Shown one piece after another: positions 1 through 64,000 of a DNA stretch of 64,000 nucleotides. The notes under the pieces were generated by a model. It did no database searches. It saw only the letters and a program-made list of their open reading frames with translations, and was not told where the DNA came from. The stretch is taken from positions 124,001-188,000 of the forward strand of contig WARS01001888.1 of assembly GCA_008933995.1 (NCBI GenBank), given 5' to 3'. The DNA is from Datnioides undecimradiatus. Its lineage: Eukaryota > Chordata > Actinopteri > Lobotiformes > Datnioididae. Positions within the stretch are counted from its first letter, which is position 1. Every line of letters begins with the position of its first letter. The position numbers were made by a program, and so were the translations under genes.

Positions 1-111
1 CAATAATATTGATTAGCATTCACTGATCACCGATAAATGGTGGTATGTGATTGATTATTGATCACTGAGATTTGTCTTTTTAACGTTTCTCCCCTTTTAA
101 CATGTTTGCAG

Positions 112-1044
112 CGATGATGGAGCGCCTGAACGCAGCAGAGAGGGAGCTGATGAGGGTCAAAGGTAAAAACGCATGTAAACAACATGTAAACAATAAACAA
201 ACACGTTAAACTGAAGCTGTGAGCTGACGTCACATGACTCTATTAGGGTTAAGACTGTTGATGCTGTGCGCTAATAAACAGTCAGACATTAACTATTAAA
301 CTGCTAATCAATGCTAATGAGGGTTAGCATCTGAGGCACAGCGGTGTTCGTTGTCATGTGACTCCGTCTGTAAAACTTGTGTTTAAATAAAGTTTTTTTT
401 CCCCCGGTTGTTCAATGATTTGTTTCTTTCTTTCGTGCAGAAACACCTAAAGTGGCATTCGCTGCCTCACTGGGAGGAAATGGCCTCGTGAAGACGACGA
501 CCGGAAACAAAGACCTCATCTACAAGGACGTCCTGACCAACGTGGGCGGGGCTTACAACTCTGAGACAGGTGAGGTGCAAACTGGGCTACTGGAAGATGT
601 GACAAAGAAAATGAAAATGGATGAATGTCAGTGTGAAGAGAAGAAGCAGCGAGATGATGTCATTAAAGAGCTCCAATCAGAGCTCAGACAAGGGAAAACC
701 AAGCTGAAGGTGTAAGACACCTATCGTCGTCATGGTAACAGCCTATCATCCTGCCCCCAGGTGTGTTCACGGCACCGATCCGCGGAGTCTACTACATCCG
801 CTTCACGGCCAACGCTCCCACCGACTTCCCCATGAGCGCCGTCCTCTACAAGAACGGCGTCCAGATCCAGCTGATCGCCCACGAGCAGATGTCCGGCGAG
901 GGCAGCGACACGGCGTCCAACGGCGCCGCCCTGCTGCTGGAGAAGGGTGACACGCTGAAGATGGTGCTGTGGCACAACACGCAGATCTGGGACAACAGCA
1001 ACCACCACAGCACGTTCAGTGGCTTCCTGCTGTTCCCGCTGTGA
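112..1044 (+). CDS. C1q-domain protein, left copy (5' end outside window)
   Basis: Three exons are readable: 112-162, 441-569 and 761-1044 (stop TGA 1042-1044), all with AG acceptors, GT donors and matching phases. The first encodes a short coiled-coil piece (MMERLNAAERELMRV). The other two encode a full C1q domain starting at PKVAFAASLGG and ending in the typical STFSGFLLFPL. Fish C1q-like proteins of this kind are secreted, trimerise through the globular domain, and act as pattern-recognition or cerebellin/adiponectin-like factors. The signal peptide and upstream coiled coil should lie left of base 1. No AATAAA follows before the exons of the second copy begin. The family call is firm; the exact orthologue is unknown. 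Confidence 0.85.
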
Positions 1045-1139
1045 GTTACTGCAGCAACCGAGCACAACTGCCTCTGATTGGCTCGCAGCCGCCTGAGAAA
1101 CAACTCAATACGACTGATTCAGATACAGAGAGTGCCGCG

Positions 1140-1450
1140 GCTCCTCCTTCTCACTACCTGCTACTCCTTCAACCTGCTCCTCCCGTCCTACCCACACACC
1201 TCCTCCTCACTCCTTCGTGCTCCTCTTCTCCATATTACTTTACATCTCCTCCTTCTCCTCCTCCACACTCCTGCTCCATGCTCCTCCTTCTTCATACTAC
1301 TTCTTACTCCATACTCCTCCTACATTGAGCTCCACCTCCTCCTTCACACTCCATACTACTTCTCCTCCTCACTCCTCCTCCATACTACCTTCTACCACAT
1401 GCTCCTCCTCACTCCTCCTCCCTGACCCGCTGCTCCCTCCTCCTCCCTGA
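1140..1450 (+). repeat. CTCCTC pyrimidine-rich tract
   Basis: About 300 bases of degenerate CTCCT/ACTCCT repeats between the two C1q modules. It lies where a signal-peptide exon of the second module would be expected. Long open frames here (Leu/Ser/Pro only) are composition artefacts. Confidence 0.8.
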
Positions 1451-1495
1451 TCTCAGCAGCTGCTGGAGTCCAACCGCTGTCCGTTTGTGTTTCAG

Positions 1496-2855
1496 GGTGG
1501 ATGAGCCTCCGACGGAGATCGACGAGCTGAAGCAGCTTCAGGATTCGCTGAAGCAGCTTCAGGCAGAGAACCAGGGTGAGCTCCATCGATCATCTCAGCG
1601 CTGAGGAGGAGCAGCATCGTTTGTTTACACGCTTTGTTCAGATGTTGGCGGCCGCGTTCTCAGGGCGATTTGTGTGAAAGTGTCTAAACTCATTTAAATA
1701 AAGATAGAAATAAACTAATAATAAACAAACAAATTAACAACAACAACAACAACAATCTGGTCGAAGATGTGAATTAAATGTGGGTTCACGCCACATCACT
1801 TTCAGTTCCACAGGAAGTCACATGACTGACACGCTGGGAGTCATCAGCTGACTGTGGTTTGTTGTCCTCAGGTGTGAAAGAGCGACTGGAGGCCACGGAG
1901 TGGGAGCTGAAGACGCTGAGAGGTCAGTTTGGTTCGACCCTGCAGCTTTGACGGAGACTAAACGGCTAATCTGGATTTTAATCTTTGCTAAAATCTAAAC
2001 AGGGCTGCGCTGAGGCCCAAAACAAGCGCTCCCCTTCCTTTAAACGCACCAGTGGAGGCGGAGCTCCGTCCTGATCCATCGGGTTTTAGTTAAACCTGGG
2101 ATTATTTCTCATTAACACTAAACCTGTTCGCAGAGGTCACAGCTGTCGCTGACGCTTTCCTGTTTTCCCCGCAGACGTGCCAAAGGTGGCATTCGCCGTT
2201 TCCCTCGGAGGCAACGGGCTGCAGAAGACAGCTGCGGGAAGCAAAACTCTGATCTACAAAGACGTCCTGACCAACATCGGACAGGCGTACAACTCTGAGA
2301 CAGGTCAGTGAACGCAACACAAACGCACCGTCAAGCTGCAGCTGTACTGTGGATCACACAGAGTTAAACATAGAAGCAGAAGATATAGAACAGAGCAACA
2401 AACAGAAGAGACTGTATCAGATTAGACGTATTTGCCAGAGTAAGTTAATCTGGTTTTATGGTAATAAGGTTAGTGAAGGAGTGTGTTTTGAACTGCAGCC
2501 TCTGTGCTTCAGTTGTTTTGTCCCCTCTCGCCTGCTGTACCTCACTGTTTCATCAACCCTTCCTCCTCCAGGTGTGTTCACTGCACCTGTCAGTGGCGTC
2601 TATTACATCCGCTTCACGGCCAACGCTCCCACCGACTTCCCCATGAGTGCCGTCCTCTACAAGAACGGCGCCCAGATCCAGCTGATCGCCCACGAGCAGA
2701 CATCCGGCGAGGGCAGCGACACGGCGTCCAACGGCGCCGCCCTGCAACTGGAGAAGGGTGACACACTCTCCCTGCAGCTGTGGCACAACACGCAGATCTG
2801 GGACAACAGCAACCACCACAGCACGTTCAGTGGCTTCCTGCTGTTCCCGCTGTGA
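1496..2855 (+). CDS. C1q-domain protein, right copy
   Basis: Four exons in phase: 1496-1575 (coiled coil, IDELKQLQDSLKQLQAENQ), 1872-1922 (KERLEATEWELKTL), 2175-2303 and 2572-2855 (C1q domain, stop 2853-2855). The last three exons have exactly the lengths of the left copy (51, 129 and 284 nt), so this is a tandem duplication. The first exon seen starts with one base that completes a codon, so an upstream exon is required. None with a signal peptide is visible between 1045 and 1495, which is CT-rich. Either that exon is cryptic, or this module is spliced to the upstream first exon of the left copy as an alternative 3' end. An AATAAA signal follows at 2941. Confidence 0.85.
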
Positions 2856-2940
2856 GCGACCTGTCGCCAGACCTCTGACATCATCATCTGAGGTGGAGGA
2901 CGCCATCATCACCTCCATCATGTCAACGATCTGCACATTC

Positions 2941-2946
2941 AATAAA
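2941..2946 (+). terminator. polyadenylation signal of the C1q locus
   Basis: AATAAA 86 bases after the second C1q stop codon. It is the only good signal downstream of a stop in this locus. Confidence 0.7.
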
Positions 2947-2955
2947 GTTTGACTG

Positions 2956-4346
2956 ATTCAAATCCTCGTTGTGAAGCTTTGAAGCTCAAATAAAAGCAGA
3001 CTCTTCACAGCCGCGTCATTAGATCAAACATCAGAGCAGCTGAGACGATCCTCTGTCACACGCCCACTCCCTCTCTTCTTCTGTGGTGGCTGGCAGACCA
3101 GCTTCCAGCTGCAGTAAACTGACTGACTCACTGTGCGAGCCACACACATCAGTGACCTTAGAAGTGTGTATATTTATAAAATGAGGCAGATGTGTGACCG
3201 GAGCTGCAGCATCGTCAGTTTCTCGATTAATAGATTGTTTGAGTTGTGAAATTACAGAGAAATCTGTTTGTGATTTCCTCAAAATGTTAAATCTAAACCA
3301 AACATTCAGCTCATCACTGAACAACGATCTGCGGCGCAGAGTCATGTTTCTGCTTCACAGTGTGACACATCTGATAACCGTCGCAGGTGCTGACGGTGTC
3401 TGACGTGTTTTCCTGGAAACGTGAGTTTTAAAGCACAGACATGAATAAAGGAATATGATATAACCTGCTGGGAAATGGAGAAGGTTAAAAAATAAGGACT
3501 TTATGTAAGTGTTACAAAACATTTCCCCCAGAACAAAAAGCCTTTTTAATCCTCATAAAAACAGCAGAACAATAAAAACGTCCGACAGCGAATGAGAACC
3601 AATGCACAATCCCTCCGAAGCCAATTCACACCGCTGATCCAAAAACCCAGAAACCAGATAATCTGAAGCCTCTTCAGCCGCAGGAAGAGCGACAAAGCCT
3701 CATTTGTTGCTTTTAGCTGTTACTCAAGTTTAAACTCATAATCTCATTTTCTGGGTCATTAATGACGTCACAGAGGCGGCGGGTCGCCTGCGGGGGGAGC
3801 CAGAGATCCATACCGAGGTCGTCTGGAGCCAGGCGTGAGCCACGCGACAACTTCCTGTTTCAGCATAAACCAGATAAGACTGTTCAGGTGTTTGAACTCC
3901 AGTAAATAATACTCGATCACAGGCTGTGCAGACGACCTGATCAACCTGATCAGAACCATCAGCAAAGCATTGACAGCCAATTAGCAATCAACTGCCTCCT
4001 TCAAGGTCACTGCCCCAAACATCACCATGGAAACCATCAACCATCAGGTACGATCTGCTGCTCCGATCTCGAAACACATCAAAGGAAACAAGTGTTCCTG
4101 AACGCAGCACCGGCCTCAGCTCTGAGTCAGTACGCTTTGGTTTGTCACATGATCACCATCAGAACTGGAGTTACAGGAAGTCATGTGACCTCCTGCAGGT
4201 GTCCCATGGTCAGCAGGGAGCTGAACGCTCAGTGAGAGCGTGGGGTGGCTCCACCATCAGGGAATTGTGGGTAATGAGCTGAAACAGCAGGTGGCGTCTG
4301 CAGGTGAATCAGAGGGAGAGGAGACAGGAGGAGGAGCCTGACTCAC
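2956..4346. other. no gene recognised between the C1q locus and the last visible slc4a7 exon
   Basis: I looked on the minus strand for the next slc4a7 membrane exons (the family's LSYLSLR, VATDASSLVCY and FTEEAF stretches) and saw none. No splice-bounded conserved frame was found on either strand. Confidence 0.6.
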
Positions 4347-7165
4347 CTGCAGAACTTGAAGAGGATCTTCTCAAAGACCAGAACTGGACCGGTGCTGCCC
4401 AGGATGGTGAGAGGCTGACCGGCGAACAGAGAGTAGGCCACGCCCGTCAGAGATGCCCCGAACAGAGACTCTATGGCACTCTACCAGAGAGAGAGGGGGT
4501 TGGTGAAGGTCGCACCTGTGAGGACATGTCTGCTCATCATCGCTCGGGTTCTTACTATGTTTCCTTTGGTAGCTTCTCCCAGGAGACCGCCAAACGTGAT
4601 GACAGGTGACATGCAGGCGCAGTACAGGAAGAGGACGGACGCCAAACACTGCAGGCTGAGGGCGTCTCTGATGTCACTCCACAGGAAGGGAGCCTTCCTC
4701 CGGACGTCATTCACCAAACCGCCAAAGATCCTGACGGTCAGAGGAGAGAGCGTGATAAAACATGAGACGCCGTGCGCAGGAAGCTGTGATGTAACACTCA
4801 CGTGGCAGATTTGGAGGCCTGTGATTGGCTGCTTGGAGGGTAAACATTCATTATTGACGGACTGACAGACCTCAACGATCAATTGTTAATCAACCATGTA
4901 CGGACTGACCTCCCGGTCTGCTGCAGCTCCGGCCCTGTGTGATGCTCTGCCTCCTTGCCTGTGTCACCGCTGTGGGCGGAGCCGTTAGGGACGGACGCCA
5001 TCTTCCTCTTCTCCTGCAGAGGAGCAGATGAAGACAAAGAGCTGAATGATCTGACCCCACGCCAGCCCGAGGCCTCCTGATGGCGAGCTCACCTGAGACG
5101 GGACGCTCTTCGGGGGTTCGATGCGGATGCTGGGGTCCCATTCGCCGGGAGGAAGCACAGTCACCTGATCAAGAAACTCATCAATCCCCGACAGCAGGTC
5201 GTTCCTGTCCTTCGCCTTGTAGGCAACATCGTGGAAGATCTAACAGAGAGAAGGCAGAGCCTGTCAGAGGACGAGTCTGAGTGGGCGGAGCTGCAGCTCA
5301 CCTGTCACCTGTCGCCTGTTCCACACTACTGTGTATGGGAGATACGCGCTGAATCAGCTTTTTGTCAGTTTTTATATGGAATCCTGGAGAAACACTGAAA
5401 CTAACTTTAATTAATGAGGCGCCACTAAAATCATCTTCTGCAGGAATTCAGACATTACCCAGAGCTGGCTCTGAGTTGGCTGCAGCAGAGATGAGGAGCA
5501 GCTGCAGACGTGTGATCACCTCAGTGACATCACTCGACTCACCTGTGGACACTCTACACCTGGACACAAACGCTGATGCAGCAACATGTTTGTTAATTTA
5601 AACTAATATAATTACTTATAACTAACTAATAAGTAATACACTACTCACAATAAGTTAGGGATATTGTTATTTACATGAGTGCTTTTCCTATTTGGTCTGA
5701 ATTTTAATGAAATAAGTAAAGGTCCCTTTGATATTACTAATAATGAATGAGAAGAAACACCATTTTCATTAGTTTAATATTTATTACCCCCAAAATTTAG
5801 ACAATAACAAGGATAGCCCCAAATAACAAAAACTGACAATGTCAGTAGCGGGTGTTTCCACCATTTGCCGCAATGACAGCTTGACAGCGACGTCTCATGC
5901 TCCTCACTAGCCTCATGATGTTGTTCTGAGGCAATGCGTTCCATTCTTCCACAAGTGCTACACGCAGTTCTGCCAGGTCCCGTGGGGGTGGGGTACGATC
6001 ATCCAGTCTCTGCTTCAGCTGGTCCCAGACGTGCTCTATGGGGTTCAGGTCAGGGGACATTGCTGGCCATACCATATGAGGCACTCCGACTTCCTGAAGT
6101 CGAGCTGTGACAATTCTGGCACGATGTGGTGGAGCATTATCATCCATGAACAGAAAGTTGGGGGTGTGCTGGTGGAATTGGGGGATGATGATGGGTTCTA
6201 TGATGTCTCTGAGGTAAGAACGTGCAGTGACTGAGCCATCTACAATAACCAAATCTGTTTTGCGCTGACTGGTGATGCCTGCCCAGACTGTTGCACCTCC
6301 TCCACCAAAGCGAACCCTGGGGACCATGTTGACCTCAGCGTATCGCTCACCTCGCCTTCTCCAGCAACGTTGACGACAATCATTTCTGTGCAAGGTGACC
6401 CGACACTCATCAGTGAACAGGACGGTAGACCACTGCTGCATTGTCCAGGTCACATGGTCTTGTGCCCACTGCAAACGTTCACGGCGGTGTCTTGGTGTCA
6501 GTGGAGTCACCTGCAACGGTCGTCTGGCACTCAAGCCAGTGACGTTGTGTGTTCATGGCTGTTTGAATGATGAACTTGGAATGACTTACTGACAATACCA
6601 GCTTTTTATACCCACAGAATGTTGAAATTGATGCCACATTGAAAAGGGTTGTCTTTTTTTGGTATTGGCCCCAATATGTAAGGCACACTGTACACAGTGA
6701 GACCATTACGTGGAAAACACAAAATGAGGTGTGTCTATCACCCCAATACAATTGCCTCCCTATCCCAAAAATCTCTGAAGTGAAACAAACACCGTATGTA
6801 TGACATCCACTGAGTCTCTCACAATATCCCTAACTTATTGTGAGTAGTGTAATTATAACTAATATGATCGAAAGCTCCAGCTCAGCTACTAAAAGGCTCG
6901 TTGAGTTAAGAATATAAATATAAACATAAACATAAATACGTATATGAAATGATTCAAACAGCTCCATGCGACCGCTCTCAGAGTTATAACCTGCTCCACC
7001 AGGAGGCGCAACACCTCAGCATACACACAGTCGCCATGTTTAACCTGTGGCCCTGAACGCATCATCGCCTCACCTCGTCTGTCATCAGCGTGGCCATGGA
7101 GCGTCCGATCTCGTGGTACTGTGGACCTTTTCCAAACGGGCCGAGCAGCAGGAAGAGAAACCTGC

Positions 7166-7209
<44 letters not shown>

Positions 7210-10200
7210 AGATGTAAGGACCTTAAACTCCATGTTCTCTGCAGTTGCCATATTGTGTGTGAGCATGTGTGTGTGGTTCACCTGGTGGGTACTGGGACCT
7301 CCGTGAGGCCGGTCAGCAGTATGGCGGGGGCGAGGCGGACGAAGGCGACGATCGGCCGCTCCAGGAAGTCGACCTCACCCACCAGGACGTTGGAGGCCTC
7401 GGCACCGGGAGGGATCTTCTTCATGAAGTTCATGTCCACCTGAAAAGCACACACACACAGGCTCATACTGAGGGTGTCATGAACAGGGCGGTCTGCAGGG
7501 GGCGCCCGTTGCTCAGTCACACAGCTCAGGTGAGCGGTGGGTCTCAGGTAACAGCAGCAGGTGTGATGTCAGAGCGTCAGCGCATGACCAGACGCTGCTT
7601 CACAGGTGGAAAACACCTCCAGAGAAGACGAAGAGCAGGAGCTTCAGAGAGCAGCCAAACACAGCCAACACAACTGAACACAACCAAACAATAACAAACA
7701 ACCAACAACAACAACCAAACAACAGCTAAACAACAACAGCAGCCAAACAACAACTAAACAACCAAACAACAACAATCAAACAACAACCAAACATGGAGGA
7801 AGGGCTTCAACTTTAATTAGTTAATTGAGCCTTAAATTGATTTCAACACATTCAGCTTCCTGTTACCTGATCAAAGGGAAGCTACACACCTTGTTTATTT
7901 AGTAAACAGATGATGAGATGTTTAAAACAGGGACTTACATCTGTGTCTCTGCTGCAACAATCAATTAATCAACTTATCAATAAAGTTTCAATAATCAGAT
8001 TTTAATTCAAGTCACGTTGACAGTCAACAGTCAATTCTTCACCAAACACTGAAACAACAACCAACAACAGAGTCCAAACACAGAGCAACACATCGCATCA
8101 CCACGGTGAGCCCAAACACTGGCCACTGATTGGTCAACCAGGCGATCCGGTGACAGGTGAGCAGACTTACAGTGGGCTTTCTGCCAGCCGACGGCGGCAA
8201 ACACACGCAGTCGCAGTCCTGCTGGGAAACAAACGCATCATCCTCCAGAACACAAACACAGCTCCTGATTGGCTTCTGCAGGCCAATCACAAACCAGGAC
8301 TCAACGTCATGTGACCGAGAGCAGCATGACTATTGGATGTTTATGCCATGATGAGTTTGCTGTTATGTCTGATTCACACAGTGAACCTGCCTTCACTCTT
8401 CCTGAACTTTGACCCTGAGGCGCACGTTGATAACATCACAGCAGTGACAGGAAGCAGAAGTTTAAAGAGAAACAAGGCAAGAAGATTTAAAGAGTGTGAA
8501 TTCACAGATACTCAGCTCCGAAATCCACAAAGTTCACACATTAACCATCACTCTGAACAACGAACAAACAAACCAACAAACAAACACTCGGGTGAAAGCC
8601 TTGACACCCATTTGTTTCTGTAATTTACGCAGTCGTCGTCTCTGAACTCACACGTTCTGATCAGACAGTGAACGTGACGCGAGCGCCGCCGTCTCCTTCA
8701 GACAGAAACACCATAAACCCTGAGACCTGGACCAGCGTCACACCTTGGAACGAGGTTACAGCGCCATCAGACAGTTGACCGGTTCAGAGACTGAGGTTAA
8801 CTAACTTCTATAAATGATTGATCTGCTGATTGGCTCTTTGATTAATCGCTCTGTGTATTAAATGTCAGAGGGTAAAACAGGACAGAGACTCTGAGCTGCA
8901 GACGTCATCAGTTTCACAGATGAAGCTGCTCAATGATCAATGATTCATGAAATCGATTAATTAGAGTTAAATCAGACTCTGGGCAACGTGTTTCTACACT
9001 TCAGGACACAACTGACAACCCTGATTCAGCAGGAGGAGGAGCAGCAGGAGCAGCAGGAGCAGGAGGAGGAGGAGGAGCAGCAGGAGGAGGAGGAGGAGCA
9101 GCAGGAGCAGCAGGAGCAGGAGGAAGATCAGGAGCAGCAGGAGGAAGAGCAGGAGCAGCAGGAGGAGCAGGAGGAGGAGGAGGAGGAGGAAGAGCAGGAG
9201 CAGCAGGAGCAGCAGGAGGAGCAGGAGGAGGAAGAGCAGGAGCAGCAGGAGGAGCAGGAGGAAGAGCAGGAGCAGCAGGAGGAGGAAGAGCAGGAGCAGC
9301 AGGAGCAGCAGGAGGAGGAAGAGCAGGAGCAGCAGGAGGAGCAGCAGCATGAGCAGGAGGAGCAGGAGCAGGAGGAGCAGCAGGGTCTACCTTGCTGAAG
9401 TCCACGGTGCTGTTCTCCCGGCTGCCACCGTTGCCCCCGTTGCTGCGACTCTCGCTGTTCTTGCTGTTGTCGAGGTTTCCAGGAGCCGAGTGAGGCGACG
9501 CCAGCAGACCTGCGGGGAAGAGATCACATGATCAGCTCACACACTGGGGGGGGGGACAAACCAACAGAGTCGACAGGAGAGGACTTCCTGTTTGTTGTTC
9601 TCGGCTCCAAACCACAGCTGACTGTTCTCCAGTGAACAACAACACAACCACAAACAGTCGGTGCATAAAGCCATTTAGTTTTCCTATCAGCAGGCAGGCG
9701 GCGTGAAGCGGCGCCGACTCCAATCACACCTGGAGTACGTCAGGGCTCCTGGTGTCTGATGCTTCAGGATCCTGTTCCCAGACGTCAGGGTTTAGGAGAT
9801 CTGCAACCACAAACTGCAGCAGAGCAACAGATCAAGGCTCTGCTTCTGCTTCTAATAACAACTTGTCCATGCACACAAAGGTTAATCATGGAGTTCCACA
9901 GGGTTCTGTGCTTGGACCATTGTTGTTCTCCCTATACATGCTTTCCCTAGGCAACATTATTAGGAAACACAGCATAAACTCCACTGCTACGCAGACAATA
10001 CATAGCTATATTTATCTGTGAAGCCGGAAGAAACAGATCAATTAGTCAGACTTCAGACATGTCTGACAGACATTAAGGCCTGGATGACTTATAATTTTCT
10101 GCTTCTGAATACAGACAAAACTGAGGTGATTTTGTTTGGGCCTAAACACCTCAGAGAGAGGTTATCTGACCTCACAGTCACTTTGGATGGTGTTACCCTG

Positions 10201-11321
10201 GCCTCCAGTTCTACCGTGAGGAACCTGGGAGTCATATTTGACCAGGATATGTCCTATCAGCCCCATATTAGGCAGGTCACTGGGACTGCCTTCTTTCACT
10301 TGTGCAACATAGCTAAGATTAGGATTATCCTGTCCAAAAGTGACACCAAAAAGCTAGTCCATGCATTTGTTACCTCAAGGCTGGACTATTGTAATTCCTT
10401 GTTGTCAGGTTGTCCGACCAGCTCACTGTGAGGCCTCCAGCTGATCCAAAATGCTGCTGCGAGGGTTCTGATGGGAATTAGCAAGAGAGATCATATTTCT
10501 CCAGTTTTAGCTTCTCTTCATTGGCTCCCTGTAAAGTCCAGAACAGATTTTAAAGTCCTTCTTCTTACCTACAAGGCCCTTAATGGCCAAGCTCCATTGT
10601 ACCTCAATGAGATGCTAACTCCTTATTAACCCAACAGATCACTTCGCTCCCAGAGTGCAGGTTTGCTTGTGGTTCCCAAAGTTTCCAAAAGTAGAATGGG
10701 AGGCCGAGCCTTTAGCTATCAGGCTCCTCTCCTGTGGAACCAGCTGCCAGTCTGGGTCCGAGAGGCAGACACCCTCTCTACTTTTAAAGTAAAACTTAAA
10801 ACCTTCTTGTTCGACAAAGCTCACAGCTAGCTCTAGTTACCATCTGAACTACACCCATAGTCTAAACTACCCCTCCATGCCATCCCCTTAGTTATGCTAC
10901 TATAGGCCGAGGCTGCTGGGGGACATCCCATGATCGTCTCCACACTCCTCCTCAAACTCATTTTAACCATCACAGATTAACCATTAACTCTGTGTCCTCT
11001 CTCCCTTAGCGCTGTGCTTGTTTCTCTCAGGATCTGTCCAAGGTTTCTGCCTGTTAAAGGAAGTTTTTCCTTGCCTCTGTCTCCAAGTGCTTGCTCATGG
11101 TGGAGCTGTTGGGTGTAATTAACAGTAATGAGTGTGGTCTAGACCTGCTCTGTTTGTAAAGAGCCCTGAGATGACTTTGGTTGTGAATTGGCGCTATATA
11201 AATAACATTGAATTGAATTGAACATGATCTCCAAGTTTGCTCCGTCCTACAGTTCCACCCAACGAGCCGACACCAGCCCCTGCTGCACGGACGGCTTCAG
11301 CTGAGGCTTTGCGCACACACG

Positions 11322-11356
<35 letters not shown>

Positions 11357-14300
11357 TGTGTCCTGTTACAGTCCAACAGTCTCGATGTCCAGACCTGATG
11401 TTAAAAGTCTCTCTCAGTGGAGTTTGATGTGGGTCAGAGTCATGAGTTGTGTGTTTTCAGCTGGAAACAGGTGAAATCAGTTACTTTACATCGTCACCTG
11501 ACTTTTATTGATTCGCCTGTGAATAAATAACCTGATTTACTCATTTCAGGTTCTTTTAATTTGGCAAACTTCCATTTTCACTTTGTTTTGTTGTTTGTCA
11601 TCTGACTTCAGATCAGTGAGTCTGACTTCAGATCAGCAGGTTCTCAGGTGGTCAGTGTGTGGCTGATATGATTATTCCGTTAGTTTTCCTCCAGGGTTAA
11701 TGTTTCTGCAGCTGCTCTGTCAGCACACTGCTCCTCATCCTCAGCCGTCACACTCGCTGGCTGCTTCCTGTTTATTTGGACTTTAAGGATAAAAACCTGC
11801 TGCAGTTCGTTAACGAGTCACATGATGACGCGTTCGCTCATGTTGACCCCTTTAGTTCACCGCCACAGATCAGTGAACTAACTTCTGCTGCATTATCAGC
11901 TTCACTTCCTGTCAATGGCGTCATCGTCTCCTCTCTGTGCGTGTGTCAGCAGCTTCATAAACTGACTCTGGATCAAACACATTTCTGTGTCTTACAGCTG
12001 CTGCTTTATTCAGTGTTTCTCTGGGTTTGAATCAGCAGCTCTGTTTGTTTTGGAGAGGAGGAGACCTCTGTGGAGAATTCAGCTCCCAGTAAAAACCTCC
12101 TGAACCATCAACACTGAAGGAATCCCAGCTGACAGGAAGACAACAACTCCCAGCATCCCACGCTGCTGCAGGAGGTCACATGACTGCAGCTGCTGCTGGT
12201 TTGACTGAGACACCGTGTTGCATGTTGTACCTGCAGTGTCAGATTGCAGTTAGTGAAGTCAGATGCTTCGTTACCTTTTCTCTAACTTGTGTTTGAACAG
12301 CGAAGCTTTATAGAGACAGACACGCTGACGCTGACACACTCAGAGCTCGTCACAGGTTAAAGTTCCTCGTCACAAACACTCTGCAGACTCTGTTAATTAA
12401 GTTAATTAAACCTCCTTCGTGCTTCATCTCTGAGCAGCTGCATGCGGAGCCGACGTGCTGATATTTGCCTGAGTGACGGAGGCGACTCTCCTGCTTGTCC
12501 TCCATCAGGAACACTTCCTCCTCTTCTTCGTCTTCAGGCGGGAACACCACCACCTGAGGGATGCCTGCACCCCCCCACAGGCCCACCGGAGCGGAGCACC
12601 GACGTGGAGCGCAGATGGGGGCGTGGCCTGATGGCGTGTCGAGGAGGGAGGCAGGGAGGGAGGGGGTGGGGCTGGGTGAGCAGGGCTCAGAGAGGTGGCG
12701 GCCATGATGGAACAGGGAGGGGGTGGTCTGAGGCAAGGAGGCGGGGTTCGGGAGGAGGCGTCCAAACAGGTCCGAGATACGAGGGGACGGAGGAGGTGTG
12801 AGGGTGTCACAGGAGGCGACGGAGGAGCGACGGAGGATGGAGAGGCGAGAGGAGGACAGACCCTCCCCTGAGGAGGAGCAGAGGAGGAGAGGTGAGAGGA
12901 AGAAATGACAGCGGGACGAGAGATCGATGCAGCGGCAGACGATCAGACTGATCAAATCACATGTTATGGTGTTATGATGTCACACAATCAGCACCCAATC
13001 AGCTGATGAGTAACAAGAGATAAGCGTCAGGAGAGGTTTGAGTTTCAGATGCAATAATCAATATCAGGCTCATCAATCAGTGAGTTTAACAGGTCCTAAT
13101 TAAAAGTGTCACACACACACGCGCACACACACACACACACACCAGCAGAATTACAACATTCCTCGTTTACTCACTAACAGGATATTAAAGCTGGTCACAT
13201 GGTATTAGCTGGTTATTAGCTTGCCGACTCAGCAGGTGGGTTCGGGTCAGTGCTGACGGCGGGACACAGGCGGTGCACTCAGGAACATTAAAGTGGCAGC
13301 TGGGACACACTCGAGCAAACACTCAGCAACCATCAATCAAGCATCACACAACGCCTGTGACACTCAACCATCACCATGCCGACACAATGCCATGCACCAA
13401 TCAGAAACCCCCGTCGTCTTGTCACTCTGTTACCTCAACCAATCACAGGACAGGTGAACTCTGAAACCGAAACACTGAGGGGCTTCTTCAAAACACAAGA
13501 ACAGCGAAACTTGAATCAACATGAAAACAGTTTGATAGTTTGATTTAAAATCACAGATCAGGCCCAGAGAATTACACCTGAACGCACATGAGCACACCTG
13601 AGCAGCCCTGGACGCACCTGAAATCACCTGAGCAACCCTGAATGCACCTAAAACTGGATTTCATAACAGCTGACACGACGTAGAAACTGGAGTTAAAGCT
13701 GCGACAGTTTCATCAGACAGTGACAGAATGACTGAATTAACTGGAGTTACCGTCTTTAAAAGTGAACATTCATTATTAAAACAAGGTCTCTGATCATTCT
13801 CTGAAATCTACATTTATAGACGATCATCATTGTCCGTCACAATTCAAAGGTCACAATCTGTCAAAATCCACGTGATTTGCTGGAAATTTGGGGACATTTG
13901 AGTTTCAGACTGACAAGAGCGCCGCGGTCTCACCATTACGTTCCAGCAAATGGGGGTCGGAGTGTTTCTTGCCTATGTCGGCGAAGGATCGAACCAGCGG
14001 GATCCTGTTGCTCAGCTTCTTCTCGCTCTGATGGTGGTGACGCCTCAGCATGGCCTCCCTCACCTTCTCCCGGACGCCTTCCTCCAGCTGCCCGGACGCC
14101 AGCATGCTGTCGATCACCATGTCTGCGTGAAAGGAAGCAGGGGCGAGGTGAGGTCAGCTGACACGCTATGGGTACGATGTGGAGTTAGTGTCACCAGTAC
14201 GCTGACCTGCGATCTCCTCGATGGTGTCGGCCCTCATGTCGAGCAGCACGGTGCCGTTCAAGATGCAGGAGCGCAGCTCGAACAGACTGTGAAGGGACAG

Positions 14301-15396
14301 CGTGGCCACGTACGGTTTGCTCCAACGCTCGCCGCCGTCTTCCACGTCCTCCTCAAACTTCAGCCACCTGAAAACACACCAGAGTTAACCAAACGTACCA
14401 GAGCACACGTGATGACAGACTGCACCATTAACTGTAAAAATTAATTCTGCATAACTTCAGGTGTTAATCTGATTTAAAGGAGTGAGTTCTATATAAATTC
14501 AGCCCGTACAGTCGTCATGAACGGGGAAACTAGCTGCAGAGACCAAACCGTTGTTTGTACCAGGCTGTAAACATGTTTACTGCTGCATTTTAACATGGGG
14601 GTCTATGGGGACTGACTCGCTGCTGGAGCCTCTGGTGGACACTCAGGGAACTGCAGCTCTGACGCTGCAGCTCCATTCAGTTTCGCCGCTGCGCAGCAAT
14701 GATCCCCACGTGAGGATAAAGAAGGAACACGCCTGTGCAAATCCAGGATAGTCAGACAGACTTAAGATATCAACATTAAAGCCAGAGGATTTGTGGGCAG
14801 GTCATCTTCTCTGATGATGAACCCTGAACACATCCTGAGCAAACAGCAGAGTGAGCTGCTCCATCTGAAGTCAGAGAGTCATCCTGAATGTGAACAAATC
14901 TGCGCGCGTCCTCGCCTGGCCGTCTCCTTCCACTCCTGGAAGTCTCCATCTCTGAAGGCCAGCTCGTCCAGCTCGGTGAACAGGTCGTGGGGGATGTGCT
15001 CCTCGTCCCCATCCTCCGTCCCGAGGATGAACTGGACCCTCTGGGACGGCGTGTCTGCGGGGACATCTTCATCAGGTAAACAGTGTCTGATCGGCTGAGC
15101 GTGTGTGTGAGCATGTGTGTAGACAGACCATATGTGGGTGACTCCCGTCCGTCCTCACGGTCTGAGCGGACCCGTCGTTTCCGGTGGTGGCGGTGTCCTC
15201 GATGGCGGTGGCGCCTTCGACTCTGTCGGCCCAGAGGAACGTGAACGCCGACGTAGACGGCTCTGTGACCTGACGGAGGGAAGAGTCACACTATACAAAC
15301 TGTTCGGCTCCACCAGCGACTGACGACAGGATAAACACAGACGACTCATCTTTGCTTCTTTCTGTTTAACAGTAAACACACACAGAAGCTAATCTG

Positions 15397-15437
<41 letters not shown>

Positions 15438-15577
15438 AGAAGACTCACTCTCCAGTTCTTCTTTCTCGAAGTTGGTGTAGAGGGTGGAGCTCGTCTTTCC
15501 CTGGTCCAGCACCGCCTCCTCATCGTTCCCCTGCAACAACACACACAGACACAGACACACACACGCACCCGTGCGCG

Positions 15578-15628
<51 letters not shown>

Positions 15629-17642
15629 TAAATGAGTCAGTTTTGTTTGTTTCTTCCATCACTCACACAGTGAAACATGGTCCTCCACAGCACGACATTA
15701 CACAGATAAAACATAAAGTGTATTTTAATAAACTGCCGTCATCGGTCAAACTTCTGCTCCAGGAAAACAAACAAACAGGAAACGGTCTCGGAGCTTTGCT
15801 TCCTAACACTTTCCCCAAACTAAGTCATGTGACTTTCCGCCCATCAACTTCATTCAGCTGTTTATTGCTCTGCACTGTGGAGCTGCTGTGCGCGCTCAGT
15901 CTGCCTGGCTCCGCCCACAGCTGGTGGGAACTCAGCGACTCATCGCTGATGTCAGCAGGAAGTGTTCTGACAGCTGTGTGACAGGGCTGTCCCAGCAGGG
16001 CCGGACCGACGGACACGACAGCAGGAAAAATAAAATAGAACCGATAAGAAGACGAGTCTCACACACAGTCACACACACACACAGCTGCGCTGTTGGCACG
16101 TGTCAGACAGGAAATGCAGCTCCACGCTTGTTGGTTGTAACTCTGCTGTGACTCTGAGCGAACAGCCTGCTGTCTGTACAGCAGCATGGTGACACACACA
16201 CACACACACACACACACTGAAGCTCCACAGTGTTCGCTGCAGTCACACAGCTGGATTTCATCATCAGGACAAACATAGCTGAATGTCACAAAACCAGAGT
16301 TTTAATCAGCTACAAGCTCAATCAGGTGATTGACGTGATCAATACACTACAGGACAGCTTCAGCAACAAGCACAAGCCTGGTGTGTGTGTGCAGATGCAG
16401 CAGCAGGGTGGTGCAGAGCAGCGATTGTGTTGCTGCAGCTAAAACACTGTGTGTGTTCTCAGTGCTGTGTGTCCTGATGGAGAAGCAGAGCTCCACCTGT
16501 CCCAGTTCAGGTGGTTGGTGCTGAGTCTCCTCCCTCAGACGCCTCAGAGCGGTGCAGCAGAGCTCTCCACTGACCCTGGGGGATGAATTCACGCTGCACA
16601 ACCCCGCGAATGTGGGAGGAGACGACCAGCATGTCCTCCTGATCTGACGCATGCTCGTTACTGTACCGTGCTGCGTTCAGGGACCAGAACCTTTTTACCA
16701 CCTGATGCATGACGATCAGTGCAAGGACAGAAACAGCCATCAGACCCTGGAGCGAACATTTCACCGACCTGCAGCCGACTGAACTAAACTGATCAGGTTT
16801 CAGTCGTGATTCTTCGTTTGCGCTGCTGCTGAACTGTTGCTGGCTATAACTCGTGGTTGTAAGCGGGAGTTAACTGAAGCTGGTGACGTTCAGTTTAACA
16901 GAATCTATTAATAACTTTTGGCCGGAGGAATCTGGTGATTCAGAGTCAAAGATCGGCTTTCAGGTTTACAGACTCCTCGTGCAGAAGACGTCCAGGCTGT
17001 TCCCGCTTTCACGTTCCTCTGATGTCACTGTTATTTTCCATATTGGAAAACTGGAAAGAGTTTATTAAATATGAAATAAAGTCATTTCTATTTACAGAAC
17101 AAATGTTTTTTACACACACTATCACACAGAGACTGAAAAGACTTTACTATTGTATATTTGAAGGAGTTCGCAAATTTCCCCAAATTTCCCCTTAGTCACA
17201 TGACCAGAGGATGATTTAACCAACTTCCCTTCAGAGGAGTGACTCTGCTCTTAATGACAGCAAACGTATGAATATGTTGCGGAGAAGTTAAAGTCTGTCA
17301 GTGTACGAGTAACGGTTTAATGTTCTGCCTCTGGATCACTATCGCTCCTGCGTTAATGATCACTTTCCTCGTGTTCACACACGTCCTGCATCTGTTTTCA
17401 CAGGTTTTACGGTTCAGCTGAAAGATTAGTCCATTAATCAGAGAGGTCGGACTTTCTTCCATGTCTTCTGCAGAGTAACTAACAGATTTTTCAGTTTCTG
17501 GATGAATCTGAAAGAAACGGGCAGATTACTGAAGTTCACGGTGTTAACGTGTTCGGCTGCGGCGGGATGTTCAGCTTCTTTTCCTGTCAAACTGTCTCAT
17601 TTCCTCAAATACTTCAACAGCAACACTTCAGTCATGCTCTGG

Positions 17643-17681
<39 letters not shown>

Positions 17682-18080
17682 CGTGTGTATGCACTGCGAG
17701 GCCACACGACCACAAACTTTTCCAGACTCTGCTAACATGAGAGAAAAGCAATACAAACCAGAGACATCGCCCTCGTCACACGCTGACTTGCAATATCTCC
17801 CCAAAAGTCTCCCATTGCCGCTCGCCCCAACGCTCCGTCCAATCAGCTCCTCCGAGGCAAAGAAAACACTCAAAATGTCCAAAACCAGGCAGTGAAGCAG
17901 TGAAACGATGAAAGTCCGGCAGCTGTGCGTCTCCGACACACCAGCCGACAGGAGCGAGAGGATCTGCGAGTCGTCAGCTTCAGCAAATACAGACGCTGCA
18001 GCCGGCAGCCAGGATCCATGTATTTATAGCCCAGCGTGTTGCTTCACTGAGCGCTGTCAGAGCGAGCAGCCCAGGAGTCT

Positions 18081-18143
<63 letters not shown>

Positions 18144-21100
18144 GGGCGGGGCATCTCTTCCTGCTCAGAAATGTGAGTGACACATTAATCAAACACTCTG
18201 CTGCCATACGTTCACACACTCTGACAGGAAGTCACACACGTCTCCTCCAGGTGGGACCACATCACGAGTTAAGACAGGTCAGGATTGTTCCACAGACTCC
18301 AGGGGGATTGTGGGAAATCTCTGGGTTGTGCAACTTCACTCTCGAGCGTCTGCAGCTTTGCATCTGTTTCTGTTTTACAGCTGCTTCCTGTTCAGGCCTC
18401 GCTGTCAAACACACACCAAAAACATGATGTAAAAAGGTTTAATACACACAGGACACACACCTCCACCTCCACCCACACTGAACAAAAACCTGCAGTTATC
18501 TTCTGAACTGCATTAACACATCTTGAGCGCAGCAGCTTTAAACCGACAGCAGCTCAGGAATTCATGAAATTCATGACAACAAGCCGCGGCAGGACGACAG
18601 GACGTCCATCTGATCTCACATTCAATCATTTCAGACGTTGTAAAACAAGAGAGGTCGAAGCACGTGTCAGTGCAGGGATGCTGTCACTTTGTCACAAGAT
18701 CACAAACAAACACCTCAACTCAGTAACAGCAACAGGGCAAACTTTAAAGATCCAGGAGCAGACTTCCCTTCATGGGATCAGCTGAAAGGAAACCAACAGT
18801 TGGATCCAACTTCCTCCTGCAGCTTCTCTGTGGTTCAGAGGGTCAGTCTCAGAAGAAGCTGTAAAAAGTCCCTGAACACATCAGCAAACAGCAAACAGAA
18901 CCAGGGACTGAACCAGAGCCTAAACCAGGGCCTGAGCCAGGGCCTGAACCAGAGGCAAGTTCAACATGTTTCTGATGAAACTGTTGGACAGAGCATCAGT
19001 CACAGCAGCTCTTTCATTCAGGTTGTATCTGCTCTGGTGCTGCAGGTCCCAGGATCGCCTGCACATCGAGGTCTGCACCCGGTCCATAATGAAGCCCGGT
19101 TTCACTAGTTTACACCCCGACAGTGACGTCAACTACAGTACATGTGTTTAAATCGGTGACAGCAGTTTAAAAGTCATAGAAGAATGATTGAAAACAAAGC
19201 GCCTCCTCTGAAGACACGAGTCAGAAACCAAGCATTTAGCATCGTGTTGCTGTGCACACCGACACACTGCAGAGTTCAGCGCAACAGGATGAAGTTTAAT
19301 GTCAGTACAGCCATAAAAGAGAGCACGGCAGTGTCGCTCAGGGTTTGTAATCCAACATGTGGCGCATGTGCTGGTATTTATGCAAATTAAATAAAAATCT
19401 AATCTGTGCTGACGAGACTAAAAAGGAGAGAAGGACTCAAACATCAGCCAAACCTGCAGACGGCCTGCACAAGAGACCCACATGCACCAGTCCGATCACA
19501 GCTAGACCCGATCCGATCCCGATCAGATTCAGCCTGTTTGACCGACAGTCATCAAGTCAACCCGAAGTCGAAGCTCTTTACTTCACCTCGTTCTTCTCAC
19601 CTCTTCTTCTTCTTCACTGTTTTATCAGGGTCACTGACCAGGAATCAAGCGAATAAAGCACAAATCAATGTGTGTCTATTCTATATTCACTGATTGACTT
19701 CTGTTAAACCTTCTGTGATTCAGGGTGCGTTCACATCCGACCAGTTTGGTTCAGTTCACACTAACCTGAACTGAAAGACCAGGGCGAGGAGCGTGTCTTC
19801 ATGTCAAAGGCTTACATATATGCATATATATATTTATGTAGGATCATTTGGTAACCATGGTGACACACATGCACATCAGCACAGGTACTTACGCTGTTAA
19901 AATTGCTGCACTCATCTGGTTCTATACTCTCCAATGTGGACATGGACAAATTTCAGGACTGAAATGTGATGTTGGCTTGTTTTCAGGTGCGTCTGCAGCC
20001 ATTACAACCTGAACTCATTTTCAAGACTAAACTCCCTGTTTCCTGCGTGTCAGCCTCTGGGAAACAGGAGGAGAAACCCCAGGAGGTCAGAGCCTCACAT
20101 TCAACCTGAGTTAGCTCAGAATGACTCAGCAACAACTGAGAGAAACCTGAGCTGAGATCTAGTCAGCTGCCCCAGTCTGCCCCTGCACACAGGTGAGTCC
20201 CGATATCACAGCTCAGTCTGCCCCTGCACACAGGTGAGTCCCGATGTCACAGCTCAGTCTACACCTGACCCGAGATTCAGGTCACCTGACATCTGGACCA
20301 GCTGCTCTGTAAATACATGGAGGTGCAGCTTGTTTGGCCGGCGCAGGCGGTCCAGCGCCACATTTTGACCCCGAGATAAATCACACACTGTACAATCACA
20401 GGCGTTTACGTAAGATCCAAACAATCGGGTCACAAATTATTTTTATTGGTGCTCGTGGCAGTTTGAACCAATCCGAGAGGACAATATAACCATTCATATG
20501 GGGGGCGCAACAGGAAGCTGCACTGGGTTCAGGGCTCAGAGGCACCTCTGCAGGGACCTGCGTGGGTGAATACAAACACACAAACCCTGTGTAACATAAA
20601 AAACAAATCTGCCAGAGTATCACGTCCCAAAACAACAGGCATGATGGGAAATGAAGAGCACGGATAAAGGCGTGACAGCAACTATTTGGACACACACACA
20701 CACACACACACACACCAGATGTGCTCGCAGGACTCCCAGGAGAGCGGAGACATCTCCTCCAGTCTGTTGCTCCCATATTAGGAGAACCAGCTGAGAGGAG
20801 AAACCACATGAATCCACACCACTGTGGGAAAATTCACACCAGCCAACACACACACAGGCTGCAGACTGAGCTCAGGTCACGAGTCAATAACAGACTTACT
20901 GGCTGTGAGATGAGCCAATCAGGAGGCGGCGGCTCTCTGCACTCAGTTTGAGCAGTTTACCAGCTAACACATCACAGATCAACACCTGATCTGTGAGGTC
21001 ACCTGCTCAGGTGCATCCAGGTATGTTTCACATTGTCATTTAATACCTTGTGACATTTGGACCGAACCAGTACAAACTGCAGCTGCAGTAGTGTGTCTCT

Positions 21101-21656
21101 CTGCAGCAGGTGATTCAAAGCCCTGCTGTCACTGTTGTATCATCCTGCCATCGTCATGACATCAGAGACACTGTGTTTCTAACTGGCTACGTCAGACAGC
21201 AGGAGTGTTGAATCATGGGATTTGTCAGGCCGGCTGCAGGCAGGCTGCCTTCACATGACAAACCAAAAGGAAAAATGATCCATTGTTGTATTTTAGTTCT
21301 GGTCTGGTTCCTGTTCACAACGACCAGGAGGAGGAAACCAGCAGCTGCACAGGCTGACAGACAGGGAGCCATCTGATTGGACGGTTCTGATGACTGTCAT
21401 CCTGCATCATCAGGAACCATGTGGGGAAATGGGAGTTTCTGCAGCACTTTAAAACTCCTGATCTGTGCATTTATGTGCTCATGAAGAAATAACTGATCAG
21501 AACCTCTCAAAGAAGGATTATTAAGAATTATTACAACAGTGGAAGAAAAGACCAAAACTGATCTGCTAACAGGTCTGCTCATGAGTAGAAGGATTTGTAA
21601 ATGCATAGATAAGTCTGCATACATAGATCTGTCAATGTGTAGATACGTGTTTGTTT

Positions 21657-21692
<36 letters not shown>

Positions 21693-21935
21693 CAGGAAAC
21701 TGTTGACCCAGCTGCAGGTAGGAATCCCTGCGTCCTGATTGGTCGCCTTCAGACAGCCTCATTTCCATCCCTTCAGTGCGGTTTCCTCCTCTGCTCACTG
21801 CATCTCCATCCTGACAGAATCCCGTCTAACAGCCCACCAGAGAGCGCTGCGCCGCCAGAGGACGAGTCTGCTGACGTCAACACACATCACCTGGGACGCC
21901 TCGACAACACTAACATGTACTCACTGCAACTGTCA

Positions 21936-21981
<46 letters not shown>

Positions 21982-24885
21982 GGCAGATTCCTTCTTATTG
22001 CACCTCAGAGAGCAGCTGTCAATCAAACAGTGTGGGCGTGGTCACCAGGTGAGCGACAAACATGTTAATTATGATTCTCATAACTTCTGGAGGGCGCCTC
22101 CTCATCTTTACTGGGAACTGTGTCACAACATGACGGCTGTGCTGGAATGTAACTAAGTACATTTACTCAAATACTTTCCTTCAATAAAAGTACAAGTACT
22201 GTGAATGTCCATCTTATCCAGCTGTATCCTTTCACTCCACTACACTGTCCTGTCCACTATCTGCAGCTGTGCTGATGTTGACATTAGCTCAACCTGAACA
22301 CACACACACACTAACACAGTGGGAATATTCAGATCGAACAGAAAGTATTTTACTTTAGTACTAACAGTAGTGTTGTGCTGCACTGCAGTGCATCCATTCA
22401 CTCTGTGTGTCTTTCATTTATCCATCAGACTGTAGCTGTTGCTCTTCTCGACAGGTCTGACCTCAGCTGTTGCTCCTGCTGGGGTCGAGGAGGTCCACCT
22501 GTCCTGACCTCGCGCTGCCATGTTGGCTGTAGATCGAGCAGGCTAATAAGTGTGGTATCATTGTTGAGCAGCAAACCTTCAGAGAGCTGCCCCTTCCGCC
22601 TCCATCTGCACCAAACAATAACCTGCTCCATCAGCCACTCAGCCGGCGCGTCTGCCTCGCAGCTTCACACAGCTCGCATTGTTCAGAGCTGCAGCTCGTT
22701 TGAATGGAGGGCGTGAAAAGCTTCGCCTCAGTTTCCATGGAGCGTCCACAGACAGGAAGTCAGCGGCGGATTAAACGTTGGAGCACAGTGAGTGCAACGT
22801 TACAGAGGAATCCCGCCTGCTTACAACAACACATCTGCTGGTGATAAAGAGTGAGTGTAGGCCAGCAACAATGCCAACAAACAGACAGGCAGAGGGACGC
22901 CAACACGCCTGTGATGCCATATTATTTCTAACTGATGTCACATCAGTATTCACTGATCCAGAGACTGATCAGATACTTTGATTTACCTGTTCATGGAGGT
23001 GACACTTGAAACTGACCTGAGATCAGAAGACGTCTCAGTCAGGCAACAGAAACTCTCAGCTTGTCTGTCATAGTAAATAAACCCACAGTGACATGTTTGT
23101 TTCCTCTGTGGCTCCTGAGACCAATCCTCAATCGCCTGTGCACTTAACAATCAAGTTGAATCTAATTTCTAGTCAATTGGTTTTAAATTAGTAGCATCAT
23201 GACCGAAAGCAGCGATCACGAGATCATGATGCAAACATGATGATCGGCTGCAACATCGCTGTTACACTTGACGGACAAATAATCTGATAGACATGGGCAA
23301 TGAAAAGGAGAAGTTTAATTAAGTGTCAACGGGTTTTTATGTAACCAAGAAAAAAAGCATGATTTCAGATCTAGTGTCTGAAAGGAAAAGATTGGATATA
23401 GCCTGAGTAATTATCGCCATTAGCACCACACAGGCAGCCGATTTAGTCTTTTACACAATAACGACTGTTGTCCAAACATCCACTTGTATGATCCACTTCA
23501 GCTGGTGACAGACAGATGGTAGGTGCACCAGCTCTCAGGTAAGAATGAGGACCGAGAACCTGTTCAGGTTGAGAACTGGTTCCAGTTTAAACAGCAGTTA
23601 GACAGAGAAGCTTCTGCACACCTGGTGCACACACATGCATTTTTCCTGTTCTGTCTCTTCACTGCAGTGTTGACACTGAACATCTGTGTGGGCCTACTTC
23701 TCCCTCGATTAGGAATCGGACCAATAAGTGGAACAACCTACGGCACATTGGCATCAATAAAATCTTAGCAATTTCCAATATGAGATGTGACTCTTCATAT
23801 CACCAGAATGGAGATCAGAGGCATGAAATAGCCAAATAAACACCTGATTTCCAACACTCTGTGACAATAAAACTGTTGACAAAACAAGAATAACTCATGT
23901 CTGGTCTCTATGGTAACAGCAGCATCCCTCTCTGTGAGAATCACTGGGACAGGTGAGGATTCAGGGCTTTGCTCAGGGGCACTAACCTGGATGTTAGTTT
24001 GATGGAGCTTTAAAACAGGCTGCTGACTTGACATTTAATGCCTTTCTCGACGACACTCGTGGACGGTATAGCATGCTCAACCGCCCGTCTTATTAACCAC
24101 TTATGAGATACAAGGGGCAATTAAATACAGTCTCAACCGACCTCCATTGGTTAACTTCTAATTTCAAGTGTTTGTACTTACCGGTAAAACTGGGTAAACA
24201 CAAATACAACTTAAATAATTAGATCTGATTAATTACAGCCAACTCTTATATTCGGCATTCAAACAACGGTTCAACGTTTCGTATTTTAAGTAATATTTCG
24301 ATTTGAAATTGGCCAAACTATTCGCCGCTGCCGATATTTGAAGCGTACAGAAGCGGAGAGAGTAACATGAACGATACTGAATCAAACATAAAAGGCTTAA
24401 ATATCATCAGAAATAGTTTTGCTTGGTGGATATGATATATGCCGAATTTAAAAACGGGTGCTTAGGAGTCAAATTCAGCTTTTTAACGCATGTCAGAACC
24501 CGCACATACACGGCGAGATCGCCGATAGCCAGAATCATCTGACTTCATAATGGGGTACCGCGAGGTTCACTCCAGATTAGAAACAGGCACGCATCGTTAC
24601 TTCACTTCCTGGCAGGAGCGTGGTCCCTTAAAAACAAAAGCAGTCGGTTCGCCGCCGTTGTTTCCAGCCGGTCCGAACTTTTCAGTTCACAGACACATAA
24701 AACAACAGTTTACACAGAGTTTTCCCGCCGTTAGACACCGCGTTAGCAAAAAGCATCCAGGTTGTCCACACGGTCAGTTTGTGAGATAATTCGCTAGCCG
24801 CTGGCTAACAGGTACACTTGAGAGGAAAGTGGGAACTTACAGATGTGAGGAGCGGTCTCATCTGTTCGCTGTTCTCTTCCTCCAT
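4347..24885 (-). CDS. slc4a7: slc4a7, sodium bicarbonate cotransporter NBCn1, N-terminal part
   Basis: Fourteen phase-consistent exons: 24841-24885, 15449-15530, 15129-15269, 14916-15054, 14207-14367, 13934-14122, 12469-12867, 9391-9509, 7282-7439, 7074-7161, 5093-5239, 4910-5013, 4556-4730 and 4347-4480. They encode about 693 residues. The protein starts [15 protein letters not shown]. It runs through the cytoplasmic bicarbonate-transporter domain ([105 protein letters not shown]). It then enters the membrane domain ([32 protein letters not shown]). SLC4A7 moves Na+ with HCO3- across the plasma membrane for pH control. The [15 protein letters not shown] stretch favours A7 over A8 or A10. The last exon ends in phase 2, so about 500 more residues must lie left of the window. 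Confidence 0.93.
5639..6849 (-). mobile_element. Tc1-like DNA transposon with intact inverted repeats
   Basis: The element is 1,211 bp. It starts CACTACTCACAATAAG and ends with the exact inverse of at least 29 bases, flanked by TA on both sides (5637-5638 and 6850-6851), the Tc1/mariner target duplication. It sits in an slc4a7 intron in the same orientation as the gene. The coding part is in a separate entry. The near-perfect repeats suggest fairly recent activity. Confidence 0.93.
5842..6534 (-). CDS. Tc1-type transposase, catalytic part only
   Basis: An uninterrupted frame of about 230 residues carries the whole DDE catalytic core. The aspartates are in [10 protein letters not shown] and [13 protein letters not shown], and the glutamate is in [18 protein letters not shown] with the Tc1 spacing. 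The frame is open only from the [16 protein letters not shown] linker onward. A stop lies just upstream, and the N-terminal paired-like helix-turn-helix DNA-binding domain normally found in about 110 residues before this point is absent. The sequence between the linker and the right inverted repeat does not encode it. The protein therefore probably cannot bind its own ends, and the copy is likely non-autonomous. Confidence 0.9.
7167..7208. repeat. (CA)n microsatellite
   Basis: A pure AC dinucleotide tract starting a few bases upstream of the slc4a7 exon acceptor at 7161. On the transcript it reads as a (GT)n tract next to the acceptor. Confidence 0.9.
9030..9383. repeat. GGA/GCA triplet tract touching an slc4a7 donor
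   Basis: About 350 bases made almost only of AGG and AGC triplets in an irregular higher-order pattern (GAGCAGGAGCAGCAG-like units). On the slc4a7 strand it is a CTCCTGCTG pyrimidine tract that starts within ten bases of the donor of exon 9391-9509. Frames through it (poly-Gln/Glu, poly-Leu, poly-Pro/Ala) are repeat artefacts unless the intron is retained. Confidence 0.9.
9752..11221 (+). mobile_element. 5'-truncated L2/CR1-type LINE (reverse transcriptase C-terminal part)
   Basis: The translation shows reverse transcriptase blocks: [19 protein letters not shown], then in another frame the catalytic box as HCYADNT (usually YADDT). The RT thumb follows: [47 protein letters not shown] and [13 protein letters not shown]. 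Stop codons interrupt it at about 10429 and 10627, with a frame change near 10015. The 3' end has the family's conserved GTGAATTGGCGCTATATAAA stretch and ends in ATTGA repeats. It is a dead copy in an slc4a7 intron, antisense to that gene. Confidence 0.88.
11999..12230 (+). repeat. unnamed dispersed repeat, copy 1
   Basis: About 230 bases from CTGCTTTATTCAGTGTTTCT through the GGTTTGACTGAGA region. It matches 55161-55392 on the opposite strand at roughly 90 per cent by eye. No coding frame, poly(A) tail or clear terminal repeats are visible. Confidence 0.8.
12469..12867 (-). CDS. slc4a7: slc4a7 large cassette exon (Ser/Pro-rich cytoplasmic insert)
   Basis: A 399-nt exon (133 codons) with the same phase at both ends, so skipping it keeps the frame. 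It matches the position of the large alternatively spliced N-terminal cassette of mammalian NBCn1. Its start, [16 protein letters not shown], is similar, and the [15 protein letters not shown] stretch parallels the mammalian acidic segment. The middle ([19 protein letters not shown] and following) is diverged. The donor is GC (CAG|GCAAAT), supported because only this site gives the phase needed by the exon at 9509. GC donors are often weak, which fits a regulated exon. Confidence 0.75.
15541..15626. repeat. alternating purine-pyrimidine (CA/CG)n tract
   Basis: ACACAC passing through GTGCGCGCACGCGCGC and back to (AC)n, directly upstream of the slc4a7 exon 15449-15530 acceptor. Such alternating tracts can adopt Z-DNA. 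Confidence 0.8.
18085..18141. repeat. (AC)n microsatellite
   Basis: About 28 uninterrupted AC units. Confidence 0.9.
20168..20270. repeat. two-copy tandem duplication, about 50-bp unit
   Basis: The unit CAGTCTGCCCCTGCACACAG plus GTGAGTCCCGAT and CACAGCT occurs twice with one base change, followed by a partial third start. Confidence 0.75.
21938..21975. repeat. (TG)n microsatellite
   Basis: Pure TG units. A matching (AC)n run lies 250 bases upstream at 21661-21691. Confidence 0.9.
24841..24885 (-). CDS. slc4a7: slc4a7 first coding exon
   Basis: ATG at 24885 reading down, 15 codons, then donor GTAAGT. The peptide resembles the mammalian NBCn1 start, which ends in QMRPLLTR before the next exon. 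It joins in phase 0 to the exon at 15530, which reads [15 protein letters not shown]. This 45-nt exon is separated from exon 2 by a 9.3-kb intron. Confidence 0.85.
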
Positions 24886-25039
24886 TTCCCCCAGAAAACG
24901 ATGCGAAAACTCCTTTTTCTGTCTTCGGTGAGCTGATAATTCATCAAGCGGACAAACCGCCGGCTCTCTTTCCTCTGTAAACGATTCTCTCCACCACTAT
25001 TTTGTAACTGCCCGGAATATATTAACTCCAGCTGTAGGG

Positions 25040-25180
25040 CCCGCCCTTTTTTGATTGACAGCTTCATGCTCCACTGACATGACAGAAATCGTTCTATCTC
25101 CACCAATCCGCGAGCCGGGAAGTCCAATGGGCGGGGCTTTGCTGGTAACGAGGCACGAGAGCTTTTTTTCACTGACTTTA
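25040..25180 (-). promoter_or_regulatory. slc4a7: slc4a7 promoter region
   Basis: About 150-300 bases upstream of the first coding exon there are CCAAT boxes at 25103-25107 and 25124-25128. A GC box, GGGCGGGG, lies at 25129-25136. CCAAT and GC boxes work in either orientation. The transcription start is inferred, not seen. Confidence 0.45.
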
Positions 25181-27386
25181 ATAGGCTCGTTAATAATACA
25201 ACTCATGTGTAATTCATCCGATAATATCTGGTTTAAAAAGCTAATTCACTATAGAGTTCTTCAAAACTAGAAATATTTTATTTTTTTAATTTATAATGTT
25301 TTTTTATTCTTTTGTCAGAGCATTGTATTTCAAAATACATTTGTTTATATGACAGTTTTATATAAAAGATACAAAAAAATCAAAGTAATTATAATCAATT
25401 ATATCACTCAGATATAATAAATACAGAAACCTTGTTTTATGTCAAAGATGTACTTTTTACATACTTTTAAAAGGCAAAAAGATTGTTTTTAATAATTTTG
25501 GCGTGGCATAAATCCAGTGATTGATTAACTCTAATGTTTTGTGTGATGCTTCTTGCAAATATGATAGTTGGTGCTGTTACAGAATCACAGTCAGCTTCAC
25601 TGTCCATGTTTTGACTCTGGTTCCTGCTGTCTCTCAGTGTACTTACACTAAACCAGGAAAAGGAAGCTGAGGAAAGATGAGTTAACATACCCCTATAACT
25701 TATGTAGCAGGTGGTTGTGTTAATTATGTTTGAAGAAGGTGCACACACACACACACACACACACACACCCACAGGTTTCCTTCTCCTCTCCTCTACAGAG
25801 CGCACTCAAACTGAAAGATAGAGAGTGTCTCTTTGTGGTTCTTTTGTGTCTCATTGTGGCATTTTAGTGTGCGTTGGTTTTACCTCTGGTCTTGTATTGC
25901 ATCCTGGTAGTCACTTGTAGTGACCATGCCCATCTTTTGCAGGTGAGGTTACACAGTACCACAAAGAAATACGCAAAACAGCCATAAAGATGTACAAAAT
26001 GACTACAACCACACACAAGAGTATTATGAAGAGACACAAAACCACAACAGTGACACACAAAACTACTGCAAAAACACAAAAATGACACAAAAGTACCGAA
26101 AAGACATGCATACTTGTATAAAGATACTCAAAAGTACTACAATGAGATGTAAAGTGACCATGAAGAGACACAAAAGCAGCACAAAAAGGAGAGGGGGCAC
26201 CACAATCAGTGCAGCTGCAGGAGAACCAACAACATTTGTGTGTTTCTCTGCAGAACTGCAGTGCTCGTCAGTCGTCCTCTCGCTCAGCAGCTGAGTGACC
26301 AGGTAGGCAATGAGATGGAGGGGTCGAGTGAGCAGCGACTGTCCGCTGCTTTATCGACTGTAAATGTGTCAAAAGCTGCTTATTGATGTTTGAGTCTCAT
26401 AGAACAATAAGATGCTTGAGAGGTATTGTGGGAAACACAGGTGACGTAGGTGAGGCAGGCTGAAGGAACATCAAACTCACACATTTTAAAAAAGATGAAT
26501 AATGAGTCTTTGAAGAGCAGACAGGAGGGCTGGGAAGTCATTTTTCCCAGTCTGTAAGACGGGCCTTGAATGCACCACAGTCCCCTCCTGTGGGAAAGCC
26601 TGGGGATGATGATGGAAAACAGAATTATAATTTTTGGAAATCGGACTCCATCATGTTGGAGGAGCTGGTCTGAATGAGCTCCGACACAGTTTCACAGCAC
26701 AGGGAGCTTTTGAAGAGCTTATCAGAGATTAGCAGCTCTGTGTTTGTGTTGCATTTCCCTCCTGCTGCTGCTGTAATCCTGACAGATTATTTCATTACAG
26801 TAAAGTCATTGTTGTTCCCTCCGGTCGGCCTCACAGGCGTTTCTTCACACTGTTTCTGAAGGAAAACACCTTTTCAAACCGCTCAGACTGAAGAAAAGAC
26901 AAACCTTCTCACAAAACTGCAAAACTGGACCAAAAACGGAATGAAAGACTTTTATTTTGCTTTGTTGCATTGATTTTTCTTTTTCTTCTTCTATAAAACC
27001 TTACTCAGTGGTGACATCTCATAATTATTATAATAAGGCAATTATTTTGTCTAGTTTTCATCATGTTTTCACTGTTTCATCATCATAATTAATAACCAGA
27101 GGATGCCTCATACCTCAGAACTTACAAAAAGAAAGACACATACATTTAATCATGATTATTCATAATAAACCAACAAAAACAATTCCTTATAGGTTTGACT
27201 TCATACTTCATTATGATTATAAGAAACAACATGGACTTTTAATTTTTCACATTAATAAGAAAGACAAACTTTCTGAAAGTCACAAAAACCAAATATATTC
27301 CGATAATGATGCTGTAATTAACTGAATGTTTCTATAATAACGTTATTAATAATGAAGGAACGCTCGGGCCCCTGCAGTCTGTGTGA

Positions 27387-27425
<39 letters not shown>

Positions 27426-27560
27426 TGCTTTTCATTAACTGAGCAGATTAAAGGCGTCAGCAGGAGTCGAGGCTTTTAAATTAATATTTGGGACGACCTT
27501 TGACCTCCTGCGTGTTACATCATCACCCACTGTTGTTCAGTCCACAGCGGCTTCATGAAG

Positions 27561-28465
27561 GTGGCACAGAGACAGACAGACAGGCAGAGAGACAGACAGA
27601 CAGACAGGCAGGCAGAGAGACAGGCAGAGAGACAGACAGACAGGCAGAGAGACAGACAGACAGGCAGAGAGACAGACAGAGACAGACGGGCAGAGAGACA
27701 GGCAGAGGGACAGACAGAGAGACAGACAGACAGACAGACAGACACAGAGACAGACAGACAGGCAGAGAGACAGACAGACAGGCAGAGAGACAGACAGACA
27801 GACGGGCAGAGAGACAGGCAGAGAGACAGACAGACACAGAGACAGACAGACAGGCAGAGAGACAGACAGAGACAGACGGGCAGAGAGACAGGCAGAGAGA
27901 CAGACAGACAGGCAGAGAGACAGACAGAGACAGACGGGCAGAGAGACAGGCAGAGAGATAGACAGACGGGCAGAGAGACAGGCAGAGGGACAGACAGAGA
28001 GACAGACAGACAGGCAGACAGACAGACAGACACAGAGACAGACAGACAGGCAGAGAGACAGACAGACACACGGGCAGAGAGACAGGCAGAGAGATAGACA
28101 GACGGGCAGAGAGACAGGCAGAGGGACAGACAGAGAGACAGAGAGAGACAGGCAGAGAGACAGACAGACAGGCAGAGAGACAGAAAGAGAGACAGAGAGA
28201 GACAGGCAGAGAGACAGACAGACAGGCAGAGAGACCGAAAGAGAGACAGAGAGAGACAGGCAGAGAGACAGACAGACAGGCAGAGAGACAGAAAGAGAGA
28301 CAGAAAGAGAGACAGGCAGAGAGACAGAAAGAGAGACAGGCAGAGAGACAGGCGGAGAGACAGGCAGAAAGCCAGAGAGACAGGCAGAGAAACAGGCAGA
28401 AAGACAGAGAGACAGAGAGAGAGGCAGGCAGACAGACAGGTAGAGAGACAGACAGACAGATAACC
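27561..28465. repeat. GACA/GGCA minisatellite, about 900 bp
   Basis: GAGACAGACAGACAGGCAGA-type units repeated with irregular numbers of GACA and GGCAGA blocks. Longer blocks (with GACGGGCAGAGAGACAGGCA) are themselves repeated, so there is higher-order structure. The long frames on both strands (RQTDR-type and CLSVCLS-type) are artefacts. A related array lies at 45201-45915. Confidence 0.92.
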
Positions 28466-29034
28466 AACAGGCAACAACAGAAAGCTGTGAATAGTTCCAT
28501 ATTTATTTCAGTTCATTATGACAGAAATCATTTCCAGTCAAAGCAGTAACGACACTAAAGCTCACAGCCGGGTCAACGTGATTAGCTTAGCTTAGCATAA
28601 AGACTGGAAGCGGGTGGAAACTGCTAGCATGGCTCTGTACAATACACACCTGACATGACAGGAACATGCTGTTACAGGACGTTTATACATTAGTTCATTA
28701 TTTATTGGCTTATTGACCTAAAAGTAGACATAACTTCATTTAATGTACTGTAAAAAATACTGGACTGATCTCAGAGAATGTAATTATACACAGTAACAGC
28801 AACACCAGTGAACACAACAGGAAGTGCAAATCACTATTAACGACAATGACCAAGACTAAATCATCTAATCTATAGTTTGTTTTATATGTTTTTGATGCAA
28901 AGATACTTAGATAATTAACTTATATCTACACTGTAAAAAATCTAAATGAAACTAATCATTGAAATTTTAATTTTAACTGAAAAAACAAAAACATGTTTGT
29001 CAATTGTTTGTCAACTGTTAACATGAACCACACG

Positions 29035-29060
29035 GCCAAAAGTATGTGGACACTCCAACA
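29035..29060 (-). repeat. transposon-end fragment (GGCCAAAAGTATGTGGACAC type)
   Basis: The sequence matches the GTGTCCACATACTTTTGGCC terminus that I recall as widespread in fish Tc1-derived short elements. The same core, sometimes with a change, recurs at about 32430, 32838, 47778 and 51008 in the other orientation. Confidence 0.6.
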
Positions 29061-29114
29061 CAGTGGAACACCATCTTCCTCATCTGGTCTCCATTCGGAG
29101 CTCCACCAGTGGTT

Positions 29115-29430
29115 TAAAGTAACTAAGTACATTTACTCAAGTACTGCACTTCAGTACAGTATTGAGATATTTGTACTTTGCTGGAGTATTTTGATTTTCT
29201 GGTGCTTGATTACAACCAAACATGTGATCAGTTGATGAAATATGAGGCTGTTACAGATTTAACTACATGAAAGTACTAAATACTGTACAATTACCTCCAT
29301 TACATCAAAGTACTTTATACTTTTAATAGTGATCCAGTAACATTGAGACACAGTGAGATGCTAAAATACATTTTGCTGATCATACTGTTGTACTGGTACT
29401 TATGTGAGCTTGTAATTGAGTATTTTTACT
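29115..29430. repeat. fish dispersed repeat (AAGTACATTTACTCAAGTACT type)
   Basis: Starts TAACTAAGTACATTTACTCA. Shorter copies of the same core occur near 22152, 33667 and 63785. This sequence is familiar from many teleost genomes as a MITE-like element; the class here is inferred. Confidence 0.6.
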
Positions 29431-29623
29431 CATACTCGAGGAAATGATCCAGCACTGCTGCTGGCTGATGAGGTCATCGCTGCCTCAGACAGGTCAGTCT
29501 CCTCCTGTCTGTCTGAACCTCAGCACCGCCCTCTGCTGTGCAGCCGCTGTCACTGCAGTCAGCTGCTCATCATCATCATCATCATCATCATCTCGCCGGC
29601 TCTCCGGCAGCTGGGTGGAGGTG

Positions 29624-30597
29624 TCAGACCGGCAGCTGGAGGCTCCTCCTTCTCTGCTGGGCGGGGCTTAGTGTCAGCAGCTTCCTCAGGTGAGTCAGGA
29701 CCAGGTGCTTCATGCTGCCTGATGGCTTAGAGTGAGTCAGAGCAAAGGATTCTGGGAGGTCAGCTCTGCAGAGAGACAGAGAGAGAAAGACATGATTGGT
29801 CTCCTGACAGGAAGTGACAAGACAAACCGCTGACCATCAACACTGACTGTGTACTCACACTGCAAGTACTAGTGTCATACTAATACTGTGAGTACTGTTA
29901 CTGTGTACTTATGTTACCAGTACTACTACTGTGCACTGATACTGCGAGTACTATACTGTAACTACTACCTCTGATACTACTTTAATCAGTCTACTACTTA
30001 TGTTGCTGCTACCAGTACTCTCACTACTACTACAACACTGGTACTGCTCATACTGCTATGAGTACCACCACCAGTGTAGTTACTACTGCTACTGCAGCTG
30101 CTATTACCAGTACTCCTGCTGCTGTCACCACTCAAAGTATTCATTCGCTTTACCCTGTGTGTGTGTGTGTGTGTTACCTGCAGTGCTGCAGCCCGGTGCT
30201 GGGGGGGCGGCGCTGGCCCCCTGGGGCCCTCAGGTTCCTGGACAGAGCAGACAGGGAGTCTCTGTAGACCAAACCACGGCGTGATGACACGACGGGACAG
30301 TGATGACACGTCGCAAACTGAGAACAGAAAACACGGGGGGGGGGTCATCTGAGACGTGAGTAAAGCAAAACAAATCGAGTAAACAAGTAGCTGGGGTTTA
30401 AACCTGGGTAAACGTAAATGTGGTGCTGTTCCAGACTCTGATCAAAGACGTCTGCAGCGCCGCCCTGAGGCTGTGATGCTCGTTACAGGCACAAGACTCA
30501 GTACGGTGGCCAGGTTGGGACATTTCACAGCCAACCTGCTCTCTAACATGAGTTTCAGCAGCAGCATCTGATGTGTGTTAACATGTCACACACACAC

Positions 30598-30633
<36 letters not shown>

Positions 30634-31711
30634 TCCTTCTGCCCCAAATACTCACTAGAGCAAAGGCTGTGCTAATTGTGGATTCATCCGCCTCTGGAAA
30701 TAGTCCCCAGCAGACGCTGTGCCTCCTGCTGTTTGTGTCAAGCAGCTGTGTGAGGACATGAATCTGTGCATCTGCTGGAGTCTGACGTGCTGCTGCTTTG
30801 AGTCTGAACACAATAAAAACATGGATCTGGTTTCCGTCTCTGAGGACTGACGTGCAGCTCAGTGCGGGCAGCAGATGAAGCAGGACTCTGGATCTAAATT
30901 GAGCTCCTGGCCTGCATGACGGCTCCCGGGGGCCCTCGCCGCCGATACAAACCCACTTCTGCTCTAATTAGACCTCCAGCCTCGTTTAACGGGGACAGCC
31001 CCCCCACACATATACACACTCACACACACTGAGGATGCGATGACTCTCACTCTTTAAAGCTGAACCTTTAAACTCAGACCTGACGATGAGCTGACTGGAC
31101 TTCAGGGGTCAAAGGTCACTGTGACCTCAGGAAAACACATTTCAGACCGCAGCTCAGGACTCACACACACGTTTGACAGTGTGTGTTGTTAATTTACACA
31201 CCTGTCACATCACGTCATCACAGATCACTGAGACGGAGCCGCGCTGGACAAAATAACATGAACACAACAACGTCAGGAGCTGATGTTTTACTCAAGTAAA
31301 ACTAACAATACCTCAGGGTGAAAGTAATCTACTACATGTAAAAGTACAGAAGAATCAGCAGTAAACTAAAATCCAGAAAGCACTAAACCAGTATTTATCA
31401 TCACCTGATCTTATTATTTTATTCATTAACATTAATCTAAAATGAGTCTAGAATGCATCATTCTGTTCGTAGTGTAATGGAGTAAAAACAGAGTAAATGG
31501 AGTAAAAGTACTTTAGAGCCGGTGAGCGGCGGTGACTCTGGTTGTTTTTGTGTTAAATGATATTTGTTCTCATCACTTTCTGAATAAATTGCTCTTTTCT
31601 GGTGATAAATGAAAGTTTCCTTATGCTTAGATGAAATTATAATGAAACAGAAGCTCCTGATGTCAGATCAGCAAATCAAAGTCAGTTACTCACAGAGACG
31701 AAGGTCGCCAT
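29624..31711 (-). CDS. possible small three-exon gene, about 99 residues
   Basis: ATG at 31711 begins a six-codon exon (31694-31711, MATFVS, donor GTGAGT). This joins in phase 0 to 30178-30317 (acceptor CTCAG, donor GTAAC), which joins in phase 2 to 29624-29765 (strong pyrimidine-tract acceptor, stop at 29624-29626). All junctions are consensus and the joined frame of 100 codons has no internal stop. The product is basic, with HCPVVSSRRGLVYRDSLSAL in the middle and SMKHLVLTHLRKLLTLSPAQ, a likely amphipathic helix, near the end. There is no signal peptide or membrane segment. I do not recognise it. It could be chance, since the exons are short, but three matching phases argue otherwise. Confidence 0.4.
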
Positions 31712-31862
31712 AATGCTGCTGGAGAGACGCAGACCGACTGACTCTGAGCGTCTCAGTCCTCTGTCCTCACTGTGTGTGATGTCATCCGGGGGCGGGGTCA
31801 ACGTGACACAATGATGTCATTATCTGACTTCCTTCAAAATGTAATCTAGAGCCAGATTAAAG

Positions 31863-31897
<35 letters not shown>

Positions 31898-32182
31898 ATT
31901 CTATATTTACACACACTGCTCAGCTCTTAAACTGAATCTTAACCCAGAAACATGAAGAATCTGAAAACTGTCCTCACGTCTTTAAATAATCATGGAAAAA
32001 AATAGAAAAATTAAAGTAAAGTGAGGAAATGATGTCATTACACGCCCTTGCCTCCCATTTACTCCTTTTCATTAAAACGTTTTAATTTTTCTGAGAACTT
32101 CTCCCTCACAACACAGAAACCACCCAAACTGTCCCGACGTGTCCTGTCTATCAACTGTAGGTCTGTAAATACAACGAGAACA

Positions 32183-32213
<31 letters not shown>

Positions 32214-34481
32214 GTATTGTCCTGCTCATATTAATTGTTGCAGTTGTATAACTGTCAGAGCTGTTATCTAACCGGCTGTCGCAGCAACACTTTCCAAGAA
32301 AATAGACAATGTGTGTGTGTGTGTGCATCTTGCTCAGGTTTGGTGTAATGTGTAACAGCGCCTCCCTGTGGACCTGACATCAGCTGCTCCTCAAACACCA
32401 CATGTCCAACAGTACCCGGACACAGTGTCCACATACTTTTGGCCGGCACCGGTTTGTTTCTGGTTTGTCTCTGTCCTGTTGACATGATAACGTGTCCGAA
32501 CACAAAACAGCTCCATAACAGAGAACAGGTTCTCCCAGTTTGATGTGGAGCAGCCTGACTGGTCTCCAGTGTCCATGGAGCCCCAACCTCAACAACCATG
32601 TTCCTCAGGTTCCTCAGGTTCTCCAACAAAACACTCAAACATGTCATTTGTTTCCAAAAATTCTCACAAATTTAGAAAAACTGCGTCCTACACGAACAAT
32701 AATTTGGAAATAAACTCCTCTGAGGAGTTGGGCTGAAGTGGACGAGCGACTGGGCTCCAGACCTGATCACCAGCATCTGGACTGGACCTCACTGGTGTCT
32801 GAACGCAGCAGGTTCAGGTACCAACATTCGGGTGTCCGCATACTTTTGTCCATGTATCATGAAACCAGACTCACCATCAATACATCACCAATAGGTTTTA
32901 TGGTAGTTTATAATAAGACAGGTGATCATTCTCAGGCTCTGGACTCAGACTGAGTGGAACTGATCCTCGGGGTCTGTCCGACGGGTCTGTGGCGCCACCT
33001 TCTGTCCCAGTCTGTCAACAACCACAGACACGAGCTGAGCTGCAGCTGCTGCAGAGGACGGACGCCGGTCGACACCAAGTCTGTGAATTTATAGATTTTC
33101 TTTGTTTCATAGTGTTTGTTGCTTTGTTTGTTTGTTTGACAGAAGCTGGGGTCAAAAAAGAAAGCATGAGTCAGTGAAGCTGAAACTGATTTGACAGTCA
33201 AACTGACTCCAGATCAGCTGACCTGACATCAGCCATTTAACCCTTCACTATGTTCACTCCTCCTTTCCTCCACTCCCTTGACTCTCCCTACTCTCTTCAA
33301 CTCTTCATCCTCCCTCTCCTCCTTCTTCCTACTCCTCCTCCTCATCTCTTCCTTCCAACTTCCATCTTCTCCTCCTTCCTCTCCTCTTCTTTCACTCTCC
33401 TCTTTTCCTTCCAACCTCCATTTCACCCTCGCCCTCCTCCCCTCTCCCTGATTTTAACCCTCCTCCCTTGTGATGGCCGATCTGAATCTCATGCAAACTT
33501 TTTCCAAATTGCTTTGACTTTGACTGACAAATGCTTGTTTCCTCACGTGAAGGAGAGAAGAAGAAGAAAACACTCGACTGCTGACGACCGACCAGCAGGT
33601 AAGACACCAAACTTACCTCAAACACCGCTAAATCCCTCTACTCTACCTCAGGACAGGGCTGCAAGGTAACTAAGTACATTTACTCGAGTACTGTAGTTAT
33701 AGAGAAATTCAAGACAGTTGTATTTTACTGGAAGCTTTCTTCCTGTACAGGTGAAACTCGTATCTCCAGCCATGTTGCTGGTGTTTCCTTCTTCAGCTGA
33801 ATGAACTCAGATCAGCTGGAAAAGCATCGTCACAAAGTTGAAAACAGCTTTTTGCTGTATTTTGTGGCTCTAATGGGACGGCCACTCTGCAAACTCTGCA
33901 AAATATTATGCTCAACCTCGAACATCTACAGCAAACACATTAATGCAGCAGGAACATCAGTCCAACAGCATCATAAAGTAGATTCTCATTCATCAAGGTC
34001 AAGGTTCTCCCATTGAGATCAACTGGACTTGTAGACAGTTCCTTGAACAGGTGTGACCTCTCTCCCAAGAGGCTTCTTCAGTTCAGGTGGATCATGGTGG
34101 ATCCCAGGATTTTAACCTCTGTGGGGTGTGGTCAGCGCTCGTCAGTGCTCTAACGATCATGGTTAGGATCCTCCAGGCTGCTTCAACAGGGGAAGGTGGG
34201 GGGTGAAAGGGCAGTGTAGGTGGGGGAGATAAGCCCCCCCCCATGGTAGATGGTGTCTCTACTTTTACAAAGATGGCTTCCTTCACTCTCTTTTCAAACC
34301 ATCTGTTGATGTGTTCATCTGTGTCCTCAGAGCGGTGTCCCTCACCTAAAGATGTGGGTAAAGAGCTGAGGAGCTGGTCCTCCTGTGCTGGGCCCTTGTG
34401 ACTAAACAGACTCTCTGACAGAGCTTAAAGGTTTGTTTTAACTCATCTGTTTATTTCAGACTTGACTTCTCTGGTGCCACC
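31712..34481. other. intergenic, dispersed-repeat fragments
   Basis: CA runs lie near 31867 and 32185. Two pieces at 32425-32850 carry the TGTCC(A/G)CATACTTTTG core in the same orientation. A CTCCTT-rich tract lies at 33240-33470, and a GTACATTTACTCGAGTACTG fragment at 33667. No coding evidence. Confidence 0.55.
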
Positions 34482-37400
34482 ATGTGTCCCGTGCTGTTCC
34501 TGCTGCTGGCAGTGCTGAACTCTGGTATGTAACTACATTTAGACCTTACTTAAGCACACGTTTCAGGTATTTTGAGCTTCTTTCTACCTTCACTCCTTCA
34601 CAGCTCAGAGGGGAATATTGTGCTTTTACCTCCACTGCTTTTATCGGACTGGACTGTCGCCTCACTGTGAATCCAAACGTGTATTTACACATAGCATGGA
34701 GTGAAAATGTTGCTTGGTGGAGTTTCCTATTTAAAAATTGTGACCTTTTCCCTCCTTTCGCAGAATTCACAGCCAGCTCATGTGAAAACAGCACCGGTCT
34801 GAAATTCACAATTGCTTTTCCGGAGAACATTGCCTTTTTTCATCCTGTTTCAGCGCAGAACAAGGTGAAGGTCACCGCCTTGTATGACAGCACCCACGTC
34901 ATCATCAGAGCTTATGACACCCAAGTCTCCACGCTGGACCTGAACGCAGGAGAGACTAAGGAATATGAAGCTAATGCAAGCCTGGAGCTTCAGAGGTCAA
35001 ACATCACCACCAAATCTCTGCAAATTATCAGCACCAACATGATCACTGTCCACATCATCAATCTGAAGAACAACAGCATGCAGACCTCTGTGGTTACACC
35101 CATTGACAAGCTGGGCACAGACTACCTCATCCCACCAGTGCCTGAGATCAAAGGAACCACTTACCCACCAGACCAGGTCACGACGTCTGTCACTGAGAGA
35201 AGCCCGTTCCAACTCGTTATCGTCAATACAGAACAAGATAACACGGTGACTGTTGAAGGGGGAGTGACCACTGACATTTTTCTGAAGCCCCATGAGGTCG
35301 CCCAGGTGAGGCTGAATGGAGAGGAAGCACTGAGAGCTGTGAAAGCAGACCTGCCGGTGGTGGTCCTCTTCGGTCACACTTGTGCCATCAAGCACAACTG
35401 CACCTGTGGGCAGCTGTACACCATGCTGCCGCCAGCCATGGATGAGGAGCTGTCGTTCTACGTTCCTCCTGTTCTGGCCAAGGATGCTGAAGGTGAAACC
35501 TTCATTCTTCTGTCAGAGAAGGATTCAACCCGAGTAAAAGTCTTCGATCCAAAGTCACCCCTGGTCAAGGCAACTGGCGCAGCCGTCCTCTACCGTCCAG
35601 GTTTACTGCTCACTCTGATCCCTGAGATGGACTTCGCTGCTTGTTATGTGATCAACTCTATCGTCGATGCAGAGAACTTTGCTGTGATTGTGGTCAAGAA
35701 GGATGCCACTGATGGGATTCACATCGGAAGTCTTCCTCTGGACAGTCCAGAGTGGCAGGAGCTGGAGGGGACAGACTATGTCTCGACACAAGTTGTGCTG
35801 TCATTGCTCAAGAATGTCATCTGGCACACTTCCTCTAAAATGGCTGTCTACTTTGTAGGACTTAAGAACGGTGGTCTGTTTGGGAACCCTGCATCCATCA
35901 TCAGTAAAAGCCCCGGTATGACCTTCAAACAGACATTCAGACTGTCCTAGTGTTTAATTTAAGAGTGACTCTTACGTTTTAGGTCCAGTTTTAGTATTAA
36001 ACAAATTATTTAGCTCCTGTTGTTGCAGTGTGACTCCTCTCAGGCTTTCCATTCTCGCTTAACATAAATGCAGTTTACAATAACAAAGGTGGGGGGTCAA
36101 CTTCTTCTTCAAGTCATTCCTGAATGAATTAATCCATGATTTCAGAAGAAGCTCCAGTTTTCTTCAGGCAGATGTTGTTAGCCTACCTAGCGTCCTGAGT
36201 AAGCTAACATTGACTCTATGGAGTTGTCTTTTTAATGCTTCCAGGTTGACTCGATTTAAAATGAAAAATAACCTAAGTCAGGCTCAAAAAATGCAAATAA
36301 CCCTCTTTAAAGCTGACGTTTGGTTTGTCCACTCTGTAGAAACATGGCAGTGCAAGATGGCAGCCTCCGTGGAAGCAGTTCAGTGTTATCCTTAACTAGC
36401 AAAAACACTATTATGAATATGACAATTACTGCCTATCTCCCCGAATCCTCCACACTTAACCTTTAAATATGGACTCGGTGGTTGTGCACACACTTATTCA
36501 GGTTAAGACTAAAGCTATAAGAGCCCAGATAAAAGTTGAAATCCTCACCAGCTGATGATCCACATTAAAATAAAGAAACACTACTGATCTTCTTTGTCAC
36601 TATAGAACAAGAAAGATAAGATAAGTTTAAAATCATAACTCTTCTTTATGTTTATTTGACTCAGTGTAGCTGCATGGCTCACTCACTTTTCACCTTTAAC
36701 ATTACCTGAAAAACAGCTTTGAGGAAGATGACTGGCTGCTTTTACGTTTGCTCAGGAACCCAGCCGAACCTGGTGTTTGAGTCTTAACGTCCACAGATGC
36801 AAGAAAGCGAATAACAGAGGTGCTAACATTAAACTCTGTTAGCATTCGGAGCTAACTTCAGTTGAGAACAGACTTGTGTCTTTACCCCATTTTGTAACCA
36901 GAAACTAACTATAGTAATATAGTTAGCTAACACTGCGCTTCTCTGCTAAGATGGAGGAATGTCTACATTGGTAAAACTTTTTACTTTAGAAAGTGGCTGG
37001 TTAGCTGGGAAAGGCAAACACACTGTTTTATTTATTTATGCAGTCACACCTTTGACTTTGGCTTTAGTTTTGGAAACACCCTTGCAATTCGATAAAGAGA
37101 AATCCAAAGCTCTTATCTCTGTCCTGTCTCATCCGAACAGACTTCCGGGGTTGCGTTGTGTCTCCAGAGGTGGTAAAAATCGGAGAGGTCGCAGCCGGCT
37201 GGCAGGAATCCCTGAAGTACTGCAAAGACAACAACCTAGAGCTGGTCAGCTTCCCCGTCGCCCCGTTCCAGAGGCAGGTCTACCAAAAAATAATCCAGGT
37301 GAAGAATGACAGCCAGCAGGAAGTGTGGATCGGCATGCGTCGCAGCGCCCAGACTGGGGAGTGGTACTGGCTGAGCAAGGAGCCGGTCAATGACACCAAC

Positions 37401-37550
37401 TGGGCGGATGGCGAGCCCAGCTCAGTGCAGGACGGCCAGTGTGTCATCATGAGCCTGGAAAACAGCGCAGACTTTGGCTGGAGTGACGAGAGCTGCTGTA
37501 GACCCGCCCATCCGGTCTGCTACAGCCTCCCCGTCCTCCTCCCGTTGTAA
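34482..37550 (+). CDS. secreted IgGFc-binding-type domain plus C-type lectin protein
   Basis: Three exons in phase: 34482-34524, 34764-35915 and 37141-37550, giving 534 residues. Exon 1 is a signal peptide (MCPVLFLLLAVLNSG) behind a Kozak-like GCCACCATG. Exon 2 is one 383-codon block resembling the N-terminal domain of the IgG Fc-binding protein family: LGTDYLIPPVPEIKG, then VVVLFGHTCAIKHNCTCGQL and LPPAMDEELSFYVPP. Exon 3 is a C-type lectin domain with its cysteines (RGCVV, KYCKDNN, GQCVIM, CCRPAHPVCYS), VWIGMRR, NWADGEPS and FGWSDESC. The usual calcium motif EPN reads EPS, so sugar binding by the classic route is doubtful. No transmembrane segment follows. A likely poly(A) signal lies at 38551. 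The role is probably mucosal or humoral recognition (inference). Confidence 0.85.
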
Positions 37551-38550
37551 AGGAGACACTTTACGTGTTGCTCTCAAGTTTCTGACTCATTACCAGCTAC
37601 CCGCTCAGGCTACATGATTCAAACCGTTTTAGAAATAATGTTTCCGAAAGTCTCTGCTCGTCCTTTGGCAAAACTTCAGTTATCAAACTAATGTAAATCC
37701 AAGCTGGGGATTAAATCTGACATCTCATCAGAAAGCTAGAAGAATCATGAAATCAAACAATCTGAGCCGTGTTGTTGGCGTGATGTCAGAAACCTGAGGA
37801 GCTCCACACGCCTTCACTTTAGTTAGCCCTGTAGCTGATGAGCTTTGTCCCTGAAGTAAAAACACAATATCTGGTTTAAGACCCACAGAACCTGAGCCAT
37901 ATGACCAGCGGCTAACATTCATGCTAGCTAGCTGCTAGCTGTTTCCACTAAAAACAAACCAGAACTATTATTTAACATAAACAGCCTCGGTAGCTGCAAC
38001 CTTCATGCTAAACGTGTTAGCTAGCTTTCAGATAATTCAGTCAGTTGGTCTAAATGGTCTGTAGACGTCAGTCGTCCTGCAGCAGCTCGAGCTCCTGGGG
38101 TCACGTTTTCTGTGGTGTCCTGATGTTTCTCAGTTTCCTTTCAGAGGAAACTCAAACCTGTAGTCAGCTCCAATACTCAATTAATGTTTATTATCTGATG
38201 CTGTAAGAATGAATTTCATCTCAGTGAAGCTGCTGGAAAACAGCTTCATCGTGAAACTCATCACAAACATTTAAACATTTTTTGGTTTTTGTTCATAAAT
38301 ATCTTTAATTTATGACGTTTATCTTGTTTCTTCTGCTCATACTATAAAACATCTGTTCTGCATTGGCCTGAAGTCACACGACCACACACCGACTCACCTT
38401 GCAGATGTCTGGTGTGCGTGTATGTGTGTGCGTAAACGGTGGTCATATTTATTTATTTTTACCTTTTTGGTTTTCAGCTTCCTGTTGTTTGTTAAATGTG
38501 TTTCATGATGAAACTGAGTGAAGCCATAAGCTGAAACACATTGGTTTGAC

Positions 38551-38556
38551 AATAAA
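38551..38556 (+). terminator. polyadenylation signal, IgGFc-binding/lectin gene
   Basis: AATAAA in GACAATAAAGTTG, 1.0 kb after the stop codon. No other plus-strand gene end is nearby. Confidence 0.5.
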
Positions 38557-39208
38557 GTTGTTCTTTAAACTAAACGGGTTTCTGGAGTTTTGTCGTCGCC
38601 AGACTTCAGATTTATGGCACAGAGAAGAAACTGAGTGCATCGACTCAAAAGTTCAAAGTTCAAGCGTGAGCGTTACAGAGAGTTTAATCTGCACAGCAGA
38701 TCAGTGCAGCGTGTCTGCAGACACACAATAATAAACATTTTAATTTGATACCAAATTATTTTGTTATTTACAGAAAACATCACTGTAGCCTCTGTATTAT
38801 GGTCTATAATAATAATAATGATAATATCTAATTATATGACACTGGTCCCTTGTTCTCATTAAATGTGTCTATATAAATAAATTAAATAAAGAATTAAAAG
38901 GTTTTGGTAAAGAGTTTATTATATGTCCATGTAGACAGTAAATCCTGACATGATATGATGATTAATAATAAACATGCCAATAACAATCATAACCTTTCCT
39001 ATAAATATGACTAAAACAGGAAGTAGGCACCCTGGACACTTTACTTGTACGTCTAGCATTTATAAGACTATGCAAACGTTTAATAATTGTTTATTACACA
39101 CTGTGACGCAGTCATAAGCAGATTCTTGGACAGTTTAAGCGTTTGATAATGTTCAGTATTCGGCAACAATCGCAGTTTTTCCTATGAAATCACATTTTAC
39201 AACAGTGT

Positions 39209-39214
39209 TTTATT
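39209..39214 (-). terminator. polyadenylation signal, minus-strand Siglec-15-like gene
   Basis: TTTATT on the plus strand, so AATAAA on the minus strand, about 180 bases after the stop codon. Confidence 0.5.
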
Positions 39215-39390
39215 GAATTATCACTCACCAGCTGTTCATACAGCAGCTTCCACTGATGGGTTATAGTTGCTCTGATGACTGAACATTAATAGTGTGTCAT
39301 TAACCATTTATTAACAGTTATTAGCTGATAAATACTAATACAGGATGTTAATGAAGAGTTGGTCTGAGCATGATTTGATTTGTATGCAGG

Positions 39391-40707
39391 TCATTTCCAC
39401 CAGCAGCCGTCTCCCTGCAGAGCTCCTCCCTGCACCATCCACACCCCCATCCCCAGCAGGAGGAGCACCTTTGTTCCCAGAGACACCGCCAGGAGGAGCA
39501 GGAGAGGCGGCGACGCCCCCTTCACTGGCAGAGTGGGTTTGGGCGCCGCAACGTACAGGGTGGACTGCTCTTTGCCCAGTGGGTTGGAGGCGCTGCAGGT
39601 GTACTGCTGGCCCGACTCCACGTCCGTCAGCTGGCTGACGGTGTGGAAGTGAGAGGCGGAGCCCTGAGCCAGAGGCCCGACCAGTGACCCCTCCAGCAGG
39701 TCGTTCGGCCCGAGCCACTGGACATCCGGCAGTGGGGAGCCCTGGACCCGGCACAAGGCTCTGAGCCCGGACTGCTCACTGCCCTCCACCGACAGAGCCA
39801 GGATCTTTGGAGGAGCTGCGGGAAGACGGAAACGTTAAACAGCACAGGTGCCTCCTGGTGGCAGCGGTCACAGTTCAGTGACAGACAGTCTGCATGTTAG
39901 CATGTTAGCTCTTAGCTACAGATGATCTGATCAGGACTTCAGAAGTTAAACATCTGGATCTCTGTCATCAGACTGATGGGTTTTAATCCATCCAGCATGC
40001 ATCTCGGTGTAAAGGCAGTTTCAGGTGTTTGGTTCCTACCCTCCACTCTCAGCCTGGTTCCCATCTTGTCCTCGAAGCTGACATGTTCTCGTCCCTGAAC
40101 CTCCACCCGGCAGTAGTAGCGCCCGCTGTCCTGCAGGGTGGCGCTGTTGATCCGCAGTGACAGGTCGTGCTCCCTGGGGTTGCCCTCCAGCCGGTAGCGC
40201 TGGTCCTGCTGGGGCCCCGGCTCGCAGGTGGGGGTCCCGGGCCGGCTGGTGCAGTGGTACAGGACGGTGGCACCAGGGCCGTGGCCCAGACGCCACAGCA
40301 CCTGCAGGGAGGAGTGCTGGGAGTGCTGCGGGTGGCTGAAGGTGCAGGGCAGCACCACCGGGTAGCCCTCGATGGCGCGCACCTCTGACTGCACGTTCAT
40401 GGACCAGCCGTCGTCCCCGGAGCCGAGCGCTGCAGGGAGAGCGGGACGAGAAGAAGATCCATCGTTCAAGGTCACAACTCAACCCAGACAGGCTGCAGCT
40501 GATCCAGGAGGCGTTAAATAAGGTTTATTTAAACCATAAAAACAAACATTCCAATAGCTGGAGACTGGGGAAAGGGAACTGAAGCTGTCAGACAGAAGTA
40601 ATGGAGTAATGAGGTGTAACGGAGTAGAAACAAAGTGAAGTACCAACAGACTGGATTTGTACTGTAGCAGATTTACGTCCTCCAACTGAACCTGCTGACC
40701 TTTAAGA

Positions 40708-40768
<61 letters not shown>

Positions 40769-40820
40769 CACCTCCTATAACAGCTAACAGCAGACTCAAA
40801 GTGACCAGCTGCACGTCCAT
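39391..40820 (-). CDS. siglec15l: Siglec-15-like receptor, activating type (transmembrane lysine)
   Basis: Exons 40772-40820 (signal peptide MDVQLVTLSLLLAVIG), 40040-40429 (V-set) and 39391-39815 (C2-type domain, membrane segment, stop) give 287 residues. The V-set keeps VLPCTFSHPQ, GNPREHDLSLRI and RYYCRVEV. The arginine after the cysteine is the position used by human Siglec-15 to bind sialic acid. The second domain has ALCRVQGSPLP and YTCSASNPLGKEQSTLYV, close to human Siglec-15. The membrane segment LLLLLAVSLGTKVLLLLGMG contains a lysine, as in human Siglec-15 where it recruits the DAP12 adaptor. The cytoplasmic tail is very short. It is divergent to the ITIM-type gene starting at 42259. 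Confidence 0.88.
40711..40766. repeat. (TG)n microsatellite at the Siglec-15-like intron 1 donor
   Basis: 28 TG units starting three bases from the donor of the signal-peptide exon. On the transcript it is a (CA)n tract, which can act as an hnRNP L splicing element. Confidence 0.9.
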
Positions 40821-40922
40821 AGTGAGACTGCTGGAGACACGAGGCGAGGTGAACAGGGACGAGAACACGAGTGTGTGTGTGTGAGTGTGTGTCATGTTCA
40901 TGTGACTCGGTACCTCCCAGGC

Positions 40923-40957
<35 letters not shown>

Positions 40958-42258
40958 ACACTTCCTTCATGTCTATTTTCTGTTGTCAGAAGTTTGTTTG
41001 CATCGAGTGAAACAGTGAGACGTGATAGGATGTTCACAGCTGGGTCACTGAGCTACAGCCCGTGTTTAGATGTGTTTACGTGTGAACAGTGAGGTCACAG
41101 GGAGCAGAGGTACAGAAGCTTAAGGTCAACAAGATGGAGGCAGATGATTCGCTGTGGTGACCCCTGAAGGGAACAGCTGAGAGAAGCAGATGTGTCTAAA
41201 ATCCAGGATTTATAGTTGTGTTGTGTGTAAAGATGTCTGCAGCTCTCCGTCATGTCTCTCTGTGTCTGACAGATTAGTCCACATCATTCAAAGCTGATCA
41301 TCTTTCCAGCAGCAACAGACCTGAAACTCTGAAAACGCAGTTTTCTGCCCGTCAAAGAGAAAGAGAAGTGGTAAACACACTTCAGCTCCTTCGTTTCGAC
41401 TAAAAGCTTCTTCTTTTTGTCCCAGGGACATTTGATTTTAAATGTTTATTTTATTATTATTTTATTATTTAGCCTCCTCCTGCAGTTTCCTGAGTGTTTT
41501 AATATTCAGCAGGACACAAACACATTAAACAACACATGTTGAGTCGTACGCCGCGGCGATCTGCTGCTTTGACTGGCGTTAGCATCGTCTCAGACTCTGT
41601 GGCTGCTCAGGCTGGTACATCGCACGCTGTTTTATCAATGTGTTGATCTCATTTTAAAATAAGTTACACATGCAGGACAATGATGCAAGACAACAGCATT
41701 TCTAAATATGATGATATGAAGCAGAGGAAGCTGCTTTCAAATGAAATGGTTTTAAGGCAGAAACTGAGGCTGAATTCAGTTTTTGCACTTTTTAAAAACA
41801 GTTTTCATGAGAAATGTTTGTCTCATGTTCATTTAAAGCAAATTAAACCAAAACAGATAAAGTAATCTAATTTAAAGACAGTAACTGTACTCAGTTACTC
41901 ACATTTAACATTTTGTCTTACGGAGCAGCTGGAGCTCACTTTATTTCCTGATTTTTTTCTAATTTCACAATTTTATATGATCTCACTTTCGCACATCGCT
42001 CATCAGTCGCACCTTCCTTTAAATCTTGTGTGAAAAGGTTTTCTGTCTCATTTCAGCTTCGCTTTCTCTCGGTGAGACAGAAAACACATCAGATCGAGAA
42101 ACAGAGAACAAGAGTATGTAAAATAAAACCTAAAGCCCCACGACGTGTCCTCTGGGTCAACAGGAAACATTTAGTTTCATATGACACATTTCACAAGACT
42201 TCCTGAGTTTGGCCTTGACAGTCTGATGGCGGCAGGCGGCTGCTCTCATTGTCTGAGG
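40821..42258. promoter_or_regulatory. shared divergent region between two Siglec-15-like genes
   Basis: 1.4 kb separates the two start codons. It contains TG microsatellites at about 40869 and 40927 and AT-rich DNA around 41440. No gene is seen. Both promoters should lie here, but I cannot point to specific boxes. Confidence 0.4.
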
Positions 42259-45200
42259 ATGTGGCAGCAAACGCAGCGTTTCTGTCTCATTCTGTCGACC
42301 GTCATCGCAGGTAAGACCCTCTCCTCTGTGTTCAGGCGGCATTGTCTGGTTTGGTGACTCTGTTCCTTCCCCACGTTAAAGACACCAGTCGGTCGTTACT
42401 AAGGAGGAAAATCCAAATGCACCTGGCTTCAGCTCTACCTGCCGACACCTCCGACTGGACTTCAAACATCTCTCAGTCCGTGTTGCTTTTCCTACTAGAT
42501 CTCTGCTTGTGCTGTTATTCTATCTGTACGTCGCTTTGGATAAAACACTGAAGACTTGTAGGATTTCACAGTGTTTGTCCTGCGACTTCACCTTTGAAAC
42601 ATCAGAAGAATCACAAGACATGGATTAAAAGTCCAAATCTGTGCAGCAGATGTGGAGATCCTGACTTTTAAAAACACCAGATCCTGGCTAAATGCTAACA
42701 TCACTCCGCTAACACGCTAACTGTGCTAACGTTAACATGCTGATGTTTAGCAGGTGTGCTGTTTACACAATGCAGAGGTTGTACCTGCTGTCAGGCTGCA
42801 ACTCACCATCCTAGTTTAGCATGTTAGCATACTAACATTAGTTAATTATCAGTAGGAGAGCCGCTGAGGCTGATGGGAAAGTCGTTACCTTTGCAGGTGT
42901 TTGTTCATAAATCAAAGCGTAGTCATCACAGCAACAAGCTGACTTCCTGTTTGCGCCCCACACAAAGCAAAGTGATGTAATGGGACACTTTCGAAATGTT
43001 ACTGGACTGAAGAGGTTAAAGTTCATTTTTGTGATGCTCAGCAGATGTTTTACAGCTGCTTCATTCAATGATGGTCTGATTGGTCAATGTGGGTCATGTG
43101 ATAAAGTCACCTGTCCCGGGGCCCTACCTGGGGGCTCAGGCTGAGATCTGATATCATCAGTGACATCATCAGGGTTGAAGTCACAGACTGAAGAGCATGA
43201 TGATGTGTTCACATGATAATGATGATGATGGTCCTAAACCGGATCCGTCCTCAGGTTCAGGCCCAAATCTGTAAAATCTGTAGCTGCAAACTGTCATCGC
43301 CCCCCTCTCTTGATCCTCCTCTGCAGGGTCTCTCCCATTTTCTTGGGACATGAAGGTCTTTCCGGTGGTCAACGTCCCCAGAGGAGAAGACACCGTCCTC
43401 ATGTGCTCCTTCACCCATCCAGGACAACAGACCTACTCAGGCAGCATCACAGTGAAGTGGCTGGCGAGACAACCCAAAGCTCAGCCGTTCTTCAGCTGCT
43501 CGGTGAGAAACGACTCCTCGGAAGAAGCCAGTTACTGTCTAGCGAGCGGACTGAGATATTCGCTGAGGGCAGATCCTCGCTGCGGGGAGCTGTCACTCGT
43601 CATCAGGAAGGTTCACCTGGGTGATAACGGGACATACTTCTGCAGAGTGGAGCTGGATGGCTGGCGGCGTAATATCCAAAAGGAGACGCATCTGTATGTA
43701 ACGGGTAAGATCTCACGTTGCAGAGATCACACTGACTCAAAGACAACACGAAATATCACTAAAATGTTACAAACAGCCTTTTACCTTCATGTTTGATGGA
43801 CAGTGAAGGCAGTTTAGGAAAAAATTAAATATAATAATCATAATCAGAGAGGAAGTGACACCTGTTTGCACCTGAGTCCACTATGTTGCACCACCATGTT
43901 TCTACAGTAGCCCAGAATGGACAAACCACACACTGAGTCTGCAGAGGGTCGGTGCAAAAATGAAAAACGTCTATTGCTTTCCATAGTTATGAAACATTAG
44001 CCCACCCCTGTGGGCAGCAGCATGCTAACAGCCTTGTGCTAAAATTGTCATGCTAACAGCATTGTGTTTAAAATGTTGTGCTATGAGCTTTGCGCTAACA
44101 GCAGCATTCCAAATGTATCATGCTAACAGCATCATGCTAACAGCAACATACTAAATGTGTCATGCTAACAGCAGCCTGTTAAATGTGTCGTGCTAACAGC
44201 TTTGTGCTAACAGCATTGTTTAAAGTGTTGTGCTAATTGTGTTGTGCTAACAGCATTTTGTTTAAAGTGTTGCGCTATGAGCTTTGCTCCAAATGTATCA
44301 TGCTAACAGCAACATGCTAAATGTGTCATGCTGACCGCACCATGCTAACAGCATCATGCTAACTGCCTGACCATGACTTTGTCTTGTAGCTGCAGCTCCG
44401 TGGCAACACCGAATCATGCAGCAGTTTAGTTTTTCAGAGTTTTTAACAGAGACGATGTTCTGCATTTAGTGTTCCTCTAAAACAAACCGACATGTTTATG
44501 TTTGGTGTGAAGAAATGTTCTGGAAAGCAAAGTGAAGCTGTTAGCATGTTAGCTTAGCATAGAGAAGGCAGATTGATAAGGGGGTGCAGGTTGGTGAGTT
44601 TTTGTCTTGACTGACTCGGATCACGTGTGTCACATGTTTTGCTGCAGTCAAACCTCAGATCCTGAGCCTCTCCGAGGTCGAGACAAGCTCCGGCTCAGAT
44701 GGCGCCACCCGCAGTCTGCGGTGTGAGGTGGAGGGCCACCCGCTGCCCACCATCACCTGGCTGTCTGACTCCAAGAGCCTGACCGGAGACCAGGTCCAGA
44801 CTTCTCCAATAGGCCCACACGGGCTGGTCAGCACTGTGCCGTACCTGGAGGGGGAGGTGCTCACCTGCAGGGCGGAGAGCCGGCTGGGCGGAGCAGAGAG
44901 GCGGTATCCACAGAGTAATACTCTGCTGCTGACCGTGACGGCGTGCGGCCTCATCGTCCTGCTGCTGCTGCTGCTGCTGACAGGACTCATCCTGTGGAGG
45001 AGGAGCAAAGGTGAGCTCACAGCGCTCATTCAGCCGGGTCCCCAGGAGGAAGAGTCAAAGTACTGACATGAGGGAAAAGTAATCAGATTACATGCAGATA
45101 CCAGCTGTTACACACAGGAGGAGCCTCAAACGTCCCTGTTCCTCTCATCTGCAGCTCGAACTGAAGCATCTGCTGTGATCGGAAACACTGAGACAGCTGG

Positions 45201-45848
45201 GTGAAGACAGACAGGCAGAGAGAGAGACAGACAGGCAGAGAGTTAGGCAGGCAGACAGAGAGAGGCAGAGAGACAGACAGGCAGGCAGACAGGCAGAGAG
45301 GGAGACAGACAGGCAGAGAGAGAGAGAGACAGACAGGCAGAGAGACAGACAGACAGACAGACAGAGAGAGAGGCAGAGAGAGAGGCAGAGAGACAGACAG
45401 ACAGGCAGACAGACAGACAGGCAGAGAGACAGACAGAGAGAGAGGCAGAGAGACAGACAGACAGGCAGACAGACAGGCAGAGAGACAGACAGACAGACAG
45501 AGAGAGAGACAGGCAGAGAGACAGACAGACAGACAGGCAGAGAGAGAGACAGGCAGAGAGACAGACAGAGAGAGAGAGAGAGACAGACAGGCAGAGAGAG
45601 AGGCAGGCAGGCAGGGAGACAGACAGACAGAGAGGCAGAGAGACAGGCAGAGAGAGAGGCAGAGAGACAGACAGACAGGCAGAGAGAGAGGCAGAGAGAC
45701 AGACAGAAAGACAGAGAGAGAGACAGACAGGCGGAGAGAGAGGCAGACAGACAGACAAAGAGAGAGACAGGCAGACAGAGAGCGAGGCAGAGAGTCAGAC
45801 AGAAAGACAGAGAGAGAGACAGACAGGCAAGGAGAAAGGCAGGCAGGC

Positions 45849-45879
<31 letters not shown>

Positions 45880-47068
45880 GAGAGACAGACAGAGACAGAC
45901 AGACAGACAGACAGGCTTTTCCTTCGGCTGACAAACCCTCGACTCTGCTGTCCGTCGTTTTACTTTAGTTACTTCCTGTTTCCTGTTTCCTGGACGTTTC
46001 CTGGTGTGTCTGTGCCTCCTGTCGTTATTATTTTCACCTGTGGTTTGTTAGTTCAGTTTCCTGGTCTCTTCCTGTTTAGTCTTCTAGCTGACGAACCCCT
46101 TGACATATTTCCTCAGTCTTTCAGTGGACGTCTTGTATAATATTTGTGTAAAAATCAAAAATCCCAAACTGGCATAAACTCGTCTCCATGTTTCCTCCTC
46201 AGGTCCAGACAACGACTCCCCTGTGTATGAAAACACCGAGGACGGTAAAGTGCTTCAGCCTTTTATCTCTCACACATTAAAGAGTTTACACCAGATAACA
46301 CAGTGACCAGTGTGATGAACTGTGGGTGGAGAAGTGGTTTATGGGTGGAGTGTCTGTGACTCTGCTCAGAAGCTGCTTTCTGAAACACATCCCTTCATTA
46401 ACGACTCGCCTTCGATGCTCTCTGTGGACTCTAAGCATCAGTTTGTGTTTCTGCAGTGGAGAACCTGCAGGACACGACTGAGCTGCATGTATTTTACAGC
46501 ACCGTCACTTTGACCCGTGAGTTTCCCGAACGGCGTGCGCATCTTTACTGCCCGTGTTCATGAACAGTGTCAGGTGTTTGTTTGTGTCACACCTGCTGAA
46601 CGTCTGTCGTCTCCTCTTGAAAATCATGTGTCTCTGACCATTTTCACCTGTGTGTCATTCGTTCATTCGTTCCTGCCCTCCTGGTCTCTTCCTGGTATTT
46701 TCCTGTTGCTCCTGTCTCTAAATGCCAGTGTTTCAGAGATTTATGTTTTAAATCACGTGTTCAGCAGCACACGCGCTGTTCCTGTGCACCGCTGGTTTAG
46801 TTGCTCTGTCTGCTCGTCTTCACACACTGCGACCCGCTTCTGATCAGATGATGCTTCTCTGTTGCAGGCGAACATGCAGGTGTCAGTCCAGAGAGTACCA
46901 CAGGTGAGTGACCGCTCTCACTTCCTGTTCCTGTTACAGGAAGCCGTGTTTGTTGACTGTTGTGTGTGAAGTGCTTTCTTCGTGTTTCTTGCTCTCTGGT
47001 TTCAGTTCTTTAAGGGATGAAACGTTGTTGTTTCAGATGTGCTGTACAGTCCTGTGAAAGCTCCCTGA
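42259..47068 (+). CDS. Siglec-15-like receptor, inhibitory type (two ITIM-like motifs)
   Basis: Seven phase-1 exons: 42259-42310 (signal peptide), 43327-43704 (V-set), 44648-45010 (C2 domain plus membrane segment), 46203-46244, 46457-46516, 46868-46903 and 47037-47068; 320 residues. The V-set has [29 protein letters not shown] and FCRVELDG, keeping the arginine used for sialic acid in Siglec-15. The second domain has [19 protein letters not shown] and [13 protein letters not shown]. The membrane segment ([19 protein letters not shown]) has no charged residue, followed by WRRRSK. The four short tail exons carry SPVYENTED (YxN, Grb2-type) and two ITIM-like motifs, VFYSTV and VLYSPV. This predicts SHP-type phosphatase recruitment. 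Confidence 0.85.
43980..44360. repeat. degenerate ATGCTAACAGCA tandem array
   Basis: About 20 imperfect copies of TGTCATGCTAACAGCA-like units in the intron between the V-set and C2 exons of the ITIM-type receptor. Confidence 0.75.
45201..45915. repeat. GACA/GGCA minisatellite, about 700 bp
   Basis: ACAGACAGGCAGAGAGAGAG-type units, the same family as the 27.6-kb array but with more GA runs. It lies in the intron between the membrane exon and the first tail exon of the ITIM-type receptor. The long frames through it are artefacts. Confidence 0.92.
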
Positions 47069-47265
47069 CCAGGTATGTAAACATGGAAACATGAGTTTTC
47101 TCTTGCATGAGATCATGTGCAGGTCGTCTCCCTGTGTCTGTGATGTATTCTCACACCTGCTGCTGAATGAGCAGCACTTTGTTCTTTATCTTTCAGCATC
47201 AGCAGCAGAGGACGTCCCGTCAGCATCACATGGTTTCGGACAGATGCTGGTTTGATCCATCAAAG

Positions 47266-47324
47266 AGAGGAGGTGGCGGCGGTGGCGGCGGTGGCGGCGG
47301 TGGTGGCGGCGGCGGCGGCGGCAG
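47266..47324 (+). repeat. (GGC/GGT)n tract in the 3' untranslated region
   Basis: About 18 GGC/GGT triplets, some 200 bases after the ITIM-type receptor stop codon; G-quadruplex capable. An ATTAAA near 47468 could be the poly(A) signal. Confidence 0.8.
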
Positions 47325-47479
47325 CTGGGATGTTTTAGGAGCTTTGAAATTATATTTTATTGTTTTCTGTAATAATATTGTGAATAGCTCTGATATATTT
47401 TAATGGTTTATATGATATTTTATTGTCCTTGTGCTTATATTCATCACTTATGCACTTATGTTTGTTATTAAACCCAATG

Positions 47480-49310
47480 TGAACAATGTGAATATGTATT
47501 TATTCATCTTAATTAATTGCTGCTCATACTGGAGCCTGACTGGCTGTAAATCACTGTGATGTCATAATGTGATGAATGTGGAGACAAACAGACGCAGTCA
47601 AAGATCCCAGTGAAGAGACTTTAACCAGTTTAGCTCAGTTGTGTTCATACTCTCCAGCAGGTGGCGCCAGAGCTCAGCTTAACGCCAAATCACCCTCCAC
47701 AGACATGATGAAACACCTGATTCAGAACCAGAGAAGACGCTCACAGAGCAGAGATGTGAATGAGCCTTCAGCTGTCCACATACTTTTGGCCACACAGTTT
47801 CAGGCCGGTGTCGGGGTCACACTTTGAAACCTGAAGTCTGATTTTTGTTTCCTTGGTTTATTTGAACCTTTTTTACAGCTGGGAGGTTTTTTAATCATCT
47901 GAAAAGCAGAAACCTCTGTGTGGTGTGGTGAAGCAGCTGCAGCTCCTGCGGTGCACCTGAGGCTTTGGCTGCGGCCGCTCACCTGCACCTGACCCACCTG
48001 GCGGCTGCGCAGGTGAAACACGCGGTCAGGTTTGATTTTGAACTGGTCAGTTTGAGAGACGGCCTCAAGTTTCACTTCAGAAGCTGCTGCAGGTTTTGGC
48101 TTCACTTCCTGTTTCTGATGCTGTGAAAGTGTGTGTGTGTGTGTGTGTGTGTGCGTGCGTGTGCGTGTGTGTGTGGTGGTGGGGGGGTTGTATCTACTGG
48201 TGTGTGTGTTTAACCACTTTGTAACCACAGGATGTGGTTTAAACTGGGGAGCATCCGTTGTTACGTTGCCATGGTGACGTGGCACTGCTGCAGAAACGCT
48301 GCTGAGATGAACTTCTTCTTCTGTTGCTGCTGTTAAATCCAAACATTTCATCGCCATTCACAGACTACAGCTCCCATGATGCCCTGACAGCGTGCTATTG
48401 ATCTCTGATCTGCCCTCTGATTGGATGTCCATAGTTTATGGACACCACAGTGCTGTTCACTGCAGCAGCATCTACACGTTAATAACAAGAAGTGTCAACA
48501 CAAAATCACTCACAATGAGGAAATACACAAAGCAGCAAATCAAGTTCAAAAGGCAAAAACTAGAACAAAAGGCGGCCACAAGGGCGGTAGGAAAAAGACA
48601 ACAACAAAATCACTCTTACAAGGAAAAACTAATAACTAGACAAAGTAACAAAGAACACGAGAGCAACTCTGGACGCTGGTTGTCGGACATAACAGACACG
48701 ACAAACTGGCACGAGACGGAGGGAGATGCGGACTTATATACAAGAGGAGATGGGGAACAGATGGAAACAATCAGGGTGGGGAAGACAATCAGACTGGCGG
48801 GAAACACGAGAGGAAGGGCAAGCCACCTGAAACGATAGGGAAGTTAGTACTTTCAAGATAAAACAGGAAGATACGAGACACGACCGACAAAATGACTTGA
48901 CCAATTATTTCACCATGACACTGTACTCTCAATGCTATAGCTTCTGATTGGTGTGCACATTTAAACACGAGGATCCCAGAGCCATGTGACCATTTACCTG
49001 CTCAGTCAGTGTCAGGGGTCATGATGGATGATTTCTGTACAGAGATGTACATGAATGAAATACTTCCCTGGATGCTACTACTACAAACTAAAGGAAAGAA
49101 ATGAGCTCACATTTCTAATACATCTCTGGGGTTAAAGGAACATTTTAGGCTTCATTTAAAGAGGCTCCTATTAAAGAGCAGTAACTAAACAAAGGATTAG
49201 GTCAGGTAGACTTCGGATCGATTCTTTAACAGCCGCCCCTTCAAATATAAAGTATTTGAATTTAAATAGAATCTCAAGGAAACTGGATCGAGGTCTTCTC
49301 AGCAGGTGTT
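47480..49310. other. intergenic; one transposon-end fragment and an AC-rich repeat-like block
   Basis: A TGTCCACATACTTTTGGCCA piece lies at about 47778, and a TG tract at 48124-48175. A purine/A-rich segment at 48510-48830 (ACAGACACGACAAACTGGCA) looks like a dispersed repeat, class unknown. No supported gene. Confidence 0.5.
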
Positions 49311-49319
49311 TTCTCTGTA

Positions 49320-50200
49320 GGTGAAAGGGTTACTAATCGGGCTACAGGTCTAACATAATGCTTGTTCTTCCACAGCAACTTCCACTGTCCGCAGCTTTCC
49401 ATCTTCACTGGACATCACTTGAGTTATTTTACCCACAGGCCCCTTGGGGCCCCATGCACATAACCACTGCTCCTTCTTTCATGTTGCAGCTGTCCGTTCC
49501 CACATACCTCCACAGTGAGGGGCATTTGTTGGGTTGAAGCAGAAACGTATTTGTTGGTTCTCTAAATGTTCCTTTAGGATTGGACTGAGGTTGGAGAATC
49601 CTTCCTTAAGCTCCTTCTCTCCTCCTTTAAAGCTGGTTCCACAGTCAGATAATAGCTCATAGTGTTGCCCTCGTCGGGCAACAAAGCGGCGCAAAGACAT
49701 GAGGAAACATCAGCATCAAGGCTGGTGATTATCTCTGTGTGAATACAGCGAGTACTTAGACATTTAAACAACATTCCCCACCTTTTCTCCTGTCTTTGCC
49801 CTGCTTTGCTATGAAATGGACCAGAACAGTCAGCACCTGTGGACCAAAAGGGCGGCTTCCAAAGTCGCAGCCTACAGGGAGGCAAGTCTGCCATCTTGGG
49901 GTGGTTTGGTTTAGCACGCCATTTCCTACAATCGTTACATGTCCACTGGTGCTTTTTAACAGCCTCCCACAGAGAATCCAGTAGGTGCGGCGGATGGCTG
50001 CAGGTTATCATTGAAAGGTTTAACTAGGAGGCAGGTTGTAGGATGTTTGGAGTCAAGAACTATAGGGTGGATCACATCTGGGTCTAGAGTTTCCAGATGC
50101 CTGATCTACCACCTACTGTAATGGCCTCAGCAACATTAGGAGTGGGCAGCAGTCGGCTCTGTGGGGAAACTCCTTTAGCATCTGTCAAAGCTTGAAATCA
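49320..50200 (-). mobile_element. BEL/Pao LTR retrotransposon fossil, integrase region
   Basis: Minus-strand translations show pieces typical of the Pao/BEL pol C-terminus: a CSHPPHLLDSLWEA and CNDCRKWRAKP zinc-binding-type part, and the integrase-core-type stretches SDCGTSFKGG and NPTNAPHCGGMWER. Only this internal piece is seen. No terminal repeats, gag or reverse transcriptase were recognised. It is broken, with at least two interruptions, and looks old. Confidence 0.75.
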
Positions 50201-52370
50201 GGTAGTGTCGCTGTAACGCTCTGCATTAACAACCAATAAAAAGCCATTTATTCATGACACGATAATACTGAAAGCTTTATCTTTTGTAAAGAGTAATATT
50301 ATTATATATGAGCTCATAAAATTAGCTTTCAGGTATTTTCTTTCTTGCTGCTTAAAAACATTTTAGGCATAAAGTCACAATTACAAGTTTAAGTTTAAAA
50401 GTAATTTGTATTTTCTGTACGATTTTAAAATCACATTTTTAATGAAATATTCACGTTTTTCTCATTTGAACTTCATTTGAGTTGATTCTCAGCAGAAACT
50501 GGTGATGTTTGAAACACTTGGCTAAATTCAGATCAGACATCCTGTGCCGGCTGAGTGTGAATGGTAACGATGCAGAAGATTCACACTTGTAAACCACAGA
50601 GGTGTGAGCACATCTGCAGCTCTCAGTCGACACAAAGCAGCGCGGCGTTAAACTGAGCTGCTGTTTCAGAGATCAGAGGGAGTAAAGTTGATTTGTCAGT
50701 GAATTGGAGTTTAAAGGTGGAAACCGTGGCAGCAGAACGTGGGACACGGAGTTGTGACCTATGAACATGCTGCTGTTTGTGTAATCGTCTGTGGTCTACA
50801 GTCATGTTAGCCTCTGTGCTAATCAGAAAGCTAACACGCTGACAATGACCAGCACATCACCAGAAGATAACCTCTGTGCAGTTTGATGCTAATCATGGGT
50901 CAAACATATACCAGTTAATCCTGCTGACATGTGTACAGTAGCCCTGAATGGACAAAGCAAACACAGGCTCAGGCTCGTTGGCTCAGTGGGTCTGACTCCA
51001 CGGCTGTCCACATACTGTTGGCCATGCTGTGTCTTTGTAAGCGGTTGTGATTGTGTGATTTTAAGACTGAACTTTAGCTCAAAATCTGACAGCCTCCTAA
51101 ACAGCTGATCCGTTTCCATAGCAACGGAGCATCTGCATCCCTGATGAAGCCCACAGGATGAGGCTGAGAGCTTAGGAAACAAAGTCCCAGTGTGTTTGTG
51201 TGCTGGGCTCTTTGTTCGTCCTGCGTGTCCTCTGGAAGCGTCCGGCCTGTGTTCGCTGAGCTGGTGTGAGCAGAAACGTTTGGACAGCAGCTTTAATGAG
51301 CGCTCACAGAACAATCGTGTGTTTGGACTGAACATCACCGTCTTTCTCTGGAGCTCTGGAAGCTTTCACAGCCGCTGCTGCTGCTGCTGCTGCTGCTGCA
51401 GTGTTTCCTGACAGAGACCACACCTCCTACACACACACACACACACACACACACTGAAACACACATGCACCTGTCAGCTCAACCATGATGAAACCAGCAG
51501 ATACAGGATGTTTACTTCAAAATAATGGCATGAAAACGCTGCCGCCTGACTCCAGCAGCAGCAGCAGAAACGTTCAGGTCCTGTACGTCAGAAAAAAGCT
51601 TATTTGATACTCATGAACATCAGAGAATTGATGTAAAGAAGAAAAAAAACACTTTTTCCATTTTAATTTCCTCCATCCCTGATGCACAGACGCAGCTGCA
51701 GCAGTGTCATGTGTGATGCTGCTCATTTTAAACAGCCGGTCCGGTTCAGCCTCCAGGTCTTCAGTCTGTCCTGCAGCCCGTCACCGGCCGACATCGCAAC
51801 GTCTCATCTGGCATCCTGGGTTTTATTTTGAAGGAGTGAATGTTAAACGTCACGTCAGATGGAAAAGGTTCATGTCTCAAACGATAACGCGTTTTGAAAT
51901 GAAATGAAACTGCTCCTGGAGTTAAAGCTGCAAAGCAACGATGCAGAGACAGACAGTGCTGCTGTTTGACTTCAGGCTCTCCTGTGTTATTAATACTTCA
52001 GGGCTTCATACAGCTGGATATTGATATAAACTCTACAGTCTGGAAACGATCATTAATTGATGGGAACCACTTATAAAGGTCACATAATGCTGCAGCTGGA
52101 TTAAAACATGAACCTGATCTGAGCACGGCTTCATCTTTGATTCGATATTTGCTGGTTTTAGCTCCTGAACGCATCGTTTTTTGTTTTACAGGAAAAAAAA
52201 ATGATTTAAAAACACAAATAACTGTTTTTTTTATTTCTCCTTCTTAAATTAAGGAGTCCGTGTTTAATTTAATCCCGGCTTTAATTGATCAGATTAACAA
52301 TAAACTCCCTCTGAAGCCTCCACTCAGACTGACGTCGGCTTTTATTGTGAAAGGTCTTCCCGGAAGTGCT
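50201..52370. other. no gene recognised
   Basis: AT-rich DNA at 50240-50460. A GCTGTCCACATACTGTTGGC transposon-end fragment at about 51003. A (GCT)n run at 51376-51399 and an (AC)n run at 51427-51454. The CAGTAGCCCTGAATGGACAA sequence near 50938 has a relative near 43912, so it is a dispersed repeat. Confidence 0.5.
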
Positions 52371-52511
52371 GGTGTTTATCCGGTTTGCCTTGACACGGGT
52401 GTGACGGTGAGTGTGTGAGCGGTCCCAGCCGTCGGAGAGTCTCCGCCGCAGTTTAACTTGATCAAACGTTTCTCATCGTGTCGTTACCGGAGCCGCTGAC
52501 CGACGACCGAC
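52370..52511 (+). promoter_or_regulatory. cmtm7: cmtm7 promoter and 5' untranslated region
   Basis: CpG-containing sequence with CCCGGAAGTG (ETS-type site) at about 52360-52369, ending at a start codon in a good context (GCCGACATG-like). Position inferred. Confidence 0.4.
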
Positions 52512-53895
52512 ATGTCGCACACCGTCATCACGACGACCACCACCACCAGGACGTCCGGGGACGCGGTCCTCAATATGGGCTACACCCGCACCATCCCGGG
52601 TCTGCTCAAGACGGGACAGATCGTGAGTTTACCCGGTTCACAAAGACACACCGGGACCGGGTTTGGCCAACGTTAGGTGTTAGCTTCACTGTTAGCACAC
52701 AGGCTAATTTCCCTTTAATGAAATGTCTTTAATTAACCGTTAATGTGCAGCGTAATGAGTTCATTTGACTCTAATGAATCATTTATTCATGCTTATTTTA
52801 ATGATCCTGTTTTTATTTATCAGACAGACTCAAACTCTGCTGTTGGAAGTTAAGCCTGCAGGAAACACGCAAAAACTGTTTATAAATAAAATATGTTATA
52901 ATTATTATTATTATTATTATAATAATAATAATAATAGTGCAGATAATTTGCAGCAAACGAGACATTTCACAGTTTTAAACCAGCTGTTGGCGCCCTCTGG
53001 TGGACAAACTCACACTTTATTATATTAAAATATTACAGTTTGTTGGTGTTTTAATAAACAGCAGAGAAAGAAAACACCATTAATGCAGAAGTCAGAAATT
53101 AATAATAAAATATTGATTTGGAGACTTATGCTCACATTAACGTTCAGGGTCCGTGGGAAACAGGAACACCCACTGCTCTGGATGATTTGTGTAAAGTGAT
53201 GGGACGCTGCAGTCTATTGACTCGCCCCGACGCTCAGTACCAACAAATATCACAGCCGTTGATTCTCAGTAACAGCGCTTGACGGATCGCATTGGGTATC
53301 AGATCTGCACCCAATGATTCTTTTTATTAGCTGAGGTTATTTACGAACTGTCACTTCCTGCCTGCCTCATCACGAACATTCAATGCTAACATGCTAAACA
53401 TTAGCATTCTATATCTTACCATGTTATTTTGCACTGGCTGACTGGATGTTCCTTCGTCACCATGAACACACACATGCACACACACACACGCACACACACA
53501 CACACGCCTGTCCTTGCTGCCTAGACATCATGCTATGGCTGGAATGTGGATTCTTCCGCTGAAAATAGTCCCCAGCTGTTTCAGGACGTTAGTGAAACTC
53601 CATGTTTGTGTTTTAATGGTTTTAATGTTCAGTAGGAACCAGTGGGGCTCAGACAGGAAGTCAGACAGACCGGGGATCCAGACTCACGATGTGATTTTGT
53701 GTCTCGCAGCTCGCCCTGCTCATCGCCTTCCTGTGTGTCCACTGCGCCCGCGGTTGGCCCAGCTGGCGGCCTTCCAGTACTTTGAGGTGGTGACGCTGTG
53801 GTTCCTCATCGCCCTCGTCATCTTCTCTTTCCCTGGGGAGTGCACCTGTCTTCAGGCTGCAGGGAAAGATGCCGTGCATCAACTGGCCGCTGACG

Positions 53896-53942
<47 letters not shown>

Positions 53943-54520
53943 CTGAGCCTGCTGTTTCCTCAACATGGTGTTTCGCCACCTTGTGAAGTTAAAAGACGAG
54001 CAGCTTCTGGCTTCAGCATCAAACATCATCAGCATCACATCAAAGCCACAGACCATCTATTCTACACAAACTGAACCTGGCTTTCATGTTTAATTATAGT
54101 TCAAGTTATTAAGTCAACATACATTTATGATAATGATCTGAGGCCCTACAGATATTTGTTTTCAAACACGAGAATCAGTAACTTTATCAGCCCTAAAACA
54201 AATGTCTTGAGGGTTTAAACACAGATTCACTCAAAACTGGAAGCTGCAGGCTGCAGGAAACTGTGGTCATGACTGTGATGAAGTAATCGCGATCGTCCTT
54301 TTCACGCCCAGGAAGAACGAAAGGTTTGGACATGAGAGCCGGGTCGGTGCAGAGTAGTGATGTCGCTGTATGCCTGTCTGTCGCCCCTGTTCATTCAAAC
54401 TGCTCTGACTCTGTTGTTTGCCAGTTTCAGGAGTTCTTCCATTCACGGGACCGCCCCTCATCTTCATTGTCACCGCCGGCTTTCGTGAAGAGCGAGTGCT
54501 CAGCTGGTGGCGGTTCGCAC
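52512..54520 (+). CDS. cmtm7: cmtm7-like MARVEL protein, exons 1-3, with frame changes
   Basis: Exon 1 (52512-52622) reads MSHTVITTTTTTRTS through YTRTIPGLLKTGQI. Exon 2 (53710-53895) starts LALLIAFLCVHCARG in frame, continues one frame off as AAFQYFEVVTLWFLIALVIF, and returns to the first frame as RLQGKMPCINWPLT. Exon 3 starts at 54431 with EFFH, then LTGPPLIFIVTA and AFVKSE appear in other frames; its 3' end is uncertain. All parts follow CMTM7 (YFEVVT, CISWPL and LLHYL in human), a four-helix membrane protein that in mammals supports B-cell receptor trafficking. The exon 2 changes look like one lost and one gained base. Either the assembly has small indels or the gene is decaying. A fourth exon is not certain. 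Confidence 0.7.
52901..52937. repeat. (ATT)n/(AAT)n short inverted trinucleotide repeat
   Basis: ATTATTATT immediately followed by AATAATAAT, able to fold as a hairpin, in cmtm7 intron 1. Confidence 0.8.
53900..53940. repeat. (TG)n microsatellite at the cmtm7 exon 2 donor
   Basis: The donor GTGAG runs directly into TG units. Confidence 0.9.
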
Positions 54521-55160
54521 GCCGACGCTGCAGTTCGTTCTGCTGCTTCGGGCTTCGACATCAGTCAAAAACACACACTGTTCACTTCCTGTCGTTAGTG
54601 ACGCAGCAGAGCGGCGAATCGTCTTTGATCATGATTCAGCTGATTCATCCACCAACTGCTGCAGCTCTGAAGAGAAAGAAAACAGCACAAACAGCAGTTT
54701 ACTGCAGGACTTCAACATCTGGACACACCCGGCGCGCCACAGTGGACCTCGTAATGGGCCAACTTTGGCCCGCGGGCCACGTTGGGCAGCCCTGTTTCAT
54801 GTACTGCCACGGAAGTGCTTGATGTCAGGTTTTGAGAGCAGAGGCAGAGTGAGACTCCACACTACAGCATCCATTAACATCCCATTAGCAGCTGCAAGCC
54901 CGCCACCCCACTTCCTGTCCTGGGCTAATTACACAGGAAGTCTCTTTGATTTCACTGATATCATTGTTTGTCTCAGGATTCAACCTCAAATTCCAGATAC
55001 AAACATCTGGGTTTATCAGAGTCTGACTCACCGTCATGGCTGACAGCATCGTGCTAACAACATGCTAACAACATGCTAACAACATGTTAACAACATGTCA
55101 GGATTTATATTTTATTGTTTCCAACTTTTCCTGCACTAAAGCATCAAACTTTCCTTTAAA

Positions 55161-55392
55161 GGTACAACATGTACTTTTCTGCCTCTCAGTCAAACCAACA
55201 GCAGCTGCAGTCATGTGACCTCCTGCAGCAGCGTGGCATGCTGGGAGTTGTTGTCTTCCTGTCAGCTGGGATTCCTTCAGTGTTGATGGCCAGGAGGTTT
55301 TTACTGGGAGCTGAATTCCTCCACAGAGGTCTCTCCTCTCTCCAAACAGAGTCAGCTGATTCAAACTCCAGGAGAAACACTGAATAAAGCAG
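55161..55392 (-). repeat. unnamed dispersed repeat, copy 2
   Basis: Inverse copy of the sequence at 11999-12230, including the shared AGACAACAACTCCCAGCAT core and the CAGGAGGTCACATGACTGCA stretch. Copies differ by scattered substitutions and short indels. Confidence 0.8.
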
Positions 55393-55606
55393 TTCCAATT
55401 TTTTAAAAAAACCACTGTTTCTCCCACGCTGTCAGTCGCGACACACGGACGCTCCTGGAGGGGCGATGCAGCCGAAGCTGCTAACGTTTTGCTCAGCTTG
55501 TTTCTCTGATAATTTCAGATCCAGACATCCTGATTTACTGGAAACCTTCCATCTTTTCCAGATACAGAGCAAAAACAAGCAGCTGCTGAAAAGAGAGCAC
55601 AGAATG

Positions 55607-55912
55607 TCTTACAGCTGATCCAGAGTCAGTTTATCGCTGCTGACACACAGAAATGTGTCTATAGCCGATCCAGAGTCAGTGCTTATCAAGCTGCTGACAC
55701 ACAGAAATGTACAGCTGATCCAGAGTCAGTTTATCAAGCTGCTGACATACAGAAATGTGTCTATAGCTGATCCAGAGTCAGTTTATCAAGCTGCTGACAT
55801 TAACAGAAATGTGTCTTACAGCTGATCCAGAGTCAGTTTATCAAGCTGCTGACACAGAAATGTGTCTTGCAGCTGATCCAGAGTCAGTTTATCAAGCTGC
55901 TGGATACACAAA
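55607..55912. repeat. minisatellite, about 54-bp unit, five to six copies
   Basis: The unit contains AGCTGATCCAGAGTCAGT, TTATCAAGCTGCTGACA and CAGAAATGTGTCT. Units differ by small indels. They are directly adjacent with no unique spacers, so this is not a CRISPR-like array. Confidence 0.88.
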
Positions 55913-56976
55913 CACAACACTGAATACGATCAGAGAGGAAAGTGCATTCACAGACAGGAAGTGTAGCCGGATCACAGCTGTCGGATCCAGAGTCTCTGAG
56001 TCTGAACCTGATGAAGATCCAAACAGAGCTGCAGTGTGTCAAAGCTCCAGCTCTGAAACGTTTCCTGTCTGTGTGTGTTTTCACGCTAACGTGGACTCTG
56101 CTGTGTGTCTGCAGGTGTTTGGCTTCATCATGTAATGTTCCTATACACAGTCAGGATGCCTTACAGTGTGACCTGTGGCTCCCCCATCAGACCGGCATGC
56201 CTGTTTTAGTGTTTATTCTCCTGCTGATGGGTTAAACGCTAATGCAAGTCTTGATTCTGTATTCATTCAAATGCACCACAACACAAAAGCATATTTTAGC
56301 AGCAACATGACAACAGACGAGAGAGTCATTAGTAACAGCTGCAACGGTGATGGATACACTTTTACTTTGTAGTTACTCTGATTACTCTGAGCGCTTCTTC
56401 CTCCGCTGTGTTAAAGGCACAGTGTCGGTGTGTCTCACTGAAGAGTGCTATCAGTGCTAACGTTGCTAATGAGCAGAACATCCACATTTACTGAAAACAC
56501 TGAAGTCGTTTGTGTCTCAGAGCAGAGATGCGCTCTGATGATCATGTGATTCACATGATGGCAGTTAGTTTCACTGGAGCCAGAGCTTTTTCCAACCGCT
56601 GCATCACTTTTCTCTGCGCCTCCTTATCTCCTTCCTCCTTCCCTTCCTCCCTCCCTCCCTCCCTGCAGGTGCAGCAGTGTAAGAATGATCCATTGTGCAG
56701 GAACCAGACGGCTGCGTTGGCAGTTTGCTGGGTCCTGGTGAATTTTCTGCCTAGCAACCGCCTGGAGACCTAACCTGATTGGATTATAGTTCAAACTGCA
56801 GAGGTAATGGAACAGCTGATCCAGAACCAGCGGTTGTTGTCAACACTCTAAAGCCTGAATGTCCCCGATCGTCACCGTCAGACAGCCTCACTCTGACATC
56901 CATATTTATTTCATTGAACCAAACAAACCAAATCACGCTTCTTTCATAAACGGTGTCGTGTCACGCCATGAGTATC

Positions 56977-56980
<4 letters not shown>

Positions 56981-57021
<41 letters not shown>
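56981..57021. repeat. (AC)n microsatellite
   Basis: Twenty uninterrupted AC units. Confidence 0.9.
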
Positions 57022-57022
<1 letters not shown>

Positions 57023-59977
57023 CCATTTCACCGTAGAATCAGTATCGCGATACAAAAGCAGCAAAATAATCATCATGTTAAGTGCTATTGCACCACGCTT
57101 TCTATCATCCCGTTATTAATGTTATCGTTGTTTTCGCTCTCACAGTTTTAAAGAAGCTTTTTGGCAAATATCTTAAAGCAGTTGTTTTGCCACTGGGCGC
57201 CTCTGCCCGTCGAAAGTGCCATAGTTTACCCAACCTTTACCGCTGGTTTACAGCCGCCCGTCGCTCGCCATTGGTTTACGGCACGAGCTTAATTAATCTA
57301 CTGTTTACTTTAAACCTGAGTCAATTCACAGACGCATTCTTCACTGTCCTCAACCAGTGAAAGGATGCACAGCTTAGTCTGGCTGAAGGCTCAAGGGTGC
57401 GAATCTTTATGTAGCACACAACCTGTTAGTTTTCTGTTCAAAGCAACAAAACATTAACGAAGCCATGTCTACATATTAATTCTATGCTACTAATTTTGTA
57501 AGTACAATCATTACTCAGGGGCTATTTACTAAACAGCAGCATGCTAAAACCTTATCTGAACTCAAATAGGAAAACATGAAAGATGCTAACAAACACAGAA
57601 AACTAATTCGAGCTGCTGCTCTGGTAGGATCTTTACCTGAAGGCCACGCTATGTCGCATCCTAATGGAAAGACAGCCATTGAGGTTGAATTGTCAACGCA
57701 GATGGAAATTAGCTGTTCTTGGACGTAATGTAGGGAACCAATGAGCTTGAGGGCTGCAGACAGGAAGCCAGACAGGAGTCAGTGATTTGACTTCACTTGG
57801 CTGATTCTGCGAGCACAGAATGTATATAATTTATCACATTGTTTAAACATTAAAACCTCCTCGGTCTGAAAGGTGGAACTCCCATACCGCATTAACCTCC
57901 CACAGTCCAGTGAACAGCCTCACTGTGCAGATCAGGTCAGGTTCAGCCAGCAACGAACCGACCAGTTCGACTTTGGTGCTTTTTAAACTCAAACTGTTTG
58001 AATCCTGAACTCCACGAAACTACAAAGCACATCAGTGACAAGACGAAGCCACCGCTGCACCAGCTCAGGTGACATCTGATCACATCGGATCACAAAGGAT
58101 CAATACAACATGCAGAGTGTTAAATAGTAAGATATTCATGCAGTTAAACATGTGGATTACCAGTTTATAAGATGGTACAGATCAACACACACGATTGAGT
58201 GGAGGTGATCGCAGGTACACCACCCTGCTTCGGCCACGTAATCCACGCTGAATCACCAACCAACATAAGGTTTGTTTCACCTCCAGGCTGGGAGCAGCTG
58301 ATCCGTTCAGTTTAACTGAACTGGCCGAGTTTCAGCGGGTCGTGCTGCAGGGCCGAGGGCTCGGCCTCAGTGGGAAACCTCAGACTACTGCCTTATTGAC
58401 ATCACATGCCAAAACCTCAGCGTGATGCTTCAGATGTTTCCTCCAAAGCAGCTTCGACCACAGAGCGATGACGATTCACATTCACCTGGATAAAACCATC
58501 GCTCATCCTAATGGATAGATTCAGGCTATGCTCACACAGCAACAGCTGATCGGCCACGCTGTGAAACAGCTCTCACCCAAAAACTCCAGAAACACAGAAA
58601 CCTGAGCTCTGACACTGACGGGTTCACGCTTTTTGGCCTGTCTGCATCTGTGTTGACCCAAGTTCCAGATCAGACCGTAGTATCATGTGACCTTGCGGCT
58701 CAGCTGATCAGCTGATGGACCAGTCGGTCTCACAGCCGCTCAGGCCTCAGACTTGCTCGGGCGGAGCCCTGGCGCTGCGGCGCTTGCTGCGTCTCTGCTC
58801 TGTTTCCTGTGTTCGGTCCAGTTTGCCGCTTTGCTCCTGTCACAGATGCACCAATAAAACGCCTCGGCGCTGACGCCGGCTCGCCCAAGCAGGTAACGAT
58901 CCAGAGTCAGCTCTGAGGGGTTCTCCATCGCCCTGCCCTGCAGCGTAGTGTCAGTGTCGATCTGAGCCGTTTCATTGCTGCGTCTCTGCAGTTTGTCTGG
59001 GACCAGGATCGATCTGCATCAGTTTCACACAAACTCAGATTCATTCGGGCTCCACACAGAACCCGCCTGTCTGCAGTATTTATTTCAGCATGTTCGTATT
59101 TTCTGATGCTTCTCACCGACGCTGAAGCCGCCGATGTTTGGTGGCGTGTCCACCGGGACCAGACCTGACCCTGGACACCCGGGCGGTGCCGCAGTGCTGG
59201 ACTGAGCCTTAGCTGAAATGTTGGAAAAGCAAACTGAGTCGACCAAACGGCCCCACGCTGAGGTTCATTCACACCCTTTTACACCAACATTAGACAGTAG
59301 CACGCCAACACGGCCGCCCTGCCGGCGCTGCATCCTGCATCAAAGTCCAGACTCAGCCGTTGTTCCCACAGACAGTAAACAGCAGTGATGCTCCTGGTTA
59401 ATCAGCTGTTTACATGCCAATGTCTACCCGGTAAACACCTGGGACTTCTGCAGGGTCATGTGACGCGGGGTTGGCTCTGTCAGCGTGTGTGTAGTTGCTG
59501 CTCTGCAGCTGTGGGCCGCTGAGCGCTGAGACAACCGGCTGCTTCAGCGCAAAGATCCAGTTTGTGTTTTCTATATTTCATCATCAAACACACGAGGCTC
59601 AGGCTCTGTTGTGGGTTAGCGCCGTTAGCGAACGAGCTAAACCATGAAAACCGCCGGTTTGGTCCTGGTGCAGTTCGATCCTCGTGTCTCGCCGACGCCA
59701 GATGGTTTGGTTTTTCCAAAGTGCCTTTATTGTTCAGTTGTCGGTTGTTCGCCGTGACGACTGAAGGTGGAAACACATGTAACGCTGCCGCAAGCAGGTT
59801 GGCGTTATGTTGGCGGTGCAGACGAGGTGTGGTTGTGTTGTTTTGCCCCGTCACTGAGCTCAGACCTGTTGTTTTTTACTGTTTCACTCACAAACTGTGA
59901 TTTGTTGCACGTTATGAATTAAAGGCTCATCGCACCATCTGTGTCTCACACTGACTCAGTTTGTCCTGAACGCAACA

Positions 59978-60631
59978 ACAACACACACACAACAAACACA
60001 CAACAAACACACAACAACACACAACAACACACAGCAACACACACATAACAACACACACAACAACACACACACAACAACACACACATAACAACACACAGCA
60101 ACACACACAACACACACACACAGCACACACACAGCAACACACACACAAACACACACACACACACACAACAAACACACAACCACACAACAACACACACACA
60201 ACACACAGCAACACACACATAACAACACACACACACACACACACACAGCAACACACACACACACAGCAACACACACGCAACACACACACATAACACACAC
60301 AACACACAACACACAGCAACACACAGCAACACACACATAACACACACAAACACACACACAACAAACACACAGCAACACACACACAGCAACAACAACACAC
60401 AGCAACACACACACAACACACACACAAACACACAACAACACACAGCAACACACACACACAACAACACACAACAACACACAACACACACAACAACAACACA
60501 CAACACACGCACAACATCACACAACACAAGCAACAACACACACAACACACATAACAACACACAACAACACACAACACAAGCAACAACATCACACACAACA
60601 CACAACACAAGCAACAACACACACACACAAC

Positions 60632-60666
<35 letters not shown>

Positions 60667-60735
60667 CGCACACACAACAATACACACACAACAACACACA
60701 ACAACACACACACACACACACAACAACACACACAC
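59978..60735. repeat. (ACACA)(ACA)n complex CA-rich satellite, about 750 bp
   Basis: ACACACAACA, AACACACAGCA and ACACATAACA blocks in irregular order. Both strands stay open over hundreds of bases only because of composition (CVCVCVV or TTHTTH frames). Confidence 0.92.
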
Positions 60736-63159
60736 TGACATACACAATGTGTAAAAACTGAAACAAACTGTTTTTCATAAAAAGACGAGTCAGCAGTTTC
60801 ATGTTTTCACTGATTGATTTGATCGTCTCTGCTCTCCTGTGTTTCTAACACTACAGTGTGAAATGTTTTACGGAACAACACGGAGCTGCTTTCCATAATG
60901 AACAAATAATAATTAATCAATGTATCAGTCTTTAATCATTAACAACACATTTAAAGTTGCTAACGAAGCCTGAGCACAGTCAGGCCTGAGGTGGACCCCT
61001 GCAGGACGCCGCCCGCTGCGCCCGGTGTGTTTCACACTGGAGGACACTACATTCATGCTAATGGACAGTTTTATTCTAATATTTAGACATTATTATATTT
61101 TTAGTATTTTTCTTTTTGCTTGTGTTTCACAGCTAAAACGGATTAATCACTAAAGTTAAACCTCAAACGATTAATGAGAACGAGCTGCTCATTAGCTCAA
61201 TTAGACCCACACACACAGTGCAGTGTGAGTCTGTGTGTGTGTGTTATTCTGTCAGTGACCACTTACACCTGATGGAAAACAGACCCTGTGGCTCCCTCTG
61301 TGCTTATAGAAATGCAGTGATGATGTTCCACGCCAGGAGACTCTGTTTTCATCTGATGGAGGAGGGTGTGTGTGTGTGTGTGTGTGTCTGTGTGTGTGCA
61401 TGTGAGTTAGAGGTGTGTGTGTGTGTGTGTGTGTGCCTGTGTGTGTGCATGTGTGAGTTAGAGAGTGTGTGTGTGCGTTTAATAGAAAAAAACTCTAACT
61501 TCGTTGTTCAGTCATTCACGTGTGTGTGAGTCTAATTTTGGCTCCAGACCAACAGCCACCATGTTTCCGCCGGTGCTGCCCAGCCTGAGCAGCAAGTTGA
61601 GGAGGGATCATGCGAAGGTGGAGTCGACATGTTTACCCTCTGTGTTCTTAGGAAAGGTTTTTCTGTGTGAGCAGATGGAGCTGTGGGACGAGACGCTCAG
61701 TTTGGTCCCTGTACAGCTCCACCCAACAAGGCCTGCAGTTACCCATAACCCCCCTCTGCAGAGGTTAGAACAAACAACAACAATCAAACCAAGAGTCAGT
61801 GAATCAGTGATCAGAGTGAGTGTCCGCTGCTGCAGCACACACCTTCAGTCCGAACACAGGGAACGTCTGTGTGTGTCTGAGTGTGTGTGTTTGGCCGATG
61901 GGGGACATGATGGGAAATATGAAACATGCTTTGTCGTCCCCTGAGGCCGCTTCATTTCTGCACTCAGCAGCTGCAGCTGATGGTCGTCAGCTCCCACAGT
62001 CACACAGACCATGTGACCTGAGAGAGCGCCGCCGTACAGGACAATCACACTGTAACACTGTCTGCCTGTCTGTCTGCCTGTCTGTCTGTCTGTCTGTCTG
62101 CCTGCCTGTTTCCAAGCCGTTCTGACTGTCTGCCTGTCTGTCTGTCTCGGCTGCACTATGCATTTACTGCTAATCAGCTAAAGTTAGCATGCTATCATGC
62201 TATGCTAACACAGTGAGCATTATGCAGTGATTGGAACAAACTCTCAGTACTCTGTTACTGAAACAGAAGTAATCACATTACAGTCATAAATACAAAGTTG
62301 CAAGTAAAAGTAAAATAAAAGTATAACTGGGAAGGACTGGGCTCATTATATTAAAGCCTTTATCATTATACAACATAGTGTGTATAGATGATGAACTTCC
62401 ATCCTGCTGGGGGATCAATGTGTCATATTGATTAATCAATACGATGATTGGATTGGCTTTAATGTGAATCTGGGAGGAATGAAACGAACAGACGGTGAAA
62501 GTGATACCGATAATAATATAACACTATATTTCTATAGTTCCGTCAGCTGAGATCGAACCCTGAGGCAGCGGCGCCCCCTGCTGGAACAAACCTGCAGCAT
62601 CCGCGTCACACAGCAAAGCAACATGACACCAACGTAAACAAGAGTTTATAAAAATAAGATAAAGAAAGAAAATAAAAAGGAAATGAAACAGAAGTAAGAA
62701 TATCAAAGACCGCGCGCGCACACACGCGCGCACACACACGGACTAACTGTGGCAGAAACAGATATGTGCCAATGATCTGTTCCTAACTGTTTTAATTTCA
62801 GTTTATTTTAAATATTAATACTAGCTGTATTTATACCGAGAGAGTGTGAACTGCAATAAAATAATTAAAATCAATAATTCACCTAACGTTGTTATTCATG
62901 AGTTTGTTTTAGTGTAAATAAATGTTACCGCAGCAGTTTTGGTTACATTCTGAGGAGACATTTCATATCGCTGTTAGGATGAATAATAATAATAATAATA
63001 GTATACAATAAGAAAGACGTTGATTCATTTGTTTCCAGTTTGTAAACAAACAATACATTTTGTGATTTTCCAAAGAGAAAAAAAAATCTAAATTTTTAAT
63101 TAAATAAAAAGTAAAAATAAAAAATCTAACTTGCTCTTAAGAACAGAACTGGAGTAAAT

Positions 63160-63163
<4 letters not shown>

Positions 63164-63212
<49 letters not shown>
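63164..63212. repeat. (TG)n microsatellite
   Basis: About 24 TG units, just upstream of the CpG-rich block at the right edge. Confidence 0.9.
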
Positions 63213-63218
<6 letters not shown>

Positions 63219-63229
63219 GTGTGTCCTCC

Positions 63230-63480
63230 TCAGTCTCCATGGAAACGGGATCAAACACGGAAGTTGCTTGTCCGGTGTGCTGCAGGTAAACAACAATACT
63301 GCTCTCACCTGTTTACCGACGCTGCGCGGGACGGCGCGGTGACTTCCGGTGACGGTTCTTCTTCTTCTTCTTCTCTATAAACATTTCGTTCTCCTCTCTC
63401 GTCAGTTGTTTCAAGTGAGCAGCGAACAACGAGCTGATCGACGGAACCGGGGACAAACAGCCGTTAGCTCCGGTCAGTTC
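63230..63480 (+). promoter_or_regulatory. possible CpG-rich promoter at the right edge
   Basis: Local CpG density rises (GACGCTGCGCGGGACGGCGC), with CTTCCGG ETS-type sites at about 63343 and a (TTC)n run before a likely transcript leader. No coding exon follows within the window, so a downstream gene on the plus strand is only inferred. Confidence 0.35.
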
Positions 63481-64000
63481 CGGTTCTGGTGACTTTTCTC
63501 AGTCAGTTCAACCAGCGAACCTAAAAACCTAAAATTTAGTTTAACGATCAGCGGCACCTACTGAAAACAGAAACCCGCAGGATCCGGGTCACCCTTCAAA
63601 ATAAAATCAGAGCCTACCTAACTTTTGGTGAGCGGATCAATAACTTTCAATAACTCATTTCAATAACAGTAATTACTGAAATATCGTTTACATTTTAATA
63701 GATTTGACTATGTTGACAGTTCTGCTGCATAATATAGTCTGCGTTGGGTGCTGTAAAGTAACTTTACAAAGTAACTGTAACAGTACATTTACTCAAGTAC
63801 TAAGTACAGTTTTTAGCTTCTTGTTCTTCAGTATTTATTTAATTCTCCACCTCAGAGGGAAATCGTTTGTCTGACAGTTTAATTACCAGTTAATTTAATT
63901 AATTTAAGATTTAACTAAGAAAATGAAAACATAAAACTAAAAAATAATACGTTTAAAAACTAAAACATTCAGTTATTGTTCAGTTATTGCATTAACATGA

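Follow-up and report, generated by a model that had tools for sequence, protein, structure and literature searches.

Whether a fish Siglec-15 can stand beside a relative of opposite signalling design, and whether two such receptors work as a pair, is the question raised by two genes lying head-to-head in the window, the stretch of 64,000 nucleotides from Datnioides undecimradiatus analysed here. The first-pass annotation had proposed two adjoining, oppositely transcribed genes with a common signal/V-set/C2/membrane layout, the minus gene having a membrane lysine and almost no tail and the plus gene an uncharged membrane segment and a four-exon tail containing VFYSTV and VLYSPV. Rebuilding of the exons, frames and GT-AG sites bore out this description (Table 1), and the tail-exon starts at 46203, 46457, 46868 and 47037 were recovered exactly.

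Table 1. Features of the two receptor genes and of the gap between them, in window positions.
Feature	Position	Strand	Description
Minus gene, whole	40820-39391	-	287 aa; exons 40820-40772, 40429-40040, 39815-39391
Minus gene exon 1	40772..40820	-	ATG at 40820; signal peptide MDVQLVTLSLLLAVIG, hydrophobic N-terminus; donor GGAG/gtgagc, phase 1
Minus gene exon 2	40040..40429	-	V-set (PF07686; 7zoz_A 4e-26)
Minus gene exon 3	39391..39815	-	C2 domain, membrane segment with lysine 262, tail GGALQGDGCWWK, stop
Head-to-head gap between start codons	40821..42225	.	1,405 bp to first plus ATG
Plus gene, whole	42259-47068	+	Seven coding exons; 320 aa from second ATG, 331 from first
Plus gene exon 1	42226..42310	+	Signal peptide; in-frame ATGs at 42226 and 42259; donor CAG/gtaaga
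Plus gene exon 2	43327..43704	+	V-set (PF07686; 7zoz_A 2.7e-16)
Plus gene exon 3	44648..45010	+	C2 domain, uncharged membrane segment, then RRSK
Plus gene tail exon 4	46203..46244	+	GT-AG, phase 1; contributes tail motif
Plus gene tail exon 5	46457..46516	+	GT-AG, phase 1
Plus gene tail exon 6	46868..46903	+	GT-AG, phase 1
Plus gene tail exon 7, coding part	47037..47068	+	ITIM VLYSPV, then stop

The minus gene has two introns, both GT-AG, and an open frame, and its product shows the signal peptide, V-set, one C2 domain and single membrane segment of Siglec-15. Lysine 262 lies within the hydrophobic membrane segment, whose borders were set by eye, and the tail consists of the 12 residues GGALQGDGCWWK before the stop. 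Alignment of the V-set showed equivalents of human Siglec-15 W44, C64, C95, C104, C142 and R143. In the Protein Data Bank the best match of this V-set was human Siglec-15 (4e-26), followed by Siglec-5 (2e-10), and human Siglec-15 in turn found the minus V-set first in the 581 Mb genome (8.6e-25), making the two reciprocal best matches between the Protein Data Bank one way and the fish's own genome the other. The chain 7zoz was taken as human Siglec-15, its residues fitting the human numbering; the species of the Siglec-5, -8, -10 and TIM chains are our assumption. The best reading of the minus gene is that of a Siglec-15 orthologue of DAP12 type, predicted to be activating.

In the plus gene all six introns are GT-AG and all six are phase 1, the frame is open, and the protein layout matches that of the minus protein. 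Its V-set aligned with equivalents of W44, C64, C95, C142 and R143. Human Siglec-15 and its salmonid and zebrafish orthologues likewise combine a V-set and one C2 domain with Arg143, C64-C142, W44 and an extra loop cysteine pair (excerpts of PMC7226832 and PMC10264397), and the C95-C104 disulphide is given as a feature unique to Siglec-15 (PMC10264397, excerpt). These two cysteine positions are exact in the minus gene, while in the plus gene the cysteines are spaced 13 residues apart in place of 9. Siglec-15 is described as DAP12/DAP10-coupled and ITIM-free, and the human tail as short, with YENL and reportedly without an ITIM-like motif (PMC11652361, excerpt). The plus gene differs from Siglec-15 proper in lacking the membrane lysine, which the minus gene shares, and in possessing two ITIMs.

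Our searches placed both genes with Siglec-15. With human Siglec-15 as query, 25 genome matches reached E<=1. The minus V-set ranked first, ahead of, in this order, the plus V-set (2.1e-14), the minus C2 (3.7e-7) and a MAG-like gene (6.6e-7), and the plus C2 was absent from these 25. Outside itself, each gene had the other as its best genome match (minus to plus 3.1e-10, 29 matches; plus to minus 6.5e-10, 30 matches), demonstrating significant ectodomain homology, and no further close copy of either was found among the genome matches scored. The plus V-set also matched human Siglec-15 best in the Protein Data Bank (2.7e-16), with TIM-3 next (1.9e-8). A profile built from human and minus Siglec-15, without the plus gene, and run on 59 sources, not the whole genome, scored the plus V-set at 72 bits, the next V-set at 44.5 and the MAG-like one at 40, while three multi-Ig open reading frames summed to 45-54 bits with at most 28 in the best single domain. 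As a control, the V-set of a fish classical Siglec (L012) scored 62 bits against MAG/sialoadhesin and 25 against Siglec-15; L012 was the only such neighbour compared with the Protein Data Bank, and the names MAG-like (L015) and TIM-like (L020) were given by eye. One alignment of the full-length plus gene to Siglec-15 in the Protein Data Bank spanned V-set and C2; a DSCAM chain had the higher summed score (93.7 bits, against 87.9 for Siglec-15), with 18 bits in its best single stretch. NCBIfam, a prokaryote library, held nothing for either V-set, and an AlphaFold model of the plus V-set from a two-sequence input was of unusably low quality (mean pLDDT 51) and had no Protein Data Bank match at E<=0.001.

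Phylogenetic analysis of V-set plus C2 (six rows, no TIMs, with the MAG-like and plus rows flagged as long-branched) placed both genes apart from three classical fish Siglecs (100/100). Of 200 bootstrap trees, 6% in the first V-set-only analysis and 15% in the second contained the Siglec-15 group, which neither tree recovered; the second tree, from which four long or remote rows had been dropped (L039a, two Ig kappa and L018), did not reject a Siglec-15 clade (AU p 0.45). The same tree recovered a classical Siglec group (98/97) that the first had left unresolved. Both V-sets lay outside this clade (98/97) and, in the V+C2 tree, apart from the classical Siglecs (100/100), against a CD33-related or classical Siglec identity for either gene. 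Taken across the Protein Data Bank, genome and profile searches and the V+C2 tree, which uphold the membership proposed in the first-pass annotation, both genes are by sequence members of the Siglec-15 lineage.

The arrangement that we regard as probable is a Siglec-15 orthologue of the activating, DAP12 type lying head-to-head with an old, ITIM-bearing Siglec-15-like paralogue. The minus receptor would recruit the adaptors DAP12/DAP10 through its membrane lysine and be activating, while ligation of the plus receptor would lead to phosphorylation of its tail by Src-family kinases and to recruitment of SHP-1/SHP-2, with an inhibitory outcome; both recruitment steps are inferred from the motifs. 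This arrangement suggests that the Siglec-15 lineage may once have had both signalling signs.

In one alignment the minus and plus ectodomains were identical at 67 of 207 positions (32.4%), with 37.8% for human and minus and 36.8% for human and plus; another alignment gave 36-37% per domain for the two fish genes, and the V+C2 alignment 31% for human and plus. The V+C2 tree rejected no branching order among human, minus and plus Siglec-15. As the three pairwise identities are similar in size and no order is rejected, a tentative and somewhat doubtful reading is that the ITIM-bearing gene represents a second Siglec-15 lineage older than the split of ray-finned fish and tetrapods and lost in mammals. 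If true, Siglec-15 would have begun as an activating/inhibitory pair, of which mammals retained the activating half as their Siglec-15.

Siglec-11 and Siglec-16 belong to the CD33-related group. They too are adjoining genes, one inhibitory and one activating, and provide a precedent for neighbouring paired Siglecs; their ligand-binding exons stay similar through repeated gene conversion (PMC5701461, excerpt). The window genes could likewise be true paired receptors that balance each other on the same myeloid cells through a common sialylated ligand, a reading consistent with their head-to-head position, the start codons being 1.4 kb apart, with their opposite signalling design and with the shared R143 and W44, yet one we hold to be rather unlikely. 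The ectodomains, which are of Siglec-15 lineage, are just 32-37% identical; gene conversion left no sign in a DNA comparison, which returned two matches of 19 and 33 bases (E 0.07 and 0.25); and most other sialic-acid contacts differ. Of the paired-receptor system put forward in the first-pass annotation, the common lineage and the opposition of membrane lysine to ITIM tail stood, and a pairing like that of Siglec-11/-16 was not supported.

The arginine after the V-set cysteine (CRVE), equivalent to Arg143, was found in both V-sets by alignment, as the annotation had stated, together with Trp44. Tyr87 is kept in neither gene; at Tyr154 the minus gene has Phe, and the plus gene has Gln. Zebrafish Siglec15 showed no strong binding to the glycans tested (PMC7226832, excerpt). 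Given this, the absence of Tyr87 and the change at Tyr154, Arg143 by itself is no proof of sialic-acid binding, a putative property of both receptors. Since the binding faces differ, the two receptors probably read non-identical ligands. The gap between the genes is a possible shared promoter; positions 40821-42258 contained two AGGAAGT cores, which we take to be of ETS/PU.1 type, against 0.74 expected, a non-significant number.

The inhibitory sign of the plus gene depends on its tail, whose predicted exons carry the two ITIMs and one YEN site. VFYSTV and VLYSPV both satisfy the signature [I/V/L/S]-x-Y-x-x-[L/V] (PMC7226832, excerpt), and when the 61 tail residues were shuffled 100,000 times, 0.5% of the shuffles gave at least two matches. 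Should the tail exons be unused, or used in some transcripts alone, read-through of exon 3, open to a stop at 45066, would give a short tail without an ITIM. Donors 4 and 5, scoring 6 and 7 of 9, and the weak acceptor tract of exon 7 (53% pyrimidines), which failed the splice-candidate test, agree with such read-through. We nevertheless consider it improbable, as the four tail exons are consecutive and phase 1, the tail region is 2.5-fold enriched in candidate exons at the loosest setting, and an ITIM was encoded by 0 of 112 background candidates. That setting gave 5 open phase-1 candidates in 2.09 kb (exons 4, 5 and 6, one alternative exon 4 start and one unrelated stretch) vs 1.99 expected from a background of the plus strand outside 38000-48000 and the entire minus strand. 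Stricter settings gave 3 vs 0.96 and then 2 vs 0.64, and at the strictest the sole passing candidate was a longer form of exon 5. Against the genome, 56 tail residues, a short and insensitive query, gave three matches up to a cut-off of E<=10; two were the tail's own exons, and the third had an E value of 2.9. From the exon models we infer that the tail exons are spliced together. By eye, a candidate donor CAG/GTATGT follows the stop (GT at 47073), to which exon 7 probably continues, with a 3' UTR exon from 47197.

Least likely of all is a plus gene of TIM-like or other V-set type, unrelated to Siglec-15 and with CRVE by convergence: TIMs (HAVCR1/2, TIMD4) share a V-set with a CRVE-like F strand, are the second Protein Data Bank family of the plus V-set and stood beside it in the second V-set-only tree at a weak 47/78, whereas Siglec-15 scored 25 bits above TIM-3, its single alignment covered V-set and C2, the best genome match was the adjoining Siglec-15, followed by the TIM-like gene on C467 (7.7e-5), and both window genes fell outside the TIM group (99/99). 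TIMs have a mucin stalk in place of the C2-type Ig domain present here and, to our knowledge, no second Ig domain, and TIM membership was rejected for the plus gene.

The probable activating orthologue and ITIM-bearing paralogue also bear on inhibitory Siglecs in fish. The urea transporter SLC14 is presumably a neighbour of human SIGLEC15; its 15 matches lay on contigs C65, C328 and C10 and none on C277, and no human SIGLEC15 neighbour was recognised by eye among the longest open reading frames 50 kb either side of the window. Fish genomes are described as without CD33-related inhibitory Siglecs, with CD22 and MAG as suggested substitutes (PMC7226832, excerpt). For these ITIM-bearing classical Siglecs, inhibitory tails have likewise been reported in fish (same excerpt); their V-set lineage differs, the classical group (98/97) containing neither window gene. 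An ITIM-bearing relative beside Siglec-15 would be a third candidate substitute; the literature searched showed no Siglec-15 with an ITIM in fish. Published abstracts describe Siglec-15 as a target for drugs against cancer and bone disease, and zebrafish siglec15l marks dendritic-like cells of the brain (PMC12698085, excerpt). For such fish 'siglec15-like' genes, zebrafish siglec15l included, the membrane segment and tail should be checked before a function is assigned.

Rebuilding the two gene models showed that the candidate Siglec-15 orthologue (minus gene) and its Siglec-15-like neighbour (plus gene) are arranged head-to-head with outer start codons 1,405 bp apart, in agreement with the first-pass annotation, which had described neighbouring divergent genes with a common layout. 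All exon models are open, the introns of both models are GT-AG and phase 1 (8/8), V-set and other Ig domains scored above the Pfam cut-off in both genes, and the extracellular layout of the plus gene is that of the minus gene. The lysine and near absence of a tail proposed for the minus gene were recovered: its membrane segment, PPLLLLLAVSLGTKVLLLLGMGVWMVQ (borders set by eye), includes lysine 262 and is followed by 12 residues. The membrane segment of the plus gene is uncharged, as claimed, with RRSK next and then a tail from four small predicted exons in which VFYSTV and VLYSPV are present. A simple repeat fills more than half of the plus-gene intron that separates the membrane exon from the first of the tail exons. 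The gene content is in keeping with a teleost.

Features of the receptor pair, its surroundings and a classical Siglec-like locus (window positions unless a contig is named)
Feature	Position	Strand	Remarks
Minus gene	40820-39391	-	3 exons, 287 residues; signal peptide, V-set, C2 domain, membrane segment, short tail
Plus gene	42226 or 42259 to 47068	+	7 coding exons; 320 residues from ATG 42259, 331 from 42226
GACAGACAGGCAGAGA-type simple repeat	about 45200-45915	+	~0.7 kb; by eye
IgGFc-binding (FCGBP-like) stretch	34466-35950	+	PF17517 (Pfam)
C-type lectin domain	37068-37550	+	PF00059 (Pfam)
C1q-domain exon	2271-2855	+	PF00386 (Pfam)
SLC4 bicarbonate transporter-like pieces	14776-15285	-	by eye; also at locus L053, left of the window
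Tc1-type transposase-like ORF	5842-6552	-	by eye
Retroelement integrase-like ORF	49574-50023	-	by eye; without Pfam match
Three V-sets resembling classical Siglecs (L012, L013, L018)	G000:C307:27330737-27342838		inside 12 kb; L012 nearest MAG/sialoadhesin in PDB, L013 and L018 assigned by eye

Among all PDB chains, Siglec-15 (7zoz) was the top match of the minus protein (4e-42) and of both V-sets (minus 4e-26, plus 2.7e-16). For the full-length plus protein it ranked second (5.7e-24) to a DSCAM chain (9.4e-26), whose score summed seven weak stretches with a best of 18 bits, while the Siglec-15 match was a single stretch of 87.5 bits spanning V and C2. When human Siglec-15 was compared with the 581 Mb genome (497 contigs; window at C277 124001-188000), the top two matches were the window V-sets (minus 8.6e-25, plus 2.1e-14), followed by the minus C2 domain (3.7e-7) and a MAG-like V-set (6.6e-7); the plus C2 was absent from the 25 matches at E<=1. 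The top genomic match of each window gene, self excluded, was its neighbour, and no other close copy of either was present among at least 29 and at least 30 scored genome matches. Against a profile built solely from the human and minus Siglec-15 sequences, the plus V-set scored 72 bits and the runner-up V-set among 59 sources 44.5; three multi-Ig ORFs reached 45-54 bits by summed domains, each of at most 28 bits. As a control, the classical fish Siglec V-set L012 scored higher with MAG/sialoadhesin (62 bits) than with Siglec-15 (25 bits).

Phylogenies from the V-set only did not bring out a firm Siglec-15 group. The first (16 rows) was little resolved, with a Siglec-15 group in 6% of 200 bootstrap trees. 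With four rows taken out as long or remote (L039a, two Ig kappa, L018), the second (12 rows) contained branches for classical Siglecs (98/97) and TIMs (99/99) that excluded the three Siglec-15-like rows. These three were not united, their group turning up in 15% of the bootstrap trees; the plus gene adjoined the TIMs, weakly supported (47/78), and a Siglec-15 clade was not rejected (AU test, p 0.45). The V+C2 tree, of six rows without TIMs or mammalian classical Siglecs, separated human Siglec-15 and both window genes from three fish classical Siglecs (100/100), with long branches flagged for the MAG-like and plus rows. Within the trio, human grouped with minus (54/57), and human with plus or minus with plus were not rejected (p 0.37 each).

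By the definition in PMC5701461, paired receptors have homologous ectodomains, expression that overlaps and signalling of opposite sign. The proposed paired-receptor system stood in part, with ectodomain homology and an opposite signalling design. However, minus and plus ectodomains are 32.4% identical in a three-way alignment, or 36-37% per domain pairwise, and pairwise comparison gave no sign of gene conversion between them, whereas the ligand-binding exons of Siglec-11/-16 stay similar through gene conversion, according to the same paper. Identity to human was 37.8% for minus and 36.8% for plus (31% in the V+C2 tree alignment); because these values are similar, the duplication may date back to the fish-tetrapod split, or the plus gene may be fast-evolving.

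The plus-gene tail has three tyrosines, within YENT, VFYSTV and VLYSPV, the latter two matching the Siglec ITIM signature printed in PMC7226832. Two or more ITIMs arose in 0.5% of 100,000 shuffles of the 61-residue tail. In the 2.09 kb tail region the most permissive splice rules gave 5 open phase-1 exon candidates against 1.99 expected (exons 4, 5 and 6, an alternative exon 4 start and one stretch outside the model), and none of 112 background candidates carried an ITIM. Stricter rules left 3 (0.96 expected) and 2 (0.64 expected), and the strictest passed solely a longer form of exon 5. Exon 7, which encodes the second ITIM, failed every setting because its acceptor tract is 53% pyrimidines. 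Genome search gave no convincing relative of the tail. As sequence predictions, exons 4-7 (46203, 46457, 46868 and 47037) are credible, short of proof.

Mammalian Siglec-15 couples to DAP12/DAP10 and then signals through Syk/PI3K. By analogy, ligand binding would cluster the minus receptor with DAP12/DAP10 via lysine 262, leading to Syk/PI3K. From motif knowledge, the two ITIMs of the plus receptor would be phosphorylated by Src-family kinases and bind SHP-1/SHP-2, dampening signalling, and its YEN site could take Grb2-type SH2 domains. Since human Siglec-15 is reported with YENL (PMC11652361), this YEN may, speculatively, be ancestral. The open-access literature covered presents fish Siglec15 as an activating receptor whose membrane lysine is conserved, and reports ITIMs for fish CD22 and MAG. 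Within that open-access scope no ITIM-bearing Siglec-15 relative was found; one may well be listed, without a name, in a sequence database.

W44, C64, C95, C142 and R143 of human Siglec-15 are common to both genes, which bears out the arginine noted earlier after the V-set cysteine. PMC10264397 names R143 as the key residue, describes the C95-C104 bridge as unique to Siglec-15 and lists simulated contacts at W44, Y87, V150, R153, Y154 and E155. C104 is at the exact position in minus and 4 residues later in plus. Neither gene retains Y87, and both have other residues in place of V150 and R153; at Y154 minus carries F and plus Q, and E155 is retained in minus only, the alignment past R143 being uncertain for plus. 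Zebrafish Siglec15 did not strongly bind the glycans tested, according to PMC7226832. Because key residues are partly kept and several contacts changed, sialic-acid binding by both receptors, with differing fine specificity, is plausible.

The FCGBP-like stretch and C-type lectin domain lie just left of the pair. Farther left, a second C1q copy is probably present at about 730-1104, because antisense ORFs 730-1104 and 2553-2957 look near-identical by eye.
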